From Flavobacterium indicum GPTSA100-9 = DSM 17447 (lineage in GTDB: Bacteria > Bacteroidota > Bacteroidia > Flavobacteriales > Flavobacteriaceae), in the NCBI RefSeq assembly GCF_000455605.1, contig NC_017025.1:2356001-2420000 (forward strand): 64,000 bases of DNA, read 5' to 3'. This document shows positions 1 through 64,000 of this stretch, one piece after another. Below the pieces are notes generated by a model that saw only the letters and a program-made list of their open reading frames with translations, was not told where the DNA came from and did not search any database. Positions within the stretch are counted from its first letter, which is position 1, and each line of letters starts with the position of its first letter. A program made the position numbers and the translations under genes.

Positions 1-3000
1 TAATCAACTTGCCATACCGATCAAAAATGGTGATTTTTGCATTAACAATATCATTACAATTTATATTCCAGTACTCATTATATCCATCTCCATTGGGTGT
101 AAAATAAGGTGGGTATCCAAAAATAAACAATTCCATCTCCACGTCTGATTTTGAACATCCATTTAAATCTTGAATCTTTAATTGATGTGTACATGAACTA
201 ATGTTTTTAAACACATTTGATTGTTGTACAATTTCATCATCTAAAATAAACAGATAGTTTCCTGGTGGATGTACCACTACCTCTAAATCCTGATTTAAAT
301 TAAAATCTGAATGTTGAATAATTTGAACTTGTAATTCCACAAATGTTTTGACTTCAATTGTTAAATTTTGACTCGTAGCACATTGACCTACATCGGGTGT
401 AAACGTATAGGTTGTTGTTTGTTGATTATTTAGTGCCGGACTCCAAACGCCTGTGATTCCATTTAAAGAAACTGTTGGCAAAGCAGGAATAATTTCATCA
501 ATACAAACAGGTGCTATTGGAACAAATTGTGGAACTATAGAATTCACTTGAATGGTCATCGTTTGCTGTGTAGCACACTCCCCTGAATTTGGTGTAAATG
601 TATACAAAGTCGTTTGTTGATTGTTCAAAGCCGGACTCCAAGTTCCTGTAATTCCATTTAACGAAGTTGATGGTAAAGGCGTTAAAACATCTCCAATACA
701 AATAGGATTAACCAGATTAAAAACAGGTACTGTAGGTGGTATAATTTGTATTGTTAAACTCTGACTCGTAGCACATTGCCCAGCAGTGGGCGTAAAAGTA
801 TAGGTTGTTGTTTGTTGATTATTTAACGCAGGACTCCAACTCCCTGAAATTCCATTAAGTGATACTGTAGGCAAAGGCGCTAAGACAGTACCAGAACAAA
901 CAGGACTAATACTTTGAAATTGAGGAGTAATAGAATTTGTCACTACAATTGTAAGTGTTTGAATAGTGGCACATTGTCCGGGATTTGGTGTAAATGTATA
1001 GAGTGTGGTCGCTTGATTATTTAATGCGGGTGACCAATTTCCGGTAATACCATTTAAAGAAGTAGTTGGCAATGAGGCTATTGTTGCTCCTTGACAAACT
1101 GGATTAACCGGATTAAAATTAGGCACTGTAGGCTGATTTACCACAATTGTCATTGTTACAAGAGGTGCACAATAGCCCGGATTGGGTGTAAACGTGTATG
1201 TAGTTGTTAGTAAATTATTTAAGGCTGGACTCCAACTTCCTGGAATTCCATTTATTGAAGTAGTTGGTAATGATTGTAGTGTTTCACCTGCACAAATTGG
1301 ACTTACTGAATTAAACAAAGGGGTAACAGCATTTACTGTTATTGTTAGCGTTTGTGTTGTAGCACAAAAACCCGAATTAGGTGTAAATGTATAAGTTGTT
1401 GTTTGTTGATTATTTAAAGCTGGACTCCAAGTTCCTGTAATTCCGTTTAAGGATGTTGTTGGAAGTGCCGCTAAACTATCTCCCGCACAAATGGGCGCGA
1501 TGGAATTAAATTGCGGAACAACACTTGGCACAACTGTAATGTTTAAAGTATAAATGGTACCGCATTGGCCTGCATTAGGGGTAAAAACATAGGTTCCTGA
1601 AGTTGTATTTGAAATGGAACTAGGCGTCCATGTTCCTACTATTCCATTTGAAGATGTTGTTGGCAATAACGGCGGTGTAGTTCCAGAACAAACGGATGAA
1701 AAAGAGGGAAAAACAGTTGTAACAATAGGTAAAACCGTAACAGATAAACTGGTGGTCTGTGTTACACACTGACCCGCATTTGGTGTAAAAACATAGGTTC
1801 CTGAAGTTGTAGTATCTACAACACTCGGATTCCAAGTTCCTATAACACCATTTAATGAAGTCGTTGGCAATATAGGAGGTGTACTTCCATAACAGATTGG
1901 TGCGATAGAATTAAATTGTGGTCCGCCTACAGTATCCTGATTTAACTTTTGTACAAAAACATCTTCTTGTCCATTAGACGTTAAATTCATTACAGATTCA
2001 CACGGATCAAAATCAACAATAGCATAAAAATTACCGGTTGTATAGACATGATTTGTGGCATCTGTAGTAATGGCATAACTCATAGTATGATTAGGATTGT
2101 TTGAATTTCCAAAACCTTTCGCCCATTGGTATATCCCGTTTGCATCCAATTTACAGATGTAGGTATACAATGGACCTCCCAATCCACTCACATTAGCTAC
2201 ACCGGTATTCGGATCAAAATCGACCGTTCCATTAAAATAACCTGTTAAATAAATATTTGAAGCAGCGTCTAATGCAATGGCCCTTCCTGACGAACTCCCA
2301 CCAAAACATTTAGCCCAAACATAATTCCCATTTACATCGAGTTTACTGATATAAGTTGTATCATATAAACTATTTAAATTGGCAACACCAGTACCTGGAT
2401 CGAAGTCTACATTACCATTAAAATTTCCCGTAGAATATACATTTCCAAATAGATCAACTTTTATTCCAAAGGCATAATCATCTTGAGTTGGGTTTCCAAA
2501 ACTTTTGGCCCATACAAAATTACCATTGGTATCTAATTTGGACACAAATACATCCCATCTGTTCGTGTTCGGATTAACTAAATTATATACTACTGCACTT
2601 GGATCAAAGTCGGCCGTAGCTCTAAAAATCCCTGTGGTATATACATTTCCATTAACATCTACAGCAATTGATTTGGCATCATCTGGCCCGGTTCCTCCCA
2701 TCGTTTTTACCCAAAGTAAATTTCCATTACTATCGAGTTTACAAACAAACACATCCCCATTTAAACCCGTAATTGAAGAGACAGGTGTTACTCCAGGTCC
2801 CGGATCAAAATCGGTAGTCAATATTGTAGAACCCGACATGGCACTATTTACTTCGCCCGTAAAATAAATATTTCCTGTAGAATCTAGAGCAATACTCCTT
2901 CCTAACTCAACTCCATTTCCTCCAAATTGTTTAGCGTATACAAAATCACCAGCTGCATTTAATTTCAAGAGAAACATATCCCCACTTCCAAATCCCATTT

Positions 3001-3412
3001 CTGTTAAATTATAAACACCCGCATTCGGATCAAAATCAACCGTTCCTCTAAAATTTCCGAGCGCATATATATTCCCTTGATGATCTACTGTAATGGAATA
3101 AATTTCATCTGATCCCGGACTTGAACCCACTTTTTTGGCCCAAACTAAGTTACCATTTGAATCTAATTTTGAAATAAAAGCATCATAATCATAAGAAAGA
3201 GGTGTTGTCAGTGTAAAAGTTCCGCTGTTAGGATCAAAATCCACCGAACCAGCAAAACCACCCCCAACTATAACATTGTTAGAAGGATCGACTGCAATAG
3301 TATTGGATCTATCTTGAGAAGTACCACCATAAGATTTTGCCCAATCTAAAACCGGTTGTTGCGCAAATGATATCTGAAAAAATAGAATAAGTAGTAGTAA
3401 TTTAAATTTCAT
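1..3412 (-). CDS. Large secreted T9SS cargo protein with propeller-like and Ig-like repeats (3' end missing)
   Basis: The gene starts at ATG 3410-3412 and stays open to the window edge, so about 1137 residues are visible and only the last few are missing. The N-terminus is a signal peptide (MKFKLLLLILFFQISFAQ). Residues about 20-490 hold seven repeats of the form VWAK.(F/G)GG...IAVD..GN(V/I)Y.TG.F.G.VDFDP, the SBBP type that builds beta-propellers. Residues about 495-1020 hold eight Ig-like repeats with the core LPTTSLNGITGTWSP. The C-terminus has FTPNGDGYNEYWNI and ITIFDRYGKLI, the T9SS type B (gliding-motility C-terminal) sorting domain. The product is therefore probably carried across the outer membrane by the T9SS and kept on the surface or released. 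The order of domains suggests an adhesin or matrix protein; the ligand is unknown. A palindrome (3463-3482) lies just upstream. Confidence 0.9.
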   Translation of the reverse strand, partial: MKFKLLLLILFFQISFAQQPVLDWAKSYGGTSQDRSNTIAVDPSNNVIVGGGFAGSVDFDPNSGTFTLTTPLSYDYDAFISKLDSNGNLVWAKKVGSSPGSDEIYSITVDHQGNIYALGNFRGTVDFDPNAGVYNLTEMGFGSGDMFLLKLNAAGDFVYAKQFGGNGVELGRSIALDSTGNIYFTGEVNSAMSGSTILTTDFDPGPGVTPVSSITGLNGDVFVCKLDSNGNLLWVKTMGGTGPDDAKSIAVDVNGNVYTTGIFRATADFDPSAVVYNLVNPNTNRWDVFVSKLDTNGNFVWAKSFGNPTQDDYAFGIKVDLFGNVYSTGNFNGNVDFDPGTGVANLNSLYDTTYISKLDVNGNYVWAKCFGGSSSGRAIALDAASNIYLTGYFNGTVDFDPNTGVANVSGLGGPLYTYICKLDANGIYQWAKGFGNSNNPNHTMSYAITTDATNHVYTTGNFYAIVDFDPCESVMNLTSNGQEDVFVQKLNQDTVGGPQFNSIAPICYGSTPPILPTTSLNGVIGTWNPSVVDTTTSGTYVFTPNAGQCVTQTTSLSVTVLPIVTTVFPSFSSVCSGTTPPLLPTTSSNGIVGTWTPSSISNTTSGTYVFTPNAGQCGTIYTLNITVVPSVVPQFNSIAPICAGDSLAALPTTSLNGITGTWSPALNNQQTTTYTFTPNSGFCATTQTLTITVNAVTPLFNSVSPICAGETLQSLPTTSINGIPGSWSPALNNLLTTTYTFTPNPGYCAPLVTMTIVVNQPTVPNFNPVNPVCQGATIASLPTTSLNGITGNWSPALNNQATTLYTFTPNPGQCATIQTLTIVVTNSITPQFQSISPVCSGTVLAPLPTVSLNGISGSWSPALNNQQTTTYTFTPTAGQCATSQSLTIQIIPPTVPVFNLVNPICIGDVLTPLPSTSLNGITGTWSPALNNQQTTLYTFTPNSGECATQQTMTIQVNSIVPQFVPIAPVCIDEIIPALPTVSLNGITGVWSPALNNQQTTTYTFTPDVGQCATSQNLTIEVKTFVELQVQIIQHSDFNLNQDLEVVVHPPGNYLFILDDEIVQQSNVFKNISSCTHQLKIQDLNGCSKSDVEMELFIFGYPPYFTPNGDGYNEYWNINCNDIVNAKITIFDRYGKLI
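345..1926 (-). repeat. Eight tandem Ig-like repeats of about 65 codons
   Basis: Eight coding repeats of about 190-200 bp lie head to tail inside the secreted protein. Each contains the core PVC.G..(L)PTTSLNGI.GTWSPALNN, then TTTYTFTPN.GQCAT. The two repeats nearest the propeller (about 1540-1926) differ, with TTSGTYVFTPNAGQC. The six downstream copies are closer to each other, which points to later expansion by unequal recombination. Each repeat has two cysteines (in PVC and GQC) that could form a disulphide. Confidence 0.85.
1945..3365 (-). repeat. Seven SBBP-type propeller repeats
   Basis: Seven successive units of about 65-75 codons each begin with a WAK-type strand and end with a KLD.NGN turn. 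Each contains a TG.F...VDFDP motif. Seven is a usual number for a closed beta-propeller, so I infer one seven-bladed domain directly after the signal peptide. Confidence 0.7.
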
Positions 3413-3462
3413 TACAGCAAATATTATAGGCTGTAAATTTCCTTTTAAATCACCTATTTTTC

Positions 3463-3482
3463 AATACGTAAAAATTCGTATT
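3463..3482. promoter_or_regulatory. Palindromic site AATACG-N8-CGTATT, copy 1
   Basis: AATACG (3463-3468) and CGTATT (3477-3482) form a perfect inverted repeat with 8 bases between. Its centre is 60.5 bp before the ATG of the secreted protein gene. Two further copies with the same spacing occur at 8129-8148 and 11642-11663. It overlaps the last base of the regulator gene stop codon. A weak -7 box (AATATTTG on the minus strand, 3418-3425) follows. Confidence 0.6.
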
Positions 3483-4129
3483 TAGATTAGTTTATTATTT
3501 TTAGCTTTTTGAATGGCTTCTAGTTTGTTATGAACTTGAAGTTTCGTATAAATATTTTCTACATGTTTTCTAATGGTTCCAACAGATAAGAATAAATTAT
3601 CAGCTATTGCATTGTATTTTAACCCCTTACTTAATTGCTCTAGCACTTCTATTTCTCTTGTTGATAATTGGATATTTTCACAAGGTTCTTGACTTTCAAA
3701 AGAAACTGGTTCTCTTAATAATTTAAGCGTTTTTAAAGCAATTGACGGAGTCATAGCAGCTCCACCGTTTAAGGTTTCTATAATACCATTGTATAATTCT
3801 TGAGGATTGACTTCTTTTAAAAAATAGCCATCTGCACCAGCTTTAATTGACTTAAAAATATTTTCATCATTATCAATTACGGTCAACATAATAATTTTGA
3901 TCTGCGGATATTTTGCTTTTACTTTTTCTGTTGCTTCAATACCATTCATTTTTGGCATATCAATATCCATTAAAATTAAATCAACATTATGATTTTTATC
4001 TAATTTTGCTAATAAATCTAACCCTTCAACCGCTTTAAATTTTACTTCTATAGCATCAAAAAAAGACAATTTATCCTGAATGGCTTTCTGTAAAAAAGTG
4101 TTATCATCAACTATGGCAATTTTAATCAT
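3482..4129 (-). CDS. LuxR-type (NarL/FixJ) response regulator
   Basis: This 215-residue protein has a receiver domain (about 1-120) with the acidic pair D8-D9, the phospho-acceptor D55 in LILMDIDMPKMNG, and the conserved lysine in GYFLKEV. The C-terminal LuxR-type helix-turn-helix covers about 152-210 (LSTREIEVLEQLSKGL, then SVGTIRKHVENIYTKL). Its ATG overlaps the end of the kinase gene at 4122-5888 by 8 bp, so translation is probably coupled and the kinase is its likely partner. It is the last gene of a four-gene operon. NarL-type regulators bind as dimers to inverted repeats, and three similar palindromes lie nearby (3463, 8129, 11642). That it binds them is inference. Confidence 0.93.
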   Translation of the reverse strand: MIKIAIVDDNTFLQKAIQDKLSFFDAIEVKFKAVEGLDLLAKLDKNHNVDLILMDIDMPKMNGIEATEKVKAKYPQIKIIMLTVIDNDENIFKSIKAGADGYFLKEVNPQELYNGIIETLNGGAAMTPSIALKTLKLLREPVSFESQEPCENIQLSTREIEVLEQLSKGLKYNAIADNLFLSVGTIRKHVENIYTKLQVHNKLEAIQKAKNNKLI

Positions 4130-5888
4130 AATCTTCTATTTTTAAAATTATTAAAATTTCTGTTCCTCTATTTTCTGCCGAGTTAATTTGCAATGCTCCA
4201 CCAATATCTTCAATACGTTTTTTCATATTATGCAATCCATTTCCTAGTTCAATTTCATCAAGATTAAATCCTATTCCATTGTCCTTAATTTGAATTTTTA
4301 ATTTTGATTCTGTTGTTTTAACGTCAACTGAAATTTCCGAACAATGCGCATATTTAACAGCATTATTAATAGCTTCTTGAATGGTTCTATAAATATTAAT
4401 TCCTACTAAGGAAGAAAACTTAAATTGTTTTGTACTCTCTTCCATTGAGAATTTAAATTGAATTTCTTCTTTTGTAGATTTGGCTTTGTCAATAAAATTA
4501 TAAATACGACCTCTCAAATCTTCAAATGAAAATTCATTAGCATTCATTGCCCAAACAGTGTCTCGCAATTCTACGATGGTCATTTTTGTAAAATCACTTA
4601 TCGCAAGCAAACGATTTTGTACTTTTTGTTCTATCGATGGAAAACCAAATTTTAAATTATCAACCGATGAAATTATAAAGGTCAATTGTGCACCAATATT
4701 ATCATGTAAATCTCTTGAAATAGCCAAACGCTGTTCGTGCAATTTATTTTGAGTTTCAATTTCAGCAATAGCATTTTTGAGTTCAAACTCTTGTTGTTGT
4801 TGTTTTAATTTTAATTTTTGTTGACGATAAATAAAAAATGCTAGTAGTAAAACCAATCCAATCAAACTAAAAGAAACAATTAGTTTCATTCTAGAGTCTT
4901 GAACTTCAATTTCTTTTTCAAGTAATAATTTTTCTTTTTCTTTTGTTTCAAATTTTACTTCTAATTCTGCAATTTTATCATTACTTTCTTTATTTAAAAT
5001 ACTGTCTTTAAATTGAATATGCTTTTTATAATTTAAAAATGCTTCAGTAGAATTATTCAATTTCTCAAAACATTGAGAAAGCATTAAATAACCATGTCTT
5101 TGTAAATTATTGAAACCGTATTTATCTGCAATGGCAACCGAAGATTTAAAATTTTTTATAGCCAATTCGTATTTTCCTTCTGCTAGATACAAATCGCCAA
5201 AATAGGCATAACTATCACTTATACCATAATAATCATTCAATTCTAACCTCAGTTTAAATGCCTGGTGAATTAATTCTTTTGCTTCTTTAAATTTTCTTTG
5301 TTCAATTTTAATTTCAGCTATATTATTTAAGCTATAAGGAATACCAGCTTTGTCTTTAATTTGTTGTTTTAATTGCAAACATTTTTTAAAATATAACAAG
5401 GCACTGTCAATTTGTTTTTCATTTTTCTTTAATGTACCGTAGTTGTTATATATAGATAACAAAGGTTGAATATGATGATTACTTTTCGAAATTTTCATTC
5501 CTTTTTGCATGTAATACAAGCCTTTTACAGGATGTCTTTTACTCATTCTAAAACCTAATTCTCCGTATTCTCTAGCTAAAAACTCGGTATGCTTTAGTTT
5601 TTCAAATAACTTAATTGCTTGTAAACTGTATTTTATGTTTTCATCAAAATTTCCATTAAAATAATAACACCAGCTTAAATCACTATAACACAAAGCCTCA
5701 CGTAAATTGAGATTTTTTTCTTTACATTTTTTGGCATTTTGAAGTAAAATTGGAATAAGCGTGTTTTTTTCCTTTTGTTTTGTAGCAAAAGGCAGTTTAT
5801 AAATGGAATCAATAAATGCAACACTTTGAGAAAAAGTGTTATTTTTCCAAAGTACAAATAAAAGTATAAATAACCATTTATTCTTCAT
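4122..5888 (-). CDS. TPR-containing sensor histidine kinase (HisKA_3 type)
   Basis: This 588-residue protein has an N-terminal export signal (about 1-21), TPR-like helical repeats at about 70-300 that should lie in the periplasm, a coiled coil at about 300-330, and one membrane helix at about 335-354. A dimerisation/phosphotransfer helix follows with the phospho-accepting H395 in ISRDLHDNIGAQ, the signature of NarX/DesK-type kinases that pair with LuxR-type regulators. The HATPase domain has N-box NNAVKYA and DNGIGF. The gene overlaps the upstream kinase by 11 bp and the downstream regulator by 8 bp. It is a paralogue of 5878-7773: the catalytic half is nearly the same, while the TPR half differs, so the two probably sense different signals. 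Confidence 0.92.
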   Translation of the reverse strand: MKNKWLFILLFVLWKNNTFSQSVAFIDSIYKLPFATKQKEKNTLIPILLQNAKKCKEKNLNLREALCYSDLSWCYYFNGNFDENIKYSLQAIKLFEKLKHTEFLAREYGELGFRMSKRHPVKGLYYMQKGMKISKSNHHIQPLLSIYNNYGTLKKNEKQIDSALLYFKKCLQLKQQIKDKAGIPYSLNNIAEIKIEQRKFKEAKELIHQAFKLRLELNDYYGISDSYAYFGDLYLAEGKYELAIKNFKSSVAIADKYGFNNLQRHGYLMLSQCFEKLNNSTEAFLNYKKHIQFKDSILNKESNDKIAELEVKFETKEKEKLLLEKEIEVQDSRMKLIVSFSLIGLVLLLAFFIYRQQKLKLKQQQQEFELKNAIAEIETQNKLHEQRLAISRDLHDNIGAQLTFIISSVDNLKFGFPSIEQKVQNRLLAISDFTKMTIVELRDTVWAMNANEFSFEDLRGRIYNFIDKAKSTKEEIQFKFSMEESTKQFKFSSLVGINIYRTIQEAINNAVKYAHCSEISVDVKTTESKLKIQIKDNGIGFNLDEIELGNGLHNMKKRIEDIGGALQINSAENRGTEILIILKIEDYD

Positions 5889-7773
5889 TTTTCAAATGAA
5901 TTTGTATTGTTGTTCCATTCCCTAATGTTGAATGCAAACTATAATTTCCTCCTATTTCTTCTATTCTTTTTTGCATATTTATTAAGCCGTTGCCCAACTC
6001 TACTTGATCTAAATTAAATCCTATTCCGTTGTCTTTAATTTCAATGGAAATGAAATCCTTAAATTCTTTTACTTCCACTGCAATTTCATCGGCATTTGCA
6101 TATTTAATAGCATTATTAATCCCTTCCTGAATAGTTCTATACAAATTGATACCAACCAAAGATGAAAATTTTTTTTGAATTAAATGTTCTGGAATAATAA
6201 ATGAAAACTGAATATTTTCTTTAACCGATTTTGCTTTCTCAATAAAATTATAAATTCTAGAACTTAAATTTGAAAATGAAATTTGATTTACATTCATAGC
6301 CCATATTGTGTCTCTTAGCTCTACAATTGTCATTTGAGTAAAATTGCTAATCACACTTAATCGGCTTGATATTCTTTGTTCTAAATTTGGAAATCCAAAT
6401 TTTAAATTATCAATTGAAGAAATAATAAAAGTTAATTGTGCCCCAATATTATCATGCAAATCTCTAGAAATAGCCAAACGCTGTTCATGCAATTTATTTT
6501 GTAATTCAATTTCTGCTATGGCATTTTTTAATTCAAATTCTTGTTTTTGTTGAGTGTTTTTTAATTTTTGTTGTCTGTAAATTAAAAACCCAATAATTAT
6601 ACTAAATAAAGCAAACAAGGATATTCCATACAATAAGATTGTTTTTTGCCCATGTGCTATTTCTTCTTCAATTAATTTATTTTTAGCCAATAACAATGCT
6701 TTGGCTTTTTTTTCATTTTCATACTTGGCTTCAACTTCTGCTATGGCTTGAGCCGATTCAATTTTATAAACCGAATCTCTTAACTTGATATAATTATCTT
6801 GATCTTTAATAGTTTCTGAAAGATTATTTCTTTTTTTACTAAATTGTAATTTTTGAAAATAGTAGTCTCTTAATTTTTCTGCATTATTGGATTTTCTTGA
6901 AAAAAATTCAGCCTGTTTAAATAATTTTTCAGCTCTTTCAATTTCATTTAATTCAGAAGCAATAGTGGCTAAATTAGTATAGTGTGTAGCTTGTTCATAA
7001 TAATAACTTTCGTCTTTACTTTCTCGTGCATTGTATTCAACAATTTTAACTGCTCTATTTATCCATTTTTCTGCTTCAACATATTTCTTTTGTTTTAATA
7101 AAGTATTCCCAATATTGTTATAAGTACTAGAAATTGTCAATGTATCTTTTCCCTTGATATAATTAAACACCATTTTATGGTAATGTAACGCTTCATTAGG
7201 CTTATTCCAATCATCGTAATTAATGGCAATGGCATTTAGTGTTGAATACAAAGAAGCAATGTCTGGATTTTTTTTCCCTAAATGATATTTTAATGCTTTT
7301 TTTCCATGCAAAACACCTAGTTGATAATTTTCAAAATCATGATAATTAAGCGACAATGTATTATTGAAAAAAGCAATCCAATTCTCTTTTTTTTCATGTT
7401 CAGCCAATCGTAATCCTTCAAACACTATTTTAATAGCTTCATCGTATTTACCTCTTTTGTTATAAACCTTTGAAAGATTATTATAAACCGTAAATAGGCT
7501 ATTGAAATTATTTACTTTTTTTAGCTTATCTATTGCTATTTTCCCATAATAAACGGCACTATCTGAAGAACCATAATCCACATGACGGGCATTTTTACAA
7601 AAATAAAATTCCCCTTCGTCTGCTGGTGTTTTAATTATTTTTTTTGCTACTTGAAAATAATAATCTGAAGAATCCGAAGAAGTATAGGCCTTAATTAAGA
7701 TTTTTTTCAAATCCTGAGACCAACTATTTGTAACGAGTAATAGGAATACAAGTAGAAGTGTGTGTTTTTGCAT
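5878..7773 (-). CDS. TPR-containing sensor histidine kinase, paralogue
   Basis: This 631-residue protein has a signal peptide (about 1-20, ending NSWSQ), TPR repeats at about 90-300, a coiled coil with EVEAKYENEKKAKALL at about 345-375, one membrane helix at about 379-398 and the phospho-accepting H440 in ISRDLHDNIGAQ. The HATPase domain carries NNAIKYA and DNGIGF. It is arranged like its downstream neighbour (4122-5888) and the two share long identical stretches around the phospho-histidine, so they arose by tandem duplication. Both precede a single regulator gene, so they may converge on one output or form heterodimers. Confidence 0.92.
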   Translation of the reverse strand: MQKHTLLLVFLLLVTNSWSQDLKKILIKAYTSSDSSDYYFQVAKKIIKTPADEGEFYFCKNARHVDYGSSDSAVYYGKIAIDKLKKVNNFNSLFTVYNNLSKVYNKRGKYDEAIKIVFEGLRLAEHEKKENWIAFFNNTLSLNYHDFENYQLGVLHGKKALKYHLGKKNPDIASLYSTLNAIAINYDDWNKPNEALHYHKMVFNYIKGKDTLTISSTYNNIGNTLLKQKKYVEAEKWINRAVKIVEYNARESKDESYYYEQATHYTNLATIASELNEIERAEKLFKQAEFFSRKSNNAEKLRDYYFQKLQFSKKRNNLSETIKDQDNYIKLRDSVYKIESAQAIAEVEAKYENEKKAKALLLAKNKLIEEEIAHGQKTILLYGISLFALFSIIIGFLIYRQQKLKNTQQKQEFELKNAIAEIELQNKLHEQRLAISRDLHDNIGAQLTFIISSIDNLKFGFPNLEQRISSRLSVISNFTQMTIVELRDTIWAMNVNQISFSNLSSRIYNFIEKAKSVKENIQFSFIIPEHLIQKKFSSLVGINLYRTIQEGINNAIKYANADEIAVEVKEFKDFISIEIKDNGIGFNLDQVELGNGLINMQKRIEEIGGNYSLHSTLGNGTTIQIHLKNEE

Positions 7774-7801
7774 TTTCTATTTTGAATGATTGCTAAATAT
7801 A

Positions 7802-8077
7802 CTATTTTTTTTCGGAAATTAATTCTAAGAATACACGTTGTAATTCTACAACTTCATCTCCTAATGCTTTCATATCTTTAGTATAACTGGCATTAAAATC
7901 AGTATTAATTATTACTTTATCGTTTAACAATCTTTGTTTTTCATGCAAAGAGCGGATGACTTTTTTCAACTTATTCATTTTGCGTTCATGAATCCTTTTG
8001 ATTCTAATGTTATTAATGAACAAATAAATAGAGGTGAAAATTAAAATTACAAATAATATGATAAAAACAAATTGCAT
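7802..8077 (-). CDS. Small membrane-anchored coiled-coil protein, unknown function
   Basis: This 91-residue protein starts with one hydrophobic helix (about 2-23, FVFIILFVILIFTSIYLFI) followed by a basic, charged region. The pattern MNKLKKVIRSLHEKQRLLND, then VVELQRVFLELISEKK, suggests a cytoplasmic coiled coil. I do not recognise the family. It is the first gene before the two sensor kinases (28 bp gap) and lies behind palindrome 8129-8148, so it probably belongs to the same operon and could be an accessory subunit of the signalling complex. Confidence 0.7.
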   Translation of the reverse strand: MQFVFIILFVILIFTSIYLFINNIRIKRIHERKMNKLKKVIRSLHEKQRLLNDKVIINTDFNASYTKDMKALGDEVVELQRVFLELISEKK

Positions 8078-8128
8078 AAAAAAACTATTAACTCAATTAC
8101 AAAATTGAATTAATAGTGTTCATAAAAC

Positions 8129-8148
8129 AATACGATAAAATACGTATT
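8129..8148. promoter_or_regulatory. Palindromic site AATACG-N8-CGTATT, copy 2
   Basis: AATACG (8129-8134) and CGTATT (8143-8148) have the same 8-base spacer as copies 1 and 3. The centre lies 61.5 bp before the ATG at 8077. A -7-like box CAATTTTG (minus strand, 8100-8107) begins 31.5 bp from the centre, the same distance as at copy 3. It overlaps the stop codon of the DUF4230 gene. It is a candidate control site of the kinase operon. Confidence 0.6.
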
Positions 8149-8810
8149 TAATTTAAAAATTTCTGAAAATCTTGTTTAGTATTGATGGTTTCTCCCTCAA
8201 TTTCGACTTTCCATTTTAATATTTCAACAAAAGAATACAATTTATACAACTCTTCTTTCAATCTTTTCTTAGCATCTGTTTTCAATGAAGAAGCATTAAT
8301 TTTTTTAGTCAAATTGGCTCGAGCAATTTTATTAATTTTATTATAATCTTGTCCTTCAAACTCATTGAACGTACTTTCATCAATATTATAGTATTTATAA
8401 TCCGGACTAATTTTTATTTCTTCTTTTGGGAGATTCGATATTTTTAAGATTTTATGAATAGAATCCACCTCAAATTTCACTTGACTTAAATCAAAGCCAA
8501 CGGTAACATCAGCATTAATTACTACAATCGCTTTTTTTTCAAACGACAACCAATCGCCAAGATATTTTTTATGATCTTTATAAGTCATCACTTCAGAAAA
8601 ATGTCCTTCAGTAACTACTAATTTTCCAACATTTTTTATTTGTTGTTGTATTAAAGCCGTATCATATTCAATTGTAGTTGTGTTTTCATCATTTTTTATA
8701 AAAAATTTATAAATAAAAAAGCCAACAACAAAAATTAAAAAGCCTTGAATTAACCAAGAAACTAATTTGTTTTGAAGAAACAACCGTTGTAAATTATTAA
8801 GTAAAGACAT
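8148..8810 (-). CDS. DUF4230 family membrane-anchored protein
   Basis: This 220-residue protein has one N-terminal membrane helix (about 18-35, WLIQGFLIFVVGFFIY) and a soluble, probably periplasmic domain. The features KLVVTEGHFSEVM, KKAIVVINADVTVGFDLS and ISNLPKEEIKI fit my memory of DUF4230, a family of unknown function. A possible -7 box, TATCTTCG (minus strand 8829-8836, one base off consensus), lies upstream. It ends where palindrome copy 2 begins, so it is a separate unit from the kinase operon. Confidence 0.75.
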   Translation of the reverse strand: MSLLNNLQRLFLQNKLVSWLIQGFLIFVVGFFIYKFFIKNDENTTTIEYDTALIQQQIKNVGKLVVTEGHFSEVMTYKDHKKYLGDWLSFEKKAIVVINADVTVGFDLSQVKFEVDSIHKILKISNLPKEEIKISPDYKYYNIDESTFNEFEGQDYNKINKIARANLTKKINASSLKTDAKKRLKEELYKLYSFVEILKWKVEIEGETINTKQDFQKFLN

Positions 8811-8854
8811 ATTTTTTATTTTCTAAAACGAAGATAGTAATTCTTTAGGTACAA

Positions 8855-8886
8855 AATAAAAAAGGGTTGCAATAAATTGCAACCCT
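8855..8886 (-). terminator. Rho-independent terminator of the PQQ-repeat protein operon
   Basis: A perfect 10-bp stem (8863-8872 with 8877-8886) and a 4-base loop are followed on the minus strand by a run of T. It lies just after the stop codon at 8912. Confidence 0.85.
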
Positions 8887-8911
8887 ACAATCAAACTAAT
8901 TGCTTGAATAA

Positions 8912-10720
8912 TTAATTATTCACTTTAATTTTTTCAACTTTTTTTCCTTTGAATGCGAAAATAAATTCTCCGTCAGTTGTAATATCAATACCGCTACCAT
9001 ATTGAGGACTTCCACCCTTTCCTTTCGATTGAACAGAACCTTTAGTTTCACCAGTAGTCATGTCAATTCCATATATGATATTTTTCCCTCCTCTTTGGTC
9101 TCTTAAATAATAATTACCTCCAATTTCATAGAAGAAATCTACACCTTTAATTTTATCCGTATTATAGGCTCTTGACCCATCTTTTTTATTGTAAGCAGCC
9201 AAACCTTTCTCTGAAAGTACTACCACTTTATCTCCAAAATCAATTACATCGGTTGCTCTTCCCACACCTGCATCGTTGTGTTTTACATCAAACAATTGTT
9301 TTCCTGAAGCAATATCGTATCCATAAAACTGGTCACCATCACCAACAAAAACAGATTGTTGACCTTCAATAATTAGATCAGTTATACGTTTGTCAAATTT
9401 CTCAGATCTCCAAGAAGTTTGTCCGGTTACATCATCTATAGCTAACACACCATTTTTTTGCGCTTTATAATCCCAATAAATATAAGGAACACGTTCTTTA
9501 TAAGAACCTCCATACGGACTACTTTTTGTTTCCCATCTGTACTCTTGCACTTGAACTTTTCCACCAATTTGCAGTAGTATTTTTCCGCCTGCACGATATA
9601 GATTTGGCATACTGAAAGCACCGGTAATTTTTTCTGACGTCCAAAGTAATTTACCCGAGTTTATATCGTGTTTTTCAACATATTTTGCTCTATCTCTATT
9701 GGCAAAAATTACTATATATACAGCATCATCCGTAAAAACGGGATCTGCTATTGTTCTATAATATTTTTTTTCTCTTGTCCCAGCAAAGAAGCCTCCGCCG
9801 TCCATATCATTTTCATAGATAGACTCCCATAATTTTGTTCCATTATTGATATTATATACTTGCAAACCATTTAAATACATGTATATTTTATCGCCTTTAA
9901 TCCACATATCAACAATGGCTCTTCGAGTAACTAGTTCTTTTTCAATAGTTCCCATAAAAGTATTTTCCCAAAGTATTTCTCCATTTTTTGCATTCAATTT
10001 AACCAATTGATTTTTAAATCCAGCAAATAATGCACCTAAAGCTGTTGGTTTGAAATTAATCATTACAATTTCGTTTCTTGAAGCATCATAGATGTACTTA
10101 CCGACTCCTCCTTTAAAACGATTGGTTTCCCATACTTTTTCACCCGTATTAGCTTTTACCAAAATTACAGAAGCTTTTTGCGAAATTAAAAAAGCATCTA
10201 ATTCTCTAATGTACTTTACTGTTTCAAGTTCGCCTTCATCAGCACCATCTTCGGATTTTGTCCCTTTTGGAATTAAATTTTGATACAACTCAGAATTCCA
10301 TAATTCCTTACCTGTTGCAATATCAATTACAGCTACTCTATCGGTACCCATTTTTCTTTCATCAAATAAAAATAAATATCCTCCATCATCTTTCCAAATG
10401 GTATATTGGTATTCACATTTATTAGTACCATTAGTTGTAATTTTTTTAAAATCACCACTCCAAATTAATTTACCTTCTGCATTTAAAACAGTAGCTGAAT
10501 TATCATCAGTTCCAATGATATATTTTCCAGAACCATCTGTCAATGCTAATCGGGAAGCTTTATTATCAAATTCTGACTCCCAAACTGTGGCAAAACTGCC
10601 AGATTTTTTTTGACCGCCACCTCCTTTTACTTTATCTAATAATTTCCCAAATTGTGCTGTTGCCGGTAATGTCGTTAACAAACTTAAAGACAACATTACC
10701 ATTGAAGTCATTTTTTTCAT
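8912..10720 (-). CDS. Exported PQQ-like beta-propeller repeat protein
   Basis: I start the gene at ATG 10718-10720 (602 residues), because this gives a clean signal peptide (MKKMTSMVMLSLSLLTTLPATAQ). A longer reading back to 10864 would run through the neighbouring gene. After a Gly/Lys-rich linker the protein repeats the tryptophan motif of PQQ-type blades: LIWSGDF, ELWNSEL, KVWETNRF, ILWENTF, KLWESIY, LLWTSEK and TSWRSEK, each with GK or NG before it. It is therefore predicted to be a periplasmic or surface propeller that binds protein partners; no catalytic residues are evident. It is the last gene of a three-gene unit behind palindrome copy 3. Confidence 0.85.
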   Translation of the reverse strand: MKKMTSMVMLSLSLLTTLPATAQFGKLLDKVKGGGGQKKSGSFATVWESEFDNKASRLALTDGSGKYIIGTDDNSATVLNAEGKLIWSGDFKKITTNGTNKCEYQYTIWKDDGGYLFLFDERKMGTDRVAVIDIATGKELWNSELYQNLIPKGTKSEDGADEGELETVKYIRELDAFLISQKASVILVKANTGEKVWETNRFKGGVGKYIYDASRNEIVMINFKPTALGALFAGFKNQLVKLNAKNGEILWENTFMGTIEKELVTRRAIVDMWIKGDKIYMYLNGLQVYNINNGTKLWESIYENDMDGGGFFAGTREKKYYRTIADPVFTDDAVYIVIFANRDRAKYVEKHDINSGKLLWTSEKITGAFSMPNLYRAGGKILLQIGGKVQVQEYRWETKSSPYGGSYKERVPYIYWDYKAQKNGVLAIDDVTGQTSWRSEKFDKRITDLIIEGQQSVFVGDGDQFYGYDIASGKQLFDVKHNDAGVGRATDVIDFGDKVVVLSEKGLAAYNKKDGSRAYNTDKIKGVDFFYEIGGNYYLRDQRGGKNIIYGIDMTTGETKGSVQSKGKGGSPQYGSGIDITTDGEFIFAFKGKKVEKIKVNN

Positions 10721-10745
10721 AATTAATATTTTTATTCGTTTAGGT

Positions 10746-11108
10746 TTAAAATGTAATAGTATATCTAATTTTAAATCGTTGTTTTTTCTGTAACTTGAAT
10801 TTAAATTTATGAGTAAGAATGTATTCCGACATGAAATTGATAAAATCGATATTTGTAACATCACTTTCTACTTTAAAAAAAGTAGCTACTTTACCACTTT
10901 GAATTACCCCAATATCAACAACCATTTTACCTTTAATATCAGCATACTTTTTATTTTTCTTTTTTAGAAAATCTTCAGATTGAAACACTTCATCCATTTC
11001 TTTAGTAACTAATTCAATAGCTACATCTTCATCTGTTACTACGGGTTTTTGAGCATATGAAATACTAGAAAGAATGAAAAAAATGGAAATACAGATTAAC
11101 TTTTTCAT
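10746..11108 (-). CDS. Small exported protein, unknown function
   Basis: This 120-residue protein has a signal peptide ending SYAQ (about residue 20). The mature part is basic, with GKMVVDIGVIQSGKVATFFKVES and a C-terminus rich in Lys, Phe and Arg. I do not recognise the family; the pattern faintly resembles TonB C-terminal-like folds, but this is not secure. It lies 2 bp after the upstream gene (11111-11584) and 25 bp before the propeller protein, so all three are probably co-transcribed. Confidence 0.7.
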   Translation of the reverse strand: MKKLICISIFFILSSISYAQKPVVTDEDVAIELVTKEMDEVFQSEDFLKKKNKKYADIKGKMVVDIGVIQSGKVATFFKVESDVTNIDFINFMSEYILTHKFKFKLQKKQRFKIRYTITF

Positions 11109-11110
11109 AC

Positions 11111-11584
11111 TTATTGGATTAACATGCCTGTATCCTTATCCAAACTTAAATTCAAAGCTTCTTTATATAATTTTAAAGACCCTATCAATGATTTTTGTGT
11201 AAATCCACCTTCTGTCCAGAAATAGTAGTAATAGGTAATTGTATTTGAAGATTCTGAATAATATACTTTTATTAAGGCAACTTCAGAATTGATTTTATTC
11301 ACCAAATTCATCACATCTGTTTTATTAGCTCCTGCCTTAATGTTGTAAGTTCCAGAAAGGGTAACAAATCGTTTTTTAGCATCAATATCAAGAAAAATAG
11401 TATACGTATCTTTTACTTTAATATACGTATCTTTTACTTCCAACACTTCAATGTAAGCATTATCAAATGTCTCTTTTAAAAATTGAGGTGTTACTTCGTT
11501 GGCTGTTACTAATTTCTGTGCATGAGACACAAATGAAGTAAGTAAAAAAGCAATAAAAACAAGGGTTAATTTAATCGTTCTCAT
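11111..11584 (-). CDS. Small exported protein, unknown function
   Basis: I choose ATG 11582-11584 (157 residues) because it opens a clear signal peptide (MRTIKLTLVFIAFLLTSFVSHAQ). The mature part has beta-strand character (IFLDIDAKKRFVTLSGTYNI) and an aromatic stretch (NTITYYYYFW). An internal duplication, VKDTYIKVKDTYT, is seen as two direct DNA repeats near 11405-11435. The family is unknown. It is the first gene behind palindrome copy 3. Confidence 0.7.
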   Translation of the reverse strand: MRTIKLTLVFIAFLLTSFVSHAQKLVTANEVTPQFLKETFDNAYIEVLEVKDTYIKVKDTYTIFLDIDAKKRFVTLSGTYNIKAGANKTDVMNLVNKINSEVALIKVYYSESSNTITYYYYFWTEGGFTQKSLIGSLKLYKEALNLSLDKDTGMLIQ

Positions 11585-11641
11585 AATCTTAATTATAGTT
11601 TTAGTTAACAAGACAAAGTTGTAACTATAAGTAAGATTTTG

Positions 11642-11663
11642 AAATACGTAAAATGTCGTATTT
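11642..11663. promoter_or_regulatory. Palindromic site AAATACG-N8-CGTATTT, copy 3
   Basis: AAATACG (11642-11648) and CGTATTT (11657-11663) form a 7-bp perfect inverted repeat with 8 bases between. The centre is 68.5 bp before the ATG at 11584. A -7-like box CAACTTTG (minus strand, 11614-11621) begins 31.5 bp from the centre, as at copy 2. It touches the stop codon of the GSCFA gene. Confidence 0.6.
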
Positions 11664-12613
11664 TAAAACTGTAGATGAGAAAGTTTGGTTTTAATCTTTT
11701 CTATTTTGACAGTTATTTTATCCAAAAACAACTGGTGTGCTTCTGTAGTTGGATTCAGTGGTCGATGCGATAAACTTTTTTGAATAGCATCTATTTCCTT
11801 CATAAATTGGCAAGTTGCAGTTGAAAAACAACACTCTGAAAATCGTTCCCAAACATAATCAATAGCCAATTGATTAGGATGCAACATGTCTTTTTCATAA
11901 AAACGATAATCTCTCAATTCATCCATTACTATTTCGTACGAAGGAAAATAAACAACCTTTGTTTCATTAAAATTGAAGGATTGATGCAATGCCGAAAACA
12001 GATTTCCTTTACTCACATTGTTCTCAAAAAAACCATCTTTTATATGACGAACAGGAGAAACGGTAAATATAAAATTTACCTTAGGATTAATAGATGAAAT
12101 TAACGCTACAATTTTTTTTAAACTTACACCATTTTGCTCGGATGAAAGCAGCACTTTTTTGAATTGCTTTTGTGGAACCTTATGACAATTAGCAACCACA
12201 TTGTTGGTAGTTCTATTTTCATAAACCCACGAAGTCCCAAGTGTTATAAAACAATGTGTAAGTTCAAGAATAGCGTGATGTGTAGTGCTAATTTTTTCAT
12301 TAAGTTGTTCAAGAAAGATTTCTTTATTTGGATGTGAAAGTTCAGAATGTACCTCAAAACAATGCCATAAATCATTATGATAAAAAAGATCCTTTTCAGT
12401 AAAATATAATTTATGTACAACTCTGTTCAGTAACTTTTCTAAAGAAACCACATTAAAAATGATTCCAAAGGGATTAATTTCAGTTTGAAATTTAAAATAC
12501 TTAAATTTGTTTCCAATATTCTCCGAAAAACAAGAACCTAATAATAAAATCTTCGAATTATAATCGATGGTAAAATTTATATCATTAAGGGGAATTTTGG
12601 TTGAAAATTGCAT
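11663..12613 (-). CDS. GSCFA domain protein (SGNH-hydrolase-like)
   Basis: This 316-residue protein has the family name motif GSCFSENIG at about 26-34, a GTSWVYE block near 130 and DMLHPNQLA near 235, where Asp and His fit the catalytic pair of SGNH/GDSL hydrolases. GSCFA proteins are common in Bacteroidota but their substrate is not established. There is no signal peptide, so it should be cytoplasmic. It is transcribed divergently from the ABC exporter gene with only 45 bp between. Confidence 0.88.
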   Translation of the reverse strand: MQFSTKIPLNDINFTIDYNSKILLLGSCFSENIGNKFKYFKFQTEINPFGIIFNVVSLEKLLNRVVHKLYFTEKDLFYHNDLWHCFEVHSELSHPNKEIFLEQLNEKISTTHHAILELTHCFITLGTSWVYENRTTNNVVANCHKVPQKQFKKVLLSSEQNGVSLKKIVALISSINPKVNFIFTVSPVRHIKDGFFENNVSKGNLFSALHQSFNFNETKVVYFPSYEIVMDELRDYRFYEKDMLHPNQLAIDYVWERFSECCFSTATCQFMKEIDAIQKSLSHRPLNPTTEAHQLFLDKITVKIEKIKTKLSHLQF

Positions 12614-12658
12614 ATTTAAAATTTAAAATCGAATTCAAAAATACTAATAATATTCTAA

Positions 12659-14404
12659 ATGAACCTATTATACATTTATCTTAAAAAACATTATAAATTA
12701 TTAGCCGTTGCTCTATTCATGGCCGCTTTAAACATTTGTTTTAGTTTAAGCGATTCAGTTATTACCGGTAAATTAATGCAAGATTGTGGAGTGGGAATAG
12801 CCAAATACAAAGGAAATGAAATTGGTTTTATTAAATCTGTTGGATTTTGGCTTAGTCTCTCTGTTTTAATTGCCATGATTTCAAGAATTACTAAAAATTT
12901 TCAAGATTATTTTACCAATATTGTCATTCAACGAACAGGTGCGGCTATGTATACTGATGGTATAAAAAAATCATTAGATTTACCTTTTGCCCAATTTGAG
13001 GACCAACGCAGTGGGGAAACATTAAATAAGTTACAAAAAGTTAGAATTGATTCTGAAAAATTAATCAACCTCTCTATTTCACTCGTATTTCAAACGGTTG
13101 TTGGTTTCATTTTTGTTTTCATTTATATTGCTCGTATCGATGTTAAAATTGCACTCATTTTTATAGTTACGGCTCCAATAATTGGCTTAGTAAGTTCGTA
13201 TTTAGGTAAAAAAATAAAAGAAGTTTCCAAAACAATTGTAAGACAAACCAATGCATTAGCAGGTGCCACTACTGAAAGTTTACGCAATATTGAATTGGTT
13301 AAAAGTTTAGGCTTAACCCATCAAGAAGAAAACCGATTAAATCTTAATACACTAAAGATACTCAAACTAGAGCTTCAAAAAATTCGTTACATCCGAAGTT
13401 TAAGCTTCATCCAAGGGACAACCGTACATTTCATGCGAACTTTAGTAGTTTTCACTTTGTATTATTTTGTATTTCAAGGTAAAATTGTAGTCGGTGATTT
13501 ATTAACAATGACGTTTTTTACTTTCTTTATTTTCAATCCTTTACAAGAAATGAGTCAATTTATCATTGTGAAAAATGAAACGAAAGTTTCCTTAGACAAT
13601 TTTAAAAATTTACTTGAAAAAGAATCGGAATACAAACCGTCTAATCCAACTAAGATTGGAACCATTGAAAAATTAAGTTTCAACAATGTAAGTTTCCAAC
13701 ACCAATCTGCTAATTTTAAAGCGGTTGAACATATTTCGTTTGATATTAAAAAAGGTGAAACGGTTGCATTTGTTGGACCGTCTGGATCTGGCAAAACCAC
13801 CTTAGTAAAATTACTTGTTGGACTTTATAAACCCATCGACGGTACCATTTCTTATAACGATGTAGATGAAAAAGAAGTCGATTTAATTGAATTAAGAAAG
13901 CAATTAGGCTTTGTTACTCAAGATGCACAATTATTTTCGGGAACAATTAAAGAAAATTTATTGTTTGTAAAACCCAATGCCACTGACGAAGAGTTGCTTC
14001 ACGCCTTGGAGCAAGCCAGTTGTCAAAATTTATTAAAACGTGCCGAAAACGGATTAGATACTACAATTGGAGAAGGTGGAATTAAAGTTTCAGGCGGTGA
14101 AAAACAACGCCTTTCTATTGCAAGGGCAATTTTAAGACACCCGAATTTATTGATATTTGACGAAGCCACTTCAGCGTTAGATTCCATTACTGAAGAAGCG
14201 ATCAATGAAACCATTAAATCCATTTCCAATCAAGAACGCATTACCGTTTTAATTGCGCATCGATTATCCACTATCATGCATGCCGATAAAATCTTTGTAT
14301 TAGAAAAAGGAAACATTATAGAGCAAGGTAAACACCAAGATTTAGTAGACAGCAAAGGCTTGTATTATGCCATGTGGAGACAACAAATTGGAGAACGAAA
14401 ATAA
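12659..14404 (+). CDS. ABC exporter, fused permease and ATPase
   Basis: This 581-residue half-transporter has six membrane helices in about 1-310 and an ATP-binding domain at about 340-575. Visible motifs are Walker A GPSGSGKTT, Q-loop LGFVTQDAQLF, signature VSGGEKQR, Walker B LLIFDEATSALD and H-loop IAHRLST. It should act as a homodimer and export a lipid, peptide or drug; the substrate cannot be read from the sequence. RidA follows after 3 bp, so the two are co-transcribed. Confidence 0.92.
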   Translation: MNLLYIYLKKHYKLLAVALFMAALNICFSLSDSVITGKLMQDCGVGIAKYKGNEIGFIKSVGFWLSLSVLIAMISRITKNFQDYFTNIVIQRTGAAMYTDGIKKSLDLPFAQFEDQRSGETLNKLQKVRIDSEKLINLSISLVFQTVVGFIFVFIYIARIDVKIALIFIVTAPIIGLVSSYLGKKIKEVSKTIVRQTNALAGATTESLRNIELVKSLGLTHQEENRLNLNTLKILKLELQKIRYIRSLSFIQGTTVHFMRTLVVFTLYYFVFQGKIVVGDLLTMTFFTFFIFNPLQEMSQFIIVKNETKVSLDNFKNLLEKESEYKPSNPTKIGTIEKLSFNNVSFQHQSANFKAVEHISFDIKKGETVAFVGPSGSGKTTLVKLLVGLYKPIDGTISYNDVDEKEVDLIELRKQLGFVTQDAQLFSGTIKENLLFVKPNATDEELLHALEQASCQNLLKRAENGLDTTIGEGGIKVSGGEKQRLSIARAILRHPNLLIFDEATSALDSITEEAINETIKSISNQERITVLIAHRLSTIMHADKIFVLEKGNIIEQGKHQDLVDSKGLYYAMWRQQIGERK

Positions 14405-14407
14405 GTT

Positions 14408-14785
14408 ATGTTAAAAAAGGAATACATCGGTCCAAATGCCGGATTTTCGCAAGTTGTTAAAGTTGAAACAACGGAAACCACTACCCTTTATATTTCGGGT
14501 CAAATAGGTACGGGTAGCAACTTAGAAGAACAAAGTATAACAACTTTTAAAAATTTAGAAGCATTACTTCACCAATGTCAGGCAACATTTAAAGATGTGG
14601 TTAAAATGAATACGTACATTGTAAATTTCAATCCAGAAATTGATTTACCAATATTTAGAAAAGTACGTGCTTCTTTTTTAGGAGATTCCGACTTCCCTGC
14701 TAGTACTCTAGTGGGTGTTCCCGTTTTAGGAAATCGTGAATGGTTAATTGAAATAGAGGCAATTGCTGTATTAAATAAGCAATAA
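14408..14785 (+). CDS. RidA family enamine/imine deaminase
   Basis: This 125-residue protein shows the YjgF/YER057c/UK114 fold: LYISGQIGTGSNLEEQ near the N-terminus, VVKMNTYIVNFNPE in the middle, and PASTLVGVPVL with EIEAIAVL at the end. RidA enzymes hydrolyse reactive enamine/imine intermediates made by PLP enzymes. I do not see the strictly conserved Arg in the usual spot (R105 region); the sequence there reads STLVGVPVL, so activity as a deaminase is not assured. It overlaps no gene and follows the ABC exporter by 3 bp. Confidence 0.85.
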   Translation: MLKKEYIGPNAGFSQVVKVETTETTTLYISGQIGTGSNLEEQSITTFKNLEALLHQCQATFKDVVKMNTYIVNFNPEIDLPIFRKVRASFLGDSDFPASTLVGVPVLGNREWLIEIEAIAVLNKQ

Positions 14786-14818
14786 AAAAATCCTGACAGG
14801 TTAAAACTTGTCAGGATT
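14784..14818 (-). terminator. Terminator of alaS
   Basis: A 10-bp stem (AATCCTGACA at 14789-14798 with 14809-14818) is followed on the minus strand by seven T. On the plus strand there is no T-run, so it serves alaS mainly, and RidA perhaps weakly. Confidence 0.8.
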
Positions 14819-14839
14819 GAAATTATATATTTTGAAAAT

Positions 14840-17476
14840 TTACTTCACAAAATCAACAGCTTTTTCCAATGCTTCTTTCACGCCTGCTGAATTTTTACCT
14901 CCAGCAGTTGCAAAAAAGGCTTGACCACCACCGCCACCTTGAATGTATTTTCCAAGTTCGCGCACAACTTGACCTGCATTTAAGCCTTTAGCTTCAACTA
15001 ATTCTTTTGACACATAACAAGTCAACATAGGTTTTTCATCATTCACGGTTGCTAAAACCAAGAATAAATTGTCTTTATTTTGACCTAATTCATACGCTAA
15101 ATCTTTTGCTCCATTAGCATCTAAATCCACTTGAACAGCTAAGAAATCAACACCATTAATAGTTTGTATTTGAGAAGCCAATTCCCCTTTAAGGTTTTTT
15201 GCCTTTTCTTTTATTAATTGCTCAATTTGTTTTTTCAATTTCGCATTATCCTCTTGTAATGAAGCTACTGATTTTATAACATCTTGAGGGTTTTTCAATA
15301 CTTCTTTAATTTCCGCTAACGTGTTTTCTTGATTTTTATAGAACGCTTTAACAGCATCACCCGTAATCGCTTCAATACGTCGAATTCCTGCTGCAACAGC
15401 TCCTTCAGAAATGATTTTGAAATGCCAAATATCCGCGGTATTTTTCACGTGAATTCCACCACAAAGCTCTTTGCTGTCGCCGAATTCAATCATACGAACC
15501 GTATCACCATATTTTTCTCCAAATAAAGCCATTGCTCCTTTGTCTAAAGCTTCTTGGATTGGAATATTTCTGTACTCTTGTAATTGTAACTGTGCTTCAA
15601 TTTGTTGATTCACACGAGCTTCCACTTGACGCAATTCTTCATCAGTAACTTTAGAGAAATGAGAAAAATCGAAACGTAAATAATTCGGATTTACTAATGA
15701 ACCTTTTTGTTCTACGTGTGTTCCTAAAATACTTCTCAAAGCCAAATGCATTAAATGCGTAGCCGAGTGATTTTTAGAAGTCGAAGTTCTTAAATCGGTA
15801 TTTACTTTTGCTACAAATCCAGCTTCCACATTCTCAGGAAGTTGTTTAGCGAAGTGAAGAATTAAGTTGTTTTCTTTTTTCGTATCGATAATTTCGATGG
15901 TTTCGTTTGCCGAAACTAAGGTTCCTTTATCACCTACTTGTCCACCACCTTCTGGATAAAAAGGAGTTGCATCTAATACAATTTGGAATAAAACCCCATC
16001 TTTTTTAGAATCTACTTTTCGAATTCTAGTGATTTTAACGTTGTTTTCCGTTTGGTCATAACCCACGAATATTTCCACGTTTCCATCAATTAGAACTTTC
16101 CAGTCATCAGTCGTTACTTCTGAAGCCGCACGAGAACGTGCTTTTTGTTTTTCTAATTCTTTTTCAAATTCAGTTTCATTAAATGAATAGCCTTTTTCTT
16201 TTAAAATCAAAGCCGTTAAGTCTTTGGGGAAACCAAAAGTATCGTACAATTCGAATACTTTTTCACCCGAAACTTCTTTTCCTGATGTTTCAGCAACTAC
16301 TTTATCTAATAATTGTAAACCTTGCTCCAAAGTTCTTAAGAAAGACGCTTCTTCTTCGCGAATTACATTCGTAACCAATTGTTGTTGCGATTTAATCTCA
16401 GGGAAAAATTCACCCATTTGATTCGCCAATACCTCAACTAATTGATTGATAAAAGGTTCTTTGGTTCCTAAAAATGTAAATCCATAACGAATGGCACGAC
16501 GTAAAATACGACGAATTACATAACCCGCACCTGTATTCGAAGGCAACTGACCGTCGGCAATAGCAAACGCCACCGCACGCACGTGGTCTACAATTACACG
16601 AATGGCAATGTTGATTTTATTTTGCTCTTCTGAAATATCTTTAACTTCGTTATTGGTGTATTTTAATCCTGTAATTGCTGAAACTTTAGCAATTAGTGGC
16701 GTGAAAACATCGGTATCATAATTCGAAGTTACATTTTGCATGGCCATACACAAACGCTCAAATCCCATACCCGTATCCACGTGTTGGGCAGGTAATTTTT
16801 CTAATGAACCATCAGCTTTACGGTTGAATTCCATAAATACGTTGTTCCAAATTTCCACAACCTGCGGATGATCAGCATTCACTAATTCTCTTCCTGAAAC
16901 AGCATTTCTTTCAGCGTCAGTTCTTAAATCGATATGAATTTCCGAACATGGACCACACGGACCTTGGTCGCCCATTTCCCAGAAGTTGTCTTTTTTATTA
17001 CCTAAGATAATACGGTCTTCTGAAACGTATTGCTTCCAAATATCAAATGCCTCTTGGTCAAACGGAACGTTCTCTGCTGGATTTCCTTCAAAAACCGAAA
17101 CATACAAACGGTCTTTGTCTAACTTCAATACTTCCGTTAAAAATTCCCAAGCCCAAGCCAAGGCTTCTTTTTTGAAATAATCGCCAAACGACCAGTTTCC
17201 TAACATTTCAAACATGGTGTGGTGGTACGTATCAAAACCTACATCTTCTAAATCATTATGCTTTCCTGAAACACGAAGACATTTTTGTGTGTCGGCGATA
17301 CGTGGACTTTTTGGTGTTCCGTTTCCTAAGAAAAATTCTTTGAACTGCGCCATCCCCGAGTTATTAAACATTAGGGTTGGATCGTCTTTTAAAACAATTG
17401 GTGCAGAAGGAACAATTAAGTGGTCCTTACTTTTAAAAAAATCTAAATACGCTTTACGAATGTCTTGTGACTTCAT
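14840..17476 (-). CDS. alaS: Alanyl-tRNA synthetase
   Basis: This 878-residue protein has the usual length for bacterial AlaRS. It joins alanine to tRNA-Ala. Motifs in order: N-terminal class II catalytic core with [15 protein letters not shown] and [35 protein letters not shown]; the editing domain with the zinc ligands HSATHLMH and CGGIHV; and the C-terminal Ala domain ending [10 protein letters not shown]. The gene is monocistronic, with its own terminator, and is divergent from the M23 peptidase gene. Confidence 0.98.
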
Positions 17477-17547
17477 GTTTACTTCATTTATTTGTTTACT
17501 AGCTTGAAAAATTCATTCTAGCTTTATGTGATTGAACTACTTTACGT

Positions 17548-17602
17548 CAAGTATAGCCCTGATGGAAGCGGCACCATGTAGAGCGGACAGCAGGACGACT
17601 TG
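17548..17602 (+). ncRNA. Structured RNA element, copy 1 (possibly Flavo-1-like)
   Basis: An outer stem CAAGT/ACTTG (17548-17552 with 17598-17602) encloses an inner stem CCTG/CAGG (17558-17561 with 17591-17594). Next come a conserved A.G mismatch (562/590) and two more pairs (563-589, 564-588), then an AGCG on each side of the terminal loop. A second copy at 49835-49894 keeps TAGCCCYGAYRG.AGCG and AGCGRAYRGCRGGA but changes three of the pairs in a compensatory way. From memory it resembles the Flavo-1 RNA of Bacteroidota; I cannot confirm this. Strand is assigned from that memory and from the downstream + strand gene (M23 peptidase). Confidence 0.6.
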
Positions 17603-17709
17603 TGAGGAAACCACTAAATATCTGCTCCTAATTTGAAACATTTTTTTAGTTTATCCGTATAATTATTGTTACTTTGTGATAACGAGCACAAAAATAGTAA
17701 TTTTTAGCA

Positions 17710-18687
17710 ATGGCGAAGGTAAAATATTATTACGATTCAGAAAAATTAGCGTTCAAAAGAATTATCCCTAAAAAGAGAAAAAAATTAGGTATGGCGTTAT
17801 TGTTTTTGTTATCAGCTGCCTTGTTTGGATTTTTGTGTTTTTTTATACTCGCTAATACTTCGTTCTTTGAGACTCCTAAATCAAAATTACAAGCTAGGGA
17901 GCTAGAAACCATGAAATTGAATTACAAATTATTGACCAATAAAGTACAATTAATGGACGAAGCTTTGACGGCTATTGAAGACCGAGACAACAATTTGTAT
18001 CGGGTGTATTTTAACAGTTCTCCCATAAATGAAGAAGAACGCAGAGCGGGTTTGGGCGGCGTGAATCGGTATAAAGACTTAGAAGGATTTAACAATAGTG
18101 ATTTAATTATTAATTCCTCTAAAAAAGTAGATGAAATTATGAAGGCTTTAGCTATTCAATCGAACTCACTAGATGATATTACCAAATTAGCGAAGCAAAA
18201 GGAAAAATTATTAGCTGCCATTCCGGCCATTCAACCGGTTAAAAACGAAGATTTGCGACAAATGGCCTCTGGATTTGGATACCGAAGTGATCCATTTACC
18301 AAAATTAGGAAGTTCCATAAAGGCATGGATTTTTCGGCCAAAACGGGTACACCTATTTATGCAACAGGTGATGGTATAGTTCGAAAAGCTGACGCTTCCT
18401 TATCCGGTTACGGCAATCATATTGAAATTACCCATGGATACGGATACATGACCTTATATGCCCATTTGAGTAAATATAAAGTTAGAGCAGGCCAACGTGT
18501 AAAACGTGGAGATATCATTGGTTATGTAGGCAGTACCGGCAGAAGTGAAGCGCCTCATTTGCATTATGAAGTGCATAAAAATGGCGAAGTAGTGAATCCA
18601 TTGAACTTTTACTACGGTTCCATTTCGGCTAAAGAATATGTATTGTTAGCTAAATTAGCAAATCAAGAAAATCAGTCGTTGGATTAA
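17710..18687 (+). CDS. M23 family metallopeptidase (membrane-anchored)
   Basis: This 325-residue protein has a basic N-terminus, one membrane helix at about 28-50, a coiled-coil region at about 55-170 and a LytM/M23 domain at about 190-300. Zinc ligands are seen as FHKGMDFSAKTGTPI (H and D) and HLHYEVHKNG (second His of HxH). Such enzymes cut peptidoglycan cross-links, and the coiled coil resembles that of cell-division activators. It acts in the periplasm. The structured RNA at 17548-17602 lies in its leader region. Confidence 0.93.
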   Translation: MAKVKYYYDSEKLAFKRIIPKKRKKLGMALLFLLSAALFGFLCFFILANTSFFETPKSKLQARELETMKLNYKLLTNKVQLMDEALTAIEDRDNNLYRVYFNSSPINEEERRAGLGGVNRYKDLEGFNNSDLIINSSKKVDEIMKALAIQSNSLDDITKLAKQKEKLLAAIPAIQPVKNEDLRQMASGFGYRSDPFTKIRKFHKGMDFSAKTGTPIYATGDGIVRKADASLSGYGNHIEITHGYGYMTLYAHLSKYKVRAGQRVKRGDIIGYVGSTGRSEAPHLHYEVHKNGEVVNPLNFYYGSISAKEYVLLAKLANQENQSLD

Positions 18688-18792
18688 TTTTAAGACTGTA
18701 CAGACAACTCTGTTTTATACATTTTGAAATTAAAAAAATGTAACATTTAAAAAAATAACAAGACTAATAATAACAAATAGATAAGGCAGAAC

Positions 18793-19122
18793 ATGCAATT
18801 GAATTTACCAGAAAAAAGATATTACAGTATAGGCGAATTAGCAAAAGCTTTTGACGTCAATGCTTCTTTAATTCGATTTTGGGATAAAGAATTTGATGAA
18901 ATCAATCCGAAAAAGAATGCAAAGGGCGATCGTATGTTTAGACCTGATGATGTGAAAACCTTGCAATTAATTTATCACCTCGTGAAAGAGCGTGGGTTTA
19001 CACTAGAAGGTGCCAAAGTACATTTGAAAGAAAACAAAAAGAAGAGTTTAGATAAATTTGAAATTATTGCTAAACTTGAAGGAGTAAAAAGGCAATTATT
19101 AGATTTAAAGAAAGAGTTATAA
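18793..19122 (+). CDS. MerR family transcriptional regulator
   Basis: This 109-residue protein has an N-terminal MerR winged helix-turn-helix (YYSIGELAKAFDVNASLIRFWDKEF, then RMFRPDDVKTLQLIYHLVKERGFTLEGAKVHL) and a short C-terminal coiled coil. There is no ligand-binding domain, as in other short MerR proteins of flavobacteria. It is the first gene of a tight run: the next gene starts directly after its stop codon, and LemA and TPM genes follow. It may control that operon. Confidence 0.9.
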   Translation: MQLNLPEKRYYSIGELAKAFDVNASLIRFWDKEFDEINPKKNAKGDRMFRPDDVKTLQLIYHLVKERGFTLEGAKVHLKENKKKSLDKFEIIAKLEGVKRQLLDLKKEL

Positions 19123-19419
19123 ATGAAATTTGATATTGTAAAAACCAGCTTTTGGTTAACATTTGCACTTTCTTTAACTGGTGCGCTATTAAAGTTGCAG
19201 AAATTAGAATTTTCAGGTGTGTTTATGACCTTAGGCATTCTAGCTTTAATCACTTTTATTGTATCCTGCTTGCTTGAAATAAATGAATCCAAAACTATTG
19301 ATAGTACCGAAAGGTTTATGTGGACAATAGGCTTTGTCTTCTTTTGGTTCATTACCGCAATAGTCTATATAATAAGTGGAAGAAAACGAATTTTAAAACA
19401 AACAAATATAAAAAATTAA
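19123..19419 (+). CDS. Small four-helix-type membrane protein, GldL-like hairpin
   Basis: This 98-residue protein has two hydrophobic hairpins. The first (FWLTFALSLTGALLKLQKL, then LGILALITFIVS) resembles the helix-turn-helix hairpin of GldL, where the same GAL.KL pattern is present (IVGALFKLMHW at 55283-55315). I treat this as a possible distant relation, not a proven one. The gene begins immediately after the MerR stop codon and precedes lemA by 12 bp. Confidence 0.7.
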   Translation: MKFDIVKTSFWLTFALSLTGALLKLQKLEFSGVFMTLGILALITFIVSCLLEINESKTIDSTERFMWTIGFVFFWFITAIVYIISGRKRILKQTNIKN

Positions 19420-19431
19420 AACAACAGAATT

Positions 19432-20034
19432 ATGAGAAAGTATTTACCGATTGCTATTATTTTAGGTTTATTAGCGATTTTATTCTTTTGGTACATCAGC
19501 ATTAAAAATGGGGCTGTAAGAGTGAATCAAGAAGTAAGTAAAGAATGGGGTAACGTAGAAACTACGTACCAAAGAAGAAATGACTTAATTGGAAATTTAG
19601 TAAAAACTGTTCAAGGATCAGCCGATTTTGAAAAATCAACATTAGAAGCGGTTATTAAAGCACGTTCTGAAGCGACTTCGGTAAAAATTGATCCAACCAA
19701 TATTACTCCAGAACAATTGGCGCAATTTAACCAAGCACAAGGTAACTTAAACAGTTCGCTATCTAGATTATTAGTTACAGTAGAACAATATCCTGATTTA
19801 AAAGCAAATCAAAATTTCTTAAAATTACAAGATGAATTAGCCAGTACAGAAAACCAAATTTTAACGGCTCGTACTCGTTTTAATGAATCGGTTCAAAAAT
19901 ACAACAACTATATTTTAGTATTCCCTAATTCAGTGTTTTTAGGTAACTACAAAGAGAAACCATATTTTGATGCAGTAGCTGGCGCTGAAAAACCAGTTGA
20001 AGTGAATTTTGATTTTGATAAAGAGAAAAAGTAA
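19432..20034 (+). CDS. LemA family protein
   Basis: This 200-residue protein has a single N-terminal membrane helix (about 5-23) and a helical bundle domain. The family block RVNQEVSKEWGNVETTYQRRNDLIGNLVKTVQG is plain, followed by ARSEATSV and the Asn/Gln-rich core. LemA proteins are membrane-associated and often sit with TPM-domain proteins, as here; their biochemical role is not settled. The stop codon overlaps the next ATG (ATG at 20034). Confidence 0.93.
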   Translation: MRKYLPIAIILGLLAILFFWYISIKNGAVRVNQEVSKEWGNVETTYQRRNDLIGNLVKTVQGSADFEKSTLEAVIKARSEATSVKIDPTNITPEQLAQFNQAQGNLNSSLSRLLVTVEQYPDLKANQNFLKLQDELASTENQILTARTRFNESVQKYNNYILVFPNSVFLGNYKEKPYFDAVAGAEKPVEVNFDFDKEKK

Positions 20035-20474
20035 TGTCAAAAACAGAGGATTTTTTAACCAAAACAGAAGAACAAGAAATTGTTGAAGCTATAGTTAAAG
20101 CTGAACAAAACACTTCAGGGGAAATCCGTGTACATATTGAAGAAAACAATTCAAAACCTCCACTCGAAAGAGCTCAGGAGGTTTTTTATGAATTGGGCAT
20201 GGACGCCACTCAATTTAAAAATGGAGTCTTGTTTTACATTTGTATGCAAACCAGAAGCTTTGCTATAATTGGAGATGAAGGTATTCATAATGTAGTTGAA
20301 GATGATTTTTGGGATTGTACTAAAGATGTGGTTATTTCTCAGTTTAAAAGAGGAAAATTTAAACAAGGTTTAGTAGAAGGCATATTACGTGCTGGTGAAC
20401 GATTAAAAAAACACTTCCCCTATGATGCCGAAACAGATACGAATGAATTGTCAAATGAAATATCTAGAAAATAA
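20034..20474 (+). CDS. TPM domain protein (short, soluble)
   Basis: This 146-residue protein has a TPM (TLP18.3/Psb32/MOLO-1) domain with EEQEIVEAIVKAEQNTSGEIRVHIE, then FKNGVLFYICMQTRSFAIIGDEGI and FKRGKFKQGLVEGI. There is no signal peptide and no membrane helix, unlike the next gene, so it should be cytoplasmic. It is translationally coupled to lemA (one-base overlap) and stops 1 bp before the longer TPM gene. Confidence 0.9.
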   Translation: MSKTEDFLTKTEEQEIVEAIVKAEQNTSGEIRVHIEENNSKPPLERAQEVFYELGMDATQFKNGVLFYICMQTRSFAIIGDEGIHNVVEDDFWDCTKDVVISQFKRGKFKQGLVEGILRAGERLKKHFPYDAETDTNELSNEISRK

Positions 20475-20475
20475 C

Positions 20476-21270
20476 ATGGAAGTATTTGTATCACGTTTAA
20501 AATGGAACTTTTCTTTAGTTCAATTTTTATTTTTATTTTCTACGATACTTTCTTTTGGCCAATTTACCATACCAGAAAAACCTAGTTTTCAAACTTCTGT
20601 ATATGATTATGCGAAAGTTTTAAGTGCTACTGAAGCCAAACAACTAGAACAAAAGCTAATTAATTATTCAGATAGTACTTCAACCCAAATGGTTTTTATT
20701 TCTATTGAAGACTTAAAAGGTGAAGATATTGGAATTTTAGCTCCCAAATGGGGTCACGAATGGGGTATTGGTCAGGAAAAAGAAGACAATGGACTTTTAA
20801 TTTTACTTTCTAAAAAAGATAGAAAAATTTGGATTGCACCCGGTTATGGTGTAGAAGAAAAATTAACAGCCGGAATTAATGGAGAAATCATCAGAAACAT
20901 TATAATTCCAGAATTTAAAGCCGGAAGTTATTACAGAGGTTTGGACAAAGGAACGGATGCGATTTTTCAAATTTTAAAAGGTAAATACAAAGGAGAACGA
21001 AAAGAAAACGGTCCTGGAATTTTACCCATCCTTTTAATCATTATTTTCATTATCATTTTTATTGTCATATCATCAAAAAACAAAGGGAATGGAAACAGCG
21101 GTGGTTTTGGAGGCGGACCTGATTTAGGAGATATTATTATCTTGAGCCGAATGGGTCGTGGCGGCGGATTTGGCAGTGGCGGCTTTGGTGGAGGTTCTTC
21201 ATCAGGTGGCTTTGGCGGAGGCTTTGGCGGCGGAGGCTTCTCTGGAGGTGGCGCTGGTGGAAGTTGGTAA
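20476..21270 (+). CDS. TPM domain protein with Gly-rich tail (exported)
   Basis: I place the start at ATG 20476, 1 bp after the previous stop codon (264 residues). The protein has a signal peptide (LFLFSTILSFGQ), a TPM domain at about 40-165 (VYDYAKVLSATEAKQLEQKL, then WGIGQEKEDNGLLILLSKKDRKIWI), a membrane helix at about 180-200 (ILPILLIIIFIIIFIVI) and a tail of Gly/Ser/Phe (GGGFGGGGFSGGG type). This layout is that of YgcG-like proteins. The extracytoplasmic domain should face the periplasm. It ends the MerR-LemA-TPM unit. Confidence 0.9.
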   Translation: MEVFVSRLKWNFSLVQFLFLFSTILSFGQFTIPEKPSFQTSVYDYAKVLSATEAKQLEQKLINYSDSTSTQMVFISIEDLKGEDIGILAPKWGHEWGIGQEKEDNGLLILLSKKDRKIWIAPGYGVEEKLTAGINGEIIRNIIIPEFKAGSYYRGLDKGTDAIFQILKGKYKGERKENGPGILPILLIIIFIIIFIVISSKNKGNGNSGGFGGGPDLGDIIILSRMGRGGGFGSGGFGGGSSSGGFGGGFGGGGFSGGGAGGSW

Positions 21271-21317
21271 TCTTTCTTTTACACTTGATGGCAACATCCC
21301 TTTACTGTATAAATTTA

Positions 21318-21347
21318 AAAAGGTTTCCAAAAATGGAAGCCTTTTTT
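21318..21347 (+). terminator. Terminator of the lemA-TPM operon
   Basis: A 12-bp stem with one G.T pair (21318-21329 with 21334-21345), a loop of four A and then a T-run. Confidence 0.85.
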
Positions 21348-21729
21348 ATTGGTGTGATTATATAATTCGTTATTACGCTACGGAATTTATTACTTTTGTC
21401 ATGGATTTTATTTTTCTTCTACAGCATGTATTCATTTATTATTAATACTATACCAATGCTGTATTTTTACCGAAATGATTTCACACCAAATTGGCATGAA
21501 TATTCTAATGAAATTATACAAAATAAATAATAAATTACTTATATTTTTTTAGAACTAATAACTAAATTAATTGTATATCTTACACTATCAAAAAATAAAA
21601 TATTTTTTTCATACAATTTTTATATATTTGTTCATTAGACGTAAGTGTTCTTTCATAATCTTATGTTTTCCTATATATTTTATATACAAAAAAGTAAACA
21701 AGTTTTAACACATTTATATCCAAACAAAA
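21348..21729. other. AT-rich intergenic stretch with one promoter-like box
   Basis: I see no convincing gene here. The only clear signal is a consensus-type -7 box TATATTTG on the plus strand (21623-21630), about 100 bp before the next ATG. No -33 TTG with normal spacing was found. Confidence 0.4.
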
Positions 21730-22650
21730 ATGATTCTATTTAATGAAAAGTTAGAAAAAAAAATTTTTTTTATCCTATTACTTTTTCCAACACTTATTAA
21801 CTCTCAAATAATAGGCTCTAGAAAATTAAATGAAATTAATTTATTATTTTTAAAAGTTGATTTTTCCGCAAAATATACCAAAGCTGAAATTACACATCGA
21901 AATGGCACCAAAGAAATTGGATACATTTATGGTTTCATCCAAAATAAAGCTTTAAGTTTCAATTTTAAAAATGCATTTTCATCGAATCCCATTGATGCTT
22001 TGAATTTATCAGACAAATCATTTAGTTTTAAAAAAGAACTAGATCAAAAAGAAATCAATCTAACTAGTGATGAAATCATTGAAGTAAAAATTATTGAAGA
22101 CGGGGTTAATTTCGGTCATTACAAACTTATGGATTTAGCAACTGTAAATTTAGACGGAACGATAAAAGATTTGAAAAAGAAAGCCTGGTTACCATTCTAT
22201 TCACAAGATATCATCAATGTTTTCTCCTATGACATATATGAAGAAACAGAAGGAGCAAACGGTAATCCATCTGGGCATTTTGAAAAAGTTGCAACTATGA
22301 TTTATTTGAATAATCCTAAAGATAATTTTGCTATAAATGTCATGGATTATAATTTTACTGATATTTTTAGCAAGACAAAGTTACTTAACAAATGGTCAGG
22401 AGGTTTAATTGAAGTTTTCAAAAACTGCCCTGAATTTGTAAAACAAAATGTAATTGAAAAAAATATTTGGAACTTTGATTCGAACTATTTCGATATTGAA
22501 GAACTAGAAAAAACAAGAAAGAAAGAGATCAAGAGTAACAAAACAATCAAAAATGATGAAAAAAACATATTGTTAAATAATTTAGATTCTGAAATTCAAA
22601 TTACTCCTTATTTAAGAATGATAGCAGATTACAAAAAGATGTGTCATTAA
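21730..22650 (+). CDS. Exported protein of unknown function
   Basis: This 306-residue protein starts with a hydrophobic export signal (FFILLLFPTLINSQ). The mature part alternates beta-type stretches (KYTKAEITHRNGTKEIGYIYGFI) with charged segments, and ends in a Lys/Glu-rich helix. I do not recognise the family. It is a single-gene unit in an AT-rich area. Confidence 0.65.
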   Translation: MILFNEKLEKKIFFILLLFPTLINSQIIGSRKLNEINLLFLKVDFSAKYTKAEITHRNGTKEIGYIYGFIQNKALSFNFKNAFSSNPIDALNLSDKSFSFKKELDQKEINLTSDEIIEVKIIEDGVNFGHYKLMDLATVNLDGTIKDLKKKAWLPFYSQDIINVFSYDIYEETEGANGNPSGHFEKVATMIYLNNPKDNFAINVMDYNFTDIFSKTKLLNKWSGGLIEVFKNCPEFVKQNVIEKNIWNFDSNYFDIEELEKTRKKEIKSNKTIKNDEKNILLNNLDSEIQITPYLRMIADYKKMCH

Positions 22651-22737
22651 TTTTTTTGGACATATTGTTTATTTGCTTTCAAATGGGTTTAATCTATTCC
22701 TGTAAGTTGAATAATCTAGAATAAACTAAAACACAAA

Positions 22738-22780
22738 ACTTGATGAAAGAACAAATTTCATCAGGTGGAGTTTATCAAGT
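22738..22780. other. Imperfect hairpin region with alternative pairings
   Basis: TGATGAAA (22741-22748) can pair with TTTCATCA (22756-22763). Alternatively ACTTGAT (22738-22744) pairs with ATCAAGT (22774-22780), with GAAA/TTTC inside. The two pairings share bases. There is no T-run after either. Meaning unknown. Confidence 0.3.
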
Positions 22781-22833
22781 CATCCGTTATTAGGCATTAC
22801 ATCTAGAACTAAATAAAAATTAAAAATAGAAAC

Positions 22834-22864
22834 AAAAAGGGTTTTCTTTCGAAAACCCTTTTTT
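22834..22864. terminator. Bidirectional terminator
   Basis: AAAAAGGGTTTTC (22834-22846) pairs with its complement at 22851-22863 around a TTTC loop, with A and T runs on the two sides. It sits between two converging genes. Confidence 0.9.
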
Positions 22865-22865
22865 A

Positions 22866-25649
22866 TTACATCATCATAAAACGTCTACCTTCTTTTTTCT
22901 CTTTACTGTCAAACATATGAATTTTATAGGTTATAGAGAACATGACATAACGTTTTAAAACCACGTTTTCTTCATCAGTTATAGCTGTTTCTGAAACCGT
23001 TCTTCGATTACTTTGATTTTGATTCAATAAATCATATACTTTTACTTTTGCTAAGAATTTATCTTTATAAAACGAATACGCCAAACTGGTATTCCATAAA
23101 TAGAAATCTTTCTTGAATCCAGAACCTAAGTTTGAATTATAATTGTATCCAAAATCATTACCAAAGGTCCATTTTTTTGGCCAAAAAGTGGTTATTTGTA
23201 CATTTAATTTATGTGTGTAAAAATTGGTTTTATCAAGGGTATAATTATTATAATTTACAAACTGCTTATTAAAATTATAAGATGGAGAAATCGTTATTTT
23301 ATCCGTCCATTCATATGTAAATCGGGCATTTGGTCCAATTGAATAAGTAGAACTCGTAAACATATCACCATTTACAAAGCCTTTATCATAACTAAAATTA
23401 TTATTTAAACGCAATTCATATCTATAATTCATTTTTTCTTTTTTGATCGATTTATTCCAATAAATTCCAAACCAAGCGTTATTGGTTCCACTAACATTAA
23501 CATAAGTGGTATTTCGTTTTCTATTTTGATCAAATACTGAAATAGAAGTAACTTCCGATTCGTTATAATTAATACCCGACCAAAATCCGTAACCCGAACG
23601 CGTAGCATAATCATAATCGCGATAAGATAAATAAGCCGAATGTGTTTTATTGATATTTAAATCGGCATTCCCAATAATGGTATTTAATGGATTGGATAAG
23701 TTTTCAATAGGTAATAGTTGTGTAGCACTTGGCACATTATAATTCAAATAATAATTAAACCAAATATTTTTTGATTTACTAAACTTATAACTTCCATAAA
23801 AATTTGCTTTAGGGAGCATAAAATTTTTGTCTAATCGAGTGGCAATTCCTAAATAATCTGAATTATTGACGTTGTTAATAGAAGTGGTACCTAATTCAAT
23901 ATTGAAATTATATTTCGATTTATTCATACTTACACCTGCATAAGTGTACAACTCATTGGTTTTCGATTGATAGGCTGCCGTTAACAAATCATTTTGAGCT
24001 GAGTAGGCATTAGTTGTAGCATCAAAATCGTATGTCTCATTGACATTTTGGTTATATGAATGATTGAATTGTGTTCCTAATTTCACATTCAACGAGTCTG
24101 TAATAGGTTCTAAATATTCAAAAGTTGCAATATAATTATCGAATTTAGTTTTGGATTTGCTAATTTGATCTCGAATATCTGAAGGATCGGTCGATTGATA
24201 AAAATTGGTTTGAGAATTAATTTTTGAACGATCTTCGTTTGAATTATTTTCATTGTCTAAAACTAACGAAACACTTCTCCCCTTTTTTCTAAAAGTTTTA
24301 GTTAAAGTTGTTGTATTTTGAAAGGCTTTATTGGTGGATTCAGTATAATTTTTGGATGTAAAATCATTTAACAGCGTTCCATTTTCATAAGAAGCACTTT
24401 TAGAATCGCTATAATTCTTTCTGTCGTTTTGACTTATTTTAGGTTCAAAAACGATTGAAAAAGTAGAATCAATTTTTACATCGGCAGTGAAATCGAAATT
24501 ATTGTATTTGGTATCGGTTTCAGTATCCGAATTGGAATTGGTTGTAAATGTCCCCGTAGGTAATAAATTGGTTCTATTTGTTTTATTTGAATTTTTATTA
24601 TTAGTACCCGAATGGAAAAAGCTACTAGAAAAATCTACTTTTTTAAAGTATTCATCGGAATAATTAGCCCCAATTAAATTCGACTCGGTAATTCCATTAC
24701 TTGAGCCAAAATTTTGACCATTATACCAATAACTCCCATCGTTATTTACCCAAAGTTTGGAACCGTTTCTCCCGCCCCCCATATTATCAAATACTTCATC
24801 CATTGAAAACCCAACTGAATTAATATTATTTGCAGAAGCTAATACACTTACTTTTGTTTTGTTTTTAAAATAATTGATAATTCCACTGGATTCATACCTT
24901 TTATCCGTACCATATCCGCCCATTGCTTTTCCAAAGAAACCTTTATTCTTTTTTTCGTCAATGGTTAAATTAATACTGGCATTATTAGATGCAGCATTCG
25001 TTCCGGTTTTTTCTTCTTTTTTGGTTTTTGTATCCGTAACTTGGACTTTATTAATCATGGTGGAAGGCAAGTTTTGCAAGGCTACTTTACCATCTTTATC
25101 AAAAAATGGTTTACCATTCACTAAAATTTGGTTGACTTCTTTTCCATTCACTGTAATTTTACCATCAGCATCAATTTCAACACCTGGTAATTGTTTCAAT
25201 AATGATTCCACATTAGCGTCGGGTCTTAATTTAAAAGAGGCGGCATTAAATTCTAAAGTATCTTTTTTAATACGGATTGGTGGTGCTTCCACATTCACCA
25301 CAACTTCTTCAATTTGTGCGTCTTGTTCTGCTAATTCAATGGAACCTAAATCAATATTGGAATCAATTGTTTCAAATCGCTTTTTAAAAGTTTCTAATTT
25401 AATATAGGATATTTTCAAGGTTGTAGCCGAATTTTGAGGTGCTACTTTTAACTCGAATTCTCCTTTTTTATTAGAAATTGTATATTCTAATACAGCAGAA
25501 TCTTTTTCACGAGTTAAATAAATGGTTGCTGATTCTAAAGGAACATTTGTTGTTTTACTAACCAATTTACCTTTAAAAGTATATTGATTTTGAGAAAAGG
25601 AAAAAAATGAACTTAATAAAATAAGAGCGAATAAAAAATTTTTAGACAT
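22866..25649 (-). CDS. Outer-membrane beta-barrel protein with carboxypeptidase-like N-terminal domain
   Basis: This 927-residue protein has a signal peptide (about 1-19, FFSFSQ), a carboxypeptidase-regulatory-like Ig domain (YTFKGKLVSKTTNVPLESATIYL), a plug-like region (GVEIDADGKITVNGKEVNQILVNG, then FFDKDGKVALQNLPSTMINKVQV) and a long beta-barrel rich in Asn, Ser, Tyr and Phe. This is the TonB-receptor-like OMP_b-brl_3 layout common in Bacteroidota. No TonB box is evident. It is a single-gene unit with its own terminator. The substrate is unknown. Confidence 0.9.
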   Translation of the reverse strand: MSKNFLFALILLSSFFSFSQNQYTFKGKLVSKTTNVPLESATIYLTREKDSAVLEYTISNKKGEFELKVAPQNSATTLKISYIKLETFKKRFETIDSNIDLGSIELAEQDAQIEEVVVNVEAPPIRIKKDTLEFNAASFKLRPDANVESLLKQLPGVEIDADGKITVNGKEVNQILVNGKPFFDKDGKVALQNLPSTMINKVQVTDTKTKKEEKTGTNAASNNASINLTIDEKKNKGFFGKAMGGYGTDKRYESSGIINYFKNKTKVSVLASANNINSVGFSMDEVFDNMGGGRNGSKLWVNNDGSYWYNGQNFGSSNGITESNLIGANYSDEYFKKVDFSSSFFHSGTNNKNSNKTNRTNLLPTGTFTTNSNSDTETDTKYNNFDFTADVKIDSTFSIVFEPKISQNDRKNYSDSKSASYENGTLLNDFTSKNYTESTNKAFQNTTTLTKTFRKKGRSVSLVLDNENNSNEDRSKINSQTNFYQSTDPSDIRDQISKSKTKFDNYIATFEYLEPITDSLNVKLGTQFNHSYNQNVNETYDFDATTNAYSAQNDLLTAAYQSKTNELYTYAGVSMNKSKYNFNIELGTTSINNVNNSDYLGIATRLDKNFMLPKANFYGSYKFSKSKNIWFNYYLNYNVPSATQLLPIENLSNPLNTIIGNADLNINKTHSAYLSYRDYDYATRSGYGFWSGINYNESEVTSISVFDQNRKRNTTYVNVSGTNNAWFGIYWNKSIKKEKMNYRYELRLNNNFSYDKGFVNGDMFTSSTYSIGPNARFTYEWTDKITISPSYNFNKQFVNYNNYTLDKTNFYTHKLNVQITTFWPKKWTFGNDFGYNYNSNLGSGFKKDFYLWNTSLAYSFYKDKFLAKVKVYDLLNQNQSNRRTVSETAITDEENVVLKRYVMFSITYKIHMFDSKEKKEGRRFMMM

Positions 25650-25726
25650 AGTGTAAATAAAAAAAGTAATTTCAATGCAATATTAAAACTACTTTTTATA
25701 AAATTTATTGTACAAAATGTTAATTT

Positions 25727-27037
25727 TTATTTTTGTCTAAAATAAATATCAATTGGTACGCCACTAAAATTGTAATGCTCTCTCAATTTATTCTCAATAA
25801 ATCGTTTGTAAGGATCTTTAACGTATTGAGGCAAATTAGCAAAAAACACAAACTGAGGTGTTGGTGTTGGTAATTGCATACAATATTTAATTTTGATGTA
25901 CTTACCTTTTAAAGCTGGTGGTGGATAAGCTTCAATAATAGGGAGCATTAATTCGTTGAATTTAGAAGTAGCTACCCGTTGTTTTCTATTTTCAAAAACC
26001 TCAACAGCTGCTTCTAATGCTTTTAATAAGCGTTGTTTTTCTTTAGCTGATACAAATAAAATGGGCACATCTGTAAAAGGAGCAATTTCTTCTCTAATTT
26101 TACGTTCATAATCTCTTGCCGTCATGGTATCTTTTTCAATTAAATCCCATTTATTTACTAAGATTACAATACCTTTTCTATTTTTTTCGGCTAACCAAAA
26201 AATATTTTGATCTTGACTTTCAAATCCACGAGTAGCATCAATAACCAAAATACACACATCCGCATGTTCTATAGCACGAACTGAACGCATAACTGAATAA
26301 AACTCTAAATCTTCTTTTACTTTAGCTTTACGTCTTATTCCTGCTGTATCCACTAAGTTAAATTCAAATCCAAAACGGTTGTATTTGGTATCAATGGCAT
26401 CACGAGTTGTACCCGCAATATCCGTTACAACAAAACGATCTTCACCAATTAAGGCATTGATAATAGATGATTTTCCCGCATTTGGTCTTCCTACAACTGC
26501 AAAACGAGGTAAAGGATTTTCTTCCTCTTCTACTTCAGGCAATTCAGGTAATACTTCCACTAATTTATCAAGTAAATCACCCGTTCCACTACCATTCATA
26601 CCACCAATGGCAAAATATTCACCTAATCCTAAATTATAAAATTCAAGGGCATCATTTGTACGCTTAGCGCTGTCCACTTTATTAACTACTAAAATTACTG
26701 GTTTAGTAACCTTACGTAGTAATTTAGCGACCTCTTCATCCATTGGTGTAATACCTTCTTCCACATCAACCATAAATAAAATAGCATCTGCTTCATCAAT
26801 GGCTAATTCGACTTGTTTACGAATTTCTCCTTCAAAAATATCATCCGAGCCTTTAATGTAACCACCCGTATCAATAACCGAAAACTCTTTTCCATTCCAT
26901 TCACTTTTTCCATAATTTCTATCACGAGTTACACCACTCACAGAATCCACTATGGCATCTCTACGTTTAATTAATCGATTAAAAAAAGTGGATTTACCCA
27001 CATTTGGTCTTCCTACTATGGCAACAATATTATTCAT
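25727..27037 (-). CDS. der: Ribosome biogenesis GTPase Der (EngA)
   Basis: This 436-residue protein has two G domains in tandem, unique to Der. First: [10 protein letters not shown] (about 8-17), DTGG and NKVD. Second: [10 protein letters not shown] (about 183-192), DTAGI and NKWD. The KH-like C-terminal domain ends [21 protein letters not shown] (here [16 protein letters not shown]). It acts in 50S assembly. The -7 box TACCTTTG (27060-27067, minus strand) fixes the ATG at 27037. Confidence 0.97.
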
Positions 27038-27059
27038 AAACTTTTCTTCAAATAATTTG

Positions 27060-27067
27060 CAAAGGTA
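27060..27067 (-). promoter_or_regulatory. Promoter -7 box of der
   Basis: TACCTTTG on the minus strand matches the Bacteroidota -7 consensus TAnnTTTG exactly and lies 22 bp before the ATG. Confidence 0.7.
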
Positions 27068-27132
27068 CTATTTAATATTGTATTATCAATTTTTTTACTA
27101 TATTGTGCTAAGTATTTTAAAAAGAAAGTTTT

Positions 27133-27636
27133 ATGGAAGCACAAAATGACATTCGACTTCGTTTACGATTTTATAAAGATGTTCCTGAAAACAAAGAACG
27201 CATTAGAGATAAATTTGTGGCTTATAAAAAAATAATGTCTACAGATTATTTAATGAAAATTAGAGACAATCATATTCAATTTACTGTTTCGGGAGAAAAA
27301 CACAGGTATTGGTCTCCCCATTTAACTGTTGAATTAGAGGATTTAGAAGGCGCTGAACATTCTGGCACACATATACGAGGGTTATTTGGACCTGCACAAA
27401 CATTATGGACCTTCTTTATTTTTTTACATTTTATTTTAGCAGGCACTTTTTTAACCTTTGCCATGTTTGCCTTTAGCAATTACACCTTAAAAAGACCAAT
27501 GACTACAGATTTTATCGTTATGGGATTAATGCTATTTTGTTGGATTCTTTTGTACTTTATTGGACGGCAAACAAGAGAAAATGGGTATAGTCAAATGGAG
27601 GAATTAGAAGCAGAATTCAATAAAATAATTCAATAA
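27133..27636 (+). CDS. Membrane protein with two helices, unknown function
   Basis: This 167-residue protein has a cytoplasmic N-terminal domain (about 1-88; the pattern VSGEKHRYWSPHLTVEL is distinctive) and two membrane helices at about 95-117 and 130-150. It ends with a charged helix. I do not recognise a named family. It lies between der and era, divergent from der and convergent with era, and ends in a shared terminator. Confidence 0.75.
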   Translation: MEAQNDIRLRLRFYKDVPENKERIRDKFVAYKKIMSTDYLMKIRDNHIQFTVSGEKHRYWSPHLTVELEDLEGAEHSGTHIRGLFGPAQTLWTFFIFLHFILAGTFLTFAMFAFSNYTLKRPMTTDFIVMGLMLFCWILLYFIGRQTRENGYSQMEELEAEFNKIIQ

Positions 27637-27674
27637 AAAAATCCCGATTAGAAAGTACTAATCGGGATTTTTTT
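27635..27674. terminator. Bidirectional terminator
   Basis: A 17-bp stem (27635-27651 with 27658-27674) holds AATCCCGATTAG and its complement, with A/T runs on both sides. It overlaps the two bases of the era stop codon. Confidence 0.9.
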
Positions 27675-28557
27675 ATTTCTGATTGTATCCAAATCGTTTC
27701 AATTGATAGGCACTATTTCGCCAATCTTTATTTATTTTCACAAAAAGTTCTATATGAATTTTTTTGGCAAAAAACTGCTCTAAATCTTCCCTTGCTTGCA
27801 TTCCCACTTTTTTCAAAGCCGCTCCTTTATGTCCAATAATGATTCCTTTTTGTGTTTCACGCTCTACCATAATAACCGATTTAATTCGGATAATGTTCTC
27901 TTCTTCTTTAAACTCTTCTGTTTCCACTTCACATGAATAGGGAATTTCTTTATCGTAATTCAAAAGGATTTTTTCTCGTATCGTTTCATTCACAAAAAAA
28001 CGCTCCGTTTTATCAGTTAATTGATCTTTAGGATAAAAAGGTGGCGATTCGGGAAGTAACTCTTTAATTCTATTGTAAACCGTTTCTACATTAAAATTTT
28101 CCAAAGCAGAAATAGGATAAATTTCAGCATTAGGAACTTTTTCTTTCCATAATTGCACTTGTTCTTCTAATAATTCTTGGTTGGATTTATCAATTTTATT
28201 TAAAAGCAATAAAACTGGAACTTTTGCATGAATTATTTTAGTAAAAAAAGCCTCATCTTTTAATTCCTTTTCGCCTACTTCAACCATATAAATTAATATG
28301 TCAGCATCAGTAAAGGCTGTTTTTACAAAATCCATCATCGAAGATTGCAACTCATAAGCCGGTTTGATGATTCCTGGTGTATCTGAAAATACAATTTGAT
28401 AATCCTCCTCGTTTACAATTCCAAAAATTCGGTGACGTGTAGTTTGTGCTTTACTTGTAATAATAGACAAACGTTCGCCTACCATGGCATTCATTAACGT
28501 TGACTTTCCAACATTTGGGTTACCAATTATATTTACAAAACCTGCTTTGTGTGACAT
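27673..28557 (-). CDS. era: GTPase Era
   Basis: Started at ATG 28555-28557 (294 residues): the alternative TTG at 28575 lies inside the -7 box. The N-terminal G domain has GNPNVGKSTLMNA, DTPGI and NKID. The C-terminal KH domain has VERETQKGIIIGHKGAALKKVG, then FVKINKDWRN. Era binds 16S rRNA and takes part in 30S maturation. Single-gene unit. Confidence 0.97.
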   Translation of the reverse strand: MSHKAGFVNIIGNPNVGKSTLMNAMVGERLSIITSKAQTTRHRIFGIVNEEDYQIVFSDTPGIIKPAYELQSSMMDFVKTAFTDADILIYMVEVGEKELKDEAFFTKIIHAKVPVLLLLNKIDKSNQELLEEQVQLWKEKVPNAEIYPISALENFNVETVYNRIKELLPESPPFYPKDQLTDKTERFFVNETIREKILLNYDKEIPYSCEVETEEFKEEENIIRIKSVIMVERETQKGIIIGHKGAALKKVGMQAREDLEQFFAKKIHIELFVKINKDWRNSAYQLKRFGYNQK

Positions 28558-28572
28558 AAAATTTATTTTTTG

Positions 28573-28580
28573 CAAAGGTA
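28573..28580 (-). promoter_or_regulatory. Promoter -7 box of era
   Basis: TACCTTTG on the minus strand, an exact TAnnTTTG match, 15 bp before the ATG. It decides the start codon of era. Confidence 0.7.
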
Positions 28581-28614
28581 AGGAATGAAAATCATTAAAT
28601 CTTTTCTAAAAAAA

Positions 28615-29286
28615 CTAAATTAATTTTAAATTCTTTGCCGTCTGAATCAAAGCTTCATCGCTAGCTTTATTACCAGTTAATTCTCTTTTCAAAAATGCTT
28701 TTCTTTTTTCAATAGCACTTAAAGACAAATCAATATAATTAGGAAGGTCTTTTGTTTTTTTACCTTCTGCCAAACACATTATTATTTTAATATCAAATTC
28801 ATCTAAAGATAAATTAGATTTTAAATAATCTTGAATTACCTGAACAATTGTGGGACTTTTATAAATATCTCCTTCAATAACACTTTTCATTATTTTAGGA
28901 AATGTGTTAAAATTAATATCATTTTTAGAAATAAAGCACTCGGGATTAATCGTTTTAAACACATTATTAATTAAAAGCGTTTCCTTATGCATAGTTAACA
29001 TTGCTAATTTACAATTAGGAAACAACTGCCTGATTAATTTCGCTACACCTGACCCATCCATTATTTTCTCTTTTTCATAAGGCGGTAAGTTATAATCTAC
29101 AATTGCAAAATTTAAATCCTCATTAGACTTTTTTAGCATATGCAACATTTTAAAAGCTTCCTCACAATTAAAGGTCTTTCTAAAAACGGGGTTATCGACT
29201 ACTTTATTCAAAGTCAATAAACTCTGATAACCATCAACTGTCATTGGATGGTCATCTACTATTAAAATGTTGTAATTTGAAGTCAT
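28615..29286 (-). CDS. Response regulator with atypical C-terminal domain
   Basis: This 223-residue protein has a receiver domain with acidic residues D11-D12 and the phospho-acceptor D64 (AIVDYNLPP). The C-terminal half (about 155-223) looks like a shortened or diverged LuxR-type helix-turn-helix: DEFDIKIIMCLAEGKKTKDL, then LSLSAIEKRKAFLKREL. It shares the ending and this pattern with the regulator at 36595-37260, so the two are paralogues. It is divergent from a LytTR gene with 82 bp between. Its kinase is probably the TPR kinase at 30603-32609. Confidence 0.88.
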   Translation of the reverse strand: MTSNYNILIVDDHPMTVDGYQSLLTLNKVVDNPVFRKTFNCEEAFKMLHMLKKSNEDLNFAIVDYNLPPYEKEKIMDGSGVAKLIRQLFPNCKLAMLTMHKETLLINNVFKTINPECFISKNDINFNTFPKIMKSVIEGDIYKSPTIVQVIQDYLKSNLSLDEFDIKIIMCLAEGKKTKDLPNYIDLSLSAIEKRKAFLKRELTGNKASDEALIQTAKNLKLI

Positions 29287-29368
29287 ATATAAACCGTAAT
29301 TCTTTATAAAATAAACCGTATTTAAATTCTGAAATGATAAGTAACTTGCATCAAAATTAAACTTTTCT

Positions 29369-30064
29369 GTGCAATACTCCTACATCATAATAGATTCAGA
29401 AAATAAAGTTATAGAAAAAAAAGAATTTTTAAACTCTTTTAACGAATTATTGTGCTTAGGAATTTACAATGATTATGATGCTGCTTTTAATGCTATTTTA
29501 GAAAGAAAGCCCGATTTAATTTTTTTCAATTTTAACGAAGATATTCCAATTTCATTATTGTCAGAATTATTAAATTACAGCGACAACACTCCTTATGTAA
29601 TTGGCATTAATGCGGAAGAAAGAGCGGCTTATCAAGCAATTAAACATAACATTTCAGATTTTATGTTGTTTCCTTTAAAAGAAGCAGAAATTAGAAAGTG
29701 TATTTTAAAATTTTTAAAAGCAACAAAAAAAAAGAAATTAGAAAAAATATGCGTTAAAACGAGTGGCGATTACAATTTCATTAATTTAAGCGATATCTTA
29801 TTTGTCAAAGCCGATAACAACACTACTGATTTTTACTTAAATACGGGCAAAATTATTACCGGATTTAAGACCATGAAACATTATGAAAGTGCATTACCTT
29901 TCTATTTTTTCAGAATTCACAATAGCTACATTGTCAATATCAATCATATTAGTCGAATCAATGTGAGCAAATCAAGTGTCTTTTTAAACAATGACCATCA
30001 AATCCCTTATTCAAGATCACATAAAGACACTATTGACATCATTATTGATAAAATTGAAAATTAA
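29369..30064 (+). CDS. LytTR-type DNA-binding protein with degenerate receiver
   Basis: This 231-residue protein starts at GTG 29369; no ATG is available nearby in frame. The N-terminal half (about 1-120) folds like a receiver, but the expected phospho-acceptor Asp is Asn (N54 in LIFFNFNEDIP). The C-terminal half (about 130-228) is a LytTR domain (KTSGDYNFINLSDILFVKADNNTTDFYL, then FFRIHNSYIVNINHISRI). It should bind DNA without classical phosphorylation control. The palindrome 30126-30169 lies just downstream, at the promoter of the lipoprotein gene, and is a reasonable target. Confidence 0.88.
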   Translation: MQYSYIIIDSENKVIEKKEFLNSFNELLCLGIYNDYDAAFNAILERKPDLIFFNFNEDIPISLLSELLNYSDNTPYVIGINAEERAAYQAIKHNISDFMLFPLKEAEIRKCILKFLKATKKKKLEKICVKTSGDYNFINLSDILFVKADNNTTDFYLNTGKIITGFKTMKHYESALPFYFFRIHNSYIVNINHISRINVSKSSVFLNNDHQIPYSRSHKDTIDIIIDKIEN

Positions 30065-30125
30065 TTTTTTTTTCAATCACTTTCAATTTAATACCAACTA
30101 CTAGTACAGAACCACCAATTACTAT

Positions 30126-30172
30126 ATCTAGCTAAAAAACAGTACTTTACAAATAGTATTTAGCTAGATTTG
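30126..30172 (+). promoter_or_regulatory. 11-bp palindrome overlapping a -7 box
   Basis: ATCTAGCTAAA (30126-30136) is perfectly repeated in inverted form at 30159-30169 around a 22-base centre. The right arm overlaps the -7 box TAGATTTG (30165-30172). Transcription would start near 30179 and give a leader of about 145 bases before the lipoprotein ATG. The arrangement suits a repressor or a DNA loop; I infer a binding site for the regulator encoded just upstream. Confidence 0.6.
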
Positions 30173-30324
30173 CATAGTACAAAAATAACAATGAAGCTTC
30201 ATAATCGTTTGTAAAAGGGAAAATTACAAACCAATTTTCGAAACAACAATCCCTGGTTGTCTCGAATCAATTTCTTATCAAATAAGAAAAAATGTAATTA
30301 ATCAATTTCTAAAAAAACAAAATT

Positions 30325-30576
30325 ATGAAAACTAAATTAGCATTTATCGCACTTATCAGTGTAACAGTATTTTCTTGTTCAACTGATGACTTACAAGTTG
30401 AAAATCCAACTTTTACAAAAAATAACTTGAAAATTAATTCAATTTCAGAAACTGAAAATATGTCTAACACAATGAGAGAAGATGATTCAGTTAATAAAAA
30501 TCAGGATACAACATTTGTAATTCCAGATCCAATTCCTGTAATTGGCGATCCGCTTAAGCCTAAAGGAAAAGATTAA
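30325..30576 (+). CDS. Small exported lipoprotein, set 1
   Basis: This 83-residue protein has a lipoprotein signal peptide with lipobox TVFSC (Cys at residue 18), followed by STDD. The mature part is polar and disordered in character and ends with a Pro/Lys tail (VIPDPIPVIGDPLKPKGKD). No known domain is visible. It lies 26 bp before a TPR sensor kinase that is itself lipoprotein-like. A similar small lipoprotein precedes another TPR kinase at 34686, so I infer a functional link. Family unknown. Confidence 0.8.
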   Translation: MKTKLAFIALISVTVFSCSTDDLQVENPTFTKNNLKINSISETENMSNTMREDDSVNKNQDTTFVIPDPIPVIGDPLKPKGKD

Positions 30577-30602
30577 TTTTATATATTTGAATAAAAAAAC
30601 TA

Positions 30603-32609
30603 TTGAATAAGTTATATTTTATTTTAGGACTAGTGATATTTCTTTTTTCATGCGAAAAAAAGGAAAGTGAATATGATTTTAGTAAAAATAATATACTAGA
30701 AGATTACAACTATAAAAAGTTATCTAAAACAAAAAAGGAAAAGTATTTAGATTCAATTTTTAAAAATATATCAACAAAAAATGATTCTATTAAAATTAAT
30801 TTATTATTCAATATTGCTTCAGAATATTATTTTTTAGATTTAAATAAAAAATATTTAAAAGTATCCAGAGATATTTTAAAATTAGCAATACAAAAAAAAG
30901 ATTCTTTCTCAATTGGACGTGCTTATTATTATATTGGTGATGCTTATGAATTTAAAAAAAATGACAGTGCTTATTTTTATTATAAAGAATCAGAAAATAT
31001 TTACAGAAAAACAAAAGATTTAGGTAGACTTGCTAAAGTGTATTATAATAAGGCCCATTTATTATATTATGAAAGCAATTTCATTGAAAGCGAAAAACAA
31101 GTTTCAAAAGCTTTAGTATGTCTTATAAATTCAAATAACTATGAATTATTATACATGTGTCATGCCTTGCAATTCGGAAATTTATTAGAATTGGAAGATT
31201 ATGAAAATGCATATAGTTATTATAAAAAAGCGAAAATTTATCTTGACAAACAAAAACAGAAAAATGCCAATTATTCAAATTTTGAAAATTATTCAACATT
31301 ACTTGCAAATGATTTAGCAACTTGGTATGTAAAACAAAAAAAATACAATGAAGCCGTATACACTTTAAACAAAATTGTCAATGAAAACTTAAGAAAAAAA
31401 AATCCTTATTTATATGCTGTTTTGTTAAATAATCATTCGACAAACAAGATGAAAGCAAATATTTTAAAGGATGTTGAAAAAGAAAAGCATTATTCTCTTA
31501 AATATTTTACTGATAATAATTTAGAGAAAAATAATGTCTATGTTTTTAGTGATTTAGCTGATTATTATCTAATTAAAAAAGATACCGCTAAGGCAGTAAA
31601 TTTTTTATATCAAACTCAAAAGTTAGCGTATAAATATGAAATTGGACAAGAAATCTTAAAATCTTTAAATACATTATCTAAAATAGATATAAAAAACAAA
31701 GATTATTATAAAGATAAATATTTACAAACCAATGATAGTATTTCGAAAAAACAAAGAATAAGTAAAGAAACATTTTCGAGAATTGAATACGAAACATCCA
31801 AAGTTGAAAATGAGAATAAGGTATTAACCAAGAAGAATTTATTTTTATTAATTAGTTCAATAGGTATAGGATTTATTTTGTTATCAATAATTTTTTACAA
31901 ACAAATTAAGGCTCAAAAAAGAGAATTCATTTTACTAGAAGAAAAGAAAAAAGCTGAAAAAGAAATTTATCAACTATTTCAAGATCAACAAATAGAAATG
32001 CTTCGTATGCGAGAAAGAGAACAAAACAGAATCGCAAAAGAATTACACGACGGTGTTATGAATCAAATTTATGGTGTACGCTTAAATCTAGGAATGCTAA
32101 ATGGATTTGATGAAGAGGAGATAAAGGAAAAAAGATTGTATTATATTGAAATGTTGCAAAAAATAGAGGGCGAAATTAGAGAGATTTCACATGATTTACA
32201 TGGCGAAAATAAATTTGAAGAAATTGATTTCAAAAGTATATTGGAAGAATTAACGCATTCACAAAATAATTTATCCAGAACAATATTTGAAAGCGAAATT
32301 GACCCAACCATTTCTTGGGATGCTATTTCTAGTATTATAAAAATCAACATCTACAGAATTGCGCAAGAATTATTTCAAAATACGCTTAAATATGCTAACG
32401 CAGCAAAATGCACTTTTAAAATAACACAATCGGAAAATGAATTACTAATTGAAGTAAAAGATGATGGTGTTGGATTTAATTCAGATGAAGCAAAAAACGG
32501 AATTGGATATAAGAACATCCGGGAAAGAATTGGAACTATAAATGGAACTATTAAATTAAACTCTGAAATAAATAAAGGAACAGAAGTAACAATAAAAGTA
32601 TTAATTTAA
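30603..32609 (+). CDS. Lipoprotein-type TPR sensor histidine kinase, set 1
   Basis: This 668-residue protein must start at TTG 30603, as an in-frame stop lies at 30588 and no ATG follows that keeps the signal peptide. The N-terminus is a lipobox (FLFSC, Cys 17). TPR repeats fill about 60-390, one membrane helix is at about 413-432, a coiled coil follows, and the phospho-accepting H482 is in RIAKELHDGVMNQIYG. The HATPase domain has NTLKYANA and DDGVGF. The lipid anchor on a sensor kinase with a second membrane helix is unusual. Its partner is probably the regulator at 28615-29286. It overlaps the end of the next gene (minus strand) by 4 bp. Confidence 0.88.
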   Translation: MNKLYFILGLVIFLFSCEKKESEYDFSKNNILEDYNYKKLSKTKKEKYLDSIFKNISTKNDSIKINLLFNIASEYYFLDLNKKYLKVSRDILKLAIQKKDSFSIGRAYYYIGDAYEFKKNDSAYFYYKESENIYRKTKDLGRLAKVYYNKAHLLYYESNFIESEKQVSKALVCLINSNNYELLYMCHALQFGNLLELEDYENAYSYYKKAKIYLDKQKQKNANYSNFENYSTLLANDLATWYVKQKKYNEAVYTLNKIVNENLRKKNPYLYAVLLNNHSTNKMKANILKDVEKEKHYSLKYFTDNNLEKNNVYVFSDLADYYLIKKDTAKAVNFLYQTQKLAYKYEIGQEILKSLNTLSKIDIKNKDYYKDKYLQTNDSISKKQRISKETFSRIEYETSKVENENKVLTKKNLFLLISSIGIGFILLSIIFYKQIKAQKREFILLEEKKKAEKEIYQLFQDQQIEMLRMREREQNRIAKELHDGVMNQIYGVRLNLGMLNGFDEEEIKEKRLYYIEMLQKIEGEIREISHDLHGENKFEEIDFKSILEELTHSQNNLSRTIFESEIDPTISWDAISSIIKINIYRIAQELFQNTLKYANAAKCTFKITQSENELLIEVKDDGVGFNSDEAKNGIGYKNIRERIGTINGTIKLNSEINKGTEVTIKVLI

Positions 32610-32875
32610 TCATATTTTTTCAACCATTCCCAGGCTGCTTTTTTTACCCATCCTTGTTTCATTTGATGGGTAACCTCTGAGATAAAAAACTGGTCTGGAT
32701 TATTAGTTACTTTTTTTATTTTCTCATTCCATTGTTCAATAGATTCTTCTGTTTTTACTAGCCAAACAGAACCAAAGAGTCTGTAATAAGAATTGGCAGA
32801 TTTTAACACGTTGAAAAGTGAATCATAATCTGATTTAACATTTAAAATATCATATGTAATAATAAATACTGACAT
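32606..32875 (-). CDS. Cas2/VapD-like small protein
   Basis: This 89-residue protein begins MSVFIITYDILN and contains YRLFGSVWLVKTEESIEQW and FFISEVTHQMKQGW, a pattern shared by small ferredoxin-fold proteins related to Cas2 and VapD (often labelled SinR-like in databases). No other cas gene and no CRISPR array is near, so this is a stand-alone relative, possibly a toxin-type RNase or a DNA-binding protein. It is convergent with the kinase gene. Confidence 0.65.
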   Translation of the reverse strand: MSVFIITYDILNVKSDYDSLFNVLKSANSYYRLFGSVWLVKTEESIEQWNEKIKKVTNNPDQFFISEVTHQMKQGWVKKAAWEWLKKYD

Positions 32876-33079
32876 AAATAATTTAAAAAATCCAAAACCA
32901 TAATCTACAATAAAACCCCAATTTTATTCTTAAATTATTTTATTAATACTAAATAAAAAAATTACTACCCCTAATTTTTTCAAAAAAACCCAAAAAATTA
33001 AAATAACTTTTTGATTATGATTTTGGATACTGCTAAATTAGGTATTCGTAACAAGAACATATTACGGTTTTTTAAATTA

Positions 33080-33379
33080 TTATTTACGGTTTAATTTTAT
33101 TTTACAATATTGTTTTTTTGTATTTAAATAAAACAAGCACCACTTTAACGAAATAAAAAATATAACTGATGAAAACAAAGAAATAAAAATTGTTTTTGTT
33201 ATAAAAATTATAGTATCAAAATGCTTTTCTCCGTTAAAAATAAAGAAATAGGAATTTAATAGTAAAAATGAAAGAAGTAAAATTGAAAAAAAAAATAAAA
33301 TAAATAAATCATCTAATACATTCCATTTTATTCCATTTTTATAATTAAATGTTAACTCTCTAAAAAAATAAATATTAAA
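33080..33379 (-). pseudogene. Probable remnant of a membrane protein gene
   Basis: A reading frame of 99 codons ends at a TAA (33080-33082) and has no in-frame ATG, GTG or TTG near its beginning. The translation reads like the end of a real protein: NIYFFRELTFNYKNG, then KWNVLDDLF, two long hydrophobic helices, NGEKHFDT and a basic tail (KIKLNRK). AT-rich DNA favours such hydrophobic frames by chance, so confidence is limited. Confidence 0.3.
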
Positions 33380-33400
33380 TTATCAATTTTGATTTTTAAG

Positions 33401-33433
33401 AATAAGTCATTTTAAAAAAATGGCTTATTTTTT
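33401..33433 (+). terminator. Terminator-like hairpin without an obvious gene
   Basis: AATAAGTCATTTT (33401-33413) pairs with 33417-33429 (one G.T pair) and is followed by a T-run on the plus strand. No plus-strand gene ends before it; it may be what is left of a lost gene. Confidence 0.5.
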
Positions 33434-33503
33434 ATACAACTATTTTGATGAAAGATGCAGACTGAATAAGTTTTTACTTTTTAATCCAAAAATATATTTC
33501 TTA

Positions 33504-34358
33504 CTAATTAACGCGTTTTACATATTTATTCACAATATATTCACTCACAGGCTTTAATGCCTTTCCTGTTTCAGGATGTACACCATGAGTATTAAAAAAT
33601 TCGGGCTTTCCTTCCACTTTACAATACCATAACACCGCCTTTCCATTTTTAAAAAAAGTAGTGGTATCCGAAACCTCTATTTTAAGTAATTGACTTTGAT
33701 GCTCATCGAATGGGATGCTTTCATTACGGTACAATAATCCCTGTTGTTCATTTTCATTGGTACAATCCACAACCTCATAATGATTTTTTTGCCACTGCAT
33801 ACATTGTGGTTCAGGTGCCAGTAATGTTTTTGCTGTAAAACCTATAGAAGTTAATCCAATTAAACCTAAAAATCCAATAGCAATTTTCTTCCTTATTTGT
33901 GCTGTAGGTAGTGGTTTTTGAGGCGCTTCTACTTCAAGTATTTCTAATCCCATATTAGATTTACTAGTTGCTATTTTATCTTCTTTTTCCAAATTAATAT
34001 CTGAAACTAAAAACAGACTAAATGGACGATATTCATAATTAACCAATATTGCTATTAGATTTAATGAATTTTGACTAGTTGATTGAGATTTTCCATTCAA
34101 AAAATTACAAATCTTTTTTAGTTTTTCTACATCAATAGTTTCAATAGCTTTTCTTAATTGAATATCGGGCTTTGTTTTAAAAAACAATTCAAAAACTTCT
34201 TGATCTTTTTTACACAGTCCTTTATCATGAAGAATCAAGCATAAATCTCGCAATTGAGCAGGAGAAGGTTTTAGTAGAAAACCAGAATAAACCTTACTTT
34301 TTTCAACTTCATATTTGCTTCTTACGGCAAGAATGTAATCATCAAATGTTTTAGCCAT
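33504..34358 (-). CDS. Membrane protein of unknown function
   Basis: I choose the ATG at 34356-34358 (284 residues); another in-frame ATG lies at 34374-34376. About 1-150 is a helical cytoplasmic domain (MAKTFDDYILAVRSKYEVEKSKVYSGFLL, then LRDLCLILHDKGLCKKDQEVFELFF), with one membrane helix at about 163-182 and a C-terminal extracytoplasmic part holding the two-Cys segment PQCMQWQKNHYEVVDC. I do not recognise a named family. It is divergent from the second lipoprotein/kinase set and could be linked to it. Confidence 0.7.
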   Translation of the reverse strand: MAKTFDDYILAVRSKYEVEKSKVYSGFLLKPSPAQLRDLCLILHDKGLCKKDQEVFELFFKTKPDIQLRKAIETIDVEKLKKICNFLNGKSQSTSQNSLNLIAILVNYEYRPFSLFLVSDINLEKEDKIATSKSNMGLEILEVEAPQKPLPTAQIRKKIAIGFLGLIGLTSIGFTAKTLLAPEPQCMQWQKNHYEVVDCTNENEQQGLLYRNESIPFDEHQSQLLKIEVSDTTTFFKNGKAVLWYCKVEGKPEFFNTHGVHPETGKALKPVSEYIVNKYVKRVN

Positions 34359-34376
34359 AACGGAATTTTTAAGCAT

Positions 34377-34685
34377 TTATCAGTATTCTTTGGAATTACC
34401 AGAATTATCGGAATTCCTTATAAACACTCACACAAAAACGCAATTCCTTTGATTCAGAATCAGTTCTTGTTTTAACTAGCTATTGAAACAAATGTACAAA
34501 ACTGATTTCAAAAAAGTGTTGCTATACAGAACCGAATTTTTATTCGGGAAGTATAAAATGAACGTTCTGTAGTGGCACACTTTCACTTCCCAAATACAAA
34601 AAAGGCCGGAGTTTCTCAACTCTAAAAACCGACTTCGGAATAATTCCGAACAGCCAAAATTATGTTCAATTTAAATTTTAAAAAA
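34377..34685. other. Intergenic region with repeats and hairpins before lipoprotein set 2
   Basis: No gene is seen. It holds three 9-bp direct repeats (GGAATTACC, AGAATTATC, GGAATTCCT at 34392-34418) and, before the lipoprotein ATG, hairpins CCGAAT-TTTT-ATTCGG (34532-34547), GAGTT-TCTC-AACTC (about 34610-34623) and TTCGGAA-TAA-TTCCGAA (34634-34650). If transcribed they would form a structured leader. No exact TAnnTTTG box was found. Confidence 0.5.
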
Positions 34686-34892
34686 ATGAAAAAATATGTA
34701 TTCATCGCTTTCGTAGCATTAAGTAGTTTTGCCATTTCATGTACAACTGATAAGGATTTCCCAACTTCTAACTCCAACGCAAAAATTCAAAAATTGGATA
34801 ATACCTTATTGCAAAAAGAGGGCGACACCATTGCAGAAGGTGATACAGGTGGTCAAGGAGGTTCCACACCAATAAAACCCCCTAAACCATAA
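34686..34892 (+). CDS. Small exported lipoprotein, set 2
   Basis: Started at ATG 34686 (68 residues) to give a lipoprotein signal peptide with lipobox FAISC (Cys at about 19), followed by TTDKD. The mature part is polar, with EGDTIAEGDTGGQGG and a proline-lysine end (STPIKPPKP). It matches the lipoprotein of set 1 (30325-30576) in size, in the S-C-(S/T)-T-D start after the lipobox and in the Pro/Lys tail, but not in the middle. It precedes a TPR kinase by 52 bp. Confidence 0.8.
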   Translation: MKKYVFIAFVALSSFAISCTTDKDFPTSNSNAKIQKLDNTLLQKEGDTIAEGDTGGQGGSTPIKPPKP

Positions 34893-34944
34893 TTCATAAT
34901 TTATTCTATTTTACATTTTGAAATAGATTTCTTAATTTCGGGAA

Positions 34945-36591
34945 ATGATACTAAAAAAAGTACTTTTCCCGATTTTAATTTGTATGCTCTTATTTTCATG
35001 TGATACAGACATTTTATCACAAAAAAAATACGATGAATATACTAGCAAAGGAAATGATTTATTTAAAAAAAATCAGTTTGATTCAGCCTATGTGTATTTT
35101 GAAAAATCTAAGTCTTATTCTTCTAAAGTAAACAATGAAAACACAATCATTTATCCTCTATTAATGCTTTCAGAAATTCAAAGATTAAAAAATGATTATC
35201 ATGGATGTGAAGAGAATTTAACTGAGGCTTTAAAATACGTTACAGCAACTACAGACAGAAGTTATTTAATATTTATGTATAACAACTTCGCTTTATCCTA
35301 CTCAGAATTAGCGGATTATAAAGAGGCCTTAAAATATTACAATTTAAGTCACAAATTAGCCACCACTTTAAAAGCTAAATTAATTATTCAAAATAACATT
35401 GCTTATAACTACTTAAAGCAAAATAAATTTACGGAAGCCAAAAAAGTATTAAGCGCTATAAAGGATAATGACTCCCTTAAAAACGACACGATTACCTACG
35501 CCCGAGTTTTAGACAATTTGGGATATACTCAATTTAAATTAAACGAATCGAATGGTATAAAAAATTTATTTGAAGCTCAACGCATTAGAAAAAAAAGTAA
35601 AGATGAAATTGGACTAACTGCTACCTCCATGCATTTAGCAGAATATTACAGTCAATCTAACAAGGATACTGCAAAAGCATATGCAATTCAAGCATTAAAA
35701 TTCGCATCAAAAATTAAAAACCCTGATGATAAAATTGAGGCATTACAATTTTTAACCAAATTATCAGATGGTAAAAATGCCAAAGACTATGCTCTACAAA
35801 CTTTCACATTAACTGATAGCTTAGTGAAAGCAAGAAAAGTTGCTAAAAATCAATTTGCAAAAATAAAATACGATTCCAAACAAGCACTTAACGAACTTGA
35901 AAAACAAAAGCGTCACAAAGAATTTTTAATTTTAGGAATTATTTCCCTTTTTGGAATTGGATTATTTGCTTATTACAAAATCAAGAAAAGAAACCACAAA
36001 AAAATTAGAGAAACAGCTTATCAAACAGAAACTCGAATTGCAAAAAAACTGCATGACGAATTAGCAAATGATGTCCACAATACTATTGCTTTTGCTGAAA
36101 CACAAGATTTATTAAATCCTAAAAACAAAGATACTTTATTAGAAAACTTAGAAACTATTTACAACCGAACAAGAAATATATCTAACGAAAATAAAGACAT
36201 TGACACCGGCGAATTATATCTTGAAAAATTAAAAGCCCTACTTGCGTCATATAATTCGGCCGATCGAAACGTCATTGTAAATGTAGCTGCTTTTCATCAA
36301 ATAAAAACGTCTAAAGAAGTAAAAATTGTAGTGTATCGAGTATTGCAAGAATTAATGGTTAACATGAAAAAACACAGCCAATGTACCATAGCGAGTATTA
36401 CTTTTACAACGAGCAATAAACAGTTACAAATTAACTATTCTGATAACGGAATTGGTACGGATAACTTAATAAATTTAAAAAATGGTCTTCAAAATGCGGA
36501 AAACCGTATTCTTTCTATTAATGGAACACTTACTTTTGACACAGCACTTAATAAAGGGTTTAAAGTTAAAATTCAGATTCCAAAACCATAA
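34945..36591 (+). CDS. Lipoprotein-type TPR sensor histidine kinase, set 2
   Basis: This 548-residue protein has a lipobox (MLLFSC, Cys 19), TPR repeats in about 30-300, one membrane helix at about 326-345, and a diverged phosphotransfer helix with H370 in RIAKKLHDELANDVHNT. The HATPase domain has ELMVNMKKHS and DNGIGT. It shares the architecture of 30603-32609 and, less closely, that of the kinases at 4122 and 5878, which carry ordinary signal peptides. Its regulator follows after 3 bp, so this is a clear kinase-regulator pair. Confidence 0.9.
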   Translation: MILKKVLFPILICMLLFSCDTDILSQKKYDEYTSKGNDLFKKNQFDSAYVYFEKSKSYSSKVNNENTIIYPLLMLSEIQRLKNDYHGCEENLTEALKYVTATTDRSYLIFMYNNFALSYSELADYKEALKYYNLSHKLATTLKAKLIIQNNIAYNYLKQNKFTEAKKVLSAIKDNDSLKNDTITYARVLDNLGYTQFKLNESNGIKNLFEAQRIRKKSKDEIGLTATSMHLAEYYSQSNKDTAKAYAIQALKFASKIKNPDDKIEALQFLTKLSDGKNAKDYALQTFTLTDSLVKARKVAKNQFAKIKYDSKQALNELEKQKRHKEFLILGIISLFGIGLFAYYKIKKRNHKKIRETAYQTETRIAKKLHDELANDVHNTIAFAETQDLLNPKNKDTLLENLETIYNRTRNISNENKDIDTGELYLEKLKALLASYNSADRNVIVNVAAFHQIKTSKEVKIVVYRVLQELMVNMKKHSQCTIASITFTTSNKQLQINYSDNGIGTDNLINLKNGLQNAENRILSINGTLTFDTALNKGFKVKIQIPKP

Positions 36592-36594
36592 CCT

Positions 36595-37260
36595 ATGTTT
36601 AAAAAAGTTTTAATAGCAGAAGATTTCGACAGTATTAATATTGCTGTAAAGCAAACTCTAGAATCACTGGGCGTAGAAGAGATTCAATACGCAAAATATT
36701 GTGATGATGCATTATTAAAATTTAAAAAAGCCATACAAGATAATGCCCCTTTCGATTTACTAATTTGCGATTTATCTTTTGTTGCTGATTATAGAAAAGT
36801 GGAAATACCTTCAGGTGAAAAACTCATTGAAGTGATTAGAACCTTGCAGTCTGAACTCAACATAATTGTTTATTCCGTTGAAGATAAAGCCTATACAATA
36901 AAAACACTTTTCAATACACACAAGATAAATGCCTATGTACACAAAGGACGCAATAGTATTAGCCAACTTAAAACAGCTATTGAAACCTTACTTTATGGCA
37001 AAACATTTATTTCTCCCGAATTAGCACACACTTTACAAGACAAAACAGGCAAAGAAATTGACAATTACGACATTACTTTACTAACGCACCTTGCCAACGG
37101 TGTGGCTATTGAAGACATGGAAGGGTTATTTAAAAAATTAAATATTACTCCAAATAGCAAAAGCACTATTGAAAAACGTGTAGCTAAACTCAAAGATTAC
37201 TTCAAAGCGAGTAACAACATTCACTTAATAGCTATTGCCAAAGATTTAGGCATCATCTAA
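36595..37260 (+). CDS. Response regulator with atypical C-terminal domain
   Basis: This 221-residue protein has a receiver domain with E9-D10 and the phospho-acceptor D59 (LLICDLSF), and a C-terminal domain (about 155-221) of the same type as in 28615-29286: NYDITLLTHLANGVAIEDM, then TIEKRVAKLKDYF and a last segment IAKDLGII. I take it for a diverged LuxR-like DNA-binding domain. It is 3 bp behind the kinase gene and is its partner. Confidence 0.88.
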   Translation: MFKKVLIAEDFDSINIAVKQTLESLGVEEIQYAKYCDDALLKFKKAIQDNAPFDLLICDLSFVADYRKVEIPSGEKLIEVIRTLQSELNIIVYSVEDKAYTIKTLFNTHKINAYVHKGRNSISQLKTAIETLLYGKTFISPELAHTLQDKTGKEIDNYDITLLTHLANGVAIEDMEGLFKKLNITPNSKSTIEKRVAKLKDYFKASNNIHLIAIAKDLGII

Positions 37261-37294
37261 TTTTTTCACTATTAAATTAAAAAAAACAATCACT

Positions 37295-37339
37295 TTACGG
37301 ATTCCCGTAAGGAATACATTTTTATTGGGTTTAAGTTTG
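37295..37339 (+). promoter_or_regulatory. Palindrome TTACGG-N4-CCGTAA with -7 box, copy 1
   Basis: TTACGG (37295-37300) and CCGTAA (37305-37310) are centred exactly 29.5 bp before the first base of the -7 box TAAGTTTG (37332-37339). The second copy (41135-41180) has the same geometry. No TTG -33 box is present, so the site sits where an activator would replace it. It controls the gene at 37369. Confidence 0.65.
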
Positions 37340-37368
37340 GAAAACAAATTTTAAATGAAAAAATAACT

Positions 37369-37800
37369 ATGGAAACTAACCAAAAAAAAATGTCACTGGG
37401 TAAAAAAGTATTAATAGGCTTTGGAGTATTAATCTTCATAGGATTTTTATCGAATTTGAGTAAAGATGAAAAGAAAGAGCATTTAAAATCATCAAGTGAA
37501 TCAACAACTACAATTCCTAATAATGAAATTCCAGAAGTTGAAATATTAAAACATAATGCAACTTTTGAAGAAAGAATGAATACATATACAATACATTGTA
37601 GAGTTAAGAACAATACTGATAATTTAATTGATTATTTAGATATTAAAGCTACGTTTTATGATAAAGACCGAAATATTGTTGGAACAGGTTTTGGTAATGC
37701 TGCAAATCTTGCAGGTGGCGCAGAAAAAACTATTGATGTAATAGGATTGGATATTCAAAATTGTGAAAAGTATGAAGTTCAAATCGATAATTTATTTTAA
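37369..37800 (+). CDS. FxLYD-domain-like membrane protein
   Basis: This 143-residue protein has one N-terminal membrane helix (about 14-27, VLIGFGVLIFIGF), a short polar linker and an extracytoplasmic beta-domain with NTDNLIDYLDIKATFYDKDRNIVGTGF, the pattern of FxLYD domains. The function is unknown. It precedes the nuclease gene by 3 bp and is probably co-transcribed with it. Confidence 0.75.
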   Translation: METNQKKMSLGKKVLIGFGVLIFIGFLSNLSKDEKKEHLKSSSESTTTIPNNEIPEVEILKHNATFEERMNTYTIHCRVKNNTDNLIDYLDIKATFYDKDRNIVGTGFGNAANLAGGAEKTIDVIGLDIQNCEKYEVQIDNLF

Positions 37801-37803
37801 ACC

Positions 37804-38856
37804 ATGGAACTACAAACACAACTCAAATCTTTAGCTGATAAAATCAATCAGTTAAAAGATAAAATTGAAACCGAGGAATCAACAAAGCATGCTTTTGTAT
37901 TGCCATTTATTAATCTTTTGGGCTATGACACGTTCAATCCCACAGAAGTTGTACCAGAGTTTACTGCCGATTTAGGCTTAAAAAAAGGAGAAAAAGTAGA
38001 TTATGCTATTATTCAAAATGAAGAACCAATTTTAATTATTGAATGTAAAAATTGGAAAGAAAAATTGAGCGTGCATAGTTCGCAATTGTTTCGTTATTTT
38101 CATGTGTCAAAAACTCGTTTTGCCTTATTGACGAATGGTATTCAATATCAATTTTTCACTGATTTAGACGAGAAAAACAAAATGGATGAAAAACCATTTT
38201 TTGAATTTGATATTACCAATTTAAAAGACAGTGCAGTAAACGAGATTGCTAAATTTCATAAATCGAGTTTTGATGTCAATAAGATTTTAGACAATGCCAG
38301 TTCATTAAAATACATTAAAGAAATCAGAAAACAAATCGATGTAGAGATTCAGAATCCATCCAATGAATTTGTTAGACATTTCGCTTCAAAAATCTATAGC
38401 GGAAGATTAACAGAAAAAGTAATCGATGAATTCACTGAATTAGTTCAAAAAGCATTTGGTCAGCTCATTGGTGAAAAAATCAACGAAAGATTGCATTTTG
38501 CGCTTAACAAAGAAGTTATCATTCAAGAAAAAGACCAAATTGAAGAAATTGAGCAAAGCAAAGTCGTTACAAGTGATGAAGAACTAGAGGCGTACAGAAT
38601 TGTAGTTGCTATTTTAAGACGAAAACTGCCAACGCATCGAATAGTTTATAGAGATACACAATCCTATTTCGGAATTCTTTTAGATGACAATAACCGAAAA
38701 CCTTTATGTCGTTTACACCTAAATGGAGGTAAAAAATACATTGGTTTATTTAACAACGATAAAAACGAAACGCGCCAGCCCATAGAAACCATTGATGATA
38801 TTTATTTGTTTGAGAAAGAGTTGTTGGAAACGGTTGGGTTGTATGAAGTGGAATAA
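37804..38856 (+). CDS. HsdR-N-like PD-(D/E)XK nuclease protein
   Basis: This 350-residue protein has an HsdR N-terminal type nuclease domain at about 25-150: TKHAFVLPFINLLGYD, the catalytic triad D66 (VDYAI), E80 and K82 (IIECK), and QLFRYF. It lacks the helicase part of type I restriction enzymes. The C-terminal part (about 250-350) is a small domain with RIVYRDTQSYFGILLDD. No methylase or specificity gene is nearby, so classical restriction is unlikely; it may be a stand-alone defence or repair nuclease. It follows the FxLYD gene by 3 bp. Confidence 0.85.
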   Translation: MELQTQLKSLADKINQLKDKIETEESTKHAFVLPFINLLGYDTFNPTEVVPEFTADLGLKKGEKVDYAIIQNEEPILIIECKNWKEKLSVHSSQLFRYFHVSKTRFALLTNGIQYQFFTDLDEKNKMDEKPFFEFDITNLKDSAVNEIAKFHKSSFDVNKILDNASSLKYIKEIRKQIDVEIQNPSNEFVRHFASKIYSGRLTEKVIDEFTELVQKAFGQLIGEKINERLHFALNKEVIIQEKDQIEEIEQSKVVTSDEELEAYRIVVAILRRKLPTHRIVYRDTQSYFGILLDDNNRKPLCRLHLNGGKKYIGLFNNDKNETRQPIETIDDIYLFEKELLETVGLYEVE

Positions 38857-38880
38857 TTATTAATTTAAATTTTATAAATC

Positions 38881-39078
38881 ATGAAGTATTACGTAAACAA
38901 CAAAGCACAATCAACTGGAGAGCACGAAGTTCATACAGCTAACTGTAATTATTTACCAAGTGATAAAAAGTATCTCGGTGAATTTAATAATTGTAATGAC
39001 GCAGTAAAAGAAGCAAAGAAAACATATTCAAAAGTTGATGGATGTTATTGGTGCTGTAATTCTTGTCACAAAAAATAA
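38881..39078 (+). CDS. Small cysteine-rich protein, unknown function
   Basis: This 65-residue protein contains HEVHTANCNYLP and a C-terminal CYWCCNSCHKK, giving a set of Cys and His that could bind zinc. I remember similar small proteins in flavobacteria but no function for them. It lies 24 bp after the nuclease gene. Confidence 0.65.
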   Translation: MKYYVNNKAQSTGEHEVHTANCNYLPSDKKYLGEFNNCNDAVKEAKKTYSKVDGCYWCCNSCHKK

Positions 39079-39107
39079 ATTGATTGTTAAATACTACAAA
39101 TATAGTT

Positions 39108-39458
39108 ATGATGAAAAAAAAACTAATATTTTCAATTTGTTTGTTCTTAATTGTCAGTTGTTCTCCAGGTAAAAGTGAGTTGTTTAAGGAAACCGATTTT
39201 TTTGTAGAATCACTGTATACAACCTATGAAAGCTATGGAATTCTTGGATATTCAGAAAATGCAAAAACAACAAGTGATGGATTATACACAATAACTCCAA
39301 TAGGTAGATTAATTAATGTTAAGATTCTAAAAGCTGTTGAAAAGGAAGAATATGAAGATTTAAAAGAAGATTTAAAAAACCATTATGAAGGTAATACAAA
39401 GGTTAATGATGTATATATCTGTAAAGCTGGAACAATTATGATTGATTGCAGAGATTAA
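39108..39458 (+). CDS. Small lipoprotein, unknown function
   Basis: I take ATG 39108 as start rather than the upstream TTG at 39084 (116 residues). The signal peptide has a lipobox (LIVSC) and the mature part is acidic and without a known domain. It follows the cysteine-rich gene by 29 bp and may be in the same unit. Confidence 0.65.
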   Translation: MMKKKLIFSICLFLIVSCSPGKSELFKETDFFVESLYTTYESYGILGYSENAKTTSDGLYTITPIGRLINVKILKAVEKEEYEDLKEDLKNHYEGNTKVNDVYICKAGTIMIDCRD

Positions 39459-39616
39459 AAAAATGAATAATAAAATATCACTTAAATTTCTGTCCAAGAC
39501 AATATGATTAAAACTCCAATACTTTAACAGATTTAATTTACAATGGCAAAATAATTTAAACATTTTGTTTGCATAATAACATCTCAAGACGTTGCTAATA
39601 TTAAAAAGAAATAAGG

Positions 39617-40270
39617 ATGAAAAAAATATCAGTTAACAAATTAGCAGAATACCTCAAAGCTGACTCAGTTAGAAGAAGAAGAATTATAGAAGACCAAAAA
39701 GAACCTATGGATTTTATTGCAATTAGATATGCGGATGCAAGAAAAGCAATGATAAACTTCGTAATAAAAGATTTTAATAAATCTATTATTGAAAGTGAAA
39801 TTGAGAAATTATCAAGTAAAATTAATGAAAATGATTTTCAAGAAAATGATGTAAAAACATCAATAGAAGCCTTAAATTGTTTTTTAAATATTGAATTACC
39901 GCAAGAATTGCTAAAATTTAAAAGGGTAAAGTCGAACAAAAAATATGTTTTGAAAGTAAAAGACTTAAATATTAATATCAATCCAGATGTATTAATAAAA
40001 GGCACAATAAAAAATAAACCATTCATTGGAGGAATTAAATTCAACATTGTTAAAGGGCATAAATTGAATGATGATGACAGGAAAAATGTAGCAACATTAA
40101 TTCATCAAGTATTAGAAGAGCAATCAAAAGATACTCCAAATTTAAATTTTTGTATTTCTATTGATGTATTTAACATGACGTTTGATAACGCTCCAAAATC
40201 ATATAAAACAAGAAGAAAACAAATAGAATATGCTTGTGATGAACTTGGCATTATTTGGGATTCAATTTAA
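39617..40270 (+). CDS. Protein of unknown function, accessory region
   Basis: This 217-residue protein has no signal peptide or membrane helix. It is rich in Lys, Ile and Asn. The stretch INPDVLIKGTIKNKPF, then IGGIKFNIVKG and a helix with TLIHQVLEEQ could form an alpha/beta enzyme fold, but I cannot name the family. I list it as unknown; neighbours suggest an accessory or defence role, which is weak evidence. The promoter of the next gene lies 13 bp after its stop. Confidence 0.6.
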   Translation: MKKISVNKLAEYLKADSVRRRRIIEDQKEPMDFIAIRYADARKAMINFVIKDFNKSIIESEIEKLSSKINENDFQENDVKTSIEALNCFLNIELPQELLKFKRVKSNKKYVLKVKDLNININPDVLIKGTIKNKPFIGGIKFNIVKGHKLNDDDRKNVATLIHQVLEEQSKDTPNLNFCISIDVFNMTFDNAPKSYKTRRKQIEYACDELGIIWDSI

Positions 40271-40282
40271 AAATTAAACTTG

Positions 40283-40290
40283 TACTTTTG
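40283..40290 (+). promoter_or_regulatory. Promoter -7 box of the nuclease/phosphatase gene
   Basis: TACTTTTG matches TAnnTTTG exactly, 30 bp before the ATG at 40321. It supports that start over the longer frame beginning at 40255. Confidence 0.6.
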
Positions 40291-40320
40291 TTTTATGGAA
40301 GTTTGTATTGGTTTAGATTT

Positions 40321-41124
40321 ATGAAGAAAATAATTTATTTACTACTCTTTTTATCATGTCATATTTTATTCTCCCAAGTCAAACTACTTTCTTGGAATGT
40401 AGAAAACTTAGGTAGTTCAAAATCTGACAAGGATATTGCTTTCATAGTAAAAACCATCAATGACTATGATGTAGTGGCGTTACAAGAAATTGTAGCTGGT
40501 GATGGCGGTGCACAAGCTGTAGCTAAATTAGCAGATGAGCTCAACAGAAAAGGTTCAAAATGGGATTATACAATTAGTGACCCAACGAGTAGTAGTGCCT
40601 ACAAAACCGAACGCTATGCTTTTTTGTGGAAAACCAATAAAGTTAAAAAGATTGGTGATGCTTGGTTAGAGAAAAAATACCAATTGGAAATCGACCGAGA
40701 ACCCTACTATTGTACCTTTGATTATAAAGGCAAGCAATTTACAATTGCTAATTTTCACGCCATAACCAAAAGCAAACAACCCGAAACCGAAATAAAATAC
40801 TTTAAATTTTTACCAGCACAATATCCAACATTGAATTTGCTTTTTGTAGGGGATTTTAATTGTCCGCAATCGCATACCGTTTTTAATCCACTGAAGAAAA
40901 TGGGCTATACATGTGTGTTTACCAAACAAAAAACCTCATTAAAAAAAGAATGTGTAGAAGACGAATGTTTGGCTTCTGAATTTGATAATATTTGGTATAA
41001 TTCTTCAAAAATCAGCATTAGTAACTCTAAAGTAATTCACTTTTACAACTCTTTTAACTCCCTCAAAGAAGCAAGAAAAATCTCTGATCATATTCCAATT
41101 ACAACAGAAATTACCGTTAAATAA
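40321..41124 (+). CDS. Exported endonuclease/exonuclease/phosphatase family protein
   Basis: Started at ATG 40321 (267 residues) to give a signal peptide (MKKIIYLLLFLSCHILFSQ). The DNase I-like fold shows LLSWNVENLGSS (catalytic Asn), VVALQEIV (Glu), FHAITKSK, LLFVGDFNCPQS (Asp, Asn) and SDHIPITTEI (Asp, His). It is thus a secreted or periplasmic metal-dependent hydrolase for nucleic acids or phosphoesters. Single-gene unit with its own promoter. Confidence 0.9.
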   Translation: MKKIIYLLLFLSCHILFSQVKLLSWNVENLGSSKSDKDIAFIVKTINDYDVVALQEIVAGDGGAQAVAKLADELNRKGSKWDYTISDPTSSSAYKTERYAFLWKTNKVKKIGDAWLEKKYQLEIDREPYYCTFDYKGKQFTIANFHAITKSKQPETEIKYFKFLPAQYPTLNLLFVGDFNCPQSHTVFNPLKKMGYTCVFTKQKTSLKKECVEDECLASEFDNIWYNSSKISISNSKVIHFYNSFNSLKEARKISDHIPITTEITVK

Positions 41125-41134
41125 TTTACCGTGC

Positions 41135-41180
41135 TTTACGGAAATCCGTAAAAAATAATTTTTCATCTAAGTTACTTTTG
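41135..41180 (+). promoter_or_regulatory. Palindrome TTTACGG-N4-CCGTAAA with -7 box, copy 2
   Basis: TTTACGG (41135-41141) and CCGTAAA (41146-41152) are centred 29.5 bp before the -7 box TACTTTTG (41173-41180), exactly as at 37295-37339. The box lies 17 bp before the ATG at 41198. Confidence 0.65.
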
Positions 41181-41197
41181 AAGTAAATAGTATTAGG

Positions 41198-41611
41198 ATG
41201 AAAAAACGATTTCCATTAAGTCGCCTTTTAGTTGTGTTATCATTTGTTCTTTTCTTTAATTGTAAAGAAAACAATGTAAAAAAAGAAGCCATTGAAAAAG
41301 AACAAATCAAGCCTTTTTTAAAAACACCACCAAAAGATGCTGTCACCTATCATGAAGATACAACTAAAGAATACGAATACAGAACAGGTACTTCGGGCGA
41401 TTATACTTATAATTATAATGCTTATGGTTTTGACAACGAAGGCAATGAAGTTTCTGGAAATATAGCCGTAAACGGAAAGTATGGCAATGGAATTTTAACT
41501 AAAACAGACGGCAATGAAATTGAAATCGACGTGGAATGGATTGGTTATGGCAAACTACTTGCAACAGATGAAGATGGAAACAAATACGAATTAACCGTCG
41601 ATGAAAAGTAA
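41198..41611 (+). CDS. Small lipoprotein with beta-rich domain
   Basis: This 137-residue protein has a lipoprotein signal peptide (lipobox FFNC, Cys about 22). The mature part has repeated Asp/Gly/Asn turns (GFDNEGNEVSGNIAVNGKYGNG, then TDGNEIEIDVEW and DEDGNKYEL), suggesting a beta-sandwich or beta-solenoid. It is controlled by the promoter with the TTTACGG palindrome. Confidence 0.75.
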   Translation: MKKRFPLSRLLVVLSFVLFFNCKENNVKKEAIEKEQIKPFLKTPPKDAVTYHEDTTKEYEYRTGTSGDYTYNYNAYGFDNEGNEVSGNIAVNGKYGNGILTKTDGNEIEIDVEWIGYGKLLATDEDGNKYELTVDEK

Positions 41612-41651
41612 ACCCTCAACAAACCTATAGTATTAGAAATCTTGATTTCCA

Positions 41652-42104
41652 TTAGTCCATGGCAACCAATTTACTAGCACTTCTGTATAAATAAGCCTTA
41701 TAAATGTGTCTTCTTGCAAAACGGCTAGGGGATTCTGCATTAATCATTTTGATGTACACATTTTTTGGAACACCAAAATATTCAAAACAATTTCCGTCTA
41801 AAAAATTAATATACAACACCCCTTTTTCCATCCAAAAATCCAAAATATTAGAAGTTGTAATGGTTTGTTCGTAAGTTTCTTTCACTTTTTCTTGAGTCTC
41901 TGGCGCAATACTCACTAAAAAATGATAGGCTTCTATAATATTTTTACTTCGTTCTTCAGCAGCTAAACGAGCTATAGGATCTGAAATCGTATCGGGATGA
42001 TCTTCTTTCATACTATTTCGATATATCGTTTTCAGTTCTTTTAATGTTGCTTCTTTAGTAACATTTAATAACTTTCTGTATTCTGCAATTTTTTTTGAAT
42101 TCAT
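41652..42104 (-). CDS. J-domain and KTSC-domain fusion protein
   Basis: This 150-residue protein has an N-terminal J domain with its HPD motif (H36-P37-D38 in KEDHPDTIS) and a C-terminal KTSC domain at about 88-147 (LDGNCFEYFGVP, then NAESPSRFARRHI). J domains stimulate Hsp70 (DnaK); KTSC domains have been proposed to bind nucleic acid or act with lysyl-tRNA synthetase. The fusion links a chaperone function to that domain. No signal peptide. Confidence 0.88.
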   Translation of the reverse strand: MNSKKIAEYRKLLNVTKEATLKELKTIYRNSMKEDHPDTISDPIARLAAEERSKNIIEAYHFLVSIAPETQEKVKETYEQTITTSNILDFWMEKGVLYINFLDGNCFEYFGVPKNVYIKMINAESPSRFARRHIYKAYLYRSASKLVAMD

Positions 42105-42194
42105 GAGTTTGCTCTTCCAATATTATTTTAAATGATATAAATCTAAATAAGTTTTATAAAAACTATAAAGAATAAATGTAAATATTACCATTAT

Positions 42195-42223
42195 AAAAAA
42201 AGCCACTCTGATTGAGTGGCTTT
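42195..42223 (-). terminator. Terminator closing the tRNA/GIY-YIG array
   Basis: A perfect 10-bp stem (42199-42208 with 42214-42223), a 5-base loop and a T-run on the minus strand. Compared with the two inner copies, its stem has compensatory base changes (CACTC/GAGTG). Confidence 0.85.
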
Positions 42224-42228
42224 CTTAG

Positions 42229-42277
42229 TAGCGGGAACAGGACTCGAACCTGTGTCCGCCGCGGCGGATATGAGCCC
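42229..42277 (-). pseudogene. tRNA-fMet 3' fragment with palindromic insert, copy B
   Basis: The acceptor 3' arm, T-arm and the 5' side of the anticodon loop of the initiator tRNA are preserved (42229-42254 and 42269-42277). Between them ten tRNA bases are replaced by a perfect 14-bp GC-rich palindrome (42255-42268). The 5' half is missing, so it cannot be a working tRNA. Confidence 0.85.
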
Positions 42278-42283
42278 AAGAGC

Positions 42284-42538
42284 TTATAATTTAGAAATAA
42301 TTTCTTTTATAAGCTCCCTGCCCTTTCCTGTTTTAAAGAGTTTTTCTCTTTTTAAAGCCTCAGATTTAGTTGTGAAAAATTCGACATAAATAACTTTCCA
42401 AGGTCTGAACTTGATTGTATATCCTTTCTCGCACAAATAATTATGAGATTTAAATCGTTCAATCAAATTAGAGGTAAAACCAACATAGGTCTTATTATAT
42501 CCCTCAGAGAATAAAATGTATACCACAAATTCATCCAT
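42284..42538 (-). CDS. Small GIY-YIG nuclease-like protein, copy B
   Basis: Started at ATG 42536-42538 (84 residues, MDEFVVYILF). A longer frame begins at a TTG inside the upstream tRNA fragment, but its extra residues are only translated tRNA and terminator. The core shows VYIL, TYVGFTSNLIERFKSHN and EALKREK, the GIY-YIG layout with Tyr, Arg, His and Glu in place. Many free-standing proteins of this type exist in flavobacteria. It starts 9 bp after a terminator T-run, so normal expression may be low. The last codons lie in a 10-bp inverted repeat (42280-42289 with 42307-42316). Confidence 0.85.
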   Translation of the reverse strand: MDEFVVYILFSEGYNKTYVGFTSNLIERFKSHNYLCEKGYTIKFRPWKVIYVEFFTTKSEALKREKLFKTGKGRELIKEIISKL

Positions 42539-42545
42539 TTCAATA

Positions 42546-42575
42546 TAAAAAAAGCCACTCAATAAGAATGGCTTT
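42546..42575 (-). terminator. Terminator inside the array, before GIY-YIG copy B
   Basis: A 10-bp stem with one G.T pair (42551-42560 with 42566-42575), a 5-base loop and a T-run on the minus strand, directly before the ATG at 42538. Confidence 0.8.
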
Positions 42576-42580
42576 ACTAG

Positions 42581-42629
42581 TAGCGGGAACAGGACTCGAA
42601 CCTGTGTCCGCCGCGGCGGATATGAGCCC
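42581..42629 (-). pseudogene. tRNA-fMet 3' fragment with palindromic insert, copy A
   Basis: The same partial tRNA as at 42229-42277, including the 14-bp palindrome (42607-42620). It lies after GIY-YIG copy A and before copy B. Confidence 0.85.
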
Positions 42630-42635
42630 AAGAGA

Positions 42636-42890
42636 TTATAATTTAGAAATAATTTCTTTTATAAGCTCCCTGCCCTTTCCTGTTTTAAAGAGTTTTTCTC
42701 TTTTTAAAGCCTCAGATTTAGTTGTGAAAAATTCAACATGAATTACTTTCCAAGGTCTGAACTTGATTGTATATCCTTTTTCGCTCAAATAATTATGAGA
42801 TTTAAATCGTTCAATCAAATTAGAGGTAAAACCAACATAGGTCTTATTATATCCCTCAGAGAATAAAATGTATACCACAAATTCATCCAT
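42636..42890 (-). CDS. Small GIY-YIG nuclease-like protein, copy A
   Basis: Started at ATG 42888-42890 (84 residues). It differs from copy B at two residues (Ser for Cys near 36, His for Tyr near 51) and keeps all GIY-YIG core positions, so both copies appear intact and under constraint. It lies after the complete tRNA-fMet gene (42933-43005) and its terminator, with 7 bp between T-run and ATG. Role unknown; homing or mobile behaviour is inferred from the tRNA fragment it carries. Confidence 0.85.
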   Translation of the reverse strand: MDEFVVYILFSEGYNKTYVGFTSNLIERFKSHNYLSEKGYTIKFRPWKVIHVEFFTTKSEALKREKLFKTGKGRELIKEIISKL

Positions 42891-42897
42891 TTCAATA

Positions 42898-42927
42898 TAA
42901 AAAAAGCCACTCAATAAGAATGGCTTT
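42898..42927 (-). terminator. Terminator of the tRNA-fMet genes
   Basis: A 10-bp stem with one G.T pair (42903-42912 with 42918-42927) and a T-run, 6 bp after the end of the tRNA. Confidence 0.85.
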
Positions 42928-42932
42928 ACTAG

Positions 42933-43005
42933 TAGCGGGAACAGGACTCGAACCTGTGACCTTCGGGTTATGAGCCCGACGAGCTGCCTACTGCTCTATC
43001 CCGCG
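42933..43005 (-). tRNA. Initiator tRNA-Met (CAU), copy 1
   Basis: 73 bases without CCA fold as a complete cloverleaf with anticodon CAU. The anticodon stem has the GGG/CCC triple and position 1 (C) faces U72, a mismatch like the C1.A72 of other bacterial initiators; both are initiator marks. The 3' CCA is not encoded. Confidence 0.95.
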
Positions 43006-43038
43006 ATATGCGTTTGTATTTTCAATATGTTTTCTTAG

Positions 43039-43111
43039 TAGCGGGAACAGGACTCGAACCTGTGACCTTCGGGTTATGAGCCCGACGAGCTGCCTACTGC
43101 TCTATCCCGCG
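43039..43111 (-). tRNA. Initiator tRNA-Met (CAU), copy 2
   Basis: Identical in sequence to the copy at 42933-43005 and 33 bp upstream of it; the two are probably transcribed together. Confidence 0.95.
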
Positions 43112-43169
43112 ATTTGTGAGTGCAAATATACAAATAATATCAATACAAACAAGAAAAAAATGATTTAAT

Positions 43170-43204
43170 AAAAAATCCCTAGTTTTTACTAGGGATTTTT
43201 TTAA
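43170..43204. terminator. Bidirectional terminator after groEL
   Basis: AAAAAATCCCTAGT pairs with its complement across a TTTT loop, with A and T runs on the two sides. Confidence 0.88.
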
Positions 43205-43207
43205 TTT

Positions 43208-44839
<1,632 letters not shown>

Positions 44840-44872
44840 TTAATTTTTGAATTTAACTTTTGAATGTACTAA

Positions 44873-45148
44873 TTAGATAATTGCATAAATTTCATCTTCA
44901 CGCATAATAAGGTAATCTTTACCCTCTAACTTTAATTCTGTTCCTGAATACTTGCCATATAAAACAGTATCACCAACCTTAACGGTCATTTCATGGTCCT
45001 TTTTACCATTTCCTACGGCAACAACAGTTCCTTTTTGAGGTTTTTCTTTTGCTGTGTCTGGAATAATAATACCAGAAGCTGTTGTAGTTTCAGCTGCTAA
45101 TGGCTCAATTACTACTCTGTCTGAAAGTGGTTTAATGTTTAACGACAT
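44873..45148 (-). CDS. groES: Co-chaperonin GroES (10 kDa)
   Basis: This 91-residue protein has the family pattern [13 protein letters not shown], the mobile loop [21 protein letters not shown] and the end [16 protein letters not shown]. It caps the GroEL ring. A 10-bp inverted repeat lies 42 bp before the ATG. Confidence 0.97.
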
Positions 45149-45190
45149 ATCTTTAAATTTTTACTATTAAAATTATTACTTGTTTTTTTT

Positions 45191-45217
45191 CAGAAATTGT
45201 GCCAAAAACAATTTCTG
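45191..45217 (-). promoter_or_regulatory. 10-bp inverted repeat upstream of groES
   Basis: CAGAAATTGT (45191-45200) and its exact complement (45208-45217) are separated by GCCAAAA. TGCCA occurs twice (45200-45204 and 45216-45220). It is not a CIRCE element (TTAGCACTC-N9-GAGTGCTAA). It is a candidate heat-shock control site or RNA hairpin. Confidence 0.5.
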
Positions 45218-45234
45218 CCATTTTTACTTAAAAT

Positions 45235-45260
45235 AAAAAAGCCAGCACTGACAGGCTGGC
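45235..45260 (-). terminator. Terminator of the miaB-secG operon
   Basis: GCCAGC (45241-45246) pairs with GCTGGC (45255-45260) with T-run on the minus strand, after secG. It separates this operon from groES. Confidence 0.8.
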
Positions 45261-45286
45261 ATTTTTATTTGCTATTTTAATGTAAA

Positions 45287-45628
45287 TTACTTCTTAGTTG
45301 TATCAGCAGCTGGTTGGCTTGCAGCTGGAGCAGTTGTTGGAACTGGTGCTGGTTTTGCCGCTGTTGTAGCATCGTCAATTAATTTAGAGCCACCGTTTCC
45401 ACCAGCATTACTCAAAGTTGACAATAAAATCAATAAAATTAAAGCTCCTCCTAAAAACCAAGTTGATTTTTCTAAGAAATCGGTTGTTTTTTGAACACCT
45501 CCCATTTGGCCACCACCACCGAAAGAAGAAGATAAACCTCCACTTTTAGGATTTTGAACCATAATCACTAAGATTAATAAAAAACAAACAATTACTATTA
45601 GAGCTAAAAAAATTGTAAATGGTATCAT
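45287..45628 (-). CDS. secG: Preprotein translocase subunit SecG
   Basis: This 113-residue protein has two membrane helices (about 2-22 and 53-72) with the SecG motif VQNPKSGGLSSSFGG between them. The C-terminal tail is rich in Ala, Pro and Thr, as in other Bacteroidota. It helps the SecYEG channel. It lies 6 bp after the helical-repeat gene. Confidence 0.95.
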   Translation of the reverse strand: MIPFTIFLALIVIVCFLLILVIMVQNPKSGGLSSSFGGGGQMGGVQKTTDFLEKSTWFLGGALILLILLSTLSNAGGNGGSKLIDDATTAAKPAPVPTTAPAASQPAADTTKK

Positions 45629-45634
45629 TTTCTG

Positions 45635-46429
45635 TTAATTATTTTGTTGTAAAATTTTAATATCATTAATTCGGTCTGCAAAGAAACTACTTTTTTCTGG
45701 ATATTTCAAAATTAATATTTCATAAGCTTGTATTGCTTTAGTATATTTTTTTTGTTCTAAGTAAATTTTTGCCAATGTTTCGGTCATAATTGAAGAAGGC
45801 ATTTCGTTGCTTTTAGCTATATTTACTGGCACTGGCACCGATTCTTTTGTTGGAGCAATTTTTGGACTTAATTCGATAAATTTTTCTATTAATTCGAATT
45901 TTTTTTCAATATCCGTACTATTTTCTCCTGCTATTTTTTCATTTTCACGCACAATAGGTGCAAATTTTGACAATTGCAACCATTCACTAAACGAATGTGT
46001 TTCTGATTTTTCAAAAGATAATGGCTTCCCAATTTCTAATCGTTCTTCTACTTTTTCAATGGTATTTTGTTTTTCAACCGAAGCATCTAGTTTATTATGA
46101 TCTGAAATCGCTTGTACGAATTCAAATTCATTCACTTCTATATTTTGTAATTCAGCTTGAATTTTATCATAATTTTCTTTTTTGAAAATTTTAAACTCAT
46201 CCGAAGTTATAAAATCAAACAAAACGGAACGATCAGTTGTATGTGCAGCCGCTTTTTTTAATTCGTAATTATACCTAAAGCTTTCCTGATTATACAATCC
46301 TTTTAAATACAAAGCTCTTGCACTTTGAAAAAAAGGAAACTCTTGCACAATAGTTTCAAGAACCAAAGTTTGTTTATCATTGATTCCCTTTGAATTGTTG
46401 AGCAAAAATATATAATCACTTATATTCAT
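45635..46429 (-). CDS. TPR-like helical repeat protein, unknown function
   Basis: This 264-residue protein has no signal peptide. The end (about 215-260) forms a TPR-like pair (MTETLAKIYLEQKKYTKAIQAYEILILKYPEKSSFFADRINDI). The N-terminal region (ETIVQEFPFFQSARALYLKGL) is also helical. It is probably a cytoplasmic scaffold. It lies between lptE and secG in this conserved gene order. Confidence 0.8.
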   Translation of the reverse strand: MNISDYIFLLNNSKGINDKQTLVLETIVQEFPFFQSARALYLKGLYNQESFRYNYELKKAAAHTTDRSVLFDFITSDEFKIFKKENYDKIQAELQNIEVNEFEFVQAISDHNKLDASVEKQNTIEKVEERLEIGKPLSFEKSETHSFSEWLQLSKFAPIVRENEKIAGENSTDIEKKFELIEKFIELSPKIAPTKESVPVPVNIAKSNEMPSSIMTETLAKIYLEQKKYTKAIQAYEILILKYPEKSSFFADRINDIKILQQNN

Positions 46430-46433
46430 ATAA

Positions 46434-46937
46434 TTACCATTTTGCTAGTGACTGATTAAATATATCTTGCGTAATACGCTCATAAATTTCATCTAAAGCC
46501 GTACCTAAAACAGCTTGCGGTAAAACATCTGCTGCATAATCATAATAAAAAGAAAATCTTTTTTCAAAGTTATCATCTTCCTTATTTTTGTTTGAATAAC
46601 GAACATTTATCGTTATTGTCATTCTGTTTTGTGCAGCTACTTGATTTGATGTTGCAGCCATAGGTGTAATTCTATACTCTACAATTTCACCTTCATACAA
46701 CAAATCACCACCTGAAGCAACTAAATTTAAATTCGTTTGATTTAAGATAGTATTTTGTAGTTTTTGCGTAAATGTTCTTTCAATACCTGGCTCTACAATA
46801 TCTGCCATATTTTGAAAATAATTTACCTGAAAAGTCTTGGCATCAATTTTTCCTGTCCCTGTAAAATTATATTTCACATTACAACTTATAAAAGTGCAGG
46901 CTACTAACAAGAAAATATATTTTTTTAAATTATTCAT
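46434..46937 (-). CDS. lptE: LptE family outer-membrane LPS assembly lipoprotein
   Basis: Started at ATG 46935-46937, 1 bp after the sigma-54 regulator stop (167 residues). It has a lipoprotein signal peptide (lipobox TFISC) and the LptE-like pattern YNFTGTGKI, then VNYFQNMADIVEPGIERTFTQKLQ and a C-terminal DEIYERITQDIFNQSLAKW. In this group LptE supports LptD in placing LPS in the outer membrane. Confidence 0.9.
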   Translation of the reverse strand: MNNLKKYIFLLVACTFISCNVKYNFTGTGKIDAKTFQVNYFQNMADIVEPGIERTFTQKLQNTILNQTNLNLVASGGDLLYEGEIVEYRITPMAATSNQVAAQNRMTITINVRYSNKNKEDDNFEKRFSFYYDYAADVLPQAVLGTALDEIYERITQDIFNQSLAKW

Positions 46938-46938
46938 T

Positions 46939-48207
46939 TTACAAATCAAACTGTTTAATTTTTCTATATAGAGTACGTTCAGAAATTCCTAGTTCATCTG
47001 CTGCTGCTTTTCTTTTTCCTTTATTTTTCTCTAAGGCTTTTTTAATCATTTCTATTTCTTTTGCTTCTAAACTTAAGGTTTCTTCTTCCTCTACTGTTTC
47101 TGCAAATAAATAATCTTCATGATCGTCCTCATCTATAAACTCCTCTTGTTCAACATCTTCTTCTGTAGGTAGTATTTTTACACTAGAAGGACGTTCTTCA
47201 AAAATAGTATTTTTATCTTCAGCCGTACCGTAAATTTTTTGAATCAATGATTTATTCGATTCTTGGACTTTAGCCGAACCATTTTGCATTAGTTCTAGAG
47301 TGAGTTTTTTCAAGTCGTTCAAATCACTTTTCATATCGAAAAGCACTTTATACAAAATTTCTCTTTCGTTACTAAAATCACTTGAACTTTTTGTTTCATT
47401 GACTACCTGAGGTAAACTTCTTTCATTAGCAGGTAAATAAGCTTGTAAGGTAGTTAAAGTCACATCTCTATTTGTTTCTAAAACCGATATTTGCTCCGCT
47501 ACGTTTCTTAATTGTCTAATATTTCCACTCCAACGGTAATGTAGTAAATACCGAACAGCATCATCAGTTAATTTTATAGGTGGCATTTTGTATTTATGTG
47601 CAAAATCCGAAGCAAATTTTCGAAACAACAAATGAATATCGTCTTTTCTATCTCGTAAGGGTGGAAGTTGAATTTCAACCGTACTTAATCGGTAATACAA
47701 ATCCTCACGAAATTTTCCTTTTTCAATCGCTTCTTGCATATTAACATTGGTTGCCGCTACAATACGCACATTGGTTTTTTGCACTTGTGACGAACCAACT
47801 TTAATAAATTCTCCATTTTCTAACACACGCAATAATCGCACCTGTGTAGTCAATGGCAACTCTCCTACTTCATCTAAAAATATAGTTCCCCCATCTGCAA
47901 CTTCAAAGTACCCTTCACGTGTAGAAGTGGCTCCAGTAAAAGCTCCTTTTTCATGCCCAAACAACTCACTATCTATAGTTCCTTCAGGAATTGCGCCACA
48001 GTTTACGGCAATATATTTTCCATGTTTTCTATGTGAAAGTGCGTGAATAATTTTCGGAATACTTTCTTTACCAACACCACTTTCACCAGTTACCAATACA
48101 GAAATATCCGTGGGAGCAACTTGAATGGCTTTCTCCACAGCACGATTTAATTTAGGGTCATTCCCAATAATTTCAAAACGTTGTTTTATGTTTTGTATTG
48201 ATTCCAT
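46939..48207 (-). CDS. Sigma-54-dependent transcriptional activator (no receiver domain)
   Basis: Started at ATG 48205-48207 (422 residues). It begins directly with the AAA+ domain: Walker A GESGVGKES, GAFTGA loop (GHEKGAFTGAT), Walker B GGTIFLDEV, and the arginine finger region FREDLYYRL. A long acidic linker follows (about 290-375, EEDVEQEEFIDEDDHEDYL) and then a Fis-type helix-turn-helix (KRKAAADELGISERTLYRKI). There is no N-terminal sensory domain, so it should be regulated by its amount or by a partner. It lies upstream of lptE. Confidence 0.93.
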   Translation of the reverse strand: MESIQNIKQRFEIIGNDPKLNRAVEKAIQVAPTDISVLVTGESGVGKESIPKIIHALSHRKHGKYIAVNCGAIPEGTIDSELFGHEKGAFTGATSTREGYFEVADGGTIFLDEVGELPLTTQVRLLRVLENGEFIKVGSSQVQKTNVRIVAATNVNMQEAIEKGKFREDLYYRLSTVEIQLPPLRDRKDDIHLLFRKFASDFAHKYKMPPIKLTDDAVRYLLHYRWSGNIRQLRNVAEQISVLETNRDVTLTTLQAYLPANERSLPQVVNETKSSSDFSNEREILYKVLFDMKSDLNDLKKLTLELMQNGSAKVQESNKSLIQKIYGTAEDKNTIFEERPSSVKILPTEEDVEQEEFIDEDDHEDYLFAETVEEEETLSLEAKEIEMIKKALEKNKGKRKAAADELGISERTLYRKIKQFDL

Positions 48208-48221
48208 ATGTTTTGTTTCTG

Positions 48222-48279
48222 GTTTCAAGTTTCAGGTTTAGAAAGTTAACTGAAAACTTTCAAACTTGAAACTTGAAAC
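48222..48279. repeat. Long imperfect hairpin of GTTTCAAG-type repeats
   Basis: The left arm (48222-48247) and right arm (48255-48279) pair over about 25 bp with one mismatch and one extra base. Each arm itself consists of short GTTTCAAGTTT-type repeats. It lies between miaB and the sigma-54 gene. There is no T-run of the terminator type. Such repeats occur scattered in flavobacterial genomes as far as I remember. Confidence 0.7.
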
Positions 48280-48285
48280 AAAAAA

Positions 48286-49737
48286 TTAATTCATTATTTC
48301 TGAATATCCTACAGCTTCACCAATTAAAGTTGCCGCAGTACAATCGGTTATTTTTACGTTTACAAAATCGCCTGGCTTGTAATTTTCTTTTGGAAAAACA
48401 ACTACAATATTTTGAGAATTACGTCCTGACCAATGTAAATTTGAACGTTTAGAATCTTTTTCAACTAAGACTTCAACAACCTGACCTACAAAACGTTTAG
48501 TGCGCTCTAAAGCCATTTTTTGTTGTAAATCGATGATCTCATTTAAACGCCTTTTCTTTACTGCTTCAGGCACATCATCTTCCATTTTACGAGCAGCTAA
48601 AGTACCGGGACGCTCAGAATAAGCAAACATAAATCCGAAATCATATTTACAATGCTCCATTAACGACAACGTATCTTGATGGTCTTCTTCCGTTTCTGTT
48701 GGAAAGCCTGCAATCATATCTTGTGACAAAGAAATATCTGGAATAATTCTGTAAATATTATCAACTAATGTCATGTATTCTTCACGCGTATGCTGGCGGT
48801 TCATTTCTTTAAGAATTCTTGTACTTCCAGATTGAACTGGCAAGTGAATGTATTTGCAAATATTATGATGTTTCGCCATTACTTCAATCACTTCCAAATG
48901 CATGTCTTGTGGATTTGAAGTGGAGAAACGGAAACGCATTTTTGGAAAAGTTGTAGCACAACGATCCAACAACTGTGCAAAATCAACTGCAGTAGCTTTT
49001 TGCATCTCTGACGCTTTTTCAAAATCTTTTTTCAATCCGCCGCCATACCATAAATAGCTATCTACATTTTGACCTAACAACGTTACTTCTTTAAATCCTT
49101 TATCCCACAAATCTTGAATTTCTTGAATAATACTTTCGGGTTCACGGCTGCGTTCACGTCCACGGGTAAAAGGAACTACACAAAACGTACACATATTATC
49201 ACAACCACGGGTAATAGAAACAAATGCCGATACACCATTACTACTTAATCGAACCGGTTGAATATCACCATACGTTTCTTCTTTAGAAAGAATAACATTG
49301 ATAGCGTCTCTTCCTTCTTCCACTTCTTTTAAAAGATTTGGAATATCCTTATAGGCATCTGGCCCAACCACCATGTCCACAATTTTTTCTTCGTCTAAAA
49401 ACTTTTCTTTTAAACGCTCGGCCATACAACCCAAAACCCCTACTTTCATAGACGGATTAATTTTTTTGATGGCGTTATATTCTTGCAAACGTTTTCTAAC
49501 GGTTTGCTCGGCTTTATCACGAATAGAACAGGTATTTACTAACACCAAATCTGCTTCTTCTAGATTTTGCGTTGTATTATACCCTTGTTCAGATAATATA
49601 GAAGCCACAATTTCACTATCAGAAAAATTCATTTGACAACCATAACTCTCAATGAATAATTTCTTTTGATTTCCTTCTATTTGATCTTGAACTAAACTGG
49701 TTCCTTGTTTATTTTCTTCAATTACCTTTTCTTCCAT
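48286..49737 (-). CDS. miaB: tRNA-2-methylthio-N6-dimethylallyladenosine synthase MiaB
   Basis: Started at ATG 49735-49737 (483 residues); a GTG 12 bp upstream also opens the frame. It has the N-terminal methylthiotransferase domain ([15 protein letters not shown]), the radical-SAM motif [18 protein letters not shown], and the C-terminal TRAM domain ([13 protein letters not shown]). It adds a methylthio group to A37 of tRNAs. The -7 box TATCTTTG (49766-49773, minus strand) lies before it. It begins the operon miaB-sigma54-lptE-TPR-secG. Confidence 0.97.
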
Positions 49738-49765
49738 AACCTTTTCCACTATAAAATTGGGATTG

Positions 49766-49773
49766 CAAAGATA
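49766..49773 (-). promoter_or_regulatory. Promoter -7 box of the miaB operon
   Basis: TATCTTTG on the minus strand, an exact TAnnTTTG match, 28 bp before the ATG at 49737. Confidence 0.65.
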
Positions 49774-49834
49774 ATACTAAATTTGATTTTATGACAAGTT
49801 GGCAGATAATTTAGCATGAAATTATGAAAAAAGC

Positions 49835-49894
49835 AGTGGAATACTAGCCCCGACAGCAGCGTATACCTTGTATAGCGAATGGCGGGAAAGCACT
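49835..49894 (+). ncRNA. Structured RNA element, copy 2 (possibly Flavo-1-like)
   Basis: Stems AGTG/CACT (49835-49838 with 49891-49894), CCCG/CGGG (49849-49852 with 49883-49886), C854-G881 and A855-T880, and a terminal hairpin TATAC-CTT-GTATA (49862-49874). It shares the frame of copy 1 at 17548-17602: TAGCCCYGAYRG.AGCG on the left and AGCGRAYRGCRGGA on the right. Three of the paired positions change in both strands together. It precedes topA and its promoter (49969), so it is more likely an independent small RNA than part of the topA leader. Confidence 0.6.
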
Positions 49895-49968
49895 TCTTTA
49901 GAAAAAGAAAATGTGTGCTCCAAAAAAAGAAAAAAATACACCTATATATATATGTTAAAAAAAACTTC

Positions 49969-49976
49969 TACTTTTG
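49969..49976 (+). promoter_or_regulatory. Promoter -7 box of topA
   Basis: TACTTTTG, an exact TAnnTTTG match, 20 bp before the ATG at 49996. It excludes the longer frame that begins at 49879. Confidence 0.65.
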
Positions 49977-49995
49977 TCCCATCAAAATTGTGAAA

Positions 49996-52491
49996 ATGGC
50001 AAAGAATTTAGTCATCGTGGAGTCGCCTGCAAAAGCGAAAACTATTGAAAAATTTTTAGGTAAAGATTTCCAAGTGGAATCGAGTTACGGACATATTGCG
50101 GATTTACCTTCTAAGGAAATTGGTGTGGATATTGAAAATAACTTTAAACCTAAATATGAAGTTTCTTCAGACAAGAAAGCCTTAGTAAAAAAACTTAAAG
50201 ACTTATCAAAATCAGCAGAAACTGTTTGGTTAGCATCCGATGAAGACCGTGAAGGAGAAGCCATTGCGTGGCATTTAGCAGAAGAATTGAAATTGGATCA
50301 AAACAAAACCAAGCGTATTGTTTTCCACGAAATTACAAAAACAGCTATTCAAAAAGCAATTGAAAATCCAAGAGGCATTGATTACAATTTAGTAAATGCA
50401 CAACAAGCCCGTAGAGTTTTAGACCGATTAGTTGGATACGAACTATCACCCGTTTTATGGAAAAAAGTAAAAGGTGGTTTATCTGCAGGTCGTGTACAAT
50501 CTGTTTCGGTACGTTTAATTGTGGAACGTGAAAGAGAAATTCAAAACTTCAAAGCGGTAGCCAGTTATTCTATTAGCGCTGAATTTACAAATGAAGCCGG
50601 AAAAGTTGTTAAAGCTAAACTGAATAAAAATTTCAGCACGAAAGAAGAAGCACAAGCTTTTTTAGAAAAAAATATAGGTGCCGAATTTAAAGTTGGTGAT
50701 TTAGAAACCAAACCAACCAAAAAATCACCTGCAGCGCCATTCACTACTTCAACTTTACAGCAGGAAGCCGCTCGTAAATTATATTTACCCGTTGGTATTA
50801 CTATGCAAATTGCACAACGTTTATACGAAGCCGGATTGATTACTTACATGAGAACCGACAGTGTGAATCTTTCTCAAGAAGCGATGTCGGCCGCACAAGC
50901 TGAAATTACTTCGTATTACGGAAAAGAATACAGCAAACCAAGAAATTACAATACAAAATCAAAAGGGGCACAAGAAGCTCACGAAGCCATTCGTCCGACA
51001 GACCTTAGTCGTCATACCGTGGATATCGACAGAGACCAAGCCCGCTTGTATGATTTAATTTGGAAAAGAACAATTGCATCCCAAATGAGTGATGCCGAAT
51101 TAGAACGTACTAATGTTAAAATTGAAGCCAATAAACATAATGAGAACTTTACCGCAACTGGAGAAGTAATCAAATTTGAAGGGTTCTTAAAAGTGTATTT
51201 AGAAGGTAATGATGACGATGAAGAAGAACAAGAAGGCATGTTACCGGCTTTAAAAGTAAATGAAATATTAAAAAATAATTTTATTACAGCTACTGAACGC
51301 TTTAGCAGACCGCCATCAAGATATACAGAAGCCTCTTTAGTAAAGAAATTAGAAGAATTAGGAATTGGTCGTCCTTCAACCTATGCGCCAACTATTTCAA
51401 CGATCATTAATAGAAATTATGTTGAAAAAGGTAGTTTTGAAGGTTCAGAAAGAAAATACCAGCAGTTAATTTTAAAAGGAAACGAAATTAAATCGGAAAC
51501 TTTAAAAGAAAACACAGGTTCTGACAAAGGTAAGTTAGTCCCAACCGATATTGGTGGTATTGTAAATGACTTTTTAGTGAAAAATTTTGAAACAATTTTA
51601 GACTACAATTTCACTGCTAAAGTAGAACAAGATTTTGATGAAATTGCAGAAGGAAAAGAAGATTGGAGTAAAATGATGAAAGATTTTTACAACCACTTCC
51701 ACCCTATTGTAAACAAAGTTGAAACAACAGCCGAGAGAGAAACAGGAGAACGTATTTTAGGGGTTGATCCAAAATCGGGCAAACAAGTTTCTGTGCGTTT
51801 AGGTCGCTATGGCGCTATGGCACAGATAGGCAATCAAGAAGATGAGGAAAAACAATTTGCAAGTTTACGTGCAGAACAAAATATAAGTACAATTACACTA
51901 GAAGAGGCTTTAAACTTATTTTTATTGCCAAAAATTTTAGGAAATTATAAAGATGAAGAAATTGAAGTGAGCAATGGTCGATTTGGACCCTATGTTCGAT
52001 TTGGAAAACAATTCATTTCATTACCAAAAGGAGAAGACCCATTAGACGTTACACTGGAAAGAGCAAAAGAACTTATTCTAGAAAAAGAACAAGCCGATGC
52101 ACCTATTGCAGAATACGAAGGCATGCCTGTTCAAAAAGGAGTAGGCCGATTTGGTCCTTTTATAAAATGGAATGGCATGTTTATCAATGTAAATAAAAAA
52201 TACAACTTTGATAAGCTATCAAATGCTGATGTTGTGGAATTAATTCAAGAAAAAATCCAAAAAGATATTGACAAAGTAATACACAACTGGGAAAGTGAAG
52301 GTATAAAAGTAGAGAAAGCACGTTGGGGTAAATCGGTCATTTTAAAAGGAAAAATTAAAATAGAGTTATCTAAAGAGGTAGATGCTGCGGCTTTAACACT
52401 AGAAAAAGTAAAAGAACTAATTGAACAAAAAGCACCAACAAAAAAAACAGCTACAAAAACAACTGCAAAAAAAACTACTAAAAAGAAATAA
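49996..52491 (+). CDS. topA: DNA topoisomerase I (type IA)
   Basis: Started at ATG 49996 because of the promoter at 49969 (831 residues). The TOPRIM domain shows NLVIVESPAKAKTIEKFLG, then WLASDEDREGEAIAWHL; the active-site Tyr is in YMRTDSVNLS. The C-terminal half carries repeats of the type GRFGPYVRFGKQF instead of the zinc fingers of E. coli TopA. The tail is rich in Lys, Thr and Ala (KKTATKTTAKKTTKKK). It relaxes negative supercoils. The arginase-like gene follows after 5 bp. Confidence 0.96.
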   Translation: MAKNLVIVESPAKAKTIEKFLGKDFQVESSYGHIADLPSKEIGVDIENNFKPKYEVSSDKKALVKKLKDLSKSAETVWLASDEDREGEAIAWHLAEELKLDQNKTKRIVFHEITKTAIQKAIENPRGIDYNLVNAQQARRVLDRLVGYELSPVLWKKVKGGLSAGRVQSVSVRLIVEREREIQNFKAVASYSISAEFTNEAGKVVKAKLNKNFSTKEEAQAFLEKNIGAEFKVGDLETKPTKKSPAAPFTTSTLQQEAARKLYLPVGITMQIAQRLYEAGLITYMRTDSVNLSQEAMSAAQAEITSYYGKEYSKPRNYNTKSKGAQEAHEAIRPTDLSRHTVDIDRDQARLYDLIWKRTIASQMSDAELERTNVKIEANKHNENFTATGEVIKFEGFLKVYLEGNDDDEEEQEGMLPALKVNEILKNNFITATERFSRPPSRYTEASLVKKLEELGIGRPSTYAPTISTIINRNYVEKGSFEGSERKYQQLILKGNEIKSETLKENTGSDKGKLVPTDIGGIVNDFLVKNFETILDYNFTAKVEQDFDEIAEGKEDWSKMMKDFYNHFHPIVNKVETTAERETGERILGVDPKSGKQVSVRLGRYGAMAQIGNQEDEEKQFASLRAEQNISTITLEEALNLFLLPKILGNYKDEEIEVSNGRFGPYVRFGKQFISLPKGEDPLDVTLERAKELILEKEQADAPIAEYEGMPVQKGVGRFGPFIKWNGMFINVNKKYNFDKLSNADVVELIQEKIQKDIDKVIHNWESEGIKVEKARWGKSVILKGKIKIELSKEVDAAALTLEKVKELIEQKAPTKKTATKTTAKKTTKKK

Positions 52492-52496
52492 TTTTT

Positions 52497-53642
52497 ATGT
52501 CATTTGATTTTTTACAACCTGTATCCCCTGATATTGAAAAATATATCACGACATTATCTAATCAAACATTAGGTAAGAAGGTTGTACTTCATACCGAAAC
52601 AGATTTTCCGAATTTAGAGACCATTTCTATTGCACTTATTTGTGTTAACGAAAACAGAGGAGCAGAATTAGAAAATGAAGTGTACAACTTCAATGAATTT
52701 AGAAAACAATTCTATAAATTATTTCCCGGTAATTGGCAAAAAGGAATTGCCGATTTAGGCGACATTATGATAGGTAACGAAATCACAGACACCTATTATG
52801 TAGTAAAAACTATTTGTGCTGAATTAATTAAAAATAAAATTTTACCAATTATCATTGGAGGATCACAGGATCTTACTTATGCCATGTATAGAGCCTATGA
52901 CAACCTGGAACAAATGGTAAATTTAGTTGCTATAGATCATAAATTTGATTTTGCAAAAGAAGAGAATTTAGCTTCTGATTCCTTTTTATCTAAGATTATA
53001 GTTGAAGAACCTAATAATTTGTTTAACTACAGTAACATTGGATATCAAACCTATTATAATTCTCAAGAAGAAATTGATTTAATAGAGAAATTATACTTTG
53101 ATGCTTTTAGGTTAGGAGAAATCATAAAAAATCCAGCAGTAGTTGAACCAGTTTTCCGAGATGCCGATTTAATATCATTAGATTTAAATTCAATTAAAAG
53201 CGCTGATTCTGGCAATACCAACAATTTTCAATCAAATGGTTTTGATGGAAGAGAAATTTGTGCTTTATCAAGATATGCTGGAATTAGCGATAAAGTAACT
53301 TCATTTGGAATATTCAATCAAAACTTCACAAAAAATGAGATGCCTTTAATTACACAAATAATTTGGTATTTTATTGAAGGTTATCATTATCGTTCGTATG
53401 AATTCCCATTTGAAGACAAAACGAATTATTTTAAATACATTGTATTGATTGAAGAAGAAGAATTAGTTTTTTACAAAAGCAATCGATCTGAAAGATGGTG
53501 GATAGAAATAAATTTATCCAATAATTACAATAAAACAAACAAAATTACGTTGTTACCATGTACCTATGAAGATTATTTAGCTGCATGTGAACAAGAAATA
53601 CCTGAAAGATGGTGGAAGGCACATAGGAAAAACTATATTTAA
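52497..53642 (+). CDS. Arginase/formimidoylglutamase-like protein, probably without metal site
   Basis: This 381-residue protein has the ureohydrolase fold: PIIIGGSQDLTYAMYRA, VNLVAIDHKFDFAKE and ISLDLNSIKSADSG stand where active enzymes have GGDHS, DAH.D and S.D.D..DP. His, Asp and other manganese ligands are replaced, so it is probably not an active hydrolase. It lies 5 bp after topA and before the gldKLMN cluster. I remember the same neighbour in other flavobacteria. Its role may be structural. Confidence 0.82.
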   Translation: MSFDFLQPVSPDIEKYITTLSNQTLGKKVVLHTETDFPNLETISIALICVNENRGAELENEVYNFNEFRKQFYKLFPGNWQKGIADLGDIMIGNEITDTYYVVKTICAELIKNKILPIIIGGSQDLTYAMYRAYDNLEQMVNLVAIDHKFDFAKEENLASDSFLSKIIVEEPNNLFNYSNIGYQTYYNSQEEIDLIEKLYFDAFRLGEIIKNPAVVEPVFRDADLISLDLNSIKSADSGNTNNFQSNGFDGREICALSRYAGISDKVTSFGIFNQNFTKNEMPLITQIIWYFIEGYHYRSYEFPFEDKTNYFKYIVLIEEEELVFYKSNRSERWWIEINLSNNYNKTNKITLLPCTYEDYLAACEQEIPERWWKAHRKNYI

Positions 53643-53649
53643 TAACGAC

Positions 53650-53685
53650 AAAAGTGTTAAATTTATCGATAAAAAACACTTTTTT
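53650..53685 (+). terminator. Terminator after topA and the arginase-like gene
   Basis: AAAAGTGTT (53650-53658) pairs with AACACTTTT (53675-53683), with a 12-bp palindrome TTTATCGATAAA in the loop and a T-run after it. Confidence 0.8.
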
Positions 53686-53706
53686 ATATTTTTTTTAAGG
53701 AAAGTA

Positions 53707-53737
53707 TTGTATATGTCAAAATAATTAAATAGGTTTA
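53707..53737 (+). promoter_or_regulatory. Promoter of the gldKLMN operon
   Basis: TTG (53707-53709), a 20-bp spacer and TAGGTTTA (53730-53737, one base off TAnnTTTG) lie 38 bp before the gldK ATG. Confidence 0.55.
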
Positions 53738-53775
53738 CGCCCTCAAATAAATATAAGTTTTTAACCCAATTTTAT

Positions 53776-55167
53776 ATGAAAAAATTTTTAGTACTATCAG
53801 CGGCATTAGCTTTACTTGCAAGTTGTGGCAAAGGCGACAAAGGCGAGCTAGTGGGAGTTAAAGGTAAAAAATGGCATTCTGAAAAGCCATACGGTATGAC
53901 CCTTATCCCAGGTGGAGCATTCATTATGGGTAAATCAGATGATGATTTAGCCAACATTCAAGATGCACCAACTAAAACTGTAACAGTTCGTTCTTTTTAC
54001 ATGGATGAAACTGAAATTACAAACAGTGAATATCGTCAATTTGTTGAGTGGGTAAAGGATTCTACTATTAGAACTAGATTAGCTATTTTAGCTGAAGAAG
54101 TTGGTCAAAAACCAGCAGATGGAGCAAGAAGCGGAAAAGGTGGAGGAAGCATAGGTGACTATGGTTTTGCTGATACTGATCCAGAAAAAATGACGGCATA
54201 TGATAAATATATGTACGAAAACTACTATAGCGTAGGAACTGATAAAGATCCTTATGCTAATAGAAAATTAAACAAGAAAATCAAACTAATTACGGAAACA
54301 TCTAAATATCCAGATGAGCATTACGTTGAAGTTATGGACTCAATGTATTTACCTGAATCTGAATCGTTTAACGGGTTAAAAACGATTGATGTTTCTAAAT
54401 TAAAGTTCAAATACAACCAAGTTGACTTAAACAAAGCAGTTAAGAAAAAAGGTCGTAAGAATTTCTATGAAGATGCACCTCCAATTGAAATCTACCCTGA
54501 TACTACTGTATGGATTAAAGACTTTGCATATTCTTACAACGAACCAATGCACAATGATTATTTTTGGCACCAAGCTTATGGAGAATATCCTGTAGTTGGA
54601 GTTTCATGGAAACAAGCTAAAGCATTTTGTGCATGGAGAACAATGTATAAAAATTCATATGTAAAAAAACAAAAAGGTAGAGATCAAGTTAACTCGTTCC
54701 GTTTACCAACAGAAGCAGAATGGGAATATGCTGCAAGAGGTGGAATTGAATCAGGAACTTACCCATGGGGAGGACCTTATGCTAAAAACGACAGAGGATG
54801 TTTCTTAGCTAACTTCAAACCTAACAGAGGGGATTATGCAGCCGATGGAGCTTTATACACTGTAGAAGCTAGATCATACGAGCCAAATGATTTCAACTTA
54901 TACAATATGGCAGGAAATGTTTCTGAATGGACAGAATCATCATACGATCCGGGAGCTTATGAATTTGTTTCAACAATGAACCCTAACGTTCCTGATGCTA
55001 AAAACCAAAGAAAAGTTGTTCGTGGTGGATCATGGAAAGACGTTGCTTTCTTCTTACAAGTTTCAACTCGTGATTTTGAATATGCTGATTCAGCTAGAAG
55101 TTACATCGGATTTAGAACTGTACAAGATTACATGGGTACTGATGCTACAGGTACAAGACCTAAATAA
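53776..55167 (+). CDS. gldK: Gliding motility / T9SS lipoprotein GldK
   Basis: This 463-residue protein has a lipoprotein signal peptide (lipobox LLASC, Cys about 17), and an FGE-sulfatase-type domain: GMTLIPGGAFIMGKSDDD, RSFYMDETEITNSEYRQF, then FRLPTEAEWEYAARGG and VVRGGSWKD. GldK forms, with GldN, a ring at the outer membrane of the T9SS. First gene of gldKLMN; the intergenic gap to gldL is 55 bp. Confidence 0.97.
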   Translation: MKKFLVLSAALALLASCGKGDKGELVGVKGKKWHSEKPYGMTLIPGGAFIMGKSDDDLANIQDAPTKTVTVRSFYMDETEITNSEYRQFVEWVKDSTIRTRLAILAEEVGQKPADGARSGKGGGSIGDYGFADTDPEKMTAYDKYMYENYYSVGTDKDPYANRKLNKKIKLITETSKYPDEHYVEVMDSMYLPESESFNGLKTIDVSKLKFKYNQVDLNKAVKKKGRKNFYEDAPPIEIYPDTTVWIKDFAYSYNEPMHNDYFWHQAYGEYPVVGVSWKQAKAFCAWRTMYKNSYVKKQKGRDQVNSFRLPTEAEWEYAARGGIESGTYPWGGPYAKNDRGCFLANFKPNRGDYAADGALYTVEARSYEPNDFNLYNMAGNVSEWTESSYDPGAYEFVSTMNPNVPDAKNQRKVVRGGSWKDVAFFLQVSTRDFEYADSARSYIGFRTVQDYMGTDATGTRPK

Positions 55168-55222
55168 TAAATTAATCAACTTTAACTAAATAAATACTTA
55201 ACTAACTAAAATTTTTTAAATT

Positions 55223-55858
55223 ATGGCAATTTTATCACCAAAAGTAATGAATTTCGCATACGGATTCGGTGCGGCAGTAGTAATCGTTGGAGCATTATTT
55301 AAATTAATGCACTGGCCAGGAGCAAGCGCAATGCTTATTGCAGGTTTAGGAACAGAAGCTTTCATTTTCGGTTTATCTGCATTTGAAGCTCCAGCAAAAG
55401 AATTAGATTGGACTTTAGTTTACCCTGAATTAGCTGGTGGAGAGGCTAAAACAAGAAAAGTAAAAGCTGAAAACCCAACTGAAGCTCAAGGATTATTATC
55501 TCAAAAATTAGACAACTTATTAAAAGATGCTAAAATTGATGGTGAATTAATGTCAAGCTTAAGCAACTCAATTAAAAACTTTGAAGGTGCTGCAAAAAAC
55601 ATTGCTCCTACAGTTGATGCAATTGCTTCTCAAAAGAAATATGCTGACGAAATGGTAAGCGCAGCTAACTCTTTAGAAGCTTTAAATAACTTATACAAAG
55701 CACAATTAGATGGTGCTCAAAGAAATGCTGAAGCAAACCAACAAATTGCTGAAAATGCTGCTAAATTAAAAGAGCAAATGCAATCAATGACTTCTAACAT
55801 CGCTTCATTAAATGCTGTGTATGGTGGAATGTTATCTGCAATGCAAAATAGAGGATAA
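55223..55858 (+). CDS. gldL: Gliding motility / T9SS motor protein GldL
   Basis: This 211-residue protein has two membrane helices in about 12-53 (NFAYGFGAAVVIVGALFKLMHW, then LIAGLGTEAFIFG). K27 and H30 and the acidic residue E45 in the second helix match the residues implicated in proton flow through GldL. A coiled-coil cytoplasmic domain follows (about 90-211). GldL and GldM form the proton-driven rotary motor of gliding and T9SS. The 57 bp gap to gldM has no gene. Confidence 0.97.
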   Translation: MAILSPKVMNFAYGFGAAVVIVGALFKLMHWPGASAMLIAGLGTEAFIFGLSAFEAPAKELDWTLVYPELAGGEAKTRKVKAENPTEAQGLLSQKLDNLLKDAKIDGELMSSLSNSIKNFEGAAKNIAPTVDAIASQKKYADEMVSAANSLEALNNLYKAQLDGAQRNAEANQQIAENAAKLKEQMQSMTSNIASLNAVYGGMLSAMQNRG

Positions 55859-55915
55859 TTAGTTTTATCGTTTTATATTATTTTTTTATTAACTATTTAA
55901 ACTAATTATTTAGAA

Positions 55916-57445
55916 ATGGCAGGAGGAAATTTAAGTCCTAGACAGAAGATGATTAACCTAATGTACTTGGTTTTCGTCGCAATGTTGGCAATGAACATGT
56001 CAAAAGAAGTACTTTCAGCTTTCGGATTAATGAATGAAAAATTTGAAGGAGCAAATACTTCTGCAGCTCAAACTAATAAAGATATGTTAACTGTTTTAGA
56101 TCAAAAAGCAACAGAAAGCAAATCTCAATTTGGTGGTGCTGCTGCAACAGCTCATAAAGTTGTTGACGCTACTAAAAAATTCTATGAATTTGTACAATCA
56201 TTAAAAGGAGACGTTACTAAAGATATCGAATTAGATAATGGTAAACTTCCTTATGAAGCAATGGATAAAGGAGATAAAATTGATGAATTATGGTTCTCTG
56301 GTGAAAACTATTCACCTAAAGGTAAAGCTGTAATTGATGCAATTGAAACTTACAAATCTGAATTAAAAGCTGCTTTAGGTAATGAGAAAAAATACCAGTC
56401 TATTTTAAACGATTTCTTATCTAAATTTGATACTAAAGACGTTAAGAAAACAGACGGTTCTACTGACAAATATTTAAATTATCATTTTAAAGGTTTCCCT
56501 GCAATTGCTTCATTAGCAAAATTAAGTGCTTGGCAATCGGATGCTAAAAAAGTTGAATCAGACGTAATTGCTGCAGCTTTAGGTAAAGCAGCTGTTGATG
56601 CAGCTTCAATGAAAAATTACCAAGCTATTGTAGTTTTAGAGAAAAATGCTTATTTCCAAGGTGAGCAAGTGAAAGGTAAAGTAGTTTTAGGTCGTTACGA
56701 CGAAAATACAAAACCAACTTCATTCAAAGGACCTGGTAAATTAGAAAATGGACAAGCTGTTATTTCAATGACTGCTGGTGGTATTGGTGAGCAAAAAATT
56801 GGTGGTGAATTTACATTCTTAGAAGATGGAAAAAACATTCCATTAAAATTTGAAGGAACTTATGTAGTTGTTCCAAGACCAAACCAAGCAATTATTTCAG
56901 CTGACAAAATGAATGTTGTATACCGTGGTATTGACAACCCAATTTCAGTTTCTATACCAGGAGTAGCATCTAATAATGTTACAGCTTCTGCGCCAGGAAT
57001 GAGAAGCACAGGGCAAGGTAAGTTTGTAATTAAACCAGGTGCTGGTAATGAAGTTAAAATTACCGCTACAGGTAAATTACCTGATGGAACTTCTGTAAGT
57101 AGCTCTATGCCTTTCAGAATTAAAGCGTTACCAAAACCAACAGGGAAAATTAGAGGTGATGTATCTCCTAAAGGACCAAAATCAAGTTTAGAAGTGTCTA
57201 CAGTTACTGCAGTTATGGAAGATTTTGATTTTCCTGTAACAGTAAATGTTGTACAATTTAACTTAAAAGTACCTGGACAACCAACAGTAGTAGTTCAAGG
57301 TAACAAAATGAATGCTGCTGCTTTAGCTGCTATCAAAAAAGCAGGTAAAGGTGATGTAGTTACAATTTCAGAAATCAAGGCTAAGTTTACAGGTATTGAC
57401 CAAGTACCTAAACAACCTTCACCTTGTACTTTTGAAATTCAATAA
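55916..57445 (+). CDS. gldM: Gliding motility / T9SS motor protein GldM
   Basis: This 509-residue protein has one N-terminal membrane helix (about 12-33, MINLMYLVFVAMLAMNMSKEVLSAF) and a large periplasmic part made of successive domains: a helical D1 (about 40-220) and Ig-like D2-D4. The final domain has KPTGKIRGDVSPKGPKSS. GldM joins the inner-membrane motor to the GldK/N ring. GldN follows after 17 bp. Confidence 0.97.
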   Translation: MAGGNLSPRQKMINLMYLVFVAMLAMNMSKEVLSAFGLMNEKFEGANTSAAQTNKDMLTVLDQKATESKSQFGGAAATAHKVVDATKKFYEFVQSLKGDVTKDIELDNGKLPYEAMDKGDKIDELWFSGENYSPKGKAVIDAIETYKSELKAALGNEKKYQSILNDFLSKFDTKDVKKTDGSTDKYLNYHFKGFPAIASLAKLSAWQSDAKKVESDVIAAALGKAAVDAASMKNYQAIVVLEKNAYFQGEQVKGKVVLGRYDENTKPTSFKGPGKLENGQAVISMTAGGIGEQKIGGEFTFLEDGKNIPLKFEGTYVVVPRPNQAIISADKMNVVYRGIDNPISVSIPGVASNNVTASAPGMRSTGQGKFVIKPGAGNEVKITATGKLPDGTSVSSSMPFRIKALPKPTGKIRGDVSPKGPKSSLEVSTVTAVMEDFDFPVTVNVVQFNLKVPGQPTVVVQGNKMNAAALAAIKKAGKGDVVTISEIKAKFTGIDQVPKQPSPCTFEIQ

Positions 57446-57462
57446 TTTTAAAATATAAAAAA

Positions 57463-58362
57463 ATGAATTGGAGAAATTTTTTATTAGCAACTGTATTAGG
57501 TTTTAGTGCAATTTCATTTGCTCAATCTAATTTATTAAATGCAAAAACACCAGACGAAATTGGTAAAAAGACACAAGCGGAATTAAACGCAGATAACGAC
57601 AAACCAATGCCTTATGGTTATGTAGGAGATAGAGATATCTTAATGGGTAAAGCTACATGGGAATTAATAGATGTTAATCAACGTGTTAACTTTCCATTGT
57701 ATTTTCCAGTAGATGAATCTGTAGATTTAGGACCAGACAGAAGATCGCTTTATGCAGTTTTAATGTCTGCCATTAAAGATAAAAAAATTACAGAAGTATA
57801 TGACTCTGGATATTTTACTACTAAAAAATCTTACGAAGATATTGAAAAAGCACTTTCATTTAAAGACACTTTAGATCAAGGTATCGAACAAATAAATGCA
57901 GGTGAAAAAGAAATATCTCCAGAATTTATTGTAAAATATGAAATTAAACCTGAACATGTAGCAGGTTATAAAGTAAAAGGTTATTGGTACTTTGACAAAC
58001 GCCAGGGTGAATTAAAATACCGTTTATTAGGAATTTGTCCTCGTGTTCCAGATGTTTATACATTAAAAGGTGAAGCTGCTAATGTAGAGTATGTAGATTT
58101 ATTTTGGATTTACTTCCCTGCCGCTCGTGAAGTATTACACGGTGCAAAAGCATTCAACGAAAAAAATTCTGCAATGCCATTCTCTTTTGATCATGTATTA
58201 AACTCTCGTCGTTTTAGTGGCGTTATCTACCTAGAAGAAAACGTATATGGCGATAGAGAAATTAAAGACTACATGAAAGAAAACTCTCAAATGCAATTAT
58301 TAGAATCTGAGAGAGTAAAAGAAAAAATACGTAATTTCGAACTTGATATGTGGAATTACTAA
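57463..58362 (+). CDS. gldN: Gliding motility / T9SS protein GldN
   Basis: This 299-residue protein has a signal peptide (about 1-20, ISFAQ) and the GldN pattern KPMPYGYVGDRDILMGKATWE, then VDLGPDRRSLYAVLMSAI and YLEENVYGDREIKDYM. It forms the outer-membrane-associated ring with GldK. Last gene of the cluster; a terminator lies 24 bp after it. Confidence 0.97.
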   Translation: MNWRNFLLATVLGFSAISFAQSNLLNAKTPDEIGKKTQAELNADNDKPMPYGYVGDRDILMGKATWELIDVNQRVNFPLYFPVDESVDLGPDRRSLYAVLMSAIKDKKITEVYDSGYFTTKKSYEDIEKALSFKDTLDQGIEQINAGEKEISPEFIVKYEIKPEHVAGYKVKGYWYFDKRQGELKYRLLGICPRVPDVYTLKGEAANVEYVDLFWIYFPAAREVLHGAKAFNEKNSAMPFSFDHVLNSRRFSGVIYLEENVYGDREIKDYMKENSQMQLLESERVKEKIRNFELDMWNY

Positions 58363-58386
58363 TAAAATATTTCTCCAATACTTAAT

Positions 58387-58424
58387 AAAAAACTCTTGTC
58401 TATGGCAAGAGTTTTTTATTTTTG
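58387..58424 (+). terminator. Terminator of gldKLMN, followed at once by a promoter box
   Basis: AAAAAACTCTTG (58387-58398) pairs perfectly with 58406-58417. The last T is also the first base of a -7 box TATTTTTG (58417-58424) for the next gene. The leader that follows (58425-58523) has a mini reading frame ATGAAATCGCC.. (8 codons) and an ATCGCC/GGCGAT inverted repeat about 47 bases apart. Confidence 0.75.
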
Positions 58425-58523
58425 TACCTATGAAATCGCCATTAACAACAAGTTAGCGTTAGCAAACACCAATGATTAAAAGGCGATACCATATGTTACC
58501 TATTAAAATTAAAATTTAAACAT

Positions 58524-59579
58524 ATGAAAGAAGTTGATTTTTTGATTGTTGGTGCTGGTTTAGCTGGTTTAAGTATTTCTGAATTGTGTTTACAAAACAA
58601 TCGTAGTATAGTAGTTTTTGAAGATTATTCACAAAATTCAACTCAAATTGCAGGAGGACTATATAATCCAGTTGTCTTAAAACGATTTAGTGAAGTTTGG
58701 AAAGCAAAAGAACAATTAGAATTCGCTATTCCATTTTATAAAAAATTAGAACAAAAGCTAAATCAATCTTTCTTACATGAAATTCCCCTACTAAGAAAAT
58801 TGGTTTCTATCGAAGAACAAAATGATTGGTATATCGCAGCTGATAAACCAAATTTAAAAGATTATTTACATCCAATTTTAGAACAATTACCAAATAATAA
58901 TATCAAGTCAGCATACAAATTTGGAAAAGTAAATCAAACAGGTTATTTAGACACTAATTTACTAAAAGAAACATATGCTACATATTTAGATTATAATCAA
59001 CTTCTTGTAAAAGATACATTTGATTACACTCAACTCAAGTTTTCAAATGAATCTATAACTTACAAAAATTATAAAGCAAAAAACATCATATTTGCGGAAG
59101 GATTTGGCATACATAATAATCCCTATTTTAATAATTTACCTCTAGATGGTACTAAGGGTGAGTTACTTTTAATAGAATCAGAAAACTTGAAGGTAACAAA
59201 TATTATAAATTCAAGCATATTTGTTCTTCCAATTGGTAATCATCTGTATAAAGTGGGCGCAACATATAATTGGCAAGATAAAACTACTTATCAAACTCAA
59301 GAAGCAAGACTAGAACTAGAAAATAATCTAAAAGAATTAATAAATTGTGAATACAAAGTAATTGATCATTACGCTGGTATTAGACCGACAGTAAAAGATA
59401 GAAAACCATTATTGGGTCAACATTATCACTATAAAAATGCATTTATATTAAATGGACTAGGAACTAGAGGTGTTATGTTTGCTCCCTTCCTAGCCCATCA
59501 ATTATATAATTTTATAGAAAATAAAATTCCCATAGATAAGGAAGTAGATATTCAACGTATTTATAAAAAAATATTATGA
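58524..59579 (+). CDS. FAD-dependent oxidoreductase (DAO type)
   Basis: This 351-residue protein has an N-terminal FAD-binding fold (DFLIVGAGLAGLSISE), a central block (FAEGFGIHNNPYF) and the C-terminal GIRPTVKDRKPLLG with LNGLGTRGVMFAPFLA, typical of D-amino-acid-oxidase-like proteins. The substrate is probably an amine or amino acid. The gene follows gldN in the same orientation but has its own promoter (58417) and a leader of about 95 bases. It overlaps the end of the DUF983 gene by 6 bp. Confidence 0.88.
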   Translation: MKEVDFLIVGAGLAGLSISELCLQNNRSIVVFEDYSQNSTQIAGGLYNPVVLKRFSEVWKAKEQLEFAIPFYKKLEQKLNQSFLHEIPLLRKLVSIEEQNDWYIAADKPNLKDYLHPILEQLPNNNIKSAYKFGKVNQTGYLDTNLLKETYATYLDYNQLLVKDTFDYTQLKFSNESITYKNYKAKNIIFAEGFGIHNNPYFNNLPLDGTKGELLLIESENLKVTNIINSSIFVLPIGNHLYKVGATYNWQDKTTYQTQEARLELENNLKELINCEYKVIDHYAGIRPTVKDRKPLLGQHYHYKNAFILNGLGTRGVMFAPFLAHQLYNFIENKIPIDKEVDIQRIYKKIL

Positions 59580-59972
59580 CTTTTTATGTAAGTGCTCTTT
59601 CCAATTTTTATCAAAATTTACAAAGAAATTAATCCATATATTTCTTGATAAACGCATTATTATTGGCATAAATACAATTAATGTTGCCATAATTGCAATA
59701 AAAGAGGTCTTTAAATCTGCCCCAATAAAAACATGTGAAATTACAAAAGCAGCTACTGCAAACGCTACACCCAAACCATAGCTTACATACATCGCTCCAT
59801 AAAAGAAAGAAGGTTCGATTGCATAATGCAGATGACAATGAGAACAATTTTCATGCATTTTTAAAGCTTTGGATAAGTTGTATGGATTACGAACTTCATA
59901 CATACTTTCTTCTTGACAACGTGGACAAGTACCTTTAATCATACTTGCTATTTTAGATCCTTTGGTAAACAT
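59574..59972 (-). CDS. DUF983 family membrane protein
   Basis: Started at ATG 59970-59972 (132 residues), with a promoter just before it. The N-terminus has a zinc-binding pattern (GTCPRCQEESMYE, then ENCSHCHLHYAIEP), followed by two membrane helices (about 57-80 and 84-104). DUF983 proteins are linked to terminal oxidases in some bacteria; here the neighbours do not confirm this. It is convergent with the oxidoreductase gene and divergent from the ABC-F gene. Confidence 0.88.
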   Translation of the reverse strand: MFTKGSKIASMIKGTCPRCQEESMYEVRNPYNLSKALKMHENCSHCHLHYAIEPSFFYGAMYVSYGLGVAFAVAAFVISHVFIGADLKTSFIAIMATLIVFMPIIMRLSRNIWINFFVNFDKNWKEHLHKKS

Positions 59973-59988
59973 TTTCCTTTTTTTTATA

Positions 59989-60016
59989 CAAAGGTAAAAT
60001 AAGTATAGTATTTTTG
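59989..60016. promoter_or_regulatory. Back-to-back promoters for DUF983 and ABC-F genes
   Basis: TACCTTTG on the minus strand (59989-59996) and TATTTTTG on the plus strand (60009-60016) both match TAnnTTTG, with 12 bp between them. They support the start codons at 59972 and 60037. Confidence 0.65.
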
Positions 60017-60036
60017 CGTCACAATTGTTACATATC

Positions 60037-61953
60037 ATGCTTAATATACATAATTTATCGGTTTCATTTGGTGGAACATTTTTATTTGAAGAAGTTACTT
60101 TTAGACTTGGCGCTGGTGACCGTGTGGGTTTAGTGGGTAAAAATGGTGCAGGAAAATCAACCATGCTAAAAATGTTGGCGGGTGACTTTAAACCTGATAG
60201 TGGCACAATTGCAACTGAGAAAGAAGTAAAAATTGGGTTTTTAAGACAAGATATAGATTTTGTTAAAGGAAGAACGGTTTTAGAAGAAGCGTATCAAGCG
60301 TTTGAAGAAATAAAATACTACGAAAACAAAATTGATCATATAAACCATCAGCTAGCTACAAGAACTGATTATGAAAGTGAGGCTTATACTGAATTAATTG
60401 AACAATTGAGTGATTTTCAACATCAATATGAAATTCATGGCGGGTATAATTATGTAGGTGATACGGAAAAAATATTGTTAGGATTAGGTTTCAAAAGAGA
60501 AGATTTTGATAACCAAACGGATACTTTTTCTGGTGGTTGGCGTATGCGAATTGAATTGGCTAAACTATTGTTGCAATCAAACGACATACTTCTTTTGGAT
60601 GAACCTACCAACCACTTAGACATCGAAAGTATTATTTGGCTTGAAGGTTTTTTGAAAAATTTCCCCGGTGTGGTTGTTATCGTATCTCACGATAAAATGT
60701 TTTTAGATAATGTAACGAATAGAACCATTGAAATTTCTTTAGGAAAGGCGTATGACTTTAACAAACCTTATTCTCAATATTTAGTTTTAAGAGAAGAAAT
60801 TCGTGAAAAACAATTAGCTACGCAAAAAAATCAACAGAAAAAAATTGAAGAAACTGAAAAACTAATTGAAAAATTTAGAGCAAAAGCTTCTAAAGCTTCA
60901 ATGGCGCAGTCGCTAATTAAAAAATTGGATAAAGTTGAACGTATTGAAGTCGATGAAGACGACAATTCGGTAATGAACATCTCCTTCCCTGTTTCAATTA
61001 CACCAGGACGTGTAGTGGTAGAAGCCGAACATGTAACTAAAGCCTATGGTGATAAAGTGATCTTAAAAGATATTTCTTTATTGGTGGAACGAGGAAGTAA
61101 AATTGCTTTTGTTGGGCAAAATGGACAAGGAAAATCTACGTTTATTAAAGCCATTGTAAATGAATTTAAATATGAAGGGACTATTAAATTAGGCCACAAT
61201 GTTCAACTAGGGTATTTTGCACAAAATCAGGCCGAATATTTAGATGGTGAAAAAACATTATTAGACACCATGATTGAAGCTGCAAATGACACTAACAGAA
61301 GTAAAGTAAGAGACATGTTGGGTGCTTTTTTATTTAGAGGCGATGATGTAGAAAAAAAGGTAAAAGTTTTGTCTGGAGGCGAACGAAACCGTTTAGCATT
61401 GTGTCGTTTATTACTTCAACCTATCAATGTATTGGTAATGGACGAGCCCACGAATCACTTAGATATTAAATCTAAAAATGTATTAAAAGCAGCTTTACAA
61501 AATTTTGAAGGCACACTCCTACTGGTATCGCATGACCGTGATTTTTTACAAGGCATGGCCAATACCGTTTATGAATTTAAAGATCAAAAAATTAGAGAAT
61601 ATTTGGGTGATATCAATTTCTTCTTAGAACAGAAAAATGTTCAAAATATGCGAGAAATTGAGAAAAAAGATGTGGTTAAAACAGAAACCTCAACTACAAA
61701 AATAGAAGCTCCAAAAAACCTAAGTTACGAAGAACAAAAAGCGCAAAAAGCACTTCAAAATAAACTTTCTAAAATTGAAAGTCAAATCAATCAATTGGAA
61801 AAAGAAATTGCAAAAGACGATGAAAATTTAGCCCGTAATTATGAGAAATTAATTGAAGATACCCAATTCTTTGCTGCATACGAAAAGAAAAAGAAAGAAT
61901 TAGATCAATTAATGTCTGATTGGGAAACGGTTCAAATGGAACTAGAAGGATAA
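60037..61953 (+). CDS. ABC-F family ATPase
   Basis: Started at ATG 60037, 20 bp after a consensus -7 box (638 residues). Two ATP-binding domains in one chain and no membrane helices: Walker A GKNGAGKST and GQNGQGKST, signatures FSGGWRMR and LSGGERNR, Walker B LLLDEPTNHLD and VLVMDEPTNHLD. A linker of about 80 residues and a C-terminal coiled coil make it Uup-like. ABC-F proteins act on the ribosome. No leader peptide was noticed before it. The transferase gene follows on the other strand, with 1 bp between. Confidence 0.93.
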   Translation: MLNIHNLSVSFGGTFLFEEVTFRLGAGDRVGLVGKNGAGKSTMLKMLAGDFKPDSGTIATEKEVKIGFLRQDIDFVKGRTVLEEAYQAFEEIKYYENKIDHINHQLATRTDYESEAYTELIEQLSDFQHQYEIHGGYNYVGDTEKILLGLGFKREDFDNQTDTFSGGWRMRIELAKLLLQSNDILLLDEPTNHLDIESIIWLEGFLKNFPGVVVIVSHDKMFLDNVTNRTIEISLGKAYDFNKPYSQYLVLREEIREKQLATQKNQQKKIEETEKLIEKFRAKASKASMAQSLIKKLDKVERIEVDEDDNSVMNISFPVSITPGRVVVEAEHVTKAYGDKVILKDISLLVERGSKIAFVGQNGQGKSTFIKAIVNEFKYEGTIKLGHNVQLGYFAQNQAEYLDGEKTLLDTMIEAANDTNRSKVRDMLGAFLFRGDDVEKKVKVLSGGERNRLALCRLLLQPINVLVMDEPTNHLDIKSKNVLKAALQNFEGTLLLVSHDRDFLQGMANTVYEFKDQKIREYLGDINFFLEQKNVQNMREIEKKDVVKTETSTTKIEAPKNLSYEEQKAQKALQNKLSKIESQINQLEKEIAKDDENLARNYEKLIEDTQFFAAYEKKKKELDQLMSDWETVQMELEG

Positions 61954-61954
61954 T

Positions 61955-63100
61955 TTATTTAAAAGGATGTCTTTGTTGCCAATGTAATTCTGGTTCTAAT
62001 TTTGGAAATATTTTGCTAATATATTTATTAATTAATGTATTGCTATGCATGATAAAACCCGACATTTTAACTGGTTCAGCACCAATGGAACTTTTAATTT
62101 CTAAAGCTGTTCTTCCAAAAATAATTTTATGAAAACCGTGCTCAATACCAAATTCGGTCATGTTGTATAACATATTCAAATACAACATTTTTTCTTTTTG
62201 AACTTTATCATTATATCCTAAAAAGTACGTCTCTAAAACATCGCCATTTAATAAAACTGAATGAAACCCGACTAATTCTTCATGTATAAAATACCCAAAT
62301 AATTTAAATCGGTGACCGCATTGTTTTTTAAAAACTGAAAAATGCTGTTGGTCTAGGAAAAAAGTATTAAAAGGCGCATTTTTTGCTACATAATAGTATA
62401 AATCGTAAATCCTCTTTTCATTTTGAATTACCTCATCTAGCATTAATTCTTTTACTACAACACCATCAAATTTTTTTCTAGCTCTTTTGTATTGATCTCT
62501 ATATTTTTTTGAAAAAGCCCCGATATAATCTTCTTTGGATTTCCAAGTATGAGGAATTGAAAATATCATATTAGGCTGGGTATTGAACTCATAAACTGAA
62601 GCAAAATGATTCTTTTTCAATTCAACAGAACAGTGTTCATAAAAATCTTTAAAAGAAACAATATGAATTTTGATGCCTTTATTTTTAAAATAACCTTTAA
62701 TAGCATCTGCCGATTGTAATAAAATTTCACTTATACTAGCAAAATCAATTTCTTTAGAAAAAGCATACCCGTTTTGCCCTGTAATCATATTATTTCCTAA
62801 AAAAAGTACATGAGAAGCAAAATTCTTAAAAACAAAATTTCGAATCATGGTTTTAAAGCATTTATCCCGTTCTCCAAAAGATTCCAATTTATTTAAATCC
62901 AAATATTGAGCTAATGCAACACCTATTAACGCTGTAGAATCAAAAATTCCAATATAAAAACATTCCATATTTGTGGGTGCTGAATTTTCTAACACTTTCA
63001 AATAAGGGGTTTGTAAAAAATGATTGGTATGAGCCACTTCATCCCAATTGGACGGCAGCTCCACAGTTTTTGAAAAGATTTTAAATGATAGGTTTTCCAA
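61955..63100 (-). CDS. GNAT-like / FemAB-type acetyltransferase-family protein
   Basis: This 381-residue protein has no signal peptide. The second half shows an acyltransferase-like fold: YRDQYKRARKKFDG, then FGYFIHEELVGFHSVLLNGDVLETYFLGY and LYNMTEFGIEHGFHKIIFGRTALEIKSSIGA. This resembles the BioF2-like/GNAT family; substrate unknown. The promoter -7 box TACATTTG (63120-63127) lies in the loop of the upstream terminator. Confidence 0.75.
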   Translation of the reverse strand: MENLSFKIFSKTVELPSNWDEVAHTNHFLQTPYLKVLENSAPTNMECFYIGIFDSTALIGVALAQYLDLNKLESFGERDKCFKTMIRNFVFKNFASHVLFLGNNMITGQNGYAFSKEIDFASISEILLQSADAIKGYFKNKGIKIHIVSFKDFYEHCSVELKKNHFASVYEFNTQPNMIFSIPHTWKSKEDYIGAFSKKYRDQYKRARKKFDGVVVKELMLDEVIQNEKRIYDLYYYVAKNAPFNTFFLDQQHFSVFKKQCGHRFKLFGYFIHEELVGFHSVLLNGDVLETYFLGYNDKVQKEKMLYLNMLYNMTEFGIEHGFHKIIFGRTALEIKSSIGAEPVKMSGFIMHSNTLINKYISKIFPKLEPELHWQQRHPFK

Positions 63101-63103
63101 GAT

Positions 63104-63133
63104 AAAAAAAATCGTCCCACAAATGTAGGACGA
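63104..63133 (-). terminator. Terminator of the DUF1761 gene with a promoter box in its loop
   Basis: The stem TCGTCC/GGACGA (63112-63117 with 63128-63133) is followed on the minus strand by eight T (63104-63111). The 10-base loop contains the -7 box TACATTTG (63120-63127) for the downstream transferase gene. Confidence 0.7.
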
Positions 63134-63155
63134 AAGTATTATAATAAAATGTTAA

Positions 63156-63635
63156 TTATTTCCAACCACAAATTATAGCTCCCATTATAGTCAACGAAAC
63201 AATCCAATAACCAGAAGTTACTAAAATATATTTCCATGATTTTTGTTCGAACAAACCATTAATGGCAGTTACAGGTAATACAAAAAATAATCCGGTCATA
63301 CATCCATGCAATGCACCATGTTTAAATGAACGAAAAGCGTCTTCTTTACCTTTCATAAACTCAATTAAAGAGGCGTTTGTTTCATCACCACCTACTAATT
63401 GAATTGCTCCAATTTGGTGAATAACCATCATTGGAACTACCATAAATGAAAGCAATAAGGAAAACACTAAGGTTAACCCGAAAATTTTAAGCATGTTCCC
63501 TTTTTGTGCTTTTTCTTCAGTCATTCCAGTCTCATTCATCCAAATTGTACCGAACACTTTTGGATTGTACCAAATGAAACCTACTAAAAAAGTTGACAGT
63601 GCAGCTACTAAGCATGCGATTGGATTAATTGGCAT
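63156..63635 (-). CDS. DUF1761 family membrane protein
   Basis: This 159-residue protein has four membrane helices, the first with AALSTFLVGFIWYNPKVFGTIWMNETG, the usual start of DUF1761 proteins. Its function is unknown. It ends in a terminator at 63104-63133 and lies 53 bp after the heavy-metal-domain gene. Confidence 0.85.
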   Translation of the reverse strand: MPINPIACLVAALSTFLVGFIWYNPKVFGTIWMNETGMTEEKAQKGNMLKIFGLTLVFSLLLSFMVVPMMVIHQIGAIQLVGGDETNASLIEFMKGKEDAFRSFKHGALHGCMTGLFFVLPVTAINGLFEQKSWKYILVTSGYWIVSLTIMGAIICGWK

Positions 63636-63688
63636 AGTTGTTAATTTAATTGGTTAGTATACCAAATATACTAAAAAGATTAATACAA

Positions 63689-64000
63689 TTAATGTGTTTC
63701 TTGAGTACGGTATTGACAACATCCGTGAATAGCCCCGTATTGCTCATCCGTTGCCTTCACTCCTGCTGTGTCATGTCCAACTTTAGCTATCGCTTTTTGT
63801 ACATCTAAAACAGAACACTTTGATTCATCTATGATTAAATGAATATCTTGATGATCTGCATTCCAAATTGCTGATTTTACTCCTTTAACAGAATAAGCGG
63901 CTTTTTCAATACGTTTTTTACACATATCACAATTTCCATTGACTTCAAACTCAACTTTTTTGTTCTTGTTTGGCTTTTGCTGAGTAACTTGAACTTCATC
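63689..64000 (-). CDS. Heavy-metal-associated (HMA) domain protein (5' end missing)
   Basis: The frame is open to the window edge, so at least 103 residues are visible and the N-terminus is outside. The HMA fold has the metal-binding motif GNCDMCKKRIE (two Cys, like CxxC), a VKGVKSAIWNADHQDIHLI strand and ALKKVGHDT-like helix (here AIAKVGHDTAG). The end of the protein has Cys-Cys (HGCCQY), which could also bind metal. It may be a copper chaperone or a sensor for a metal ATPase encoded outside the window. Confidence 0.85.
   Translation of the reverse strand, partial: DEVQVTQQKPNKNKKVEFEVNGNCDMCKKRIEKAAYSVKGVKSAIWNADHQDIHLIIDESKCSVLDVQKAIAKVGHDTAGVKATDEQYGAIHGCCQYRTQETH

Follow-up and report, generated by a model that had tools for sequence, protein, structure and literature searches.

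Operon-encoded lipoproteins that act on sensor kinases are exemplified by the QseG–QseE system, in which an outer-membrane lipoprotein is described as acting on the periplasmic part of the kinase (PMC12691602, PMC6075780). The operons analyzed here resemble QseG–QseE–QseF in that, by gene order, a lipoprotein gene, a histidine kinase and a regulator lie in one operon, but QseG–QseE–QseF belongs to another phylum (Pseudomonadota), and here the lipoprotein mostly measures 50–90 aa and ends in a Pro tail, a TPR domain serves as the kinase sensor, the regulator is of NarL/RcsB type and a predicted pseudoknot leader is present. In the NlpE–CpxA and RcsF–Rcs pathways, a lipoprotein likewise reports the envelope state to a two-component system; NlpE and RcsF are, however, larger proteins, and neither is known to share an operon with a TPR kinase. 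The RRNPP receptors (Rap, PrgX, PlcR) are cytoplasmic TPR proteins, not kinases. There, too, a short secreted gene product adjoins a TPR receptor, whereas here the TPR domain follows a lipobox and forms part of a transmembrane kinase rather than of a cytoplasmic receptor of a re-imported peptide. In Bacteroidota, FimS combines TPR repeats and a HisKA_3-type kinase with a LuxR-type regulator, as do the operons described below. We know of no small lipoprotein partner for FimS-type TPR histidine kinases, nor of any ligand for TPR sensor kinases of the present type. Since the lipoprotein is conserved, encoded in the operon and endowed with a short, defined tail, the ligand question is directly testable with a synthetic peptide.

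Two sets of these genes lie in the window, by which we mean the whole 64,000-nt stretch of Flavobacterium indicum DNA analyzed (Table 1). All their open reading frames were found where an earlier, sequence-only reading had placed them; its list for set 2 was correct yet incomplete, as it missed the leader element and the divergently transcribed gene. Both kinases open with a lipobox (..LFSC), and since the TPR domain is placed after the lipobox and before the transmembrane (TM) segment, it is predicted to be periplasmic. Kinase 1 matches HATPase_c and HisKA_3 above the Pfam cut-offs, its best TPR match being below cut-off; in kinase 2, TPR_12 passes and both HATPase_c (23.0 vs 26.4) and HisKA_3 (14.6 vs 24) are below cut-off. 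Residues H370, D371, N473, D500, G502, and G504 are invariant in 15/15 aligned kinases of the kinase-2 family, and both kinases carry the phosphoacceptor histidine box and the HATPase domain of two-component systems. The regulators carry a receiver with its phosphoacceptor aspartate (D59, invariant in 16 regulators; REC at 31.7 bits in regulator 1 and at 27.5 bits, below the 30.2 cut-off, in regulator 2) and a NarL/LuxR-type output domain, and their profile matches RcsB over positions 3–194 of 221 (E 8.6e-9). The C-terminal half, formerly read as an unusual shared domain, is a divergent NarL/LuxR/RcsB-type output domain and not a new one; the set-1 and set-2 regulators share only 25% identity. 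A third member of this regulator family adjoins peptide-maturation genes.

Table 1. Coordinates of the set-1 and set-2 features in the window
Feature	Position	Strand	Details or basis
Set-1 response regulator	28615..29286	-	ORF and domain matches
Set-1 LytTR regulator	29369..30064	+	PF04397, E 3.7e-18
Perfect 11-bp inverted repeat	30126..30169	+	ATCTAGCTAAA..TTTAGCTAGAT; sequence
Set-1 leader	30205..30254	+	Hairpin 30207-30231, loop AGGGA pairs with TCCCT 30250-30254; pseudoknot-like
Set-1 small lipoprotein	30325..30576	+	83 aa, tail GDPLKPKGKD; lipoprotein HMM E 2.3e-10 (training row)
Set-1 histidine kinase (lipobox, TPR, TM)	30603..32609	+	668 aa, TTG start
Set-2 divergently transcribed protein	33504..34376	-	290 aa; by eye, a single TM segment
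Set-2 leader element, predicted H-type pseudoknot RNA	34510..34591	+	R1 match, 95.4 bits (window = training row)
Set-2 second leader hairpin	34634..34650	+	TTCGGAATAATTCCGAA; alignment, by eye
Set-2 small lipoprotein	34686..34892	+	68 aa, tail GGQGGSTPIKPPKP; lipoprotein HMM 9.5e-18 (training row)
Set-2 histidine kinase (lipobox, TPR, TM)	34945..36591	+	548 aa
Set-2 response regulator	36595..37260	+	Receiver and divergent NarL/RcsB-type output domain

Flavobacteria widely carry TPR kinases of this type, often in several copies. Lipobox-bearing TPR-TM kinases occur in Flavobacterium, where kinase 1 has a match at E<=1e-20 in 90/101 genus genomes and kinase 2 one at E<=1e-10 in 91/101, weaker scores including set-1-like kinases. 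A plasmid-borne element was rejected, as none of 72,556 plasmid records matched kinase 2 at E<=1e-20. The sequence-only reading had proposed searching flavobacterial genomes for short lipoproteins upstream of TPR kinases, and the arrangement is not local: in a survey of 88 set-2-type TPR kinases at 80 loci (74 titled Flavobacterium), a short lipobox ORF lies just upstream of 64/88 kinases as against 35/724 other genes of the same loci. Counted by eye, the lipoprotein is also present upstream in 23/28 loci of other genera and in 19/30 set-1 loci. Lipoproteins of this kind are not found equally often near unrelated genes: 77 of 79 short full-length matches, among those listed, sit upstream of such kinases, as determined with a profile trained on kinase-adjacent proteins, from the 89 listed matches (to near E 1e-5) reaching at least model position 53, and against a subset of the genus-genome kinase matches. 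A chance neighborhood was rejected on the 64/88, 23/28 and 77/79 counts, and the link is real, conserved and nearly exclusive. In many Flavobacteriaceae genera, a short lipobox protein is usually encoded just upstream of a TPR-TM histidine kinase, as a rule together with a NarL-type regulator; the operon type is widespread in flavobacteria and apparently undescribed. The regulator follows about 1.7 kb past the kinase start in 73/80 loci, a LytTR homologue is found in 20/30 set-1 loci, and a divergent one-TM protein accompanies the operon in 63/80. The latter has a C-terminal domain with the pattern CMQW..DHYE.VDC; the protein in the window has no Pfam family and no PDB match at E<=1, and among the best 120 of its 922 relatives those with a name are 'hypothetical' or 'uncharacterized'.

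The small lipoproteins themselves consist of a signal region, a variable middle, and an acidic/Gly- and Pro-rich C-terminal tail. The two in the window have only the signal region and a Pro/Lys tail in common, and neither yields a family above cut-off in NCBIfam or Pfam. Among homologues (alignment A7, 44/66 lipoproteins), the Pro-rich tail is kept. It is retained even in three operons in which the lipobox Cys has been lost, the signal peptide and lipobox being mostly preserved elsewhere. In close orthologues, the ratio of nonsynonymous to synonymous differences is 1.05 for the tail, which is thus only partly constrained, 2.82 for the middle and 0.42 for the signal. A six-copy lipoprotein array directly upstream of one kinase has the last ten residues constant; summed over copy pairs, its tail codons show 55 synonymous and 0 nonsynonymous differences, its signal peptide 38 and 118. 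These tail codons, like the preserved signal peptide and lipobox and the occurrence of one leader and lipoprotein unit without a kinase, speak against the view that the short ORF serves chiefly as a regulatory leader ORF coupling translation to the kinase. That view, which the short distance to the kinase (mostly about 50 bp) and the length of the structured leader might favor, is most improbable.

With respect to sorting, the residues at +2 to +6 resemble the surface-export signal of F. johnsoniae, for which the consensus SDDFE is given (PMC5080379), so that export is predicted. The polar-then-acidic pattern, with at least two acidic residues at +3 to +6, is found in 47/64 lipoproteins but only 9/70 kinases, and acidic residues at +3 to +6 also occur in 41/106 other lipobox ORFs. 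On balance, if only just, we believe that each set is a three-component signaling operon in which the lipoprotein serves as ligand of the TPR kinase, in the manner of QseG or NlpE, under RNA control. The lipoprotein would be exported to the outer membrane, and its disordered tail would serve the TPR superhelix in the periplasm as a dedicated ligand. Binding would most likely take place before the lipoprotein has left the periplasm, or while it hangs into that compartment. The bound kinase, and with it the regulator, would then be switched as in QseG–QseE or NlpE–CpxA, and the leader RNA would set the amount of lipoprotein and operon product.

The earlier proposal of a ligand–receptor or partner pair is partly supported: it holds as regards the conserved and nearly exclusive link, of which a ligand–receptor relation, with predicted binding, is the best reading. 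The test of lipoprotein–TPR covariation that it proposed is positive overall, but the signal shrinks within clades. In the 51/64 operons that have a regulator, the lipoprotein covaries with the TPR domain more than with the kinase core or regulator (overall partial values 0.507 for lipoprotein/TPR and 0.071 for lipoprotein/kinase core; 0/500 permutations), and with the divergent protein as a control covariation is nearly absent (0.03 and 0.15). Within two kinase clades the values are 0.356 (0/500) and 0.186 (16/500), about equal to or below those of a signal-peptide control (0.311 and 0.350), and covariation was therefore abandoned as proof of binding. It is only suggestive of a lipoprotein that, QseG-like, may bind and activate the kinase. 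Weak within-clade covariation would also suit a co-transcribed output or structural partner that the kinase does not sense, as would the many kinases that have no lipoprotein. The automatic test left 24/88 set-2-type kinases without one upstream, 16 of which have none by eye (one at a contig edge); such kinases may work alone. No lipoprotein was detected in 11/30 set-1 and 5/28 other-genus loci, and three kinases outside Flavobacteriaceae have no convincing lipoprotein upstream. An output partner is nevertheless unlikely given a location nearly exclusive to kinases, in both subfamilies and many genera.

Alternatively, the lipoprotein might be a lipopeptide pheromone, its tail being displayed or shed and read by TPR kinases on the same cell or on others, with paralogous sets as separate channels. 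Paralogous operons with different tails do occur within one genome (L080, L086, L099, L109, L116, L119; the last, F. johnsoniae strain CI04, has two lipoprotein–kinase pairs), and the multi-copy ligand-gene array with its invariant tail, the surface-type sorting signal, the lone lipoprotein unit and the third regulator's position beside peptide-maturation genes point the same way. Since the TPR domain is predicted to be periplasmic, however, a foreign ligand would have to cross the outer membrane, and the module has no accompanying gene for processing or uptake, as beyond it no neighbor family of at least 100 aa occurs in more than 32/80 loci. We regard the pheromone, too, as unlikely.

The ligand reading includes control by RNA. 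Set-2-type operons mostly have a leader, which lies some 100 nt ahead of the lipoprotein start codon and whose two stems covary as an H-type pseudoknot. In the window, the S1 arms lie at about 34514–34532 and 34564–34582, and S2 is formed by GGGAAGT (34546–34552) and ACTTCCC (34585–34591). Leader matches stand beside these kinases in 53/54 and, by eye, 21/22 cases in two match sets, the exception among the 54 being 403 bp from its contig end (G099:C65). The element resembles the pseudoknotted, riboswitch-like cis-leaders of Rfam, but the stretches tested match no family of Rfam 15, and a known RNA was rejected: positions 28000–37500 of the window gave 0 matches at E<=1, and 11 other loci gave three weak matches, which are to eukaryotic RNA families and fall short of the gathering score. 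The leader is thus a structured RNA family that has a known client gene and no Rfam counterpart in these searches, and it gives access to the question of how lipoprotein export could be linked to gene expression in Bacteroidota.

S1 covaries in an alignment-free test and in the cleaner subset A3 (21/62 elements). RNAalifold on the first alignment, A2 (48/62), returned only S2, without covariation, because the S1 arms were misaligned. S2 covaries in other genera, where the test required its three outer pairs, so that pairing was selected but variation was not. Alignments A10 and A11 comprise 15 of the 16 elements passing the other-genus test (L211 out) and L195, which failed it; of the five measures applied to them, that of further pair types is not clearly above shuffles (41/500 and 153/500). 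The combined cross-genus alignment A9 has a ragged 3′ end and was not counted. A stricter pseudoknot test is passed by 5/18 set-1 leaders (18/19 lipoprotein-bearing loci, L176 out; 0/90 set-1 shuffles) and by 6/23 other-genus leaders.

Inside Flavobacterium, GGGAAGT..ACTTCCC is nearly invariant (62/65 leaders), in part because elements were picked by this very pattern. Such invariance could also be expected of a DNA operator, in which the regulator would bind the nested inverted repeats. This is quite improbable, as both stems covary across genera, a hairpin with a crossing helix fits RNA, the coding strand has 44 G-U cells against 19 A-C cells (besides 777 Watson-Crick and 48 other), and the set-2 leader is the only match at E<=0.1 in its own genome. 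A broader view, conceivable though rather on the unlikely side, is that Flavobacteriaceae share a family-wide lipopeptide–TPR signaling language, with many paralogous ligand/kinase channels, ligand dosage raised by arrays, and a new pseudoknot riboregulator, possibly itself a sensor of a molecule or protein, controlling each ligand gene. At the second leader hairpin, relatives carry, by eye, other self-complementary letters.

Within its single-contig, 2.99-Mb genome, the window (2,356,001-2,420,000) carries two sets of a small lipoprotein, a TPR kinase and a regulator, with the genes lying where the sequence-only reading had placed them. Both kinases begin with a lipobox; TPRs come next, then a TM segment and finally the HisKA_3/HATPase core, some of the Pfam matches lying below cut-off. 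In both regulators a receiver is followed by a divergent output half of NarL/RcsB type, so that the C-terminal domain described as unusual belongs to an ordinary family, far drifted.

Coordinates of the features discussed (window positions unless a locus is named)
Feature	Position	Strand	Remarks
NarL-type regulator and two tandem TPR kinases	3482-7773		Kinase signal peptides without lipobox; no small lipoprotein adjoining the kinases (by eye)
Regulator 1	28615-29286	-	Set 1
ACCGTA half-sites	about 29293-29332
LytTR gene	29369-30064		Set 1
Lipoprotein 1	30325-30576		Set 1
Kinase 1	30603-32609		Set 1
89-aa ORF	32606-32875	-	Between the sets; resembles Cas2 weakly (E 0.009, under the cut-off)
Divergent protein	33504-34376	-	Set 2
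Leader	34510-34591		Set 2
Lipoprotein 2	34686-34892		Set 2
Kinase 2	34945-36591		Set 2
Regulator 2	36595-37260		Set 2
Third regulator of the family, with its neighbours	L010:1182-7697		Own genome, about 1,689-1,696 kb; adjoins grasp-with-spasm peptide maturases (TIGR04192, E 1.9e-97; TIGR04193, 5.1e-99), an ABC exporter similar to those for peptides, and a lipobox protein of 310 aa
Leader with lone small lipoprotein	L234 (G111:C26), about 1475-1819		No kinase adjoining; next long ORF on opposite strand

Among named genomes, the closest matches to kinase 2 come from Flavobacterium difficile, F. bernardetii and F. cucumis. Kinase 2 finds a match in 91/101 genus genomes at E<=1e-10, frequently several per genome, with tandem copies in places and set-1-like kinases among the weaker matches; set-1 kinases are as common (90/101 at E<=1e-20). 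In a family-wide sample, a profile built from 15 kinases matched, at E<=1e-60, 103/199 genomes and 102/198 genera, and class-wide matches are rare (9/198 at E<=1e-50, six of these within the family). That profile also served to draw named loci: of the 551 relatives, the 80 best were taken with flanks of up to 10 kb (L numbers; 74 titled Flavobacterium), and their 88 kinases are separated from all other ORFs by a clear score gap (lowest 569, next 68).

In these best 80 of 551 loci, a short lipobox ORF ends within 300 bp upstream of 64 of the 88 kinases versus 35 of 724 other long ORFs, the majority of the 35 looking spurious by eye. Inspection of the 24 misses by eye revealed an intact lipoprotein masked by a longer frame (L102), loss of the lipobox Cys with signal and tail retained (L067, L070, L115) or a tail remnant only (L073, L074, L089, L103); no lipoprotein was seen by eye at the other 16 kinases, one of which (L050) lies at a contig edge and some of which adjoin a gene that we take to encode ribosomal L20. 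The regulator (73/80) and a divergent protein of ~300 aa (63/80) are the conserved neighbours, no other family of at least 100 aa occurring in more than 32 of these 80 loci. Short relatives of the divergent protein (205-226 aa) occur in L080, L086, L095, L099, L101 and L116, and 209-aa relatives in L213 and L215 stop after the TM segment. L080, L086, L099, L109, L116 and L119 each hold two lipoprotein-kinase pairs within ~10 kb, with differing tails. A small lipoprotein stands immediately upstream in 23 of the best 28 loci from other genera (tails such as TEGDDGDPPPPPP and CCGEDGELPPPPPPP), where an ordinary signal peptide replaces the lipobox in several kinases, and in 19 of 30 set-1 loci fetched.

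A profile of 44 lipoproteins was also searched in the 101 genomes. Among the matches listed, 79 in short frames (<=170 aa) reach the tail, and 77 of them are followed by a listed kinase within 2 kb, a proportion that the profile, being built from kinase-adjacent proteins, may favour; one exception is at a contig end and one elsewhere, and ten further tail-reaching matches are starts of long ORFs. Among these matches, such lipoproteins are not found near unrelated genes as often as near TPR kinases; an equal frequency would, by the sequence-only reading, have refuted the link.

A lack of tail conservation among homologues was the other outcome that would, by that reading, have counted against the link. 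In L212, six 57-aa lipoprotein copies stand in a row ahead of the kinase; summed over 15 non-independent copy pairs, their last ten residues (TDPIIIPKKD) carry 55 synonymous and 0 nonsynonymous codon differences, and their signal peptides 38 and 118. Constraint is looser among close set-2 orthologues (41 pairs, 28 sequences), with N:S of 0.42 in the signal, 0.84 at residues +2..+6, 2.82 in the middle and 1.05 in the tail. Array and orthologues together indicate that the tail is under selection, yet variable from lineage to lineage.

The proposed co-variation of lipoprotein and TPR sequences holds in part. Over 51 operons, the mature lipoprotein gives a rho of 0.666 with the TPR domain, 0.514 with the kinase core and 0.405 with the regulator; its partial correlation is 0.507 versus 0.071 (reached by 0/500 permutations), with 0.310 and 0.220 for the signal-peptide control and 0.033 and 0.147 for two parts of the divergent protein. 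Within two kinase clades, the partial value falls to 0.356 (26 operons, 0/500) and 0.186 (25 operons, 16/500), near or below the control (0.311 and 0.350), and much of the covariation therefore lies between clades. It argues weakly for pairing.

At least two acidic residues at +3..+6 occur in 47/64 small lipoproteins, 9/70 kinases (those of the 88 with a lipobox by pattern) and 41/106 other lipobox ORFs, and basic residues are nearly missing from the small lipoproteins in this comparison. The surface-export consensus of F. johnsoniae is given as SDDFE (PMC5080379). We infer that the small lipoprotein, unlike the kinase, is targeted to the outer membrane and may reach its surface. The tail would bind the TPR groove, the amount or place of the lipoprotein would set the state of the kinase, and regulator output would follow. 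The nearest worked example is QseG, an outer-membrane lipoprotein encoded in a kinase operon; it both binds its kinase and activates it (PMC12691602, PMC6075780). Use of the lipoprotein as a pheromone is possible as well, but would require a route across the outer membrane. We regard the module as a form of lipoprotein-assisted two-component signalling; in the portions of the open-access literature consulted, neither an association of small lipoproteins with Bacteroidota TPR kinases nor the leader treated below is described.

The leader, which may govern lipoprotein synthesis, contains a GGGAAGT..ACTTCCC element of 45-49 bp upstream of the set-2 lipoprotein (62/65 leaders by pattern). In longer alignments, the loop of a hairpin (S1) carries GGGAAGT, and ACTTCCC lies directly 3' of that hairpin (S2), a predicted H-type pseudoknot recovered in 61/65 set-2 leaders and 1/130 shuffles. 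Over 60 distinct elements, kinship ignored, S1 pairs at a mean of -19.7 kcal/mol with its own arms and -13.0 with swapped arms (0/10,000 permutations). On 21 aligned elements, 11/19 S1 pairs are altered on both sides, and covariation is 0.211 versus 0.110 shuffled (0/500; slid controls <=0.075). In other genera, S2 reads GGGAAGT, GAGAAGT, AAGAAGT, AGGAAGT or GGAAAGT with a complement matching each (one mismatch in L210), the element's 3' end lies 97-110 nt ahead of the start codon, and 16/23 leaders pass an anchor, flank and S1 test versus 1/460 shuffles. Two other-genus alignments of eight elements each have pairs altered on both sides in S1 and S2 (S2 3/7 and 2/7), with covariation scores reached by 0/500 shuffles; the number of pair types on them is not clearly above shuffles. 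G-U cells outnumber A-C cells on the coding strand (44 vs 19).

Leader model R1 found 54 sites in 38/101 genus genomes, 53 of them followed by a listed kinase at no more than 700 bp and one at a contig end; model R2 found 22 sites in 21/199 family genomes, 21 of them under 1 kb ahead of a family-sample kinase and one, in L234, preceding a lone small lipoprotein. Rfam gave no match in the stretches tested; the leader apparently represents a new family of structured RNAs. Set-1 leaders are partly similar: the window's own has a hairpin loop AGGGA with TCCCT downstream, and 5/18 pass a strict pseudoknot test versus 0/90 shuffles. Palindromes like TTACGGAnnnTCCGTAA, possible regulator operators, lie upstream of set-1 lipoproteins in L161, L162, L165, L167 and L173. 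ACCGTA half-sites are found in the window between regulator 1 and the LytTR gene.
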